Source: a virus | Direction: 5' to 3' (one strand) | DNA length: 43,430 nt | IMG/VR virus record: IMGVR_UViG_3300006792_000001 | Coordinates: 1-43,430 of that record | Shown: piece after piece, positions 1 through 43,430 of the stretch | Position numbering within the stretch: the stretch's first letter is position 1 | Layout: the number at the start of each line of letters is the position of its first letter | Translations under genes and position numbers: made by a program | Notes under the pieces: generated by a model | Database searches by the model: none | What the model was told of the DNA's origin: nothing | The model's input: only the letters and a program-made list of their open reading frames with translations

Positions 1-123
1 CGATGCTACCTACGGCATTGACATCCTCGAACAGCGCAGCCGGGTGACGGCCATCAGTAACTACACGTCGTATTCGGTGAGTGCGCCGGACGTGGCGGCC
101 AATAGCAACTGGCCGGCGCACGA
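1..123. repeat. Terminal direct repeat, left copy
   Basis: These 123 bases are identical to the last 123 bases of the window (43308-43430). The repeat lies inside a coding frame that stays in phase across the join. The simplest reading is a circular assembly or a circularly permuted genome, with the overlap left at both ends. A physical terminal repeat is less likely because it would fall in the middle of a gene. Confidence 0.95.
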
Positions 124-445
124 GGTTATTACGGCAGACCGGCCGTCAGATGTCAAAAACATCGCCGAAGCCGAGATTACTCGTCGCCTAACACCCCAGA
201 TCGTTATCACCGGCGGCGTCCCGCGTGACTACTGGTCGTTGCGCGAGGGCGACTACCTGCGGGTATTGATCCCGTGGGCGCGTTTCAGCGGCGCAACCAC
301 GCTCACACGCATTATCAGTCGCGAGATCGACGAACAGGGTGAGGTGATGCGACTGGATTTGCAAACGGAATCCGGGCAGCTTAGCACTAACCGCGTGCTG
401 AACGACATCCGCCAGATACAACGCACTTTGCAGAGAGTGGGATAA
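1..445 (+). CDS. Tail hub/baseplate protein, C-terminal part (continues from the right end)
   Basis: This is the 3' end of the gene that starts at 41899. Codons begin at position 2, in phase with 41899 when 43308 is placed on position 1, and stop at TAA 443-445. The joined protein is about 617 residues. This part has the alternating polar/hydrophobic strands and the charged C-terminal helix (ending RQIQRTLQRVG) expected of a siphovirus tail hub or minor tail protein that follows the distal tail protein. No catalytic motif is visible. An ATG in another frame overlaps closely (TAAATG at 443-448). Confidence 0.75.
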   Translation, partial: DATYGIDILEQRSRVTAISNYTSYSVSAPDVAANSNWPAHEVITADRPSDVKNIAEAEITRRLTPQIVITGGVPRDYWSLREGDYLRVLIPWARFSGATTLTRIISREIDEQGEVMRLDLQTESGQLSTNRVLNDIRQIQRTLQRVG

Positions 446-447
446 AT

Positions 448-891
448 GAGCGCAACACCACCGGCACACGAACTTATGAGAACCTGGTCCGGCTCGTACA
501 AGGCTTCCTACCAGCCGACTACTATCTCGGGTATGAGCTGATCCATACCAATGTATCCGATGCCGAGCGCATACGTGCCGATAACGAGATGAAGGCGCGC
601 TGGCGGGAGCGGCTGGGCAACGAGAAGGCACGCGGCAAGACGGGCGCAGGTGACGACCTGGCGGCGCTGCCGGGTGACGCCACGACGCTCGCCACGGCAA
701 GCGTCCTGTTCGAGGTGCTCCATCTGCCGACGGGCCTGCAAGCGGTTCGCACGGTGCCGATGGACACGCTTATCAGTGTGGCAACCCAGTGGCAGACGGC
801 GAATGCCACCCAGCGCGCGAGCATCCAAACGCAAGTTGAGAATTATTTGCAGGGCTTTTACGCGCTGTGCGCGGCACGGGTGGCGTCATGA
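448..891 (+). CDS. Hypothetical protein with no canonical start in frame upstream of 589
   Basis: The frame is open from 391 to the stop at 889-891. Its translation from about 448 looks like a real protein, with segments such as ENLVRLVQGFLPADYYLGYE and a helical C-terminal half, and it follows directly after the tail hub gene. The first in-frame ATG is at 589, which would discard about 47 protein-like residues. Upstream there is only an ATA (442) and a CTG (484). An ATG at 446 lies one frame away and gives just 31 codons. A rare start, a -1 shift or a single-base assembly error could explain this. I do not recognise the function; a tail or virion accessory protein is likely from context. Confidence 0.6.
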   Translation, partial: ERNTTGTRTYENLVRLVQGFLPADYYLGYELIHTNVSDAERIRADNEMKARWRERLGNEKARGKTGAGDDLAALPGDATTLATASVLFEVLHLPTGLQAVRTVPMDTLISVATQWQTANATQRASIQTQVENYLQGFYALCAARVAS

Positions 892-928
892 CTATCGCAG
901 ATGATGACGACAGAGGCGAGGTTTAGGT

Positions 929-1210
929 TTGAACAACGTACCAGTCTCTGACATTCAGGAGATCAAGGGCCAACTCCGCAGCATCTCCGAGAAGGTTTCG
1001 CACCTCGGAGAGAACCAGAAGCACCTTATCCACCGCATGGACACGCTGGATAAAACGATTGATGACAAGATCGAACTGGCGATTCGCCGCACCCTGGCCC
1101 ACACCGACAGCACCCGGCGGGAGGTGTCGAGCTGGGTGATCGGCATGGTGGCGTTCGGCTTCATGGTGCTGTTCGGGCTGATTCAGGTGGCGGTGTCGCT
1201 GTGGACATGA
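929..1210 (+). CDS. XhlA-like coiled-coil membrane protein (lysis-associated)
   Basis: This 93-residue protein starts at TTG. The first 65 residues form an amphipathic, charged helix with heptad-like spacing (IKGQLRSISEKVSHLGENQK). A single C-terminal membrane segment follows (about residues 69-90, WVIGMVAFGFMVLFGLIQVA). This is the layout of XhlA/haemolysin-like proteins that sit beside holins and endolysins. It opens the lysis region and overlaps the next gene by ATGA at 1207-1210. A 12-codon frame (888-926) lies just upstream and may only couple translation. Family assignment rests on architecture and context. Confidence 0.6.
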   Translation: MNNVPVSDIQEIKGQLRSISEKVSHLGENQKHLIHRMDTLDKTIDDKIELAIRRTLAHTDSTRREVSSWVIGMVAFGFMVLFGLIQVAVSLWT

Positions 1211-1536
1211 CGCTCTACATCATCACGCTGCTGGGCTACAACCTGCTGCTGGTTGAGCTGCTATTTATCGCCTTCATGGCCCATCGCTTCAACAGCACGG
1301 CCACGAACGGCAGCGGGGGACTGCTGGGCCCGTTCGCGTTCATTCTCGCCACGATCATCCTGCGCCTGGACGTGTCGCTCCTCGATCTCCCCATTACGCT
1401 CGGGCTCGTCTGGCGGCTGCTGGGCGTCATGCAGTTATGGGGGGCGGTCTCGGTCGGGGCGCTGGTCTGCGAACACATGCTGGGCGGGGTACAGGAATAC
1501 CGTGCCGGACAACGAGGGGAAGGAACGCAGCGATGA
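1207..1536 (+). CDS. Small multi-pass membrane protein, holin-like
   Basis: The protein has 109 residues if translation starts at the ATG overlapping the upstream stop (ATGA); a GTG at 1201 is possible. It has two or three hydrophobic segments: about residues 3-25 (LYIITLLGYNLLLVELLFIAF), 40-60 and 66-90. The tail is short, charged and Arg-rich. Position between an XhlA-like protein and the endolysin fits a holin or lysis-regulating membrane protein. No sequence-level family is recognised. Confidence 0.5.
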   Translation: MTLYIITLLGYNLLLVELLFIAFMAHRFNSTATNGSGGLLGPFAFILATIILRLDVSLLDLPITLGLVWRLLGVMQLWGAVSVGALVCEHMLGGVQEYRAGQRGEGTQR

Positions 1537-1622
1537 ACCAGGAGATCGGTAGTGTCATTGTGGCGTTGGCGTTTATCGCGCTGGTGTGGATAGCGTTTAG
1601 GCATGGAGAGGACGAACAATGA
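1533..1622 (+). CDS. 29-residue single-span membrane peptide
   Basis: The translation MNQEIGSVIVALAFIALVWI continues with a short acidic end, giving one membrane helix. Its ATG overlaps the stop of the upstream gene, and its stop overlaps the ATG of the next gene (ATGA at both ends), so it is probably translated by coupling. Size and place in the lysis cassette suggest a holin partner or pinholin-like peptide, but this is inference. Confidence 0.5.
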   Translation: MNQEIGSVIVALAFIALVWIAFRHGEDEQ

Positions 1623-2335
1623 GACAGGTTGTGGCTGCTGTGCTGTTGACGACACCGATGCTCGGTGGAATGGTGACGACTAGCGCCGCCGAGAGCTGGT
1701 CTGGCGCCGCTGCTTTCTACGATCCCAGCTACAGCAGAGGCTCGTGGTGCAACATGCTGGCGCTGCACGCGAGTTGGGGGAACGCGATTGACGGCTGGTC
1801 CTGCGACCCGAACGGGTATTACTCGGTCTACCCAGGCATCGCGCCGGGTACGCGACTCTGGGTTGAGGCCAACGGGGTCGGCATCTGGACGACCGTTGGT
1901 GACAGCGTTCAGGCTGAGCACGTTGACCAGTGGCTCGGTCGCTGGGCAATTGAACTGTCGTGGAGCGCGTTCACCACACTGGGGCTGGATGGCAACAATT
2001 GGGCGAGCGTCTCAACGACGGGGCCGGTCACAGTTGCGAAAGCGCCGACTCCTGCTGCAGATGCTCGGTACTTCACGGAAACGAATCACAGTATTGGACA
2101 CGGATTCCTAGCGTATTGGGAAGCGAACGGGGGCATACGAATTTTCGGTCTGCCCTTGACCGAGGAATTCGTCGCGGCTGATAGTGGATTGACCACACAA
2201 TGTTTCGAGCGCATGGTATTGGAAAATAATCCCGCAAATAAAGACTGGGCTATCAGGGGGCGTTTTGTGTCTGCTGGGTGTCCTGACATGATGGAGAGGA
2301 CGAACGATGACGGTAACAATTCACTCCCCATTTAA
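1619..2335 (+). CDS. Secreted double-psi beta-barrel (RlpA-like) protein with Chloroflexota-type C-terminal module
   Basis: The 238-residue protein begins with a signal peptide (MRQVVAAVLLTTPMLGGMVT, likely cut after TSAA). Residues about 30-135 resemble the RlpA/3D double-psi beta-barrel: an AAFYDPS start, the APGTRLWVEANG segment and an Asp in TTVGDSVQ where RlpA-type transglycosylases keep their catalytic Asp, then a helix with ELSWSAFTTLGL. Residues about 150-225 (RYFTETNHSIGHGFLAYWEA, IRIFGLPLTEEF, CFERMVLENNP) match the module known from Chloroflexota surface proteins. A wall-cleaving or wall-binding role beside the endolysin is likely, but enzymatic activity is unproven. It overlaps the next gene by 29 bases. 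Confidence 0.65.
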   Translation: MRQVVAAVLLTTPMLGGMVTTSAAESWSGAAAFYDPSYSRGSWCNMLALHASWGNAIDGWSCDPNGYYSVYPGIAPGTRLWVEANGVGIWTTVGDSVQAEHVDQWLGRWAIELSWSAFTTLGLDGNNWASVSTTGPVTVAKAPTPAADARYFTETNHSIGHGFLAYWEANGGIRIFGLPLTEEFVAADSGLTTQCFERMVLENNPANKDWAIRGRFVSAGCPDMMERTNDDGNNSLPI

Positions 2336-3677
2336 GGCAAAGCCACGGATTTCGGAGACAGTCTTCGTGTCTGTACTGGCAGACCGCAACTCATTTGAGT
2401 CCGATGCGTTGTGGTTGCCGACTGTGCCCTCAGAGCGACGGGAAGAGGCCCGCGCTATCTACAGCATGATTGTAGCGGAAGGACACGACCCGGCAACGTG
2501 GCTGGCAATTCTGGGGAAGGAAAGTTCATTCGGTACGAATCAAGCGTCGGTACTCTGGCGTAACAGCACCCATAGCTGGACCAACGCCCGCACTGTCCGG
2601 CATCCCGCCCTCAAACAACGGACCGAAATCATCCATGACGCCTCACGAGGATCCGACTACGTGCGTTACCGCAACGCATATGACAGCGTGCAGGATGGTT
2701 TGTACCGCGTTGATGAGCCCGGCTATGCCTACCGCAACGCCAAGGCAACCACCATCGTCGAGCACATCCGCGTATGGGCGCCAGCCAAAGACAAAAATAT
2801 GCCCGAGCAATATGCCCAGCAGATGGTGGACTGGATCAATGCATGGATGGCTGCTGAACCAGTGAAGGAAGAGCCGCCCGTGTCGCAGACCGACCAGCCC
2901 GGCTACGACTGGAAATACAGCCCCTGCTTTGGCTATCCGATAGACACTGCGGGGCGCAATGGCATCACCATCGACCGCATTATCTATCACACCAGCGAGG
3001 GCAGTTTCGATAGTGGCGTTAATTGGCTAACACGTTGGCCGACGGCGACGGATGAGGGCAGCTCGACGCATTATTTTATCTCGGCGGACGGCAAGCGCCG
3101 GGCGCAACTCGTGCGCGAACGTGACGCGGCCTGGACAGCCGGCAACCGTGAGTACAACCTGCGCGGTGTCAACATCGAGCTGGAGGGCTACGCGGCCAGG
3201 GGCGGGTTTACCGAGGGAGCCTATCGCGAGCTGGCGGCACTCTCGGCGGGCATCATGCAACGCCATCCGGGTATCAAGGCCGTCAGTCGTGAGTATCTTA
3301 TTGGTCATTATCAGGTGCCGCCGCCGAACGATCATACCGATCCGGGCCCACATTTTAGATGGGATACACTGCTGCGCTACATCAACGAGGCGCGGGATGT
3401 TGGCGCGCAACCGCCGAAACCACATCCCACGGCACGTTTCTTCTCGGCGACAGGCCAGTTTATCTCTCAAGGTTTTAAAGATTTTTGGGAACAATTCGGT
3501 GACGACCGTGTGTCGATTGCCGTGTTCGGCTATCCCTTGAGTGGCGAGTCGCCCTTTATGACGCCCGACGGAAAACAGGGGTCGCAACAGTATTTCGAGA
3601 GGGCAAAGTTCGAATGGCATCCGGGAGTTGGCGTGCTCCTGGCACGTCTTGGCGCTGAGGCATTGGAGGCAGCATGA
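2307..3677 (+). CDS. Endolysin: lysozyme/glucosaminidase-like domain, amidase_2 domain, Chloroflexota-type C-terminal module
   Basis: The enzyme has 456 residues and three parts. Residues about 28-185 form a lysozyme/glucosaminidase-like fold with a candidate catalytic Glu in ILGKESSFGT (about residue 72). Residues about 220-360 are an N-acetylmuramoyl-L-alanine amidase (amidase_2) with zinc ligands in IIYHTSEG (His about 228), IGHYQVP (His about 333) and DPGPHFRW. Residues about 377-447 carry RFFSATGQFISQGFKDFW, VFGYPLSGE and QQYFERAKFEWHP, the module also present in the upstream protein, probably for cell-wall attachment. There is no signal peptide, so export depends on a holin. The ATG has a GAGAGGACG ribosome site inside the previous gene. 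Confidence 0.85.
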   Translation: MTVTIHSPFKAKPRISETVFVSVLADRNSFESDALWLPTVPSERREEARAIYSMIVAEGHDPATWLAILGKESSFGTNQASVLWRNSTHSWTNARTVRHPALKQRTEIIHDASRGSDYVRYRNAYDSVQDGLYRVDEPGYAYRNAKATTIVEHIRVWAPAKDKNMPEQYAQQMVDWINAWMAAEPVKEEPPVSQTDQPGYDWKYSPCFGYPIDTAGRNGITIDRIIYHTSEGSFDSGVNWLTRWPTATDEGSSTHYFISADGKRRAQLVRERDAAWTAGNREYNLRGVNIELEGYAARGGFTEGAYRELAALSAGIMQRHPGIKAVSREYLIGHYQVPPPNDHTDPGPHFRWDTLLRYINEARDVGAQPPKPHPTARFFSATGQFISQGFKDFWEQFGDDRVSIAVFGYPLSGESPFMTPDGKQGSQQYFERAKFEWHPGVGVLLARLGAEALEAA

Positions 3678-4060
3678 GAAAGCCAGTGGAGTTTGATAAC
3701 TACCCTATCGACATCCCGTTCGGCCCGTATCGTGCGGTTTTAAAGCACTGGGTAGATGGTGACACGTGCGATGCGTACATTGACCAGGGGCTAAATAAAT
3801 ACGCTTACGAGACGCTGCGCATTCGCAATTTAAATACCTGGGAGATATACGGTCAGAAAGACCCCGGCGAGCTAGAGAAAGGGCAGGCAGCGCGTCAAGC
3901 AGCGCTCGATCTGGTGCCCATCGGCACGCCGGTCAAGGTCGTCACCTACAAGGATAAAACCAGTTTCGGCAGATACATAGCTGACATAATCCTGGAGGAC
4001 GGGCGCGATGTTGCAACCGAGATGACGCGCCTGGGACATGCCAAACCGGAGGCAACATGA
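3674..4060 (+). CDS. Staphylococcal nuclease-like (SNase) protein
   Basis: The 128-residue protein follows the SNase fold pattern: KHWVDGDTCDAYIDQGL, then LRIRNLNTWEIYG, then SFGRYIADIILEDGRDVATE and a final GHAKPE. The Arg/Glu pair in the second segment and the Arg in FGRY sit where SNase has its catalytic Arg, Glu and Arg. There is no signal peptide. It overlaps both neighbours by ATGA-type junctions. It could degrade host DNA or act in recombination; substrate is unknown. Confidence 0.75.
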   Translation: MRKPVEFDNYPIDIPFGPYRAVLKHWVDGDTCDAYIDQGLNKYAYETLRIRNLNTWEIYGQKDPGELEKGQAARQAALDLVPIGTPVKVVTYKDKTSFGRYIADIILEDGRDVATEMTRLGHAKPEAT

Positions 4061-4923
4061 GCGTAGAGCTACACCACGGCGATTGCCTTGCCGTCATACG
4101 TGAGATGGCCGATGCGTCTGTTGACGCGGTTATTACCGATCCGCCATATGGGATCAATATCGACAAGAGTAATCCATGGGATAAGCCGGTCGATATTGCT
4201 GCGTTCACTGCTGAAGCGGCGAGAGTTGGCCGTGACTTCTGCGTTGTCTTCGGACAAATGCCCACTCTCATGGACTGGCACGCGGCGGCTGTGGCAAACG
4301 GGATGTACTTTATGGAGCACATCAGCTGGGTCAAGCGCAGCGCAACGATGGGCAACCGATTATCAAGAGGGCATGAATCCATCCTGATCTACTCCATTGG
4401 CGAGCACCGGACGTTTCACCGGACACGAGGTCCGTATGAGGATGTCAAACTGCCCGGCGTGCTCGTGGATGTAACAACGTTGGATTCAATTCGCCGTTAC
4501 ATCGGAGAGATGCAGCGAAAAATTGACGGCCATCACGGGTTTCGGACGAATAACGTGCATCAAAACCCAGCGTGGGGTACTCGATATCCCCGTCAAGGAT
4601 ATGAATCAGCACCACGTGAGGTCAATTACACCAATGTCTGGTCGTTTCTACCGCCGGGACAACGCAAACGCACCGGCGAGTACAACCATCCTGCCCAAAA
4701 GCCAGTGGACATTATGCGCCGCCTGGTTGCCATGACGTGCGCACCCGGAGGCACGGTGCTTGATCCATTCGCGGGTAGCGGCACAACCGGATGCGCTGCC
4801 CTGCTCGAAGGCGTCAACTTTATTGGCATTGAGCAGGACGCGGGTTTTGTCGAAATCGCGCGGCAGAGAATAGCGGATATTCAGTCGCGGCCAATGTTGC
4901 CAATACCAGAGGAGGCGGCATGA
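4057..4923 (+). CDS. DNA methyltransferase, beta class (DPPYG first)
   Basis: This 288-residue adenine-N6 or cytosine-N4 DNA MTase has catalytic motif IV as DPPYGIN near residue 28 and the SAM-binding motif I as LDPFAGSGTTG near residue 234. That order defines the beta class. The middle part is probably the target-recognition region. No restriction enzyme lies nearby, so it is an orphan enzyme, likely to protect phage DNA from host restriction. It is the first of three DNA MTases in this genome. Confidence 0.88.
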   Translation: MSVELHHGDCLAVIREMADASVDAVITDPPYGINIDKSNPWDKPVDIAAFTAEAARVGRDFCVVFGQMPTLMDWHAAAVANGMYFMEHISWVKRSATMGNRLSRGHESILIYSIGEHRTFHRTRGPYEDVKLPGVLVDVTTLDSIRRYIGEMQRKIDGHHGFRTNNVHQNPAWGTRYPRQGYESAPREVNYTNVWSFLPPGQRKRTGEYNHPAQKPVDIMRRLVAMTCAPGGTVLDPFAGSGTTGCAALLEGVNFIGIEQDAGFVEIARQRIADIQSRPMLPIPEEAA

Positions 4924-5001
4924 CAACCAGTGCGCAACGCGCGCCGCCGTAGTCAGGATACCCGGCTAGCACGTTTGTTCTGTTAATGAAAAGGAGACGA
5001 T

Positions 5002-5214
5002 ATGCCTGCCTACACATTTAGATTTTCTGCTGAAACACTTTGGTTTTTTGTAATAGTTTTTCTAACGCCCATCTTCTCGGCATTGGCCGTCCTGGATGAA
5101 ACATCACTGACCAACTGGCAGCCGTGGGTCGTTGGAGTCTTCGCCGCGTCGGTGCGCGCGCTTGCCGCCGCAATCATCGCCAAACTCGGGCCGGGCGGTT
5201 TCAAGGCGTCGTAA
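5002..5214 (+). CDS. Two-span small membrane protein, probable holin
   Basis: The protein has 70 residues. Two hydrophobic helices (about residues 13-31, LWFFVIVFLTPIFSALAVL, and 43-61, VVGVFAASVRALAAAIIAKL) are joined by a short polar turn. A good ribosome site (AAGGAGA) precedes the ATG. Size and topology are typical of class II holins, and it follows the lysis genes. The 78 bases between the MTase and this gene hold only a 10-codon frame. Confidence 0.6.
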   Translation: MPAYTFRFSAETLWFFVIVFLTPIFSALAVLDETSLTNWQPWVVGVFAASVRALAAAIIAKLGPGGFKAS

Positions 5215-5232
5215 TGAGACGGGACAGCAGCT

Positions 5233-5508
5233 ATGCCCAATGACCGGACGGCGCTCGGGCCATACCGCGAGACGGCCCTCCTGCGAAAATGGCAGGGCCG
5301 TCCACAGAAAGGAGAGCCGGATGAAGTAATCGAACGCACCTGGCACTATGAGGCCGACCATACCCTCGTCACCTGCCCACGGCGTATCGCCGAGATCGAC
5401 GCATTTATTAACGGTAGTACAGAGCAGAATACCGATGCGCTGTTAGCCCTTGACGAGGATATCCAGCATGTGCGCGTTGACGAAACAGCGCGTTTGAAAA
5501 TAGCATAG
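5233..5508 (+). CDS. Hypothetical protein, 91 residues
   Basis: This soluble, acidic protein (WHYEADHTLVTCPRRIAEID; HVRVDETARLKIA at the end) lies between a holin-like gene and a fibre-like gene and shares their strand. A 9-codon frame at 5214-5243 overlaps its start and may couple translation. I do not recognise the family. Position suggests a virion accessory protein. Confidence 0.6.
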   Translation: MPNDRTALGPYRETALLRKWQGRPQKGEPDEVIERTWHYEADHTLVTCPRRIAEIDAFINGSTEQNTDALLALDEDIQHVRVDETARLKIA

Positions 5509-5521
5509 AAGGAGCCACACA

Positions 5522-5905
5522 ATGCCTTTGACTAACTTGTCCCGCGATCTTCTCAGTGATGCCATTATCGGTGGCACAACCTACGCCAAGCTGTCGAACG
5601 CTAACGCCAATCTGGGTGTCGGTGATAGCTCTACAGCCTTTGCCGCAACGCAGACCGACCTGATTGCGGCTACCAATAAACTACGCAAGGGGATGGACGC
5701 GACCTTCCCAACACGCGCCGCAAACGCGCTCACATTCCAGGCAACGTTTACATCGGCGGAAGCCAACTGGGTTTGGAATGAATGGGGTTTATTTAATAGC
5801 GCGACTGCGGGCAATATGTATTCAAGAAAGGTAGAAGCCTTAGGCACCAAAAGTTCAGGATCGACGTGGGAAATTTCTGTCTCGTCAACATTGACCCTGG
5901 CGTAG
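5522..5905 (+). CDS. Virion structural protein, tail fibre/appendage-like
   Basis: The 127-residue protein has the pattern GVGDSSTAFAATQTDLIAAT followed by TFPTRAANALTFQATFTSAE and VWNEWGLFNSATAGN. This matches a common small phage virion family seen near tail fibres. The C-terminal half is rich in Ser/Thr and beta strands. A GAAGGAG ribosome site precedes the ATG. It is the last plus-strand gene before the convergent lysogeny arm. Confidence 0.6.
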   Translation: MPLTNLSRDLLSDAIIGGTTYAKLSNANANLGVGDSSTAFAATQTDLIAATNKLRKGMDATFPTRAANALTFQATFTSAEANWVWNEWGLFNSATAGNMYSRKVEALGTKSSGSTWEISVSSTLTLA

Positions 5906-5916
5906 TTTTTGCCTAT

Positions 5917-5952
5917 GGTGGGTTGATTGAATCATACTACAACCAACCCACC
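5917..5952. repeat. Inverted repeat after the late operon
   Basis: GGTGGGTTG (5917-5925) pairs perfectly with CAACCCACC (5944-5952) across an 18-base loop, directly after the fibre-like gene. There is no T-run on its 3' side. A second small stem, AGGGC/GCCCT, lies further downstream near 6000. The 148 bases from 5906 to 6053 otherwise contain no gene. Confidence 0.6.
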
Positions 5953-6038
5953 CTCGCACTAACGTGCGCCTAACCACAGCCAACTCCACCCGAGCGCCAA
6001 GGGCGAACGGCCCTGCCAAGGCGCGAATTCTCCTTCCC

Positions 6039-6075
6039 GGAGTACCCCGGCCGTCATTGGCCGGGGTGCTCCTTT
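6039..6075 (+). terminator. Hairpin between convergent operons, likely terminator
   Basis: GGAGTACCCCGGCC (6039-6052) pairs with GGCCGGGGTGCTCC (6059-6072), a 14-bp stem with one G-T pair and a 6-base loop, followed by TTT. It sits where the plus-strand late operon meets the minus-strand operon and overlaps the last codons of the minus gene. The short T-run makes efficiency uncertain. Confidence 0.6.
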
Positions 6076-6287
6076 GTGCGGGCGGCGGTTGGTCGTCGAG
6101 GGGCTGGCTTGCGGACGCGAATGTAGCGCGCGATCTCCGAGCTCTCTATGAGCCAGTCGCGCCCGAGTTTCGTGGCCGTCAGTCGTTTGGCCTTTATGGC
6201 CTGGCGTAGCGTGTCCGGCATGATGCCAGCGCGCTCGGCAGCCTGCTTGAGCGTGAGAGGGTACATGTTGCCCTTGGGTTCGTCCAT
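6054..6287 (-). CDS. Excisionase/MerR-like helix-turn-helix protein
   Basis: This 77-residue DNA-binding protein has the segment LTLKQAAERAGIMPDTLRQA, a helix-turn-helix of the MerR/excisionase (HTH_17) type, followed by KLGRDWLIESSEIARYI, the usual wing. The C-terminus is basic. An AGGAG ribosome site lies 5 bases before the ATG at 6287. It is the last gene of the minus operon that starts near 7803. It could be the recombination directionality factor for the integrase or a small regulator. Confidence 0.7.
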   Translation of the reverse strand: MDEPKGNMYPLTLKQAAERAGIMPDTLRQAIKAKRLTATKLGRDWLIESSEIARYIRVRKPAPRRPTAARTKEHPGQ

Positions 6288-6301
6288 GGTTACTCCTGGT
6301 A

Positions 6302-7033
6302 CTACGGCATAAGATCAACGGCTTCTTCCATGAGTTGACCGGCTCGTTCGATTTTGGCCGTTCCCTGCTTGATTCGATTTACATTATTGGTGTCGATCCC
6401 GGCGGAGATATCGTCTGCCGCACTGGTCAGTTCTCTCATGCTCTGAAGAGTCTTACTATGTGCGGCGGCGAACCGTGGTGGTGGCGATAGGTCCTGAAGC
6501 TTTCGATAATTTGTATCCCATGTGACGAACTCGACAGCAACCAGCCCGTTCCAACTGCCCTCTCCTATGCGCGGGTTTTCCGCAAGCCGTGAGAACCTAA
6601 CCAGACTACTGGCCGTATCGTCGGTAATGGTGAACAACGCGCTTGTATACGCCGACTCACTGGTGGTGGACGATTGTTGTAAGCGGGTAGCCGTCGGCCG
6701 TGATGAGCCGGACGTAACGGAACGCCGTTCATTGGAGTCGCCGGAATCGTTGCCACCAAGGGCAATCATCACGATCAGCACAACCACAACTGCAACAGCA
6801 ATAAGCGGCTTTTTGATCGACCGCGAAGGCCACGTTGCTATAGGGCTGGACGCATCCTCATCCAGTGCCCGCTCCAGCAATGTTTCGTATGGTGTCCCGG
6901 TCGTTTCAGCGGCGTGCCGGAGCTGCTGCTCCACTCCGGTGCGCGGACGCTCGCAGACCGGGCAGAAGCGCGCCGCCACCGGGACAGGCGAGCCACAGGT
7001 CGAGCATTCAACCGGCGGGCTATACTTCGTCAT
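6302..7033 (-). CDS. Zinc-ribbon, single-span membrane protein
   Basis: The protein has 243 residues from the ATG at 7033, preceded by AAAGGAG. An N-terminal zinc ribbon (CSTCGSPVPVAARFCPVCER) is followed by a basic stretch, one membrane span (KPLIAVAVVVVLIVMIAL, about residues 75-93), a Ser/Thr-rich linker, then a helical domain of about 120 residues. The ribbon would be cytoplasmic and the helical domain outside. Its place in the lysogeny arm suggests expression in the lysogen, for example as a superinfection-exclusion protein, but this is inference. Confidence 0.6.
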   Translation of the reverse strand: MTKYSPPVECSTCGSPVPVAARFCPVCERPRTGVEQQLRHAAETTGTPYETLLERALDEDASSPIATWPSRSIKKPLIAVAVVVVLIVMIALGGNDSGDSNERRSVTSGSSRPTATRLQQSSTTSESAYTSALFTITDDTASSLVRFSRLAENPRIGEGSWNGLVAVEFVTWDTNYRKLQDLSPPPRFAAAHSKTLQSMRELTSAADDISAGIDTNNVNRIKQGTAKIERAGQLMEEAVDLMP

Positions 7034-7203
7034 GCTGCGATCTCCTTTCCGCAATAGCCACACGTGTCCTCATCGCATGCGGCAACGAGCAGGGCGGGGT
7101 ATTTCTCGTCTTCATTCAGTAGCTCCCAACATTCGGGGCAGGCATAGCTGCCGCCGTCAAGCTGGTAGATACAGGGATAGGTAACGCCGTCGAATGGGGT
7201 CAT
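7030..7203 (-). CDS. 57-residue zinc-ribbon protein
   Basis: The frame runs from ATG 7203 to TGA 7032-7030. It overlaps the genes on both sides by ATGA, which strongly supports translation. It carries two Cys pairs, YACPECWELL and DTCGYCGKEI, and a short middle part. This is a small zinc-binding protein of unknown function, perhaps nucleic-acid or protein binding. Confidence 0.65.
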   Translation of the reverse strand: MTPFDGVTYPCIYQLDGGSYACPECWELLNEDEKYPALLVAACDEDTCGYCGKEIAA

Positions 7204-7514
7204 GCTGGGGCACCTTCCTTTTTCGAGCGTTTGTATTCCGCGACTTCCTGGGCGACGATCATCTGGGCACGCTTTACGATTGCGGCAAGGGTGGCTGCGC
7301 TGAATTCGATATTGGTTACACGGGTCCAGGAGTTGTTGTCAACGTACTCCTCGGTGTCATAACGGAGGTCAAAGGTCCAACCGTACGGCTGGTCGTTGAT
7401 CTCGGCGGCGACCTCCGTCAGGGTCCGCTCATCGTATGGAGAGCCGTATGCCTCGACCAGTTGATAGGTGGCGTGCTCGACGTGTTGCTCGTGGCGGGTG
7501 CGTTCCTGTGTCAT
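7200..7514 (-). CDS. Hypothetical protein, 104 residues
   Basis: This is a polar, mostly helical protein (TRHEQHVEHATYQLVEAYGS; ending EVAEYKRSKKEGAPA) with no recognised domain. A GGAAGGG ribosome site lies before the ATG at 7514. It belongs to the minus operon 7760-6054, overlapping the zinc-ribbon gene by ATGA. Confidence 0.55.
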   Translation of the reverse strand: MTQERTRHEQHVEHATYQLVEAYGSPYDERTLTEVAAEINDQPYGWTFDLRYDTEEYVDNNSWTRVTNIEFSAATLAAIVKRAQMIVAQEVAEYKRSKKEGAPA

Positions 7515-7550
7515 GGTGGGTCCCTTCCTATATCGTGCAGGGGCTAGTCG

Positions 7551-7760
7551 TTACGCGCACAACTCGCGGCGCTGGACAGTGATGGTTTCGTCACCGTCGT
7601 ACAGCCAGAGCGAGGCCGTCGCTCGCTCCACTGTGCCGCCACCGTTACGCGAGAGATACGTATTGGCGCGGGCGGTTGCGCCGGACTCGGACCTGCAGAC
7701 GGCGGCCAGTTCGCCGCCAATAATGACGACCCACACGGTCTCGATTCTTCCTGCTGCCAT
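7551..7760 (-). CDS. Hypothetical protein, first gene of the short minus operon
   Basis: The protein has 69 residues from the ATG at 7760, which has a GGGAGGG ribosome site; a longer frame begins at 7811 but would start too close to the promoter's -10 box. The sequence (AGRIETVWVVIIGGELAAVC; LWLYDGDETITVQRREL) looks like a small beta-rich domain. Function is unknown. Confidence 0.5.
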   Translation of the reverse strand: MAAGRIETVWVVIIGGELAAVCRSESGATARANTYLSRNGGGTVERATASLWLYDGDETITVQRRELCA

Positions 7761-7802
7761 GGTGGGGTTCCCTCCCGTATCGTCCAAACCGTCTATACCT
7801 AG

Positions 7803-7831
7803 AGTATACACTGCCTAGCGTAGCAGTGCAA
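7803..7831 (-). promoter_or_regulatory. Minus-strand promoter with a palindrome in its spacer
   Basis: Read on the minus strand there is TTGCAC, 17 bases, then TATACT (a 5-of-6 -10 box at 7803-7808). Most of the spacer is an inverted repeat, CACTGC/GCAGTG (7809-7814 and 7823-7828, 8-base loop), placed like a repressor operator. The promoter faces the operon 7760-6054. Which protein binds is unknown; the three XRE-type regulators here are candidates. Confidence 0.55.
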
Positions 7832-8096
7832 GGGGGTAGCACGGGCAATATCGAAGCCGGACCTTTGGGCTATGCGCTGGGTACGGCAACGATAACCAAA
7901 GAATAACCAATCGCCCTGCCGTAACGATTGTGGCGGTTAGTGGCCGGGTGTGGCTGTTTCGGCGGGAAGTCGCGGGAAACGGCGCAACGAATGCCGGATT
8001 GTGTCTCTCGGATTGACCGCTATTAGCCCGTCGCGACAAGTGGGAATTGTCGCCGGACGATGTGATTGAGGCTCTTAGAAGCGGAAACCTGGGAAA
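7832..8096. other. Non-coding region after integrase, candidate attP
   Basis: This gene-free stretch next to the integrase 3' end holds ordered repeats. TACGGCA (7882-7888) and TGCCGTA (7917-7923) form an inverted pair enclosing two direct ATAACCAA repeats (7892-7899 and 7903-7910, 11 bases apart), which look like arm-type or excisionase sites. GCGACAA-N7-TTGTCGC (8033-8053) has the geometry of tyrosine-recombinase core sites around a 7-base overlap. No tRNA gene fragment was recognised. Confidence 0.5.
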
Positions 8097-9287
8097 CTAA
8101 ACATCTTTTTTGAACGATTCGATAACCAGAGGCGTATCTGACGATCGTTCCAGCGCCTCGGCGGCGTCGCTGTCCATATCGTCATCTGGATGGCTATAGC
8201 GCCGCAGCGTGAAGGACACGTCGTAATGACCGAGCCGCTGCTGCACGACACGGGCAGGGACACCCGCGCGCATCAGATCAGTGGCGTTGGCATGCCGGAG
8301 ATCGTGCGGGCGCACGATGGGCACACCAGCCTCCCGGCATATCTTCGGGAACTTCACCCGCATGGTTGCGGCGCGTTGCCGGGCGCCCCGCTCTGACGGA
8401 AACATCCAGTCGGCATCGTTCCACCAGTCGCCGACCCGTTCGCGGTAGACGCGCTGGTTCTGGCGATACGTCTGGAGCGTGACAAGTGTCGCCTTCGATA
8501 ACGTCAACGTGCGCCGTCCGTAGCGGCTCTTGGGCGAGCCGACAATAATGCGCCCGTCCTCATCACGCGACTCACCCTCACGCACGGTGAGTTTGTTACT
8601 GAAGAGGTCATCCCAGCTGAGGGCGACCATCTCGCCGATACGCAGGCCGGTGGTGAGCATGAGCCGCCAGAACGCGCCGTCCCTGTGCGTCTCGCAGTGC
8701 GCCAGGAACATCTCGATCTGCGTGCGAGTCCAAACCGTGTACTCCGGCTCAATGTGGGCGGGTAGCTCGACGCCCTGGCCAGGATGCGCCGGGAGCATCA
8801 TCCACGCCACCGCATCGCCGAGCATCATATTGAGGATCGTCTGGTGGAGCCGGACGGTGTTTGGGTGATACGGGCCGTGGTCACGGTGGCGCTGGTCGGC
8901 GTTGAGGCGCGCCCCCGTCAACCGTTCGGCTTTCCACGCCAGAATAAGCGGCGCGTCTACCTTCGCCAGCGGCACGTGCCCCATGTAGGCCACAATCGAC
9001 TTGAGAGCGTTGCGATAGTTGCGCATGGCGCTTGGCTTCACGTCGCCGCGTTTCGCGTCCAGCCAGCGTTCGGCAAACTGCGCGACCGTGATCTTAGACG
9101 GCGCGATCAGCGTGCCCTCGGCCTGCTCGACCCTCAGTTTGTTGAGGCGCGCCCAGGCTGTGTCTTCGGTGGGATAGGTTTCCTGGATGGGGATGTACTT
9201 GCCGGTCACGGGGTCTTTGCCGCGCGGAAATTTCACACGCCAGGACGTGGCGGTTATGGCGTACACGTTACCCTTCGGTTTGGCCAT
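8097..9287 (-). CDS. int: Tyrosine-family site-specific integrase
   Basis: This 396-residue recombinase starts at ATG 9287 (MAKPKGNVY), which overlaps the upstream stop by ATGA. It has an N-terminal arm-binding domain, a SAM-like core-binding domain (TVAQFAERWLDAKRGDVKPS) and a catalytic domain: Arg in TTGLRIGEM (about 215), Lys near SPKSRYGRRTL, HDLRH (about 325), LGHYDVS and the nucleophile Tyr in LRRYSH (about 363). It would integrate and, with a directionality factor, excise the prophage. It sits at the end of the repressor operon, so it is probably also expressed in the lysogen. Confidence 0.93.
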   Translation of the reverse strand: MAKPKGNVYAITATSWRVKFPRGKDPVTGKYIPIQETYPTEDTAWARLNKLRVEQAEGTLIAPSKITVAQFAERWLDAKRGDVKPSAMRNYRNALKSIVAYMGHVPLAKVDAPLILAWKAERLTGARLNADQRHRDHGPYHPNTVRLHQTILNMMLGDAVAWMMLPAHPGQGVELPAHIEPEYTVWTRTQIEMFLAHCETHRDGAFWRLMLTTGLRIGEMVALSWDDLFSNKLTVREGESRDEDGRIIVGSPKSRYGRRTLTLSKATLVTLQTYRQNQRVYRERVGDWWNDADWMFPSERGARQRAATMRVKFPKICREAGVPIVRPHDLRHANATDLMRAGVPARVVQQRLGHYDVSFTLRRYSHPDDDMDSDAAEALERSSDTPLVIESFKKDV

Positions 9288-9772
9288 CAGCCGCCGCCCA
9301 CGCTGCCGGAGCAACTCGCGATGGTATATCCGCCGGATGACTCTGCCGTTTTCCAAAGTCTGCCGTCGAGGTAAATCTCGCATGTGACCGTGCCATCTTC
9401 GCTGCCGTTCTGTGCTGAGATGGATGCCACGTCGCCTGGACCCATCGTGACGTACTCAGTCCACGTGTTATTTATCCAGTTATCCCCCTTGAAATCCTCT
9501 TGCTGGGTGCCGCCTTGACCGTTGCGGTAAGTCACGCTCATGTTCTTGTTCTTCGTGATAATGACACGATATTGGATACGGTAGCTCTCTTGTGAATCCA
9601 CTGTATTCGCTGCGGCAACCGAGGACGTTGGCACACCACGCGCTTCGATCGTCGCGGCGACTCCGGCGGCAACTTGCGTTGCGATGCTGTCATCATTCGC
9701 CGCGCTTTGATCTTTGCTGCCGCACGCGGCGATCAGCCCTGCCAGTAACACCGCAATCAATAGCCAGCGCAT
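9287..9772 (-). CDS. Lipoprotein with MmpS-like domain
   Basis: This 161-residue protein has a lipoprotein signal (LLIAVLLAGLIAACGS, lipobox LIAAC) and a C-terminal beta domain (SYRIQYRVIITKNKNMSVTY; ISAQNGSEDGTVTCEIYLDG) with two Cys. It resembles the MmpS-type domain found on small surface lipoproteins. Its ATG overlaps the upstream stop. It lies between the ImmA-like protease and integrase in the lysogenic operon, so it may coat the lysogen's surface and block superinfection; that role is inferred. Confidence 0.65.
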   Translation of the reverse strand: MRWLLIAVLLAGLIAACGSKDQSAANDDSIATQVAAGVAATIEARGVPTSSVAAANTVDSQESYRIQYRVIITKNKNMSVTYRNGQGGTQQEDFKGDNWINNTWTEYVTMGPGDVASISAQNGSEDGTVTCEIYLDGRLWKTAESSGGYTIASCSGSVGGG

Positions 9773-10116
9773 CACTCACCCCAATCTGGAAACAACTCCG
9801 CAAACTCGGTCGCCTGTCGCTCGAATTTAGCCACAGTGACGTGGCCTTGTGGGCGCGTAGACCACCAATAGTTATTGCCCTTCTGTACGAAACGATGGCC
9901 GATTTCGTGCCATGCAGAGAGGCATTCAATAACAAACGGCAACCCTGCCTGAATAAACAGCTTGCCGTCCAGTAAGGCGGCGGCTCGTCCAAGCGGGAGG
10001 TTCCCCCGGATGACCCGGATACCGAGACGCTGAGCAAACAGCTCCCACTCATCAAACCAGTACACCCCGTACTTTGTCCGAGCGCGTTCCACCACCCCGT
10101 TCGTCACAGCCCCCAT
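9772..10116 (-). CDS. ImmA/IrrE-family metallopeptidase
   Basis: The 114-residue protein carries the zinc motif HEIGH within ECLSAWHEIGHRFVQKG and a downstream Glu-rich helix (ERQATEFAELF) that supplies the third ligand in this family. ImmA-type enzymes cleave the XRE repressor beside them to release lysogeny. Here the gene begins 3 bases after the repressor stop, so the pair is probably co-translated. The family link is strong; the substrate is inferred from adjacency. Confidence 0.8.
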   Translation of the reverse strand: MGAVTNGVVERARTKYGVYWFDEWELFAQRLGIRVIRGNLPLGRAAALLDGKLFIQAGLPFVIECLSAWHEIGHRFVQKGNNYWWSTRPQGHVTVAKFERQATEFAELFPDWGE

Positions 10117-10119
10117 GCG

Positions 10120-10557
10120 CTACCTCTCGTCGTCTTCCTGTTCTAGTGCCCTCAGCATTCTGATCGCGATACGCTGCTTCTCCGGCGTGATCTTATGCCC
10201 GCTTTCCAAGGCGTATTCGAGGAGCGGATTATCCGCTTCGTCCACCACATCCGGCGCTCCAGCGGGGTGTACTAATTCTCGTTTTCCAGTTTGAGTGTTC
10301 CAGTACGTATCAGGCGGCGGGGCAGGAGTGATGATCGTTACCTCGCGTCGACCGGCGCGGCGGCGCACCTCGTTGCGGTCGATACCAAGGGCGACCGCGA
10401 TCTTGTCGCAGTTGGCCTCTTCTGGAGTGCCGCGACCATTCACCCAATTACTTATCGCAGTGGATTTTAAGCCGGCGTTAGCAGCAAATTCCTGCTGTAA
10501 CCAACCCCGCGACTTGTATTGATCTTCCAGCCATTCCCCGAAAGTGAGTTCAGTCAT
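10120..10557 (-). CDS. XRE-family phage repressor (ImmR/cI-like)
   Basis: The protein has 145 residues from ATG 10557; a longer frame to 10602 runs into the control region. The N-terminal helix-turn-helix (LQQEFAANAGLKSTAISNWV) is typical of XRE repressors. The C-terminal part lacks the Ser/Lys self-cleavage domain of lambda cI, which fits control by the adjacent ImmA-like protease. The start has no good ribosome site but lies 7 bases after a -10 box, so the mRNA may be leaderless, as for lambda cI. Confidence 0.8.
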   Translation of the reverse strand: MTELTFGEWLEDQYKSRGWLQQEFAANAGLKSTAISNWVNGRGTPEEANCDKIAVALGIDRNEVRRRAGRREVTIITPAPPPDTYWNTQTGKRELVHPAGAPDVVDEADNPLLEYALESGHKITPEKQRIAIRMLRALEQEDDER

Positions 10558-10563
10558 CAACCC

Positions 10564-10569
10564 ACTATA
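10564..10569 (-). promoter_or_regulatory. -10 box of the repressor promoter
   Basis: TATAGT on the minus strand matches the -10 consensus at 5 of 6 positions and is only 7 bases from the repressor ATG. No convincing -35 box is seen at the right distance, as expected for a promoter needing activation. Transcription would begin at or next to the ATG. Confidence 0.45.
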
Positions 10570-10590
10570 AGGGGAATCTATCAAAAACGC

Positions 10591-10619
10591 TTGACTATTC
10601 ATTTGACTTCAGTTACACT
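10591..10619 (+). promoter_or_regulatory. Early rightward promoter
   Basis: TTGACT (10591-10596), a 17-base spacer and TACACT (10614-10619) form a good sigma-70-type promoter facing the Cro-like gene and the long early operon. The same -10 hexamer and spacing occur upstream of the capsid gene (28162-28190). One copy of a 13-base repeat lies across its spacer, so repressor binding there would block it. Confidence 0.75.
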
Positions 10620-10644
10620 CATCATATGGGATCATTTGACTTCA
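10599..10644. promoter_or_regulatory. Direct-repeat operators in the immunity region
   Basis: TCATTTGACTTCA occurs at 10599-10611 and again at 10632-10644, 33 bases apart (about three helical turns, so on the same DNA face). A third TTGACT overlaps the -35 box at 10591. They lie between the divergent repressor and Cro-like genes and are the best candidates for repressor/Cro operators. Confidence 0.65.
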
Positions 10645-10657
10645 AAAAGGGGACAAG

Positions 10658-10867
10658 ATGACATACGACCGCCAGCGCCTCAGAGAGATTCTGGAAGTCC
10701 AGGGGCGCCGCAAAGACTGGCTCGCAAAGCAAACCGAATATTCGATTGAACACGTGAGCCGCGTCCTTTCCGGCTCGATGCCTATGACCGAGAAATTCGC
10801 GGTGAAAGCTGCCATCGCACTCGGCATCCCTCTGCACTGGCTGCAAGAGGATCGGGTGGCGGCATGA
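10658..10867 (+). CDS. Cro-like XRE helix-turn-helix protein
   Basis: This 69-residue single-domain DNA-binding protein has a helix-turn-helix in KDWLAKQTEYSIEHVSRVLS. It is the first gene of the early operon, divergent from the repressor, with an AGGGGA ribosome site. Its position and size fit Cro or an early regulator. It overlaps the next gene by ATGA. Confidence 0.75.
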   Translation: MTYDRQRLREILEVQGRRKDWLAKQTEYSIEHVSRVLSGSMPMTEKFAVKAAIALGIPLHWLQEDRVAA

Positions 10868-11313
10868 TCGTTAAGACCCTCATTAGCCCCAGTATACGTA
10901 GTACGTACGCGGCTTTCCCTGTGCAGGCTGTCAGTAATCCTGACAGTGCTGTCACCACCAGCCACGACCTGCGCGCCGACGCAAACAGTGTGTTTGACCG
11001 GCTGGTCGACCAGCTCGACGCGCTGCACGAACGCATCACGGCGCTTGAGGCACAACAGGCCGAGCCCGCGCCCGGCGTCGTTGCCTTTGCCGAGTCGCGG
11101 CGGGTGTGGACCACACGCGAGCTCGCGGACGACCTGGGCATACACGTAAATACTGTGCGCAACTGGACGGCCCTTCCTCCCGACCACCGCATGCACCTGG
11201 ATTGTCTGCGGCTTGACCAGCAGATGCGCTTCCTCCCCGAGCATGTCGCCGATTGGCTGTCCCGAAACGTAAGCCGGTTGCCGCTGGACAAATCCCGGAA
11301 CGTGGCGGCATGA
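10864..11313 (+). CDS. DNA-binding protein, HTH_17-like
   Basis: The 149-residue protein has a coiled-coil-like middle (VDQLDALHERITALEAQQ) and a C-terminal helix-turn-helix (WTTRELADDLGIHVNTVRNW) followed by MRFLPEHVADWLSR, the usual pattern of MerR/excisionase-like domains. It is co-translated with the Cro-like gene (ATGA). It is probably an early regulator. Confidence 0.6.
   Translation: MIVKTLISPSIRSTYAAFPVQAVSNPDSAVTTSHDLRADANSVFDRLVDQLDALHERITALEAQQAEPAPGVVAFAESRRVWTTRELADDLGIHVNTVRNWTALPPDHRMHLDCLRLDQQMRFLPEHVADWLSRNVSRLPLDKSRNVAA
10928..10946. repeat. Inverted repeat inside the HTH_17-like gene
   Basis: CTGTCAG (10928-10934) and CTGACAG (10940-10946) form a perfect 7-bp inverted repeat with a 5-base gap, followed by another CTGTCA half-site. 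It is operator-like and close to the early promoter, but it lies in coding sequence and no binder is known. Confidence 0.4.
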
Positions 11314-11525
11314 ACATGATCATCCTTCCGTTTTCCGTACTCGCCTCTCGACTAACCCCGCGCCACGGTGACGTGCCCCCGCGCGTCACCGCCACGACTG
11401 AGGCCCCGAGTCATCGTTGGCGTTCTCCCGCGATGATCCTGAGCCTCAGTCGTGGCCGTGAGCCACAGAGTGCGACTTGCCCGATACCGAGAGGACAAAC
11501 TATCGATCGAGACCATGCACGATGA
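11310..11525 (+). CDS. Doubtful small ORF over a hairpin cluster
   Basis: This frame of 71 codons starts at an ATG overlapping the upstream stop (ATGA), but its translation is rich in Arg, Pro and Ser and looks unlike a folded protein. It coincides with two strong inverted repeats. Either the overlap is chance and the stretch is a structural DNA/RNA element, or a short coupled peptide is made. Confidence 0.25.
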   Translation: MNMIILPFSVLASRLTPRHGDVPPRVTATTEAPSHRWRSPAMILSLSRGREPQSATCPIPRGQTIDRDHAR

Positions 11526-11567
11526 GATGTTCGTACGGGCGGGTTATCCCCCAAAGTCGCCCGCCCG
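11367..11567. repeat. Cluster of three inverted repeats (structured region)
   Basis: There are three successive hairpins. GGTGACG/CGTCACC spans 11367-11390. GCCACGACTGAGGC (11391-11404) pairs perfectly over 14 bases with 11443-11456 and encloses an inner TCATCG/CGATGA stem. CGGGCGGG/CCCGCCCG spans 11536-11567. None is followed by a T-run. Between the early regulators and gene 11627 this region has weak coding character, so it may be a structured RNA, an antitermination element or a DNA site. Confidence 0.7.
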
Positions 11568-11626
11568 ATTCCAGTGTAACGGCGTTTGTGCCGTTGCGTA
11601 TATACCCGCACCAGATTGGAGGAGAC

Positions 11627-11944
11627 ATGGCCCGCTTGACACCCATCACGACCCGCATGGCCGAGCTGACGATGGATTTGTACGCACAGGCGTACAGCCT
11701 GGCAACCCGTGACGGCGCAATCAGCCGTGATGAGAACGTACTGCTGCTCGGCATTCAGCGTTTGCGCAGCGACACCGAACGGCTCGACATCAGTCGCCGG
11801 ATTGGACGCACAGTTGAAGACGCCGGCGAACTGACACCGCACGCACTGAGGATGGGACGCGAGCTTGAGCGGGATTTGACGCCGATCCTGGCGCTGAGTA
11901 AGAACTACCCACGGTCGACCGAGTTTGAACCGGAAATTGCCTGA
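11627..11944 (+). CDS. Hypothetical early protein, 105 residues
   Basis: The ATG at 11627 is preceded by a strong GGAGGAG, which selects it over an upstream in-frame start at 11477. The protein is helical and polar (TPITTRMAELTMDLYAQAYS; LRMGRELERDLTPILALSKN). No family is recognised. Confidence 0.65.
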   Translation: MARLTPITTRMAELTMDLYAQAYSLATRDGAISRDENVLLLGIQRLRSDTERLDISRRIGRTVEDAGELTPHALRMGRELERDLTPILALSKNYPRSTEFEPEIA

Positions 11945-11983
11945 AGCCCGCGCTAACGGGCCTCGGGCTGATCTAGGAACGAG

Positions 11984-12358
11984 ATGAATCAAATGGATAG
12001 TACCAAAGATAGCAACATCAGCGCAATTGCCATCGCACGGCTACGAGCCCTGCCAACCACACAGGCAGAGGCCGTGACATGGCTTGAGGGCATGCTGGCG
12101 GCGGAGGACGCCGCGTTGGGAGCCACTGTGCGAAAGGCTATGCGGACCACCTATCCCAGCACGCTGCCACAGGCCGTAGCCCGCATTGAAAGCCTGATGG
12201 CTGTCAAGAACGACGCAGTGACGGCCGCCCTGGGACGTGTGCGGCGCGTTGAGGACGCAGCCGAACGCGCCGAGCGGTATGCCGACTACAGGCGGCTGAT
12301 GGGTGAGGCGGAAGGCGTCCGGCAGGCGCTGATTGAGATCAGTGGAGGCCAGGCATGA
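11984..12358 (+). CDS. Hypothetical helical early protein, 124 residues
   Basis: It is almost entirely alpha-helical, with many Ala, Glu and Arg residues (TQAEAVTWLEGMLAAEDAAL; VRRVEDAAERAERYADYRRL). An AGGAACGAG ribosome site precedes the ATG. It overlaps the DUF4326 gene by ATGA. Function is unknown. Confidence 0.65.
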   Translation: MNQMDSTKDSNISAIAIARLRALPTTQAEAVTWLEGMLAAEDAALGATVRKAMRTTYPSTLPQAVARIESLMAVKNDAVTAALGRVRRVEDAAERAERYADYRRLMGEAEGVRQALIEISGGQA

Positions 12359-12642
12359 CAGCAACAACGTTTAAACGCACCCGCGTCATCAACATCAAGA
12401 CGCATGGCCAGCCGGATATCTACATCGGCCGACCATCGCGCTGGGGCAACCCGTACGTTATCGGCCGCGACGGAAACCGCGATGAGGTCATCGCCAAATA
12501 CCGTGACTACGTACTCAACACGCCGGAGCTGATGGCTGTTATCCACACACTCCAGGGCAAGACGTTAGGGTGTTTTTGTGCGCCGTTACCCTGCCATGGG
12601 CAGATTCTCGCGGAGCTGGCAGATGGCGAGGCCTACTCATGA
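12355..12642 (+). CDS. DUF4326 family protein
   Basis: The 95-residue protein has the hallmarks of this phage/bacterial family: PSRWGNPYVIGRDGNRDEVI, then GKTLGCFCAPLPCHGQILAE, with a Cys/His cluster that could bind metal. The family's biochemical role is unknown as far as I know. It is translated as part of the early operon, overlapping both neighbours. Confidence 0.8.
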   Translation: MTATTFKRTRVINIKTHGQPDIYIGRPSRWGNPYVIGRDGNRDEVIAKYRDYVLNTPELMAVIHTLQGKTLGCFCAPLPCHGQILAELADGEAYS

Positions 12643-12839
12643 GCGAGGACGAACGCATGAGCGAACTCGAAACACAGGTCGCCGCGCTCACCGATGTGTT
12701 GTGGGAGCAGTTGCAGGACAACGTTCGCAGGGCACGCACGCCGGCGGGCCGTGGAGGATGGAACGAACTCCAGCACCGCATCGACACGACATGGTTCGCC
12801 CGTTTCGACCGGCCCGGACAGAGAGTGGGGCGGTCATGA
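12639..12839 (+). CDS. Hypothetical protein, 66 residues
   Basis: The ATG overlaps the upstream stop. The protein is acidic at the N-terminus and helical (SELETQVAALTDVLWEQLQD), then basic. Overlaps at both ends support translation. No function is recognised. Confidence 0.55.
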   Translation: MSEDERMSELETQVAALTDVLWEQLQDNVRRARTPAGRGGWNELQHRIDTTWFARFDRPGQRVGRS

Positions 12840-13093
12840 CGGGTACGGACGTTGTGTATGTCACCTATCGGGGCCGGGAATTCATGTTAGGGGCCGCCCA
12901 GGACGATGAGGGACTGTATGGCCTGACCTACTACGAGAAGGACAGACCGGAAAACCAGCGCAGTGATGACATCCAGTGGGTATTTGTCTATAGCCACGGC
13001 CTGCATATCTACAGAAACCGTGTAGACATGTTTTCAAGCGCCCTCGACGACCTGCTTGTGTACGTGGACAACAACGCAGAGGCCGCGTCATGA
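12836..13093 (+). CDS. Hypothetical protein, 85 residues
   Basis: This beta-rich acidic protein (TDVVYVTYRGREFMLGAAQD; IQWVFVYSHGLHIYRNR) overlaps both neighbours by ATGA. The start at 12836 was chosen over a long upstream extension that overlaps two genes. Function is unknown. Confidence 0.6.
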   Translation: MTGTDVVYVTYRGREFMLGAAQDDEGLYGLTYYEKDRPENQRSDDIQWVFVYSHGLHIYRNRVDMFSSALDDLLVYVDNNAEAAS

Positions 13094-13326
13094 GCCGCAT
13101 CATCCACCCGTTCCCAAAAGGAGCCACCCGGCAACCGCGAGCATCACGCCGGTCGGTGACGTTCACACTGGCCGCCACCGGCGAGCTGCTGGCCGAGGGC
13201 GTTGACCCCGCCGACGTGACGGCGCTGATGGGGCGCTATTGGGAGCTACACGGTCGCGGTGCTGTGCATGTCACGTACCGCCGGATGCGGCGCGGCGAGG
13301 CTTACAAGGAGGTCATAGATGGCTAA
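13090..13326 (+). CDS. Hypothetical basic protein, 78 residues
   Basis: This Arg-rich, probably nucleic-acid-contacting small protein (PRASRRSVTFTLAATGELLA; HVTYRRMRRGEAYKEV) overlaps the next gene by 8 bases. No family is recognised. Confidence 0.55.
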   Translation: MSRIIHPFPKGATRQPRASRRSVTFTLAATGELLAEGVDPADVTALMGRYWELHGRGAVHVTYRRMRRGEAYKEVIDG

Positions 13327-13666
13327 ACCGCTAAACGACTATGTGACGGCAGATGGCGTGATCCTCGCGCAGACTGTCGAGACGCTCACCAACATCATCC
13401 GCACCGACTGGCGGGACACGGATGCAATGCGCGAGGGACTCATCACGTTGTTACTGTGGAGCCCGAAAAAATGGGGCGAACGCTATGTCCTGTGTACGCC
13501 CATGGGGCAATGGGACATGCAGTCCTTCAGACGACGGCTGAATGCCCGCGGACAGTGTGAGGTCCGCAACGAGGACCTTATTGCAGCTCTGACCCGTCCA
13601 TTGGTGGATTGGTCAGTTGCACCAGGGACAACTGACCCGCTACTCGACCTGCTGGTGACGACATGA
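13319..13666 (+). CDS. Hypothetical protein, 115 residues
   Basis: The protein is mixed helical (TVETLTNIIRTDWRDTDAMR) with a Trp-rich middle (LLWSPKKWGERYVLCT). An AAGGAGG ribosome site lies before the ATG, inside the previous gene. Function is unknown. Confidence 0.6.
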   Translation: MAKPLNDYVTADGVILAQTVETLTNIIRTDWRDTDAMREGLITLLLWSPKKWGERYVLCTPMGQWDMQSFRRRLNARGQCEVRNEDLIAALTRPLVDWSVAPGTTDPLLDLLVTT

Positions 13667-13857
13667 GCTTTAGCCTGATGGCTGGCGCCGCACCCGACGA
13701 TCGCCCCTGCTTTACGTGCCTGCGGCCCGAACAGGAATGCATCTGCCCGCCTGTTGACAGCGAGTATGAGGCATATCTGGTTTGGTTTCGATCGGCCGTC
13801 GACCGTGGGGAGATTACTGGCGGACTGGAATATGAGGACATGGAGCTGGTGCGATGA
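13663..13857 (+). CDS. Small Cys-rich protein, 64 residues
   Basis: It has the zinc-knuckle-like segment CFTCLRPEQECICPP near the N-terminus, then an acidic helical tail (YEAYLVWFRSAVDRGEITGG). It overlaps both neighbours by ATGA. It may bind zinc; role unknown. Confidence 0.55.
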   Translation: MSFSLMAGAAPDDRPCFTCLRPEQECICPPVDSEYEAYLVWFRSAVDRGEITGGLEYEDMELVR

Positions 13858-14108
13858 GCGACACAACGATTGAGATTGAGCACGACGAATGTATCCAGAT
13901 TAGCTGTGAGGACCTGTGCGTCCTGATTGCCTGGATGGCTGGAAGGATGCCTCTCTCGACAGCGATAGGAGCGATGCAAATCGGGCATCGTTACCGCGCA
14001 AAAGGGTACGACCAACAAACGGATTTTTTGATCGATCTGGTGAACACCGCTGTGGTTGCTGGCGAGAGCCTGGCGAACGATGGCCATGCACTGGCGGCAC
14101 GGTCATGA
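13854..14108 (+). CDS. Hypothetical protein, 84 residues
   Basis: This acidic N-terminus (TIEIEHDECIQISCEDLCVL) is followed by hydrophobic helices and a short basic stretch. No family is recognised. It is translationally coupled to both neighbours. Confidence 0.55.
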   Translation: MSDTTIEIEHDECIQISCEDLCVLIAWMAGRMPLSTAIGAMQIGHRYRAKGYDQQTDFLIDLVNTAVVAGESLANDGHALAARS

Positions 14109-14248
14109 GTGACACAACTCTTGTCACAATCGCGACGTACCTCATCGTGCTGCAGGTGGCCTCGGTTGTGACCTATGTTGTGTGCCTGCTGCTGCATGTG
14201 ACAGGGCTACTGGCCCGCATAATCCACTGGCTTGAGAGAGGGAAATAG
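14105..14248 (+). CDS. 47-residue membrane peptide
   Basis: The ATG overlaps the upstream stop. One long hydrophobic segment (TYLIVLQVASVVTYVVCLLL) could span the membrane once or fold as a hairpin; the end is basic (WLERGK). An early membrane peptide may alter the host envelope, but the function is unknown. Confidence 0.5.
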   Translation: MSDTTLVTIATYLIVLQVASVVTYVVCLLLHVTGLLARIIHWLERGK

Positions 14249-14512
14249 ATGAGGCTTGAACGAATCGTTGCATTACACCACCGGCTACAAGAGAACGGGC
14301 ACATCACGCAGGAAGAATACGATCTGCTGAATGTTTTCGAGGAAATTAATCCACGCTTGGCTGAACGCGCGGCATTGAGAGTCGCGAGGCACGCCCTCGT
14401 AACCCTGAACGGCCTGTTCGCAGCCGATGGCGCCGCTCCGGAGCTGAGATGGCACATAGACGAGACAAAGACGCTAGCCATTATTGATGCGGCTCTAGGG
14501 GAAGGGAAATAG
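14249..14512 (+). CDS. Hypothetical helical protein, 87 residues
   Basis: The gene starts right after the upstream stop, with a GAGAGAGGG ribosome site. The sequence is helical (RIVALHHRLQENGHITQEEY). It has no visible motif. Confidence 0.55.
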   Translation: MRLERIVALHHRLQENGHITQEEYDLLNVFEEINPRLAERAALRVARHALVTLNGLFAADGAAPELRWHIDETKTLAIIDAALGEGK

Positions 14513-14513
14513 C

Positions 14514-14777
14514 ATGCCATGGACTGAAGCCGACCACATCGCCGAACACGCGCGACTCGCGTTACTGGCCAACGCTCACGGGCATGCCCTACGCAACGTG
14601 CTGAGTATCGTGCAAAGAGCGGTTTATTGCCTCTACCCTGACACCACGATATTCGCAAGTTCGGACCGAGAGGACCGAGCGTATCTCGACAACTTGCGAA
14701 ACGAACTGGACAAGATTTTTGACGCTCTCATAGCGGCCGAGATAGCCAGCACATCGCCGGAGGAGGAGACAGCATGA
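14514..14777 (+). CDS. Hypothetical helical protein, 87 residues
   Basis: A GGGAAGGG sequence precedes the ATG. The protein is helical and acidic at its end (LRNELDKIFDALIAAEIAST). It overlaps the next gene by ATGA. Function is unknown. Confidence 0.55.
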   Translation: MPWTEADHIAEHARLALLANAHGHALRNVLSIVQRAVYCLYPDTTIFASSDREDRAYLDNLRNELDKIFDALIAAEIASTSPEEETA

Positions 14778-14995
14778 CCGCAAGCATCGGCCGGCCGTCT
14801 CGCTCCGCTGGCATCACCCGCAATCAGCTCGCGCGCATAGACAGACTGGCGCGCGAGACTGGCATGGACGCACAGCTGGCGGCGCGGCGTCGCTTTGGCG
14901 GGCCGTTGCAGAGACTGAGCAGAGCAGAGGCCAGCGCACTGATTGATTCGCTTGTACTGATTATGGCATGGACTCCGAAGGGAGGGACAGGATGA
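14774..14995 (+). CDS. Small recombination-associated helical domain
   Basis: The 73-residue protein contains ITRNQLARIDRLARETGMDA, then ARRRFGGPLQRLSRAEASAL. I know this pattern as a short module often attached to phage recombination or replication proteins, where it may contact DNA. Here it stands alone just upstream of the annealing protein. The assignment is tentative. Confidence 0.5.
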   Translation: MTASIGRPSRSAGITRNQLARIDRLARETGMDAQLAARRRFGGPLQRLSRAEASALIDSLVLIMAWTPKGGTG

Positions 14996-15213
14996 AGAAG
15001 CTAACAAACGAAACAGCGGCACAGCGCAGCTATACAAATCAATCCCTGATTGACGCGGGCTTGGCGCTACTGCCGGCGCTAACCGGAGTCAACTACACAG
15101 GCATCGAAATGGCACGGATCGAGAAGCTCGGCATGCACCAGCGGCCACCGGCTGCGGTCGCAGAGGCCGTCAAGGCAGCTGTACAAGCACGACGGGGAGG
15201 GACAGTCCAATGA
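14992..15213 (+). CDS. Hypothetical protein, 73 residues
   Basis: The ATG overlaps the upstream stop. The sequence ([37 protein letters not shown]) is helical. It is coupled to the annealing-protein gene. Function is unknown. Confidence 0.55.
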
Positions 15214-16211
15214 GTACCAACAACAATGCGGTAGCAACGATCTCACCATCCGAGATGGGCCATAGCAGTGGTTACGACCGCGAACAGGTTGACCTTATCA
15301 AGCGCACAGTAGCAAAGGACTGCGATGACTTGGAGCTACAGCTATTCATCGCCACCTGTGAGCGCACAGGGCTCGACCCGATAGCCAAGCAAATCTACGC
15401 GGTGAGCCGCTACACCAAGCAGGCTGGTCGCAAGGTCATGACGATCCAGACCAGCATTGATGGCTTTCGAGTCATTGCCTCACGCGTCAAGGTTGACGGC
15501 GAGCGGGTCTATGCCGGACAGCTCGGGCCTTTCTGGTGTGGGAAAGATGGCAAGTGGGTCGAGGTCTGGTTGGCGGATGATCCGCCTGCGGCCGCAAAGG
15601 TTGGGGTGTTGCGCAGCGACTGGCGCGAACCACTCTGGTCAGTGGCACGCTACGAGAGTTACGCGCAGAAAAACCAGGATGGTTCCGCACAAAATCTCTG
15701 GGGCAAGATGCCGGACCTGATGATTGCTAAGTGCGCAGAAAGTTTGGCCCTACGGCGAGCATTTCCTCAGGAACTATCAGGACTCTTAACCTCAGACGAG
15801 ATGGGACAAGCAAGCAACACGGGCACGGGGCAGCAGCAGACGGTGGAGTATGACCACGATCACGCCAAAGACCAGCATTTCCGGAAACATCTAGCGGTCC
15901 TCAAAGAGGTTGCCCCGCAACGCGAGCCAGCGCCCGTAGTAGACGCCGAGACAGGTGAAATCACCGACACACCGAAACCGGAACGACAGCGCCTGTCTGA
16001 CAACGCCATCTTGCGTCTGGAGGAGTTGGCTACACAGGCCGGCATCGAGTTTGAGCAGATGAGCGAGGACGCGGTGCTGCGGTACGAAAAAGCGGACTAC
16101 ATCTGGCTCAGTAAGGCCGAGGCCACCGACTACGCGGCCTTATTGAAGGAGCTGATTGAGGGGAAGGATGCGGTAGGCGTCGAGACTGAGCAGGAGTTGG
16201 CCGAGGTTTAG
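15210..16211 (+). CDS. Bet/RecT-family single-strand annealing protein
   Basis: The 333-residue protein has a Bet/RecT core in residues about 25-205: [62 protein letters not shown] and [17 protein letters not shown]. Such proteins pair complementary single strands during phage recombination. The C-terminal 125 residues are acidic and may recruit partners. No partner 5'-3' exonuclease was found, which is unusual for this family. Confidence 0.88.
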
Positions 16212-16221
16212 ACAAAAGGAT

Positions 16222-16247
16222 GCGCGGCGGACCACTATCCGCCGCGC
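16222..16247 (+). terminator. Strong hairpin after the annealing gene
   Basis: GCGCGGCGGA pairs with TCCGCCGCGC, a perfect 10-bp stem with a 6-base loop, 10 bases after the stop codon. There is no T-run, so it is more likely an mRNA-stability or pause element than a classical terminator. Confidence 0.5.
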
Positions 16248-16283
16248 TCGTGTATCGACGCCAGATTACAAAGGTTATGCCAC

Positions 16284-17261
16284 ATGAGCGTCAAGCAGAT
16301 GAGTAAAGTCTGGTCACTGGACCTCCCACACAACCAGTTATGGGTACTGATGGCGTTGGCCGACTACGCGGACGATGACGGGTACTGCTGGCCCAGTGCG
16401 CCGAAGCTTGCTCACAAGACAGGCTACAGTGAACGTCAGATTCGCCGCCTGGTTGACGGCCTCATAGAGGGTGGGACCATCTTCCAGAACCAGCGTGACG
16501 GACGCAGTTCAGAGACGTGGTTGAAGCTCGATAATGCGCCGGGCAAGGCAGCATTTACCCCTGACAAAATGACAGGGGGTAAAGGTGCTTCTTCCATTAA
16601 TACCCCTGACATAGCTATGTCACCCCTTACCCCTGCCAAAATGTCAGGCCACCCCTGCCAAAATGTCACCCCTACCCCTGACATTTTGTCCGCTACCCCT
16701 GACATAGCTATGTCACCCATAACCATCAGTAACCAGTCAGTTGAACCAATCAAGGAACCATCAGAACCGAGTGCCTCGGTTGCGAGGCGAAAAGAAAAAC
16801 CACAAGACCCACTTTTCAACGCCATCGCTGAGGCGTGGAAGGGCGAACCCTACCGGCCCGGTTTGTTAACCAGGGGGCAGGCGTCGCTAGTCGGCATTGC
16901 GGCAGCTGAGTTACGGGAGGTTGGCGCAATGCCTGAAGACGTGCCGGGTGAGTGGCAGCGCATCAATGCCAAGTACGACGACATTTCGCCCAAAGCCTTA
17001 TCTCAGCATTGGGGTACTACGGGATCAAGGCGTGCAACTGTAGCAGCTCGTGCCTCACCACCCGACATCGACTCTATCCGCGATCCGTTTATGCGTGCAC
17101 TGATTCGGCAAGGAGGCCAGGATGCCAGTACCACAGACGACATTCACGCGCAAAATGGGCGAGTTATCGACCAGCATGCCAAAACGAAATCTCTCGGACC
17201 CGGAGTCGAATCTCATGGCACAAACCTACCAGCGCATGCTCGCGACGCACGACGAGGCTGA
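16284..17261 (+). CDS. Replication initiator, lambda O-like, with internal origin
   Basis: The 325-residue protein begins with a winged-helix DNA-binding domain (QLWVLMALADYADDDGYCWP; LAHKTGYSERQIRRLVDGLI). Its middle (residues about 92-145) is a low-complexity linker with repeated TPD/TP motifs encoded by the iteron cluster. The C-terminal half is a helical domain (LTRGQASLVGIAAAELREVG) that may contact a helicase loader. The layout, with the origin inside the initiator gene and a loader-like gene next, matches the lambda O-P plan. Confidence 0.75.
   Translation: MSVKQMSKVWSLDLPHNQLWVLMALADYADDDGYCWPSAPKLAHKTGYSERQIRRLVDGLIEGGTIFQNQRDGRSSETWLKLDNAPGKAAFTPDKMTGGKGASSINTPDIAMSPLTPAKMSGHPCQNVTPTPDILSATPDIAMSPITISNQSVEPIKEPSEPSASVARRKEKPQDPLFNAIAEAWKGEPYRPGLLTRGQASLVGIAAAELREVGAMPEDVPGEWQRINAKYDDISPKALSQHWGTTGSRRATVAARASPPDIDSIRDPFMRALIRQGGQDASTTDDIHAQNGRVIDQHAKTKSLGPGVESHGTNLPAHARDARRG
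16557..16715 (+). repeat. Iteron cluster, candidate replication origin
   Basis: Six repeats share the core ACCCCTG(A/C)CA, starting at 16557, 16602, 16629, 16651, 16674 and 16695. The last four are spaced 22, 23 and 21 bases, about two helical turns. Several end in TGTCA, and two contain the palindrome GACATAGCTATGTC. The cluster lies in the linker-coding part of the initiator gene, as in lambdoid origins, so the encoded protein probably binds it. The following bases are moderately AT-rich. Confidence 0.8.
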
Positions 17262-17760
17262 CTTTATCGAGGGTTGCGACCGCATTCTCTGGACCGACGA
17301 ATGGTTCCCAACCATCGCCCGGCTTTCTGGCGTGATTGCCGAGTGCGCCGCCGAGCGTGAGTCACACCAGCGCGCCGCCCGGCTGACGACCGGACGCGAG
17401 TCTAACGGCGGGCTGGTTTGTGGTCACTGCCTGGGCGCGCGTTGGTTACGCAACGGTTTGCACCATGGACTGATTGCTTGCCCAGGCTGCTCCTACGAGG
17501 GCAAGTTTAATCCGCTGACGGAATCGGCAAGCATCGCACGTTATGGCGGCGTTGTGCCGGAGGGTTTTGATACTGGCAGGCGGGCGGATGTCTCGGCGTT
17601 GCATGCGCCGTTTCGTGATGCAGACGGGTCGACTGACATGGACCAACTCTATCGGTTTTCAAGAGAACTCAGAGGCCTCGAGCCAGCGATTGACGAACGC
17701 ACCAAACCGGCGGCGGGATTCAGCACGATCGGCGACGTTGCGCGGTTGGTGACAGCCTAG
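17122..17760 (+). CDS. Candidate helicase loader with zinc-binding domain
   Basis: The protein has 212 residues. The ATG at 17122 has a strong AAGGAGG ribosome site, which supports a real 140-base overlap with the initiator gene. Residues about 33-75 (YQRMLATHDEADFIEGCDRI, WFPTIARLSGVI) resemble the G39P-type helicase-loader fold. A Cys4 zinc site follows (VCGHCLGARWL ... ACPGCSYEG). No AAA+ ATPase motif is seen. As partner of the initiator it would recruit the host helicase; this is inferred. Confidence 0.45.
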   Translation: MPVPQTTFTRKMGELSTSMPKRNLSDPESNLMAQTYQRMLATHDEADFIEGCDRILWTDEWFPTIARLSGVIAECAAERESHQRAARLTTGRESNGGLVCGHCLGARWLRNGLHHGLIACPGCSYEGKFNPLTESASIARYGGVVPEGFDTGRRADVSALHAPFRDADGSTDMDQLYRFSRELRGLEPAIDERTKPAAGFSTIGDVARLVTA

Positions 17761-17773
17761 AAAGGCACACGAC

Positions 17774-18277
17774 ATGAGTATGACAACCCGGCCTATCCGC
17801 GACGACAACGCGACCACATTTGGGGGGGTACTACGTGCACAGCGCAACGCCGCTGGATTGACACTCCGCGAACTTGCCGAGGCATCAGGTATTCATTTCA
17901 CGTATATTTGCAAAATCGAAAACAATGCGTTTCCACCGCCTGCCGTGGCAACGATACGCCGGATGGCTGTTGCGCTGGGTTGTGGACCACGGGCCCTATG
18001 TGCCGCTGCTGGTAGGGTAGACGAGCCGATGCCAAAACATGAGCTTGAACAACGTGTGCTCGACCTGGAAGCTATGCTCGCCGTCGCCAACACCAGCATA
18101 AAAACAGCGACACGCATGCTTGGTCTGATGCAAACCGAGGCACGAAACGTCCTCGTCAATGGCAATACAACCCTGGATGCCGAGTACGTGCTGATTGTTG
18201 CTGGCCAGATTGAGAGCGGGTTGGATGACTGGCTGGTGACGGTTGGCTATGATGTTGCGCGGTTGGTGGCAGCATGA
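17774..18277 (+). CDS. XRE-family transcriptional regulator
   Basis: The 167-residue protein has a standard XRE helix-turn-helix (LTLRELAEASGIHFTYICKI) and a C-terminal coiled-coil/helical region (HELEQRVLDLEAMLAVAN) for dimerisation. It is the third XRE-type regulator of the phage and is co-translated with the DNA MTase that follows. It may control the early-to-late switch. Confidence 0.7.
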   Translation: MSMTTRPIRDDNATTFGGVLRAQRNAAGLTLRELAEASGIHFTYICKIENNAFPPPAVATIRRMAVALGCGPRALCAAAGRVDEPMPKHELEQRVLDLEAMLAVANTSIKTATRMLGLMQTEARNVLVNGNTTLDAEYVLIVAGQIESGLDDWLVTVGYDVARLVAA

Positions 18278-19854
18278 TGGCACACGACATGACGCCGTAT
18301 CACCATGACGCGGGTATGACGCTCTATCACTGCGATGTACTCGCAGGACTCCGAAATCTGCCGGACGAGTCCGTACAGATGTGTGTTACGTCGCCGCCGT
18401 ACTGGATGTTGCGGGATTATTTGACGCCCGGTCAACTCGGCTTAGAACCCACCCCCGAACTCTACGTCGCCACCATGGTCGCCGTGTTCCGCGAGGTGCG
18501 CAGGGTCCTTCAAGACGACGGCGTGGTCTTCCTCAATCTCGGCGACTCGTACTGGAATGGAGGAGGCGAGAAGCGGGATGGCGGACACGGGTTCGTTGAT
18601 GGCGGCAAGCCGAAACTCGACGCGGCGAAGGGAATGCTTCTCCAAAAGCCATCATCAACCGAACTCGGCCTCAAACCCAAAGACATGGTTGGCATCCCGT
18701 GGCGCGTCGCCTTCGCGTTGCAGGCCGACGGCTGGTGGCTGCGTTCGGACATAATCTGGGCGAAGCCGAACCCGATGCCGGAGTCGGTCACGGACCGGCC
18801 CACGAAGTCGCACGAGTACCTTTTTCTGCTGACCAAGCAGGCGCGGTATTACTACGATGCGGCGGCGATTAGCGAGCGCGCAGATAGTGGACTGGACTTG
18901 GGTCTGCTGCGCGGCCGGTCGTTCAGTGACCCATCCCGCGTCGCATGGCACGCAAAGTCCATCACTGACCGGCAGGAAGCAGGCATCGACAGCCGCACTG
19001 CTGGGACCGGCACCCGCAATCGCCGCACCGTCTGGACAATCGCCACGCAGCCGTTTAGTGATTGGAAAGAAACTTCCCGTCTGGTCCCTGTGGTAAGCGG
19101 TGACGTTTTCGGTGACACGATGCGCATAACGTCACCAGATTGTCCAGTCCATGCGGATCTTCCTGATTCGGTTCCCACGGTGTTTCGTGATGAACGTGTA
19201 GCCGATGATCTGAGCGGCATTCTTGACATGCGTGACCGTCACGTTCAAGAGCGGCAAGCCGAACGCGCTGCCATTGCGCAGCACCACGAGCCGAGCTTTG
19301 TGGAACCCAATTCGGATTCGCTTCACTACGAGTGTTTACCGCCTGCCACTGGCCGTAGCAATCAAATGAGCAAAACGGGCCACGGTCTTTTGACCAGTCA
19401 GCCATGTATGCCTTCCGCTCAAAGTCTTGGTCACACTGGGCACACGTCAACACAACACGAGTACGCTGCGCTTGATGGGAACATGCACGTGAGCAGTACT
19501 TTGGAGCAGGCTTGTTCCGACTCTTGTATTTCGGTTCAAACACCCGACTGCACTGATGGCACTGAAACATCGTATGACTCCAATCCATGTACGTGTCAAT
19601 TTTACCGCATACAGACCGAGAAAACATCCCACTTCGCAACGTTTCCTCCCAAATTGGTCGAGCCGTGCATCCTGGCCGGCAGCCGTGAGGGTGACACCGT
19701 TCTCGACCCGTTTATAGGCTCGGGGACGGCCGCACTGGTTGCGCGCAAGCACGGACGTAAGGCCATCGGTATCGACATCAACGCCGACTATCTCGACATG
19801 GCTATCAAGCGCAACGCGCAACAGACGTTGTGGATTATGGAGGCAGCTTCATGA
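18274..19854 (+). CDS. DNA methyltransferase (SPPYW type) interrupted by an antisense HNH insert
   Basis: The frame has 526 codons. Motif IV is SPPYW (about residue 40) and SAM motif I is LDPFIGSGTAALV (about residue 478), so it is a beta-class N4-cytosine/N6-adenine MTase. In family members I know, the segment ending WTIATQPF is followed almost at once by HFATFPPKLVEPCILAG. Here about 190 residues (about 261-451) intervene. They are rich in Ser, Thr, His and Cys and do not resemble an MTase domain. On the other strand they encode an HNH endonuclease. The insert keeps the frame open, so a full-length enzyme with a large loop may still be made; its activity is uncertain. Confidence 0.85.
   Translation: MMAHDMTPYHHDAGMTLYHCDVLAGLRNLPDESVQMCVTSPPYWMLRDYLTPGQLGLEPTPELYVATMVAVFREVRRVLQDDGVVFLNLGDSYWNGGGEKRDGGHGFVDGGKPKLDAAKGMLLQKPSSTELGLKPKDMVGIPWRVAFALQADGWWLRSDIIWAKPNPMPESVTDRPTKSHEYLFLLTKQARYYYDAAAISERADSGLDLGLLRGRSFSDPSRVAWHAKSITDRQEAGIDSRTAGTGTRNRRTVWTIATQPFSDWKETSRLVPVVSGDVFGDTMRITSPDCPVHADLPDSVPTVFRDERVADDLSGILDMRDRHVQERQAERAAIAQHHEPSFVEPNSDSLHYECLPPATGRSNQMSKTGHGLLTSQPCMPSAQSLGHTGHTSTQHEYAALDGNMHVSSTLEQACSDSCISVQTPDCTDGTETSYDSNPCTCQFYRIQTEKTSHFATFPPKLVEPCILAGSREGDTVLDPFIGSGTAALVARKHGRKAIGIDINADYLDMAIKRNAQQTLWIMEAAS
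19051..19627 (-). mobile_element. Homing-type insertion in the MTase gene
   Basis: The bounds are set by where MTase homology stops (after TIATQPF) and resumes (HFATFPP). The segment is almost exactly the antisense HNH gene plus about 55 bases of 5' sequence. Its length is a multiple of three or nearly so, as the MTase frame is kept. There are no inverted terminal repeats or transposase, which points to homing rather than transposition. Confidence 0.6.
19055..19570 (-). CDS. HNH homing endonuclease, antisense inside the MTase gene
   Basis: This 171-residue protein from ATG 19570 has a GGAG ribosome site (19578-19581) 7 bases upstream and a TTGACA hexamer further up (19594-19599). Two N-terminal zinc fingers (C4/C7/C26/C30 and C43/C46/C67/C71) precede an HNH domain: C115/C118, LHVHHETPW (H127/H128), N144 in LDNLVTL and CASCHRKRH (C149/C152, H153). 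The stop codon falls exactly at the left edge of the insert. This is a typical phage free-standing HNH enzyme, which cuts an insert-free allele so that repair copies the gene. All key residues are intact. Confidence 0.85.
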   Translation of the reverse strand: MFQCHQCSRVFEPKYKSRNKPAPKYCSRACSHQAQRTRVVLTCAQCDQDFERKAYMADWSKDRGPFCSFDCYGQWQAVNTRSEANPNWVPQSSARGAAQWQRVRLAALERDGHACQECRSDHRLHVHHETPWEPNQEDPHGLDNLVTLCASCHRKRHRLPQGPDGKFLSNH

Positions 19855-20054
19855 CCGCGCCACTGACCCTCCCAGCCACCATCACCGCGCCAACCTTTGC
19901 CATGCACGTACGTGACGGCCTGTACTGTGTCACGGTGACGTATCCAGCCCAGACGTTGACCGTCTGTTACGCGGCAAAACCGGACAACCCAACACTGACC
20001 GGCAGCATTCTCGCGCGACGATTACGGCGCTTTACCCGCAAGGAGACAGCATGA
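19851..20054 (+). CDS. Hypothetical protein, 67 residues
   Basis: The ATG overlaps the MTase stop, and its own stop overlaps the next gene. It is a short beta-rich protein (FAMHVRDGLYCVTVTYPAQT) with a basic tail (ARRLRRFTRKET). Function is unknown. Confidence 0.55.
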   Translation: MTAPLTLPATITAPTFAMHVRDGLYCVTVTYPAQTLTVCYAAKPDNPTLTGSILARRLRRFTRKETA

Positions 20055-20380
20055 TAAACCATGCCGCCACAGACCGTACAAAACGGCTGGCAGCCATATG
20101 CAAACAGTTAGCAAACCGTGGAGACGGAATCGTCTCGCTGCTGGGCAAGGACGATTTGTACTGGCTGCTAGGTGAGGTCAACCGTCTGCACACCATGCTG
20201 GCCGATGCACAGGCCAGAGTCGATCGGTTACGTAAGACGCACCGTCACAAGGATCGCCGCATTATGCGGTTGAGTGACGTACTGCGAGAGATCGGCCAAC
20301 TGGACTTAGAGGATGACGAGGGCTACGGGTTGATTGCCGAACTCGCCCGCGCCGCCCTGAATGAGGAGGCCGGAGAATGA
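20051..20380 (+). CDS. Coiled-coil protein, first of a duplicated pair
   Basis: The 109-residue helical protein has a heptad-like centre (LLGEVNRLHTMLADAQARVD) and an acidic segment LDLEDDEGYGLI. The region RIMRLSDVLREIGQLDLEDD reappears, changed at a few positions, in the next gene. It is coupled to both neighbours. Function is unknown. Confidence 0.6.
   Translation: MINHAATDRTKRLAAICKQLANRGDGIVSLLGKDDLYWLLGEVNRLHTMLADAQARVDRLRKTHRHKDRRIMRLSDVLREIGQLDLEDDEGYGLIAELARAALNEEAGE
20222..20336 (+). repeat. Diverged 115-base direct repeat, copy 1
   Basis: This segment and 20401-20515 have the same length and align without gaps, from GATCGGTTACGT to GGGTTGATTG. The C-terminal part of the repeat is nearly identical in DNA and protein. 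It is a segmental duplication that gave rise to the shared motif of two consecutive genes. Confidence 0.75.
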
Positions 20381-20682
20381 GCGCCATGACAGAGGAAAAC
20401 GATCGGTTACGTGAGGTGATCCTTCACAAGGAACTGCGCATTATGCGGTTGATGAACGCACTGCGGGAGGTCTTCAAACTGGACTTAGAGGATGATGAGG
20501 GCTACGGGTTGATTGACGCTCGCGAGATGGTCACCGGCATCGCCTCCGCGCTGCAACTGTCGGACGTGGAGCGCGTTGGTCTGTACGCCGCTGCCGGGAT
20601 GATTCCTACTGGGATGGCCTGTACCGTTATCGTGACCGGCGGCCGGGTGATGCTGGTCGGGCTAGGAGAATCAACGCCATGA
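20377..20682 (+). CDS. Hypothetical protein, second of a duplicated pair
   Basis: The 101-residue protein starts with the duplicated segment (RIMRLMNALREVFKLDLEDD) and then differs, with a hydrophobic beta-rich C-terminal half (GMACTVIVTGGRVMLVGLGE). It overlaps both neighbours by ATGA. Function is unknown. Confidence 0.6.
   Translation: MSAMTEENDRLREVILHKELRIMRLMNALREVFKLDLEDDEGYGLIDAREMVTGIASALQLSDVERVGLYAAAGMIPTGMACTVIVTGGRVMLVGLGESTP
20401..20515 (+). repeat. Diverged 115-base direct repeat, copy 2
   Basis: This copy is offset by 179 bases from copy 1 (20222-20336). The changes concentrate in the 5' third. Confidence 0.75.
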
Positions 20683-20897
20683 ACCAGAAGACCGAGACTC
20701 CGCTGGCTGTCGGCTCCCGCGTCCGCATCACTGCCATAAACACGGAGTTCCACGGCAAGATCGGGATTATCAAGTACCTCAGCAGGCCCGTTAAGGATGG
20801 CCGCCGTGGCGCTGGGATAGTGTTTTCGGCGGAGGATAACCCGGAATACCCACGGCAGGCCTACTGGTTTATGGACCACGAATGGATGGCGTTATGA
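20679..20897 (+). CDS. Small SH3/KOW-like protein
   Basis: The 72-residue protein has the pattern VGSRVRITAINTEFHGKIGI, like KOW or SH3-type barrels that bind nucleic acid or other proteins. It overlaps RusA by ATGA. The assignment is weak. Confidence 0.5.
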   Translation: MNQKTETPLAVGSRVRITAINTEFHGKIGIIKYLSRPVKDGRRGAGIVFSAEDNPEYPRQAYWFMDHEWMAL

Positions 20898-21349
20898 AGA
20901 GCAGTAGCCAATTACGTTTCGCGGTGTTTGGGCCACCGGCCCCGGCAGTCAGAATGACAGGTCGCGGCAAGTTCGTGCGCGACCATCCTAAACGCGCCGC
21001 AATGGACCGTTACCTGGCATTCAAGGCCGCCGTCGGCTGGGCCGCGAAAGAGGCCGGGGCTGTGCCGGTCGATGGTCCCGTGCGCGTGACGGTGGTCGTG
21101 ATGCTGAACGCGCCGGAGAAGCGCCGCTGGGATGTGTCGAATGTGCTGAAAGCCTGTGAGGATGGACTCAACGCGATTGCGTACCGTGACGACCAGCAGG
21201 TGGTGTTTGCGTCAATCGAGGTCGTGTCAGTCGGCGGTGTTCCCGGAGGCGAGGGCACGGTCATCTCAGTCGAACCATGGGCAATTGAGGATCAGGACGA
21301 CATATTGGCGCTGCTATCAGGGCAGGATGATGAGAGGCCGTGGGCGTGA
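20894..21349 (+). CDS. rusA: RusA-family Holliday junction resolvase
   Basis: The 151-residue protein starts at ATG 20894, overlapping the upstream stop. It has FAVFGPPAPAVRMTGRG at the N-terminus and RRWDVSNVLKACEDGLNAIA followed by YRDDQQV. The Asp residues in WDVSN, CEDGL and YRDDQ are the metal-binding acidic residues of RusA. It cuts four-way junctions in replicated phage DNA before packaging. Confidence 0.88.
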   Translation: MKSSSQLRFAVFGPPAPAVRMTGRGKFVRDHPKRAAMDRYLAFKAAVGWAAKEAGAVPVDGPVRVTVVVMLNAPEKRRWDVSNVLKACEDGLNAIAYRDDQQVVFASIEVVSVGGVPGGEGTVISVEPWAIEDQDDILALLSGQDDERPWA

Positions 21350-21576
21350 GTGACGATACCGAAGGGCATTACAACCGGATCACCAAACACGACCATCTCG
21401 GGGAGTGGGGCTACGAAATCGGCAGTGTGCCGGGCCGCAAGAGCACGGCGCTGATGCGCGTTCGTCCAGGATACGCCCGCCCGGTTGCCTATTTTCGGGA
21501 TGAGGATGAGGCCGAAAGGTTCAGGGAGTTTTTTCTGGAGGTCGCAATGAATCAGCGAGTCGCATATGTTGAGTAA
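21346..21576 (+). CDS. Hypothetical protein, 76 residues
   Basis: It starts at a GTG that overlaps the RusA stop (GTGA). The translation DHLGEWGYEIGSVPGRKSTA and a helical end (EAERFREFFLEVAMNQR) form a small mixed domain. Function is unknown. Confidence 0.55.
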   Translation: MSDDTEGHYNRITKHDHLGEWGYEIGSVPGRKSTALMRVRPGYARPVAYFRDEDEAERFREFFLEVAMNQRVAYVE

Positions 21577-21766
21577 CCCGCCACGCATCCACAGCCTCGC
21601 CACACGCCGCCAGGCAATCTATACGGCTCTGAATGACGACGCCCTCGGCTGGACGCAACTGGCAAGTCTTGTGGCGGAGCTCCGGCGGTTAGAGGCTGAC
21701 ATGACGAGTGAGTACGCCCAGGTGCGCCGGGAGCGACTTGGGGAGAAAGGACGGGTGGGAGTGTGA
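21566..21766 (+). CDS. Hypothetical helical protein, 66 residues
   Basis: It overlaps the previous gene by 11 bases. The protein is helical (WTQLASLVAELRRLEADMTS) and basic at its end. No family is recognised. Confidence 0.5.
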   Translation: MLSNPPRIHSLATRRQAIYTALNDDALGWTQLASLVAELRRLEADMTSEYAQVRRERLGEKGRVGV

Positions 21767-21963
21767 ATGCTACGGACTCTACAACGATTTTGGCTAATGT
21801 GAGTGCGAAAGATATTGAGGAATTCGTACGGGATGGTTACGGAACGTGTGCGGACATGACACGCAAGACGCTCAAGGGGAGGATAGACCCGAGTGAGGTG
21901 TTGCTCTTGATTGCGCGCTTCGAATTGGCGCTTGACATGCTCGCCGAACGGGAGAAGGGATAG
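21763..21963 (+). CDS. Hypothetical protein, 66 residues
   Basis: It starts at a GTG overlapping the previous stop (GTGA). It is a helical protein (AKDIEEFVRDGYGTCADMTR; LIARFELALDMLAEREKG) with no visible motif. Confidence 0.5.
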   Translation: MNATDSTTILANVSAKDIEEFVRDGYGTCADMTRKTLKGRIDPSEVLLLIARFELALDMLAEREKG

Positions 21964-21970
21964 GGAGAAT

Positions 21971-22204
21971 ATGGCAGCCCGGTTTGATGCGTTTTGGTGG
22001 AAGGACATGAGTGCCGGTCAGTTGAGGACGCTATTGCAGGATATCCCCGACGAGTATCGTGTCCATGCGGGGACGGCAACCGGCAATATCGTTATTCGTG
22101 GCACTGAAAAGGATGGGTTTCGGTATCTTGGACAAATTGACATTCTGTCGGAGCAGGTGGAATGGGACAGCCTGGAAGACCGTGCCGATGACGAGAGTAG
22201 GTGA
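21971..22204 (+). CDS. Hypothetical acidic protein, 77 residues
   Basis: A GGGAGAAT ribosome site precedes the ATG. The pattern MSAGQLRTLLQDIPDEYRVH resembles small proteins built around a DELIxxLxxIPxD-type motif, but function is unknown. The C-terminus is strongly acidic. Confidence 0.55.
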   Translation: MAARFDAFWWKDMSAGQLRTLLQDIPDEYRVHAGTATGNIVIRGTEKDGFRYLGQIDILSEQVEWDSLEDRADDESR

Positions 22205-22219
22205 GACTGAGGAGGCGTT

Positions 22220-22408
22220 GTGGAGCGGCCTGACGACACGCCGAAACTGTTGACGTGCCGGCAGTGTGGAGAGCCCTTAGCGCGTGCCACCCCGACTGGC
22301 GTCTACCCGCTGGATGGCGTGCGTGTCTACGTCGAACAGGGCAGGATGCGCATGGAGTGCGGACACTGCCATAAGCGTCTCTGGTGGCCGCTACGATTGG
22401 CAGCGTGA
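22220..22408 (+). CDS. 62-residue zinc-ribbon protein
   Basis: It starts at GTG. Two Cys pairs (LTCRQCGEPLA and ECGHCHKRLW) form a classical zinc ribbon. It is the last gene of the early operon before a gene-free control stretch. Confidence 0.6.
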   Translation: MERPDDTPKLLTCRQCGEPLARATPTGVYPLDGVRVYVEQGRMRMECGHCHKRLWWPLRLAA

Positions 22409-22456
22409 TAGGGCATAGATGTACACTTAACTGACATAATCTATCCTGTATGGGGT

Positions 22457-22503
22457 TGCCCGGCTGTTTTGCAATGTGGAAGCACATCGCCGCCGGGCAT
22501 TTT
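22457..22503 (+). terminator. Hairpin with T-run between early and late genes
   Basis: TGCCCGGC (22457-22464) pairs with GCCGGGCA (22492-22499), followed by TTTT. The loop is long (27 bases), so strength is uncertain. The stretch 22409-22532 has no gene. It also holds TTGGCA and TACACT 19 bases apart (22397-22427), a weak promoter candidate for the late genes. Confidence 0.45.
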
Positions 22504-22532
22504 CGCGTGGTTAAGAATCTGGATTGAGCGGC

Positions 22533-23780
22533 ATGGCACTAGCAGTATGGCAAAACCGCATCACAGGCGAAGGCGAAGAAGCGCCGGACCAGCTCATGGC
22601 CAACGCCCGGAACTGGCGCATCCATCCCAAGGCGCAACAAGACGCATTAGCCGGCGTGCTGAACGAGGTCGGCTGGGTGCAGCGTGTCATCGTTAATCAG
22701 CGCAACCAGGCACTTATTGACGGTCACCTCAGAGTCTCCCTTGCCCTGCAACGCAACGAGCCGACGATACCTGTCACCTATGTTGACCTCGACGAGGCCG
22801 AAGAGGCGTTGATTCTGGCGACGCTTGACCCGTTGTCCGCTATGGCCGCAACGGACACCGCGAAGCTGGATGAATTGCTCAGGGACATCTCGACCGGCGA
22901 CGCGGCGGTACAGCAGATGCTTGCGGAGCTGGCAGAGGCTAACGGTCTGTATAGCGAACCAGAGAAGGTCGAAGACCCTGGCGCACAGGTCGATCGCGCC
23001 GACGAACTGCGTGAGGCGTGGGGCTGCGTTGTGGGCCAGCTGTGGGAGATACCATCGTTAACCGTGTCCGGCAAGGCGCACCGGCTGTTGTGTGGCGATA
23101 GCACGAGCGCGGAGGACGTGGCGCGGTTGATGGACGGTGCAAAGGCGGATGCTGTCGTTACTGACCCGCCTTACGGCATAAACCGTGATGGAGTACCGAA
23201 CGACGACCCTGAAGGTCTCCATGTCCTATTCGAGGGCGTTGTTCGCAATCTACCCGTTGAGAACGCGGTGATTGTTGCGTTTCAGTCGAGTCGCATGTTC
23301 CCTGAATGGTTAGACGCTATCCGTTCTTATGCTCATCATTTTGAACGCATGCTTTGGATGTACAAGCCAAACGATATTACGTTCCCCTGGAGGGGTTGGA
23401 TTCTGAAAAGCGAAGCCATTTTAGTGTCAACAGTTGGAACAGGACAATGGGTGGACATTCACCCTTTTGCCCACGACTGCTACACCGCTAATTGGGATAA
23501 CGCGAACAAGGTCGATATCGCCGGATGGCACGGAAGTATCAAGCCGATGACCGTCATTAGTGACCTTGTTCGGCGTGTGTGTCCTGAGGGTGCGAGCGTG
23601 TACGACCCCTTCCTCGGCTCCGGCACAACGATGGTGGCCGCCGAGCAAACCGGCCGCGTCTGCTACGGCATGGAGATCGAACCCAAATATGTCGCCGTCG
23701 CGTTGGAGCGTATGTCAGGTATGGGGCTCACACCGCTGCTTGTGTCAGATCATCAAAGCGGCGGTAGTGGCGGTTTGTGA
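22533..23780 (+). CDS. ParB-like plus DNA methyltransferase fusion
   Basis: The protein has about 415 residues from ATG 22533; a TTG at 22524 is possible. Residues about 15-110 are a ParB-like domain (ANARNWRIHPKAQQDALAGV; ALIDGHLRVSLALQRNE). Residues about 180-410 are a beta-class MTase with DPPYGIN and later YDPFLGSGTTMVAAE. Such fusions are common next to phage terminase genes. It is the third DNA MTase here. It probably modifies phage DNA at or before packaging. Confidence 0.88.
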   Translation: MALAVWQNRITGEGEEAPDQLMANARNWRIHPKAQQDALAGVLNEVGWVQRVIVNQRNQALIDGHLRVSLALQRNEPTIPVTYVDLDEAEEALILATLDPLSAMAATDTAKLDELLRDISTGDAAVQQMLAELAEANGLYSEPEKVEDPGAQVDRADELREAWGCVVGQLWEIPSLTVSGKAHRLLCGDSTSAEDVARLMDGAKADAVVTDPPYGINRDGVPNDDPEGLHVLFEGVVRNLPVENAVIVAFQSSRMFPEWLDAIRSYAHHFERMLWMYKPNDITFPWRGWILKSEAILVSTVGTGQWVDIHPFAHDCYTANWDNANKVDIAGWHGSIKPMTVISDLVRRVCPEGASVYDPFLGSGTTMVAAEQTGRVCYGMEIEPKYVAVALERMSGMGLTPLLVSDHQSGGSGGL

Positions 23781-24109
23781 TGCCTAGTTACACAGATAAA
23801 CAAATCACCGACGCCCTCATTGCCACCAAAGGCATGGTGTACGTTGCCGCAGCGCGGCTTGGGTGCAAGCCAGATACTATCAAGAAGCGCATAGCAGACA
23901 AGCCGTCCGTACGCGCGATACTCGAAGCCGAACGCGGCAAGATGGGCGATACTGCCGAGCTGAAACTGGCGCAGGCGATCCAGAAAGGCGAACCGTGGTC
24001 TATTCAGTTCTACCTCAAGACTCAAGCCAAGAACCGTGGCTATAGCGACCACATCGAGCATGCTGGCGACATAACGATACGGGTGGTGTATGACAACGTT
24101 GACGATTAA
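23780..24109 (+). CDS. terS: Small terminase subunit-like protein
   Basis: The 109-residue protein starts at the ATG in TGATG shared with the MTase stop. The N-terminal helix-turn-helix (YTDKQITDALIATKGMVYVA, then ARLGCKPDTIKKRI) and a helical oligomerisation region are typical of TerS, which recognises the packaging site. The gene overlaps TerL by 20 bases. Confidence 0.7.
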   Translation: MPSYTDKQITDALIATKGMVYVAAARLGCKPDTIKKRIADKPSVRAILEAERGKMGDTAELKLAQAIQKGEPWSIQFYLKTQAKNRGYSDHIEHAGDITIRVVYDNVDD

Positions 24110-25349
24110 CCTGCCCAATCCGCACGCTGGGCAGAGGCGGGTCATTGCGGAATCTCGCAGATTCAATGTTGTGAACTTAGGCCGAAGAGCAGGAAAAACC
24201 ACGCTCGGCATTGACCGCGCCGTAGAGCAGATGTTGCAAGGCTACCCAGTGGGTTGGTTCAGTCCGACATATAAAATGCTGTCCGAAGTCTGGCGGGATG
24301 CCAAGCGCATCCTGCGGCCAATTATCAGGACGATCTCCGAACAAGACAAGCGCATTGAGCTGCTAACCGGCGGCCAGATCGACTTCTGGTCGTTGGATAC
24401 GCCGGACGTGGCTCGCGGCCGCCGGTACAAGCGGGTGGTCATCGACGAGGCGGCCATGATCCGCGCACTGGAACAGGCGTGGACTGAAGTTCTCCGGCCA
24501 ACTCTGACCGACTATGAGGGTGATGCGTGGTTCCTGTCCACACCCAGGGGCCGTAATTATTACTGGACGCTCTACCAGCGTGGCCAGGACAACACCTACC
24601 CTGAGTGGATGAGCTGGTCTATGACAACAGCCGCAAACCCGTTCATCAATCCTGCTGAGATTGAGGCGGCGCGTCTTGAACTACCCGAACGTGCCTACCT
24701 ACAGGAGTACATGGCGGTATTTATCGAAGATGGTGCGGGAGTCTTCCGCCGGGTGCGGGAGGCTGCTACCGCCGAGCCACAGGAAGCGCCTTTGCCAGGG
24801 CACCAGTACGTGTTCGGCGTTGATTGGGGCAAAACGCAGGACTGGACGGTTATCGCGGTGATAGACGTGAACACACGCGAGCTGGTCTACATGGATCGGT
24901 TCAACCAGATCGACTACCAGATTCAGTTAGGGCGTCTCTCGGCGCTGCATAGCCGCTTTAACCCGTCCGTTGTTATCCCCGAGCGCAACAGCATCGGCGA
25001 GCCACTTATCGAGCAGCTTCAACGTTCGGGGATACACATGATTCCGTTCCAGACGACGAACGCAACCAAAGCTGTGGCCATTGACGCGCTGGCGCTGGCG
25101 TTTGAGCGGGGCGACCTAAAAATAGTCAATGACCCGATCCTCATCAACGAATTGCAGGCCTACGAATCCGAACGATTGCCGTCCGGTTTGTTGCGTTACA
25201 ACGCGCCCCGAGGACAACATGACGATTGCGTGATGGCGCTGGCGCTGGCATGGCAGGCGGCAAGCGTGCCACCCGCCGCGTCGGTTGCTATTTCCTCGGA
25301 TACCCGTGACACCTACGCGCCTAGCAGGACAGGAGCACTCTGGACATGA
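24090..25349 (+). CDS. terL: Terminase large subunit
   Basis: The 419-residue packaging motor has Walker A GRRAGKTT (residues 31-38) and Walker B VVIDEAAM (about 115-122), then STPRGRN as coupling motif. The RNase H-like nuclease follows: FGVDWGKTQDW (about 244), VVIPERNSIGEP and HDDCVMALALAW (about 380) supply the acidic metal ligands. It cuts and pumps DNA into the prohead with TerS and the portal. Whether it uses cos or headful cutting cannot be told from sequence alone. Confidence 0.95.
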   Translation: MTTLTINLPNPHAGQRRVIAESRRFNVVNLGRRAGKTTLGIDRAVEQMLQGYPVGWFSPTYKMLSEVWRDAKRILRPIIRTISEQDKRIELLTGGQIDFWSLDTPDVARGRRYKRVVIDEAAMIRALEQAWTEVLRPTLTDYEGDAWFLSTPRGRNYYWTLYQRGQDNTYPEWMSWSMTTAANPFINPAEIEAARLELPERAYLQEYMAVFIEDGAGVFRRVREAATAEPQEAPLPGHQYVFGVDWGKTQDWTVIAVIDVNTRELVYMDRFNQIDYQIQLGRLSALHSRFNPSVVIPERNSIGEPLIEQLQRSGIHMIPFQTTNATKAVAIDALALAFERGDLKIVNDPILINELQAYESERLPSGLLRYNAPRGQHDDCVMALALAWQAASVPPAASVAISSDTRDTYAPSRTGALWT

Positions 25350-26788
25350 GTACATGGGACACCATCAGGGGCTGGTTCGGGTTTGCACCGCTGGCCGAAT
25401 CGATCATGATTGATAGCGACGACTACCTGTATCGGCCGCTTACCAGCCGGGCTACATCCGACCTGCCACAGCATCAGCACGACAGGATGCTCAAAATCGC
25501 CGCGCATCTGGACCGCTCCAACCCGGTTGCTAAACGCATCATGGACCTCTTGACAGATTTCGTCTTTGCCGAGGGAGTACAGATCACGTGCCGTAATGCT
25601 GAGGTTGAGAAATTACTACGCGATCATTGGGACGACCCGGTGAACGATTGGGACGCACGCGGCCCGAGGATGTTTCGCCTGCGCCTGCGCGATGGTGAGA
25701 TCGTCATGCCTGCCGGGGTCAACGAGGTGGATGGCGCGGTGCGTTGGGGCATGATTCCCAGCCGCATGGTCAAGGAGGTGCGTCCGGACCCGCTCAACTG
25801 GGAGATCGTCCGCTCGGTGATCCTCATGCCAGAGACAACCGAGCGTGAGGGCCGTAATCTGGCGGTTATCAACGAGCAGCCTGAGTCCGGTCGGCTTGAG
25901 GGCGAGTGTGTGTTTCTGAAGATCAACGATGACGGTTTGCGCGGCATCTCAATGCTCTACCCGCTGGCGGATTTTCTCGACTCGCTCAATACCATGGCGT
26001 TTTCCGAGGTGGATCGAGCGCAGATGGTGCGGGCGTTTGTCTGGGATGTGACGATCAATGGCGCAACTCCGGACGACCTCAAGGGCTACGCGCAAGACCC
26101 AAACTATTCCGCGCCGCGTCCCGGTAGCGCGCGAATCCACAATGAGAATGTGACGTACCAGGCACTAGCGCCGCAACTCAATTCGTACGATGCGACCGAG
26201 CTGATGGGCTGGGTTCTCAACACGCTGATCCTCGGGAGTGTTGGCGTTCCCGAGCACTGGTTTGGATCGGGCGGCGATGTGAATCGCGCAGTGGGCGCGG
26301 TGATGGAAACCCCAACGATCAAAATGTTGTCACGGCTGCAACGCGACTGGCAGCAGGTTATGAGCGACGTGCTGCGCTACGTGGTCGACCAGGCCGTTAT
26401 CCACGGCGCGCTCCCGGCACAGGTAGCCGTCGAGAATGCGGACGGCAAGCGGACCGGCGAGATGATAGACCCGCGTCTGGCTTTTGAGGTGGTGGCTCCG
26501 GATATGGATACGACGGACATGACGCAACTGGCGGCCACTGTCGTGCAGGTGACGCAGGCGCTGGTCATTGCCGAGCAGCAGGAGTACACCAGTAAGGCCA
26601 CCGCGCGCGCCATCTTTAGCGCCATTGCCCAACAGCTCGGACCGGACATTGACCCGGATGAAGAAGCCGAGAGGATCGCGAATCAGACCGAACAGCGCGA
26701 GAAGGAGGGTGATGTCCCGGAGCGGGTGGCAAACGAGATCGAACGCGCAATGGCGAACGGCAAGCGCGACAAGGAGCGGGTAGCGTAG
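25346..26788 (+). CDS. Portal protein
   Basis: The 480-residue protein directly follows TerL (ATGA overlap). It shows portal features: an N-terminal region (LKIAAHLDRSNPVAKRIMDL), a wing with beta segments (FRLRLRDGEIVMPAGVNEVD) and a long stem helix area (VDQAVIHGALPAQ), ending in an acidic helical crown. A dodecamer forms the DNA gate of the head. Confidence 0.85.
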   Translation: MSTWDTIRGWFGFAPLAESIMIDSDDYLYRPLTSRATSDLPQHQHDRMLKIAAHLDRSNPVAKRIMDLLTDFVFAEGVQITCRNAEVEKLLRDHWDDPVNDWDARGPRMFRLRLRDGEIVMPAGVNEVDGAVRWGMIPSRMVKEVRPDPLNWEIVRSVILMPETTEREGRNLAVINEQPESGRLEGECVFLKINDDGLRGISMLYPLADFLDSLNTMAFSEVDRAQMVRAFVWDVTINGATPDDLKGYAQDPNYSAPRPGSARIHNENVTYQALAPQLNSYDATELMGWVLNTLILGSVGVPEHWFGSGGDVNRAVGAVMETPTIKMLSRLQRDWQQVMSDVLRYVVDQAVIHGALPAQVAVENADGKRTGEMIDPRLAFEVVAPDMDTTDMTQLAATVVQVTQALVIAEQQEYTSKATARAIFSAIAQQLGPDIDPDEEAERIANQTEQREKEGDVPERVANEIERAMANGKRDKERVA

Positions 26789-27640
26789 ATGTCTGTCACG
26801 TTCCCCGAGCGTGTTGACGCGCTCGTTGCCCAGTCCGGACAGCTCGATGCGGACGCTGTGCGCCGCGTACTCGACCTGCTGGGCCAATTGCACGAGCGTG
26901 TACTGGTGCGGATCGCGCAACGGCCGGACCTGACGATCTCGGATACCCGCGCGCTGCGTATCGAGATACAGACGTTGACCCAGCAGTTTGAGGCGCAACT
27001 GGCTTCGACGGTCAGTGGCTACCAGCAACTGGCGTGGGACATCTCCGACGATGTGGTGGACGCGGAGCTGGCCGCCGCCGGGCTGCGCACCGGTACCGTG
27101 GGCATCTCGACCCAGACGCTCAGCATCGTGCAAGGCTACAGCGCCGAGCTAATCAAGGGCTTGTCCGCCGATGCCCTGGAATGGATGAATACGGAATTGC
27201 AACTGGCGTCGCTAGGCGGCCGGTCGTTCAGCGAATTGGTGAAAAACATTGGTCGTAATCTGGATAGCCCGTCGGTGTTTGGCAAGGTGGCGACACGCGC
27301 CGAGATGATAGCTCGCACCGAGGTGGGCCGGGCGTTTTCCTTGGGTTATCAGAAGCGAGGCAACGAGGTCGCGGCGTCCGTGCCTGGCACGCGGAAGATG
27401 TGGGTGCATGCGACCGGGATGATGGTTGGCAAGACGAAGCCGGGGCAGTACCGGCCACGCCCCGCGCATGTGGCGTTGGACGGCACAACCATCCCGTGGG
27501 AGGAGATGTTTAGTGTCAATGGGTATGCGGCGCCCGGTCCGCTCGATTCGCGCCTACCGGCGTCCGAAACGGTGGGCTGTTTGTGTCGACTTGTCATGGA
27601 TTTCACTGCTACGGTCGATCCGACTCTGAGTATCATTTGA
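26789..27640 (+). CDS. MuF-like head morphogenesis protein
   Basis: The 283-residue protein follows the portal gene. The C-terminal half has the MuF pattern: MIARTEVGRAFSLGYQKRG, then RPRPAHVALDGTTIPWEEMF and a final Cys pair (VGCLCRLVMDF). The N-terminal half is helical. These minor head proteins bind the portal and help head assembly; some are injected with DNA. Confidence 0.82.
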   Translation: MSVTFPERVDALVAQSGQLDADAVRRVLDLLGQLHERVLVRIAQRPDLTISDTRALRIEIQTLTQQFEAQLASTVSGYQQLAWDISDDVVDAELAAAGLRTGTVGISTQTLSIVQGYSAELIKGLSADALEWMNTELQLASLGGRSFSELVKNIGRNLDSPSVFGKVATRAEMIARTEVGRAFSLGYQKRGNEVAASVPGTRKMWVHATGMMVGKTKPGQYRPRPAHVALDGTTIPWEEMFSVNGYAAPGPLDSRLPASETVGCLCRLVMDFTATVDPTLSII

Positions 27641-27652
27641 GAGGACAGGCCC

Positions 27653-27895
27653 TTGACACTCATTGCCTACTTTCTCACGATCATCGCCGCACTATCCGCG
27701 TTCGCTGTGTATTTCGACCTCCTGGTGTTCGCCGGCTTGCATCTCGAACGATCGCGGGCGAAGCGCGAACGGGCGCAACGGCTGGCTCGTTATGTGGCCG
27801 GTGTTGAGGAGGGGCGCAAGGCGGCGGCACAGGCAGCGTACAAGGAGGTGCGTCCGGAGCCTAGCGCTGAGACGATTCGGAATAGCCACGCATGA
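27653..27895 (+). CDS. Small membrane protein with cytoplasmic basic helix
   Basis: The protein has 80 residues from a TTG start preceded by GAGAGGACAGG. One N-terminal membrane span (LIAYFLTIIAALSAFAVYFD) is followed by a charged helix (LERSRAKRERAQRLARYVAG). It lies between head genes. Function is unknown. Confidence 0.55.
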   Translation: MTLIAYFLTIIAALSAFAVYFDLLVFAGLHLERSRAKRERAQRLARYVAGVEEGRKAAAQAAYKEVRPEPSAETIRNSHA

Positions 27896-27978
27896 CGCTG
27901 TATTATGTGCGGCTTTACCTTAATGCCCTGCTGAGTCGCCTCGTCGTGTGGATTATGGAGCGGCGTACGCCATCATGA
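27892..27978 (+). CDS. 28-residue membrane peptide
   Basis: The translation MTLYYVRLYLNALLSRLVVW ends in a short basic tail. ATGA overlaps at both ends (27892-27895 and 27975-27978) argue for coupled translation. It is a putative single-span peptide of unknown role. Confidence 0.45.
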   Translation: MTLYYVRLYLNALLSRLVVWIMERRTPS

Positions 27979-28160
27979 CTGACCGGCACATCGAGCGCTG
28001 CCAGGAGTGCAATATGCCCATCTTTGAGCTACAGATCATTGCGGGGTATGTGTGCGTCGTTCACCGTGACCGGCACCACGGCGAGCAGCATGTAACGGTT
28101 CGCCGCTTAGATCAAATCCTGGAGGAAGCGGACGCGCTGAAAGAAGAACAGGTGGCGTAG
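27975..28160 (+). CDS. Small Cys/His-rich protein, 61 residues
   Basis: The start at 27975 was chosen because its ATG overlaps the upstream stop. It has ERCQECNMPIFELQ with a Cys pair, then CVVHRDRHHGEQH, which could complete a zinc site. Function is unknown. Confidence 0.55.
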   Translation: MTDRHIERCQECNMPIFELQIIAGYVCVVHRDRHHGEQHVTVRRLDQILEEADALKEEQVA

Positions 28161-28161
28161 T

Positions 28162-28190
28162 TGACACGCCGCTAACCATAACCTACACTA
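28162..28190 (+). promoter_or_regulatory. Capsid-operon promoter
   Basis: A perfect -35 TTGACA (28162-28167), a 17-base spacer and TACACT (28185-28190) form the best promoter in the window. It lies just after the last small head gene and before the capsid gene. It shares its -10 box with the early promoter at 10591-10619. Confidence 0.75.
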
Positions 28191-28218
28191 CGGACAATAC
28201 TAGCCCAGAGTGCCCTTC

Positions 28219-28267
28219 AGAGCGCCCAATGATTGAACGCCCCAGAGCGTCTAACGTTAGGCGCTCT
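28219..28267 (+). promoter_or_regulatory. Leader with two competing hairpins (attenuator-like)
   Basis: The 3' arm GGCGCTCT (28260-28267) can pair either with AGAGCGCC (28219-28226) or, more compactly, within 28244-28267, where AGAGCG and CGCTCT flank the palindrome CTAACGTTAG. The compact form is followed by TTTC and looks like a terminator; the other form would prevent it. A 26-codon frame starts at ATG 28229 and crosses the hairpins. Confidence 0.5.
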
Positions 28268-30392
28268 TTCTGTGTTAGACAAAGACACCACACAACCAGA
28301 ACCAGTTGAGCCGGTTGCCGAAGTCGTGACCATCCTCAGTGATGGTGCGTTGCTTGAGTCTGCCGACAATGGCGCGGGCTGGAAATGGCGCATGCAGGTC
28401 ATCCAGGCCGGCATTTCCAGAAACAAGACAGAGTACCCGCTCGACGTGCTACACAGGCGAGCCGGGCTATACGAGGGCGTCACCGCATATTACGGCGGCG
28501 CTGACCACTCGCCCGCACATCGCGGGTTTAGCGATGTGGGCGGATGGATAACCAACCCCTCCCCCAATCCACGTGGCGTTGAGGCGACCTTCGAAATCAA
28601 CAAGGGCAAGCCTGAATTGCGCGAGACGTTCCTGCACGCATGGGACGTCTCGCAGCGCACCGGACGTACCCCGTTCGGTTTCTCCCATGTAGTCCCACAC
28701 GGCAAATACAAAAGCACAGTCCGGCGTCTCGCCGAGGGACTGGTGAGACGCATAGACGATTTTACCGCTGTTGATTCAGTGGACATTGTAATGCGGCCAA
28801 GTGCCGGTGGTGAGCTGATTGGGCTCGTCGCCGCGATTGACACGGGCCAAGAAAGGATTTTACGAACCATGGAAGACTTGTTGGCCCGGCTGCGTCGGGG
28901 CGAGACGCTGACTGAGGCGGAGATGACCCAGCTGGCAACCGAAGCGCCCGCTGAGCTTGCCAAGGCATCGGCAGAGGCAGTGAAGCTCGCCCCGACGCCA
29001 GCGCCGCTGGACGATAGCGCGCTGACCGAAGCCGAGCAGCGTTTTGAGCAGCGTATCGCGATGTCGGAATGCCGGTTGGTGCTGGCGGAAACGTTGTCCG
29101 AATCGAAACTCCCGGAGCCGGTCAAGGCTGGCATCCGCGAAGATTTTGAGGGGGTGATCTTCGATCATGACAAGTTGGCGAAACGCATTGAGCGCGACCG
29201 CGCCACGGCGGCAAAGCTCGTTGAGGCTGCCGGCGGCGGACAACCGCGTTCGGGAAGTATCGAGATCACCGAGGATGTCCGCGATAAGCAACGCAAAGCG
29301 CTTGACGGCTTGTTTGAAGGCGCGCCCATTGATGGTGTAACGCCATACCGCTCAATCAAACAGGCGTTCCTCGATATAAGCGGTCAGAGCCTGTCCTACA
29401 TTGATGGGCAGCTCCCGTTCCAGATTCTGGGCGAGGCGACCCAGTACTCGCCGGTTAGCGCGTTGACCGAGGCCATTGACTCCACCAGCTGGGGCCAGGT
29501 ACTGGGCGACTCGATCACGCGGCGCATGATTCGCGAATACAACCATCCTCAGTTCGATTCATGGCGAAAAATCACAACGGACATTGTGCCGCTGAATGAT
29601 TTCCGCACGCAGCGGCGCACGCGCTTCGGCGGGTACGGCGATCTGCCGGTAGTGGCCGAGGGTGGAACCTACCAGCCCACGACGAGCCCAACCGATGAAG
29701 AGGCGACCTACAGCCCAACCAAGCGCGGCTACCTGGAGTCTTTAACACTCGAAGTGATCGCTAATGACGACGTGGGCTCCCTCCGGCGCTTGCCGCAACG
29801 CATGGGCCGCGCGGCGGCTCGCACGCTACATGATTTTGTCTGGACTGACATGATCCTCGGCAACCCGACGGTGACGTACGACGCCACGACACTTTTTCAC
29901 TCCAACCATGGAAATACCGGCACGACCGCGTTGAGCGCGACGGCCCTGTTGGCTGTCGAGAACGCCATGCGTAACCAGACCGCCTACAACGAGACGGGCC
30001 ACGTCCTGGGTGCGGGCAACACACCGAAGATTCTGGTGATCCCGAATGAGCTACGCGAGACAGCGTACCGGCTTACCCAGTCCGGTGTGATGTCTCAGGC
30101 ATCTTCCTTTACAGCGACCGAGCCGAACATGTTCCAGGGCGGCTATGAGGTCATCGTGATGGACGATTGGACGGATGCAACCGACTGGTATGCATTCGCC
30201 AACCCGCAGGACACCCCAAATCTGGAGGTCGGTTTCCTCAACGGGCGCGAAGAGCCTGAGCTATTCGTACAGGATCAGCCAACGATTGGCAGTAATTTCA
30301 CCGCTGACAAAATCACGTACAAAATCCGCCATATCTACGGCGCGACAAACCTCGATCACCGTGGCGCGTACCGACAGGTCGTCGCGGGGTAA
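28233..30392 (+). CDS. Prohead protease fused to major capsid protein
   Basis: The frame has up to 719 residues. The start is uncertain: TTG 28233 lies within the leader hairpins and has no ribosome site; GTG 28272 (VLDKDTTQ) is the next candidate. Residues about 30-210 look like a prohead protease (GGADHSPAHRGFSDVG, FGFSHVVPHG, VDSVDIVMRPSAGGELIGLV). Residues about 215-340 are a helical, charged scaffold-like part. Residues about 350-719 are the major capsid protein (YSPTKRGYLESLTLEVIAND, then MGRAAARTLHDFVWTDMILG), HK97-fold and Mu gpT-like. The protease probably cuts itself and the scaffold away during maturation. Confidence 0.82.
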   Translation: MNAPERLTLGALSVLDKDTTQPEPVEPVAEVVTILSDGALLESADNGAGWKWRMQVIQAGISRNKTEYPLDVLHRRAGLYEGVTAYYGGADHSPAHRGFSDVGGWITNPSPNPRGVEATFEINKGKPELRETFLHAWDVSQRTGRTPFGFSHVVPHGKYKSTVRRLAEGLVRRIDDFTAVDSVDIVMRPSAGGELIGLVAAIDTGQERILRTMEDLLARLRRGETLTEAEMTQLATEAPAELAKASAEAVKLAPTPAPLDDSALTEAEQRFEQRIAMSECRLVLAETLSESKLPEPVKAGIREDFEGVIFDHDKLAKRIERDRATAAKLVEAAGGGQPRSGSIEITEDVRDKQRKALDGLFEGAPIDGVTPYRSIKQAFLDISGQSLSYIDGQLPFQILGEATQYSPVSALTEAIDSTSWGQVLGDSITRRMIREYNHPQFDSWRKITTDIVPLNDFRTQRRTRFGGYGDLPVVAEGGTYQPTTSPTDEEATYSPTKRGYLESLTLEVIANDDVGSLRRLPQRMGRAAARTLHDFVWTDMILGNPTVTYDATTLFHSNHGNTGTTALSATALLAVENAMRNQTAYNETGHVLGAGNTPKILVIPNELRETAYRLTQSGVMSQASSFTATEPNMFQGGYEVIVMDDWTDATDWYAFANPQDTPNLEVGFLNGREEPELFVQDQPTIGSNFTADKITYKIRHIYGATNLDHRGAYRQVVAG

Positions 30393-30404
30393 ATAGCTGA
30401 CTGA

Positions 30405-30429
30405 GCGGGCTGGCATCTGACCGGCCCGC
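30405..30429 (+). terminator. Hairpin after the capsid gene
   Basis: GCGGGC (30405-30410) pairs with GCCCGC (30424-30429), extended inward by GG/CC after one mismatch. There is no T-run, so it may act as a partial terminator or mRNA stabiliser between capsid and decoration genes. Confidence 0.4.
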
Positions 30430-30453
30430 CACCACATCTGAAAGGACAACAGT

Positions 30454-30864
30454 ATGCCGAGTTCAGTTCACGATCTTCCGGGCGGACATCTGCAACAGGC
30501 ACAGCTCTCGGCTCATGCCGCCGCCACAGCTACCGAGACGACCGGCGTTTTCAATGCGCCGTTTACTTGCAAGTTGGTATCGGTGACGGTGCGTTGGGAT
30601 GCGGCCATTTCCGGCGCGGACACCAACACCACGCACGTCAATGTCCTTAATGCCGGCGTTGCGGGGACGGGCACAACCGAGCTTGCGGCCACGGATTACG
30701 TCAACGCTACTGACGCGGTAAAGGGCGCGGTGGTCACGCTCTACGAGCCGTCCACTCCGCTTGCCCTTGCCGCCGGAGCACTGATCCAGATCCAACACCA
30801 GAAGGTTGGCACTGGGCTGGCGCTGCCGACCGGGTTGGTTAGCGTCACATATGAGGGCGCCTGA
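30454..30864 (+). CDS. Head decoration-like protein
   Basis: The 136-residue beta-rich protein (ATATETTGVFNAPFTCKLVS; TTHVNVLNAGVAGTGTTELA) directly follows the capsid gene with its own AAAGGAC ribosome site. Size, place and Gly/Ala/Thr content fit a capsid decoration or stabilising protein. No specific family is recognised. Confidence 0.55.
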   Translation: MPSSVHDLPGGHLQQAQLSAHAAATATETTGVFNAPFTCKLVSVTVRWDAAISGADTNTTHVNVLNAGVAGTGTTELAATDYVNATDAVKGAVVTLYEPSTPLALAAGALIQIQHQKVGTGLALPTGLVSVTYEGA

Positions 30865-30867
30865 GTT

Positions 30868-31134
30868 ATGGGTCCAGTTGCAATAACTGAATTCAGCGCA
30901 TCGGGCAACCTGGGCGCGAATAACACGGTGATGGCGATCACGCTAACGGCCGCCGCCGCCGCCGCCACGCTCACACTGAAAATGGGTGGCTCGGGCGGCA
31001 CGGTGGTGCTAACACTGGCGGCTGCCGTGGGCACGTCAACCGTGTTCGCCCCGTGTGTGCCATTTGTCGTCGGTAACACGGGTTACGTCACACTAACGGG
31101 CACTGGCGCGGTGGCATCGGTGATGTACGTATGA
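30868..31134 (+). CDS. Small virion protein, 88 residues
   Basis: This beta-rich protein is dominated by Ala, Gly, Thr and Val (TLTAAAAAATLTLKMGGSGG; YVTLTGTGAVASVMYV). It starts 3 bases after the decoration-like gene. It may be a second head decoration or spike component. Confidence 0.5.
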   Translation: MGPVAITEFSASGNLGANNTVMAITLTAAAAAATLTLKMGGSGGTVVLTLAAAVGTSTVFAPCVPFVVGNTGYVTLTGTGAVASVMYV

Positions 31135-31832
31135 GCGATTACCTGATTCTGGAACAACGCGCCGAGAGCCTGCTCCAGAATCAGGATGCCGTGCTGTCCG
31201 CAGTCGATAAAGAGCAGGCGTTTCGCGAGGCGCTGGCGCGTTACAACCGGGACGCACCACACACCATCGTCGAAAACTTCACTGGCGACGGCGCACTGTA
31301 CCAGTTTACATTCGTGGGCGCCTTCCTTCCGGGATTCTCACAGATCGACAGTGTGGAGCTGCCTACCGGCAGCCGGCCACAAACATTCCTCGAGGCGGCT
31401 GATTATCGTATCTACCGCTCGGCAACCAGCACGGTTGTGCTTGATCTGCCACATCATACGCCGGACAGCGGTGACACCATGCGGGTGACGTACACGGTGC
31501 GGCACACCATCCAGGACCTTGACCTGGCCGCCGCAACGACGATCCCGGTCTGGCACGAGGAGGCCGTGACGACGTTGGCGGCCAGCCGCATGCTGGCGCG
31601 TCTAGCGAGCCGGTTTATCCACGAGCAGGATTCGACCATCGACGCCGACGCGATTAACCGGAACTCGAAGGATGAGTCGGCGGCCAAACGCTCGCGCGCC
31701 TTCGAGAGTGACTACAAGGACCTCATGGGTATCCGTAAGGGTGTTCCACCGGGTCTGGTGGTACTGGACTTTGATTCATCGTTCTCGGGATCGGGTATGG
31801 AGTATTTGACCCACGGCTCGAGGTGGCGCTAA
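31131..31832 (+). CDS. Head-tail connector/adaptor-like protein
   Basis: The protein has 233 residues. The N-terminal helix (AVDKEQAFREALARYNRDAP), central beta region and C-terminal helical segment (EEAVTTLAASRMLARLASRF) resemble head completion adaptors that follow the capsid gene in siphoviruses. It overlaps both neighbours. Confidence 0.6.
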   Translation: MSDYLILEQRAESLLQNQDAVLSAVDKEQAFREALARYNRDAPHTIVENFTGDGALYQFTFVGAFLPGFSQIDSVELPTGSRPQTFLEAADYRIYRSATSTVVLDLPHHTPDSGDTMRVTYTVRHTIQDLDLAAATTIPVWHEEAVTTLAASRMLARLASRFIHEQDSTIDADAINRNSKDESAAKRSRAFESDYKDLMGIRKGVPPGLVVLDFDSSFSGSGMEYLTHGSRWR

Positions 31833-32323
31833 TGGCTGAGCTGCGCATTACGGCTAAAGGGGTTAGCGAGTTACAGCGCGCGTTTTCGAATGCGCCGGCA
31901 CTGGTGGAGAGCGAGATGCGCGCCACGATGAATGTGTCGGTTGGACAGATCGAACGGGTGGTTGTCGATAACACGCCGGTGGGCGCCACCGGCCTTGCGC
32001 GCGGGAGCATGACGACGGACGTATCCGGGTCGGGCATCAACCTTACCGGGCGTGTCTTTAGCCGTGACGAGCCGATCAAGATCGCCAGCCTGGAGACCGG
32101 ACGCGCGCCCGGCAAGATGCCACCCATGGCGCCCATCGAGCTGTGGGTCAAGCGCAAGTTTGGCGGCGATAGAAGCGCGGCCTTCCTGGTGGCGCGGGCT
32201 ATCGGTAGACGAGGCACCAAGGGCGCGCATATGTTCGAGCGCGCTTTCGATAGCGAAAGTCCCAGGATAAAGAGTCTGTGGGAGCGGCGCATCGCCGCGA
32301 TCGTTAAACGGGCGTTCCGGTGA
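31832..32323 (+). CDS. HK97 gp10-like neck/tail-completion protein
   Basis: The 163-residue protein starts at the ATG in TAATG shared with the upstream stop. The pattern ELRITAKGVSELQRAFSNAP, DNTPVGATGLARGSM and a C-terminal helix (RIKSLWERRIAAIVKRAFR) fits the HK97 gp10 family, which joins the neck to the tail tube. Confidence 0.72.
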   Translation: MAELRITAKGVSELQRAFSNAPALVESEMRATMNVSVGQIERVVVDNTPVGATGLARGSMTTDVSGSGINLTGRVFSRDEPIKIASLETGRAPGKMPPMAPIELWVKRKFGGDRSAAFLVARAIGRRGTKGAHMFERAFDSESPRIKSLWERRIAAIVKRAFR

Positions 32324-32796
32324 CCAGTTTTGCAACGTGTCGTGACGGTATCGAGGCGGCACTGAACACCGTCACCGGCGTCGGCAAGGTTTACGACTTC
32401 TGGCGGCTGACGAAAGATAGTGCTGGGTTCAAGTCGTTGGCCAGCACGACCATCGGCGGCGTCGTGCAGATACGGGTCTGGTTCATACGTTTTGTATTAG
32501 CCGAGGCGCTAGAGGAATCCGCATTCGGCGAAGGCGCCTGGCGCTACACATATGAGGTCACTGGATACCGGTCGGTCAACGACGCGGCCGCCACCGAAAA
32601 CGAGTTTATGGAACTGGTGGAGAACGTGATGCGCGCGCTTGCGAACAAAATGACGTTTGGAGCGTCGGAGGCGCGTGTGTACAGCACATCCGTCGCGGGC
32701 ATGACCGCCGACCACGCCATGATCTCGGACACGTTTTGTCACCGCGCCCGCATTAGTGTGACCGTTGAGATCGATAGCCCCCTGGTCTGGAGTTAA
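32320..32796 (+). CDS. Tail terminator-like protein
   Basis: The 158-residue protein starts at GTG overlapping the previous stop. Mixed helix and beta segments (TCRDGIEAALNTVTGVGKVY; RISVTVEIDSPLVWS) and position after a gp10-like gene fit a tail terminator. The family is not certain. Confidence 0.55.
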   Translation: MTSFATCRDGIEAALNTVTGVGKVYDFWRLTKDSAGFKSLASTTIGGVVQIRVWFIRFVLAEALEESAFGEGAWRYTYEVTGYRSVNDAAATENEFMELVENVMRALANKMTFGASEARVYSTSVAGMTADHAMISDTFCHRARISVTVEIDSPLVWS

Positions 32797-32800
32797 GACA

Positions 32801-33328
32801 ATGCACAACGAGGCGTACAGCTACGTACAGAGAACCGTTGCCGGTCTGCCAAAGCGCAAGAGCGTCATTGAGATTGGCAGCTATAACGTCAATGGCTCGG
32901 TGCGTGATCTGTTCCCTGGCGTGGACTACACCGGAGTTGATGTGCGCCCTGGTAACGGGGTTGATGTTGTGTCGGACGGCGCGGCCTACAGCCCAGAGCA
33001 GCCGGTGGATACGGTCGTGATGACCGAGTGTTTGGAGCATGCCAGCGACGCGGTGGCGCTGATTGCCAACGCCTACACGATACTGGAGCCGGGCGGGGTT
33101 TTCCTGCTCACCGCCGCTGGCCCGGAGCGCACGCCGCACGGGTCGGATGGCGGCGCGGTCGGTGATGAGTTCTACCGCAACATTGACCCGGACGAATTGG
33201 CTGAATGGCTAAACGAGGCCGGGTTCGACACCATCGCGCTCGAACGTGACGAGCAGGCGGGCGATGTGTACGCACTGGCAGTCAAACCAAACCCAGGCCG
33301 GCAAGGTCGGGGGCGTACGAATGCCTAA
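32801..33328 (+). CDS. SAM-dependent methyltransferase in the tail operon
   Basis: This 175-residue class I methyltransferase has the SAM loop VIEIGSYNVNGSVRDLF, then YTGVDVRPGNGVDVV, and the motif TVVMTECLEHASDAVALIAN followed by LEPGGVFLLTAAGP. It is not a DNA MTase: motif IV DPPY/SPPY is absent. Lying beside a glycosyltransferase, it may methylate a sugar on a virion protein. Confidence 0.75.
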   Translation: MHNEAYSYVQRTVAGLPKRKSVIEIGSYNVNGSVRDLFPGVDYTGVDVRPGNGVDVVSDGAAYSPEQPVDTVVMTECLEHASDAVALIANAYTILEPGGVFLLTAAGPERTPHGSDGGAVGDEFYRNIDPDELAEWLNEAGFDTIALERDEQAGDVYALAVKPNPGRQGRGRTNA

Positions 33329-34409
33329 AATCCTCCTGGTACACCCCGGCGCGAGCTATTCCACGGCGGATGTGTTTGACGGCCTTGCGTCTCAGCTGGA
33401 GGCACAGGGCTGCGAGATCGTGCATTACGCGCTGGACAGCCGTATCGCCTTCGCCGGGTCGTGGTTGGGCCTGGCTTACAACAGAGCACGCAAACACAAC
33501 CCGGACACGGTGAAGCCCTCTGGAGCTGATGTGCTGTACAAGGCCAGCATTGATGTGCTGGAGCGAGCGTTGCGTTTTGACGTGGACGTTGTGCTGGTGG
33601 TATCGGCTATGTATCTGCATCCGGATATTATCGTGCAGCTCAAACGGGCTGGACGCCGGGTGGGCGTGGTGTTGACCGAAAGTCCATACGACGATCTCCC
33701 GCAGGCGCGGGTCGTCAAGCACGTTGATATTGCCTGGACAAACGAGCGTTCCAGTCTGCCCTACCTGCGGCAAGTCAACCCACACGTGTACTACCTGCCG
33801 CACGCCCACGACCCGGCCAAGCACAACACCACTCTCTCTGCGCCGGACAACACGGCAATGCATGACGTGGTGTTCGTCGGGACTGGATTTCAAGAACGCT
33901 GCGACGTATTACGTGGCGTTGATTGGGACGGTATCGACCTGGGGTTGTACGGCGAGTGGGGGCTGTTCGGCTCGCGCTCGCGTATACGCCGCCACATCCG
34001 GGGTGGCGTGATGGACAACGCACTAGCGGTCAACCTTTACCAGCGCGCGAAAATCGGTCTGAATCTCTACCGCACATCGCGCGGGTTTGGCCGGCATGCG
34101 CCGCGTATCGAACATGCCGAGTCTCTCAATCCACGCGCGCTCGAGCTGGCCGCTTGCGGTGCGTTCACCATCAGCGATCATCGCCCGGAGGTGGGCGAGG
34201 TTTTCGGCGACCTGGTACCGACATTCGCTGACGCCGCCGGCCTTGAATCATCCATCCGTTTTTACCTGGCGCACGACGCCGAACGGCAACGCATTGCGGC
34301 GGCGCTACCAGCCGCCGTGGCCGGGCACACCTACGCCGCTCGCGCGGCCCAAATCATTAGCGATCTCGCCCGTGTGGGCATGGGGTCTGACGTAGCACTG
34401 GCTATCTAA
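33321..34409 (+). CDS. Glycosyltransferase in the tail operon
   Basis: The 362-residue protein has a GT-B-like layout: KILLVHPGASYSTADVF, VDVVLVVSAMYLHPDIIVQL, DIAWTNERSSLPYL, HDVVFVGTGFQERCD and LNPRALELAACGAFTISDHR, as in CgeB/GT4-like enzymes. The last segment resembles the sugar-nucleotide site E-rich loop. It overlaps the methyltransferase by 8 bases and lies just before the major tail gene, so a tail or capsid protein is the likely acceptor. Confidence 0.75.
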   Translation: MPKILLVHPGASYSTADVFDGLASQLEAQGCEIVHYALDSRIAFAGSWLGLAYNRARKHNPDTVKPSGADVLYKASIDVLERALRFDVDVVLVVSAMYLHPDIIVQLKRAGRRVGVVLTESPYDDLPQARVVKHVDIAWTNERSSLPYLRQVNPHVYYLPHAHDPAKHNTTLSAPDNTAMHDVVFVGTGFQERCDVLRGVDWDGIDLGLYGEWGLFGSRSRIRRHIRGGVMDNALAVNLYQRAKIGLNLYRTSRGFGRHAPRIEHAESLNPRALELAACGAFTISDHRPEVGEVFGDLVPTFADAAGLESSIRFYLAHDAERQRIAAALPAAVAGHTYAARAAQIISDLARVGMGSDVALAI

Positions 34410-34430
34410 AAAGAAAGGCAAGGTTCGCAA

Positions 34431-34826
34431 GTGGCTAAGTATGCCGGCAAGGCAGGGGTAGTTTACATAAGTCCGAGCGGAGCGACCGAGGCCACGAGCA
34501 TCGTGGGCCTCACCGGTTGGACGCTTAACCGCACGACCGATAAGTTCGATGTGTCTGAGTTTGGCGCGGCGAACAAAACCTACGTGCAGGGTCTGTCTGA
34601 CGTATCCGGGACCCTCTCCGGTTTCTGGGACGACACCAGCGACCAGCTGTACGAGGGGGCCAACAGTGCGGACGGCGTGGTGATGTACCTGTACCCGTCG
34701 CGCAACGCGGTGACCAAGTACTTCTATGGCCCAGCGTGGGTGGATTTCAGCACGAGCACCGAGGTGAGTGGCGCGATCAGTGTCAGTAGCTCGTTTTCCG
34801 CAAAAGACGCATGGGGACAAATGTAA
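34431..34826 (+). CDS. Major tail protein
   Basis: The 131-residue protein starts at GTG with an AAAGGCAAGG ribosome site. The pattern IVGLTGWTLNRTTDKFDVSE, VQGLSDVSGTLSGFWDDTSD and SGAISVSSSFSAKDAWG is that of siphovirus tail-tube subunits with an Ig/tube fold. It is one of the highest-copy virion proteins and is a possible target of the adjacent glycosyltransferase. Confidence 0.82.
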   Translation: MAKYAGKAGVVYISPSGATEATSIVGLTGWTLNRTTDKFDVSEFGAANKTYVQGLSDVSGTLSGFWDDTSDQLYEGANSADGVVMYLYPSRNAVTKYFYGPAWVDFSTSTEVSGAISVSSSFSAKDAWGQM

Positions 34827-34847
34827 GGCTTAATGGAGGTTTAAAAG

Positions 34848-35105
34848 TTGCAGATGACCGGCCAATCGGGACAGCTCAGGGCTGGCGGCCGCGTGGCTGC
34901 CAACCTTGGACGCTGGTCCATGCGTGATAGTGACGACACCTGGACGCTGGAGTGCCAGCCGGTAGAGGTTAACGACTACTGGCTAGACAATGGCACGTCA
35001 TTTGAGCTGCGTCTGGATGTAGGCCGGCGGATATGGCGCTGGCGTGATGTAACGGTCAGTGGACGGCTCACGATACACGCTGTTGGCAGACCCGAGTTTC
35101 TTTGA
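34848..35105 (+). CDS. Small tail-region protein, 85 residues
   Basis: The TTG start at 34848 has GGAGG 8 bases upstream, which fits better than ATG 34854. The protein is beta-rich (DDTWTLECQPVEVNDYWLDN; WRWRDVTVSGRLTIHAV). It lies between the tail-tube and chaperone genes. Its role is unknown. Confidence 0.55.
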   Translation: MQMTGQSGQLRAGGRVAANLGRWSMRDSDDTWTLECQPVEVNDYWLDNGTSFELRLDVGRRIWRWRDVTVSGRLTIHAVGRPEFL

Positions 35106-35122
35106 GAGGGAGGGAATCAACC

Positions 35123-35506
35123 ATGGCCCGCAAGAATCGTTTTGTGACACCCGAAACAGTACGGCTTGAGCTGAGCGACTCCGACTGGATTGACATCAAG
35201 GCCAGGCTGACCTACGGCGAGCAGCAGACGCTTGCTAACTCGGGACTGACCGGAACCCGTTTCGGCGGCACAATGGAAGTTGACTTCGGGCGTGTGCCCC
35301 TTATTCGCATCGGCATGTGGGTCACTGATTGGTCGCTGATTGATGAGAACGGGAAAAATGTGCCGGTATCCCAGGATGCCATCTCCGCACTGGACCCGGA
35401 GACGGCGCAGGAGATTCTTGCCGTGCTTACCACCTATCAGATCGAGCGCGACGCGGACCCAAACGACGTGAAGCCCGTGACGCCCAGCTCCAAAACGAAG
35501 TCGTGA
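35123..35506 (+). CDS. Tail assembly chaperone G
   Basis: The 127-residue protein starts at ATG 35123 after GGGAGGG. The pattern DSDWIDIKARLTYGEQQTLA and PETAQEILAVLTTYQIERDA is that of siphovirus gpG-like chaperones upstream of the tape measure. A slippery heptamer near its end allows the longer GT product. Chaperones coat the tape measure during tail assembly. Confidence 0.82.
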   Translation: MARKNRFVTPETVRLELSDSDWIDIKARLTYGEQQTLANSGLTGTRFGGTMEVDFGRVPLIRIGMWVTDWSLIDENGKNVPVSQDAISALDPETAQEILAVLTTYQIERDADPNDVKPVTPSSKTKS

Positions 35507-35607
35507 TCTGCCAGTTTATGCACTGGAGCTATGACGACCTGATGAACGCGCCAGACGACATCGTTGAGCCGATTATCGAGGTGATGCAGGCACGCAAGGG
35601 ACACTAG
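35123..35607 (+). CDS. Tail assembly chaperone G-T frameshift product
   Basis: A -1 shift at 35458-35464 joins G to the frame ending at TAG 35605-35607. The extension contains VICQFMHWSYDDLMNAPDDI, a segment typical of the T part of gpGT chaperones, and this frame lacks its own start and ribosome site. The extended protein would be about 160 residues. Confidence 0.8.
35458..35464 (+). promoter_or_regulatory. -1 frameshift slippery site (C CCA AAC)
   Basis: CCCAAAC is a canonical X XXY YYZ heptamer, in the right frame (CCA AAC in frame 0; CCC AAA in frame -1), 42 bases before the G stop codon. It lies at the usual place in tail chaperone genes. Confidence 0.85.
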
Positions 35608-35616
35608 GGGTAGTCG

Positions 35617-38600
35617 ATGGCGAAGACCGACATACAAATCATCATCGAGGCAAAAAATACGGCTAATGCAGAGCTGAAGAGCCTGAACGCCGAGCTTGGC
35701 CGTACCCAGGGACATCTCAACACCACGAGCGGCACGGCGGACAAGACCGTTGGCTCGATGGGCAGACTTGGTGGCTCGTTTAATAAGGCGAACCTGGGTG
35801 CGATTGCAGCGGGGGCCGGCATGTTCGGGCTTGCCGCTGGCGTCGGCATGGCGGGGAAGGCCGCTATCTCTGCGGGCATTAACTACGAAACGGCCTTCGC
35901 TGGCGTCGAGAAGACCGTGGAGGGCACGGCCGCGGAACTGGATGTTCTGAGCACCGCTATCCGCCAGATGGCGACCGAGATGCCGATAGCGGCCACTGAG
36001 ATCGCGGGGTTAGCCGAGGCGGCCGGTGCGTTGGGTGTTAAGAAGGAAGACATCCTGGAGTTCGTCCGTGTCACTGCTCTGATTGGCACCACGACCGATG
36101 TGAGCAGCGACCAGGCCGCTACCAGCTTGGGGCAGCTATCGAATGTCTTAGGGCTAACGAATGATGACTACGAGAAATTTGGTAGCACGTTAGTCGATCT
36201 CGGTAACAAGGGCGCCTCGACCGAAAGCCAGATACTCGGCATAACCGAACGGGTTGGGGCGGCGGCAGAGCTGCTTGGCTTTGCGACGGAGGAGACGCTG
36301 GCATGGGGTTCGGCGGTTGCTAATCTCGGTATAGAGGTCCAGGCGGGCGGGACGGCGCTTCAGACGTTCTTCATTTCGACCGCCAAAATGGTTGCCGAAA
36401 CGGGGGATGAACTCGACATCCTGGCCGAGACGGCGGGCATGACGGCAGACGCATTCGAGCAAGCCTACGCACAGGATGCCAGCGCGGCCCTACAGACCGT
36501 CATCACCGGGCTGGGCGAGCTAGACCAGGCACAGCAGCTCGCGGTCTTAAGCGCACTCGGGTTCGAGGATGTGCGTATCACCCGGACGCTGCTCGGGTTG
36601 GCATCCAACACTGACAACCTGACAAACAGCCTTAATGTCAGTAAGGACGCATGGCAGGAAAATAGCGCCATGGCGATTGAGGCTGAGAAGCGCTTCGAGA
36701 CGACGGCCAGCAATATTCAGGTTATGAAGAACAATCTCAACGATCTTGCTATCGGCTTTATGGATTCGTTTGGACCGGCTATCAATGCTGGCATCGAAGA
36801 TGTGACGGATTTCATACAGGTCCTCTCATTGATCCCGAAGTCGGTCGATGTTGTTGTCAATCTGGTCAGAAACCCTGTCGATACTTTCTTCGCATTCGAT
36901 AAATGGACTCACGATTTCTCAGAAGAACAAAAAGGGGGCAACCCGGTCGACGCCGTTATTGGCGGCCTTGTGTCGGGTGACGTGATCGGTCAGTTTCGAG
37001 ATGCGGGACAACAAGGTGGTGAAGCCTACCGGGTGAGCATGGAAGACGCCATGCAGTTTGACCCCGCCAAGATGGGGCCGTTCCTCGATTCCATGTTCAC
37101 TCCAGACGCCAGCATGATGGGGCCGTTCCTTGACGAGATATTCATCGGGCCAATTCTCGCACTTCGACCCGAAGTCACCGCGCACCTGAAAGAACTGTTC
37201 ACGCTTGACCCGTCCGTTGGCGCGGAGTTTGCCGGGTCGATTGCCGAGGCTATCAACTCTGGTGCAATGTCAATGGAGGAGGGCCTAGACCTCCTCAGCG
37301 GTCTTCCTAAGGAAATCTTGACACCGGCGCTTGAAGATGTTCGTCGGGACATCATCCGCACGCTCGGTGAGGAAGGCTTAGGCAACAACCTCATTCACGA
37401 ACCGTTGCAGCGGTCGCTTGAAATCGTCAACCAACTGCTCGGCGATACAGGTAACAGTCTCAGTTCCGCAGGCCAGGGTTTCACCGAGTTTGGTAATGCG
37501 GCTGAGATGGCCTTCGCTGGCGCGATTCCGGTCATTGAAGACCTGACCGGCGCGTTCGGCAACTTCGGCGCGATCCAGGACGTGTTCTTGCAGAACATCA
37601 GCAATGCCGGTGAGGGTGTCTCCGAGTGGCAGGGCCATCTGTCCGGCGCTGAGCAGGCAATCGGCCTGTTGCAGGATAAGCAAGACCGCGGAATCGAACT
37701 GTCCGCGGAGGAACAGGAACAGCTCGAAACGCTCAACTGGTTACGGGAACGGTCTATCGGTGGGATTGATGATGAGGCAGCGGCTGTTGTTGAATCAAAT
37801 GTCGCCTTCGCTGATTTCGTGAAGCTCCAGGATGAAGCAACCCAGGCACTCAAGGATCATAAGATTTCCCAGGAGGAATATGACCAGATCATCGCTGAGG
37901 CGGCCGGCGGTCTTGACCCGTTAATTGCGGGCCAGGTTAGTCTCGCCGGTGTTATGGAAACCGTCATCGAAAAGATGCGCGATTTCATGGTGGAGATCGG
38001 GTTAATCCCCGAAGAAGCATCCACTGAGGTCAGCACTCCCGGACTCGACGGCAGTACGCAACTGGTCGATGGTTTCGGTGGCGAGCTGGAAGAGCTGCCG
38101 GATGAGGTCACGACCGAACTGCTTGCCGATATCGCATCCGCTGAGGAGGATCGCAACCGGCTCGTCGAGATGTACGACACGATCCCGACTCCTGATCCGA
38201 CCGTTATCACGGCTGACACTGCCGACGCCTATATGTCGGTCAACGAATTTGTTGGCCTGCAAGATCAGATTACCCCCTCGGTCGATACTTCCATCTCCGC
38301 CGATATTAGCGCGGCGGTCGGCGCCCTTGAGTCTCTGATAGCCATGGCCACGACGACCAGAGTTATGCCGGTGCAGATCAGTAGCCAAATCGGGTTTACG
38401 GCGGCCACCGGCGGCACGATAAATGAATCCGGTATTGGATTGGTCGGTGAAGAGGGCCCTGAGCTAGTTTTCCTCCCGAAAGGCACCGAGGTTATCACCG
38501 CACCTGAGTCGGCGGCCATGCTGCGCGACATGCCGTGGCTGGGCGGGTACGCCGAGGGCACGGAAGGCGCGCCCGAACTGACCGGTGCGGATCGAGCCGC

Positions 38601-40212
38601 CTTACAGATTCTGGGCGACCTGTACGTGGTGCTTGACCCGGCGTCGGTTGCCGAGGCTGAGGCAGAGCTTGCTAGCCTGTGGGACTCGCGCGCCATCGCT
38701 GAGTCTCTCGGGTTGGGGGAGGCGGTGCTTGCCGATCTTGACGAACAGATCGCCGCCAAACAAGCGGAGCTTGACCTGATTGGCCGCGCGGCCGGGACCT
38801 CCATCGGGCAGGGTATCACCAGCTCGATCGAAGCGGAGATAGCCAAGGCTGATTTTGCCGCCGCACAGGAAGCGATGTTTGACGCGGCCAATGCCGAAGC
38901 GGACGCGCTCTTTGAGCGTTACGGCGCGGCGCTTTCCGAGGGAGCCGCAGGCCAGATCGACCGCATGGCCGAACAACTCTCAGAGATGGACGCGGCCATC
39001 CAGATGGCGGTTGCAGGCGGCGCCAGCGAAGGTGCGCTGCAAGTGATGCAAGCGGCCCGCATTGCCCTGCAAATCGAAATGGATATGCTCATTGAGGATA
39101 TGCAGGTAGCCACCGCAGCGGGCCTGATCCCGGCGGTCGAGGAGATCGCCCAAATTTCTCTGGATGGTGTGGCTGCGATCTTCGAGGAAGCCCCCGAGAT
39201 AGCCGGGCAGTTCGTCGACGACATTGTGCTCGGCCTCTCCGAGGGCACGTTTGATATGGAACAGGCGTTCGGGCTGCTGGGCCAGATTGCAAGCGACGAG
39301 CTGATCCCAGCGCTGGAAGACATAGAGAGGCAGCTGACGGTTGACCTCGTGCAATCCATCATCGACGGCAACACCGAGCTGGAAGCCGACATCCTGGAGA
39401 AGCTGCGGTTGCTGGGCCTGCTGGTAGATGAGCTGGGGGTTGCAACCGGGGCCGTTGACGAATTTGGCCACATAATGTCGCCCGGTGGTGGGTGGATATC
39501 AGGCGAGCAACCTGGTGCGGGCGGTGGTGGCTCAAGTGGCGGCGGTAGTAGCTTCGGCGGTGGCGGTGGCGGGTCTTCCGGTGGTGGTGGCTATGACAAC
39601 GCGAACGGCAGTAGCGCCGGGACGGGCGCGCCGCCAGCGGGACTCAGCTCCAGCGACAGCGAGGCGGAATGGCTCGCGGTTGCGCAAACGCAGCCCAACC
39701 CGTCAGCGATCATGTCCATGTATTACGGAGGCATTCTCGAAAAGTACGGGCTGTCGTTCTGGAACCTGAGCGGGTCCAACCCCGACAAGCTGAGACAGCA
39801 GGTAGACGCCCTGTTCATGGGCAACCCAAAGCTCGTCAATAACACCGAGCTTATGCGGTCGCTCGACTGGTGGAACTATCCCCCGCCGTCATGGATCACC
39901 CGTGACAACCCGGCCATCCCAGGCTACGAGAAGATGCCCGGCAATAGCGCGTTCACGCCCATGGCCATGGGCGGCGTCATCGACCAGCCGCTACTGGCGT
40001 TGATGGGCGAGGCAGGCCGTGAGGCGGTCGTACCGCTGGAGGGCCGTGGAGCGCAGCAGGTGGCCGAGGCGTTGGTTGTGGCCATGCGTGAGGGTGGCGT
40101 CGGCGGCAGTGGACAGGTCATCGTCATCGACTCCCCAATCATCCTTGATAGTCGTGAGATTGGCCGCTTCTCGCGCCAGATCATGCTTGATGACTACCGG
40201 AGGACCTTGTAA
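35617..40212 (+). CDS. Tape measure protein
   Basis: The 1531-residue protein is the longest in the genome and sets the tail length. The N-terminus is coiled-coil (KNTANAELKSLNAELGRTQG) and is followed by a TP901-type core with Gly/Ala-rich hydrophobic segments (about 65-330). Tape-measure signatures occur twice: GEEGPELVFLPKGTEVI (about 944-960) and MGEAGREAVVPLEG (about 1463-1476). A Gly/Ser tract lies at about 1301-1325. A related segment (ILTPALEDVRR, about 544-590, and LIPALEDIERQ, about 1205-1255) suggests internal duplication. Confidence 0.92.
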   Translation: MAKTDIQIIIEAKNTANAELKSLNAELGRTQGHLNTTSGTADKTVGSMGRLGGSFNKANLGAIAAGAGMFGLAAGVGMAGKAAISAGINYETAFAGVEKTVEGTAAELDVLSTAIRQMATEMPIAATEIAGLAEAAGALGVKKEDILEFVRVTALIGTTTDVSSDQAATSLGQLSNVLGLTNDDYEKFGSTLVDLGNKGASTESQILGITERVGAAAELLGFATEETLAWGSAVANLGIEVQAGGTALQTFFISTAKMVAETGDELDILAETAGMTADAFEQAYAQDASAALQTVITGLGELDQAQQLAVLSALGFEDVRITRTLLGLASNTDNLTNSLNVSKDAWQENSAMAIEAEKRFETTASNIQVMKNNLNDLAIGFMDSFGPAINAGIEDVTDFIQVLSLIPKSVDVVVNLVRNPVDTFFAFDKWTHDFSEEQKGGNPVDAVIGGLVSGDVIGQFRDAGQQGGEAYRVSMEDAMQFDPAKMGPFLDSMFTPDASMMGPFLDEIFIGPILALRPEVTAHLKELFTLDPSVGAEFAGSIAEAINSGAMSMEEGLDLLSGLPKEILTPALEDVRRDIIRTLGEEGLGNNLIHEPLQRSLEIVNQLLGDTGNSLSSAGQGFTEFGNAAEMAFAGAIPVIEDLTGAFGNFGAIQDVFLQNISNAGEGVSEWQGHLSGAEQAIGLLQDKQDRGIELSAEEQEQLETLNWLRERSIGGIDDEAAAVVESNVAFADFVKLQDEATQALKDHKISQEEYDQIIAEAAGGLDPLIAGQVSLAGVMETVIEKMRDFMVEIGLIPEEASTEVSTPGLDGSTQLVDGFGGELEELPDEVTTELLADIASAEEDRNRLVEMYDTIPTPDPTVITADTADAYMSVNEFVGLQDQITPSVDTSISADISAAVGALESLIAMATTTRVMPVQISSQIGFTAATGGTINESGIGLVGEEGPELVFLPKGTEVITAPESAAMLRDMPWLGGYAEGTEGAPELTGADRAALQILGDLYVVLDPASVAEAEAELASLWDSRAIAESLGLGEAVLADLDEQIAAKQAELDLIGRAAGTSIGQGITSSIEAEIAKADFAAAQEAMFDAANAEADALFERYGAALSEGAAGQIDRMAEQLSEMDAAIQMAVAGGASEGALQVMQAARIALQIEMDMLIEDMQVATAAGLIPAVEEIAQISLDGVAAIFEEAPEIAGQFVDDIVLGLSEGTFDMEQAFGLLGQIASDELIPALEDIERQLTVDLVQSIIDGNTELEADILEKLRLLGLLVDELGVATGAVDEFGHIMSPGGGWISGEQPGAGGGGSSGGGSSFGGGGGGSSGGGGYDNANGSSAGTGAPPAGLSSSDSEAEWLAVAQTQPNPSAIMSMYYGGILEKYGLSFWNLSGSNPDKLRQQVDALFMGNPKLVNNTELMRSLDWWNYPPPSWITRDNPAIPGYEKMPGNSAFTPMAMGGVIDQPLLALMGEAGREAVVPLEGRGAQQVAEALVVAMREGGVGGSGQVIVIDSPIILDSREIGRFSRQIMLDDYRRTL

Positions 40213-41822
40213 TGGCAGGACTACGCCCTACTGGCATCGAATACCCGGTCGGGTCCGGGACCTATATCGACATTGAGCGCGACACGTCGGATTATCAGGC
40301 GTTGTTCCTGGCGGACCAGACGTTCGCGGTCGCGGCCACACCCAATATGGAGTCGCGCCGCAATAGTAGCGCCCTGCTGACCTCGATCTCGGTTGATGGT
40401 CGCACGATCCCGATGACGATCGCCAGGAAGAGCGCGGGCACGACCACCTCTGCCACGTTCCACACCGACGTCAAACGCTGGTTTGACCCTGGCAAGGGAC
40501 GCTCTGGAACGCGCTACCTGCGCATTCTGGGCGATGACGCTACGACGGTACTACGCCTGGCTGTGCATGTGGTGTACCTTGCGCCACGGCCTGGCGCGAT
40601 TGATATGTACGACGTACAGCTACAGGCGGTAATACCCTATTTTGAGGCGTTGACGGAAACAAGCACGGTCGTCACAACCAGCGGCACGGTGACGAACAAC
40701 GGCAACGCGCGGGCGCAGACGACGCTGGAGATCACTGGCGGTACGAGTATCAGCGGCAACCAGTACACCATCACCGACACCACGGGACGCGGGCTGGTGA
40801 ACTATCCGTTCGTGATTGCCGACGTTGCGCCGACAACCAGTCAGGCTGATTCATATGTGCTGGTGAATGGAAACAGCGTTGCGTTTCGACAAGGGGCTAG
40901 CAGTGCCTCTTATTGGGTGTTCGTTGATCTGCCGCCCTCGGGGGCGGTGACGGTGGATATTCTGCGCAACACGGGCGTAACGAACCCGCTGGCCGGGACA
41001 CTTGATATCGGCAATCTGCAAGCCGCGAACACGAGTAACGCACAGTTTGCCTGGGACACCTGGTCAGTAAAGACAGTACCGGAGCGTAACGCCATCTGGC
41101 ACGAAACCGATGTGCGCATAGGATGGCTGGGCACGACAGCCGTTTACTATGGGTCTACCACGAACGCATCCGCTGAAGCAGTTTTTAACATATCTGACAT
41201 CACCGTCTACGATAACGGCTCCAGTGCGCTTCTGCTCGCGGTTGGTGCGAATGGGGGAACGCTCGTAGGTCTGGTACGAGTAACGGCGTACATGAGCGAT
41301 ACGCGGGCATATGTCTACAAACGGGCATATGGTAGCCGGCAATGGACGGTTGCATGGTCGACACTAAATAATGGCACCACAACTACGTCAATAGATGTTA
41401 GCGACGCAGTTGAGATTGTCGTGGGTATGGAACTCTATCGTGACGTGACCGCGTCGGGGAACAGGTCATTGACATTGTCCTGGTACCCTCCTGGGCCAGG
41501 CACATTAAGTCTTACTAGCTACCCCACGCTCTCGTCCGCAACGGCAACTACCTGGCGCATTCTCAACGGCGTCATAACGAACAGCGGCAACGGGCAAACA
41601 CTAACGTTCACAAACTTTATTTTGCGCAGCGGCACACTCACTATCGCCGCCACGATTGACTACAACCAGCGCGCGTTGTCCAATTCGGTGAGCGGGCCAA
41701 TGCTGGGTAGCGTGACGTTCGGCGACCAGGTTGACCTGTTTAGCGTTGACCCCGGCTCCAACACTGTCACCGAAACCATTGACGGTAGCGTAACGGTCAA
41801 ACATCGCGGGACGTATCTATAA
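40212..41822 (+). CDS. Distal tail (Dit)/minor tail protein
   Basis: The 536-residue protein follows the tape measure, its ATG overlapping the stop region. The N-terminal about 150 residues (IERDTSDYQALFLADQTFAV; ISVDGRTIPMTIARKSAGTT) have the Dit-like beta pattern. The rest is a Thr/Ser/Asn-rich series of beta domains (GTVTNNGNARAQTTLEITGG) that may be a carbohydrate-binding insertion, ending with a return to the Dit-like fold (VTETIDGSVTVKHRGTY). Confidence 0.7.
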   Translation: MAGLRPTGIEYPVGSGTYIDIERDTSDYQALFLADQTFAVAATPNMESRRNSSALLTSISVDGRTIPMTIARKSAGTTTSATFHTDVKRWFDPGKGRSGTRYLRILGDDATTVLRLAVHVVYLAPRPGAIDMYDVQLQAVIPYFEALTETSTVVTTSGTVTNNGNARAQTTLEITGGTSISGNQYTITDTTGRGLVNYPFVIADVAPTTSQADSYVLVNGNSVAFRQGASSASYWVFVDLPPSGAVTVDILRNTGVTNPLAGTLDIGNLQAANTSNAQFAWDTWSVKTVPERNAIWHETDVRIGWLGTTAVYYGSTTNASAEAVFNISDITVYDNGSSALLLAVGANGGTLVGLVRVTAYMSDTRAYVYKRAYGSRQWTVAWSTLNNGTTTTSIDVSDAVEIVVGMELYRDVTASGNRSLTLSWYPPGPGTLSLTSYPTLSSATATTWRILNGVITNSGNGQTLTFTNFILRSGTLTIAATIDYNQRALSNSVSGPMLGSVTFGDQVDLFSVDPGSNTVTETIDGSVTVKHRGTYL

Positions 41823-41899
41823 TGCCAAACCGTATTGACGACAACCCGAGTGTGGGCACGATTACGCATAGTCCCTCGCCTGTGACGGGCGGTAGCTGA
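41822..41899 (+). CDS. 25-residue peptide coupled to the tail genes
   Basis: The translation MPNRIDDNPSVGTITHSPSP ends in VTGGS. Its ATG overlaps the Dit stop (TAATG) and its stop overlaps the next start (TGATG), so ribosomes can run through. It has no membrane segment. It may only transmit translation to the hub gene. Confidence 0.4.
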   Translation: MPNRIDDNPSVGTITHSPSPVTGGS

Positions 41900-43430
41900 T
41901 GGCATATCGAGACATTGTCCTTGCCGACAGCCCGGTTGCCTACTGGAAGTTCGATGAGACCAGTGGCACGAACGCGAATGATGAGGTTAGCACCAACGAT
42001 GGGACGCTCGTCGGTAGCGTGACTCCCGGCGTTGCCGGAATCAAAGCAACGGCTTTCCAGTACGACGGCATTGACGGCAGTGTCGTGGTAGGCACCGCGC
42101 CTATCATTATCGGCGAAATCAGCGCCGAAGCCTGGATCAAGACGAGCGATACGGCACACACGCTTCAGCCTATCTTTGGTTTCTATGGTGAAAACTCACC
42201 TTATCCCGGCTGGGGTATGTTCTACAACGTCAGCGGGAACAAACTTCACTACTGGGCGGCGACCGGCGCGTGGGTTGATAGCACCGGGACGATCACCGAC
42301 ACCAACTGGCATCACGTTGCCGTGACGGTCACTTCCGCAGGCGCGGTCACGTTCTATATTGACGGACAGCCTGCCGGAACCGCGTCATCTGCCGGAGCGT
42401 CAAGTAATTCTGACACGAAACGTATCGGCGCAGCGACGGACTCGGCGAATGCGTACTTCTTCGAGGGTTTGATAGACGAACCCGCCGTCTATGACCTGGT
42501 TCTGACAGCCACGCAGATCGAAGCGCACTACGACGCTGGCATTGCCGTCTCGGCGGCGGATACTAGCGTCGTCAGTGCTACCGAGACGGCGACAGTGGCA
42601 ACGCTCGTCGCTATCTCGGCGGTAGATACAACGAGCGTCGTCAGTGCTACCGAGACGGCGACACTCACTCTGTCAGAGCCATTAGGACCGATCACTAGCG
42701 GTGAAAACCCGCTCGTTACGCTGGCGCACACGGACACCATTACGGTTAGCCTGGTTTGCCGGCGGCGTTGGTCGCTACCATCCAGCGGGCAGGTCGGCGA
42801 GGCGTCCTTCGTGATTCCGCATGACTCGATTGCCGCCAATACCGCCTATGTTAATCCTGACGGCGGGTCGTTCGTCCACATTGCCCCTGTTGATGACTCC
42901 GGCGCGTGGAGCGGTATCGTGACGAATCTGAACGCCGATGAGTACGGTACGACGATCACTGCATCCCAACCAACCATCATCCTCTCGCACATTCCGGTTG
43001 CGTTGAATCGCAATTTCAGCGACATCCCTGCCTACGAGATCGCCAGGATGGCGTTGCAGTACGCGGCCAATGCGTCCGGCACCTATCCGCTGGCGCTGGG
43101 CACGGTTGCGGCCGGCTTGCCGCTCATCAGAACCTACTCGATGCACGGCGAGTCGTGCTGGTCGGTGCTGACCGACCTGATGACCATCAGTGGGCAAGAG
43201 GTAACGGTCACGGTCAGTGACCGACAGGGGCAGACCGATATGCTGAACTGGGGCGGCATTCACAATCCAGTGTATGACGGCATCCTGATGGCTCCGGGGC
43301 AGCTTCGCGATGCTACCTACGGCATTGACATCCTCGAACAGCGCAGCCGGGTGACGGCCATCAGTAACTACACGTCGTATTCGGTGAGTGCGCCGGACGT
43401 GGCGGCCAATAGCAACTGGCCGGCGCACGA
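41899..43430 (+). CDS. LamG-domain tail hub protein (5' part; continues at position 2)
   Basis: Residues about 1-210 form a laminin-G/concanavalin-like lectin domain (LADSPVAYWKFDETSGTNAN; TNWHHVAVTVTSAGAVTFYI; FEGLIDEPAVYDLVLTATQI). A linker with two copies of SVVSATETAT (about 220-255) follows. The rest (about 265-617, including the part at 2-445) looks like a hub or minor tail protein. LamG domains bind sugars or proteins, so this is a good candidate for receptor recognition. The gene has no stop before the window ends. Confidence 0.8.
   Translation, partial: MAYRDIVLADSPVAYWKFDETSGTNANDEVSTNDGTLVGSVTPGVAGIKATAFQYDGIDGSVVVGTAPIIIGEISAEAWIKTSDTAHTLQPIFGFYGENSPYPGWGMFYNVSGNKLHYWAATGAWVDSTGTITDTNWHHVAVTVTSAGAVTFYIDGQPAGTASSAGASSNSDTKRIGAATDSANAYFFEGLIDEPAVYDLVLTATQIEAHYDAGIAVSAADTSVVSATETATVATLVAISAVDTTSVVSATETATLTLSEPLGPITSGENPLVTLAHTDTITVSLVCRRRWSLPSSGQVGEASFVIPHDSIAANTAYVNPDGGSFVHIAPVDDSGAWSGIVTNLNADEYGTTITASQPTIILSHIPVALNRNFSDIPAYEIARMALQYAANASGTYPLALGTVAAGLPLIRTYSMHGESCWSVLTDLMTISGQEVTVTVSDRQGQTDMLNWGGIHNPVYDGILMAPGQLRDATYGIDILEQRSRVTAISNYTSYSVSAPDVAANSNWPAH
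42565..42663 (+). repeat. Two perfect 30-base direct repeats in the LamG linker
   Basis: The copies at 42565-42594 and 42634-42663 are identical over 30 bases and lie 69 bases (23 codons) apart, so copy gain or loss would keep the frame. They encode SVVSATETAT. The repeat could let the linker length change by recombination. Confidence 0.85.
43308..43430. repeat. Terminal direct repeat, right copy
   Basis: Identical to bases 1-123. It shows circular closure; see the left copy. Confidence 0.95.

Follow-up and report, generated by a model that had tools for sequence, protein, structure and literature searches.

What is the purpose of an intercistronic gap, some 313 nt long, in the early rightward operon of an uncultured phage, where overlaps of the ATGA type between neighbouring genes are the rule? 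It is this rule that makes the gap conspicuous. The window analysed is the whole phage record, 43,430 bases in length. Its first 123 bases (1-123) are exactly identical to the last 123 (43308-43430), and the contig G001 (IMGVR_UViG_3300025721_000002), 99.98% identical, spans the junction of the two ends; the genome is therefore circularly complete at 43,307 bp, despite the classification of the record as linear. The phage is temperate and has a tyrosine integrase and a repressor. The same contig stops exactly at 7668 and 17408 and does not contain 7669-17407, i.e. the entire integrase-immunity-early-RecT module, which suggests either a variable module or an assembly break.

The gap is located behind a Cro-like and an Xis/HTH-like gene (Table 1). 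It is followed by small genes, the first of which (11627-11944) gave no known family in the family search, and then by genes for RecT-type annealing and O-like replication proteins. The early operon also encodes a DUF4326 protein (12355-12642, E = 2.2e-25), and its next intergenic gap carries a short GC hairpin at 11945-11962 (GCCCG-CGCTAA-CGGGC). On the lysogeny side, the gene at 9287-9775, between the integrase and a small repressor-adjoining gene, encodes a lipoprotein-like start (LIAACGSKD) and is possibly expressed by the prophage.

Table 1. Position of the hairpins, the C-rich stretch and the surrounding genes within the window
Feature	Position	Strand	Remarks
Tyrosine integrase	8097-9383	-	
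Repressor	10120-10602	-	
Promoter-like site, early rightward operon	10591-10619	+	TTGACT, 17 nt, TACACT; consensus match only, 0.6 expected by chance
Cro-like HTH gene	10658-10867	+	phrog_2328 and phrog_2439, E about 1e-6
Xis/HTH-like gene, immediately 5' of the gap	10864-11313	+	phrog_66 excisionase and regulator, E = 3.4e-5
Weak ORF, 71 aa, spanning H1 and H2	11310-11525	+	ATGA overlap with the preceding stop
C-rich, G-poor rut-like stretch, right behind the Xis-like stop codon	11313-11398	+	windows of 54 and 78 nt
Intercistronic gap, about 313 nt, apparently untranslated	11314-11626	+	six-frame codon scores noncoding; folding z -6.3
H1, 10-11 bp, CCCC loop	11366-11391	+	-19.8 kcal/mol
H2, 14-bp perfect stem, internal loop and inner 6-8-bp stem	11386-11461	+	-48.6 kcal/mol
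H3, 8-9-bp GC stem	11534-11569	+	-19.2 kcal/mol alone
H4, 8 bp with one G-U	11576-11597	+	-13.5 kcal/mol
Next gene, 105 aa, preceded by GGAGGAG	11627-11944	+	codon score 0.24, usual for genes here

The initial annotation had described three inverted repeats in 11367-11567, and all three are found at that place. The 14-bp repeat with its inner 6-bp stem (H2) and the 8-bp repeat (H3) agree with the description; the supposed 7-bp repeat (H1) is present, but its size had been understated, as it comprises 8 perfect base pairs (11366-11373/11384-11391) and is lengthened to 10-11 bp by one G-U pair. A fourth hairpin, H4, lies outside the range given and had been overlooked. The perfect stem of H2 is formed by 11391-11404/11443-11456 and its inner TCATCG/CGATGA stem by 11411-11416/11431-11436; the 31-nt arms are 84% complementary, with about 22-27 paired positions. 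The perfect arms of H3 are 11536-11543/11560-11567. In the inspected folds the loops are CCCC in H1, 6 nt inside H2, 8 nt in H3 and GUUUGU in H4.

The hairpins are real and far above chance. Among 1000 dinucleotide shuffles of 11314-11626, none reached a stem of at least 14 bp and none contained three stems of at least 8 bp, while the folding z against shuffles is -6.7 for 11360-11575 and -6.3 for the whole gap. Only one repeat in the 43-kb window, of 16 bp and close to the putative origin, is longer than the 14 bp of H2. In the ensemble of 11290-11760, pair probabilities are about 1.0 for H1 (except the outermost pair), 0.93-1.0 for H2 and 0.89-0.99 for H4; the value for H3 is 0.14, other pairings competing with it in longer folds. 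The search for tRNA and tmRNA genes found none, and Rfam gave no family match at the gathering score. Riboswitch-like switching by alternative pairings (e.g. 11301-11308 with 11389-11396) has been rejected, the probability of such pairings being about 0.

Repeats are also found elsewhere in the genome: (i) at 16607-16715, within the O-like replication gene, clustered repeats, both inverted and direct (TGACATAGCTATGTCA, CAAAATGTCA), that resemble a lambda-type origin; (ii) at 42548-42663, among the tail genes, a pair of imperfect 50-bp repeats (88%) that fold strongly; (iii) a tandem-like 126-bp duplication, 82% identical, at 20221-20346 and 20400-20523, across two small adjoining ORFs.

The weak ORF noted initially as not resembling protein does exist at 11310-11525, and the coding statistics bear out that judgement. 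With codon statistics trained on 16 genes of the same phage, the Xis-like gene scores 0.13 and the gene at 11627 scores 0.24, as against -0.088 for ORF 11310, -0.14 for ORF 11452 and -0.21 for ORF 11477. Among in-frame gene windows ORF 11310 ranks at the 1.5th percentile, and 14% of shuffles do at least as well. Its GC content by codon position is 0.62/0.61/0.58, versus 0.63/0.46/0.68 in the genes, and the family search gave no match for it. On these grounds the gap 11314-11626, noncoding in its codon scores in all six frames, is probably untranslated and ORF 11310-11525 is probably not a gene; it is possibly a coupled leader ORF, because its start overlaps the stop of the Xis-like gene by ATGA.

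The second characteristic element of the gap is a C-rich, G-poor stretch, on which the initial annotation is silent. The best 54-nt window (11313-11366) has a C minus G value of 16 and belongs to the top 0.5% of early-operon windows, whereas the best 78-nt window (11321-11398) has a C/G ratio of 2.31 with a C every 11-13 nt and belongs to the top 0.8%. The latter passes step 1 of RhoTermPredict (criteria of PMC6407284). The prediction of rut sites is weak in general: in E. coli the program predicts about 24,000 of them (PMC6407284). In this phage, 15 plus-strand clusters have a C/G ratio of at least 2, and in the ensemble no more than about half of the C-rich stretch is free of pairing. Candidate pause hairpins are found in the 150 nt that follow the rut window, H2 largely and H3 wholly downstream of it, while H1 overlaps the window. 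The claim that T-runs are missing also stands, as no terminator-like T-run, and no hairpin with T-run (intrinsic) terminator, is found in 10400-12400; in 1-40000 such terminators are fewer than in shuffles.

A scan of both strands for C-rich windows with exceptional structure behind them returned four places: the gap (z -3.9), 5937 on the plus strand at the end of the late operon (z -4.0), 6128 on the minus strand (z -3.8) and, weaker, 33791 on the plus strand (z -2.7). The site at 6128 is the opposite strand of the same convergent junction as 5937. The signature thus recurs mainly at the convergent end of the late operon, where transcription must stop, which points to a role as a mark of termination in this phage; the scan is supporting rather than decisive, since its thresholds were picked after the element had been seen. 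The late operon end itself, at 5905-6080, combines C-rich RNA with long GC hairpins and has no predicted T-run terminator.

The gap is best read, at a probability somewhat short of even, as an untranslated structured segment of the early rightward transcript that attenuates or terminates transcription in cis, comparably to lambda nutR/tR1. From the hairpins, the missing coding signal, the C-rich stretch and the position we infer transcription of the gap, an action of Rho on it and its regulation. The steps would be as follows: the ribosome would depart after the Cro-like and Xis-like genes; the C-rich, G-poor RNA (11313-11366 and on) would become exposed to Rho; and H1 and H2 (with H3 and H4) would stall RNA polymerase. 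The hairpins may additionally protect the upstream mRNA at its 3' end or assist in its processing there, and the replication and recombination genes would be limited in expression unless the phage goes lytic. The element probably controls how far the first genes of the virus are transcribed.

The lambda terminator tR1 comes from the nutR-cro region (PMC3526286). The gap shares with nutR/tR1 of lambda (and H-19B) the place after a cro-type gene, a rut-like stretch, hairpins and the absence of a T-run. It differs in that, allowing 1 mismatch, the gap and its vicinity have no boxA (CGCTCTTTA-like), the boxB hairpin, a short stem with a purine-rich pentaloop, is not represented among the loops of H1-H4, and no N-like protein has been identified; moreover, the hairpins of this phage are far longer.

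RNase III stems occur in phage early leaders, such as the lambda pL leader and T7 early mRNA. The gap has in common with them a long duplex with an internal loop in an intergenic position; cleavage is here putative. The main rival to attenuation is accordingly an element of mRNA processing or stability, in which the H2 duplex would be a cleavage site of RNase III or a similar enzyme and the hairpins would protect the regulator mRNA and set it apart from the downstream early mRNA, with no stop of transcription. The extent of pairing in H2, interrupted by an internal loop, and its location between two gene groups agree with such a role, but the C-rich stretch would be left unexplained. As a sufficient account it is unlikely; as a function of H2 it is compatible with attenuation.

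An element of processive antitermination that RNA polymerase or a phage protein would recognise, either a put-like two-stem RNA or a nut site, is improbable. The initial annotation had considered a structured regulatory RNA or an antitermination element; a non-protein, structured element of the early operon, probably RNA, is upheld by the coding statistics, the folding z and the place after the Cro-like and Xis-like genes, whereas the nut/put label is not. The put site of HK022 is about 70 nt long and comprises a pair of stem-loops that follow the early promoters (PMC9378689). The likeness to putL/putR, namely two adjoining stem-loops (H1 and H2) in the early transcript, is loose: H1 and H2 together span about 91-96 nt, their stem anatomy is different, and their distance from the promoter-like site is about 750 nt, where put has about 270 nt or less. 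A second copy of the element was not found within the 43,430-base window. Comparison with HK022 25000-32500, where the put sites are not annotated, gave only chance matches of 10-13 nt, and boxA is absent nearby. Termination or attenuation is preferred to antitermination because the rut-like C-rich stretch precedes the hairpins.

It is quite improbable that ORF 11310-11525 is a true small gene or encodes a leader peptide, coupled translation of which would melt H1 and H2 and hide the rut stretch. The ORF follows the overlap rule of the operon, covers H1 and H2 exactly, stops before H3 and has an intermediate score; its low percentile, the equal scores of shuffles, the raised GC at codon position 2 and the lack of a family argue against it. 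A small trans-acting RNA, made from the early transcript or from its own promoter, would suit a compact, stable and noncoding gap, but is very improbable, as no promoter-like site or T-run terminator lies within or beside the gap and Rfam has no match. Very unlikely too is a DNA-level site (for protein binding or single-strand initiation) or the fossil remnant of a palindromic insertion: the arms of H2 are long and the hairpins fold well on the opposite strand, but the element has a single genomic copy, no flanking target duplication is seen by eye, an origin-like repeat cluster already exists at 16607-16715, and the wobble pairs that lengthen the stems number four in plus-strand RNA (H1 and H4 one each, H2 two) as against two on the minus strand, the last being a weak point.

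The search for relatives covered several levels. DNA searches with the gap and its flanking genes gave nothing usable in phages and plasmids; the flanking proteins gave nothing usable in viral contigs, nor did two of them in known phages or in 50 related records. For the integrase, viral contigs yielded no relative and plasmids distant ones only. Exact H2 arms are absent from the viral contigs searched; about 120 loci matching the 14-base H2 arm alone were rejected, since blastn found nothing further in common. Scanning of genome contigs for RecT yielded three loci with RecT relatives, none of them syntenic with this region.

A new class of structured early-operon RNA, from an undersampled phage lineage and with a switching mechanism unlike N-nut, put or Q, has a slim chance. 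The sequence is new, the kind of element familiar. If the gap is an attenuator, phages of a poorly studied host would resemble lambda in controlling early genes by a stop of transcription behind cro, though by means of a different, heavily structured RNA.
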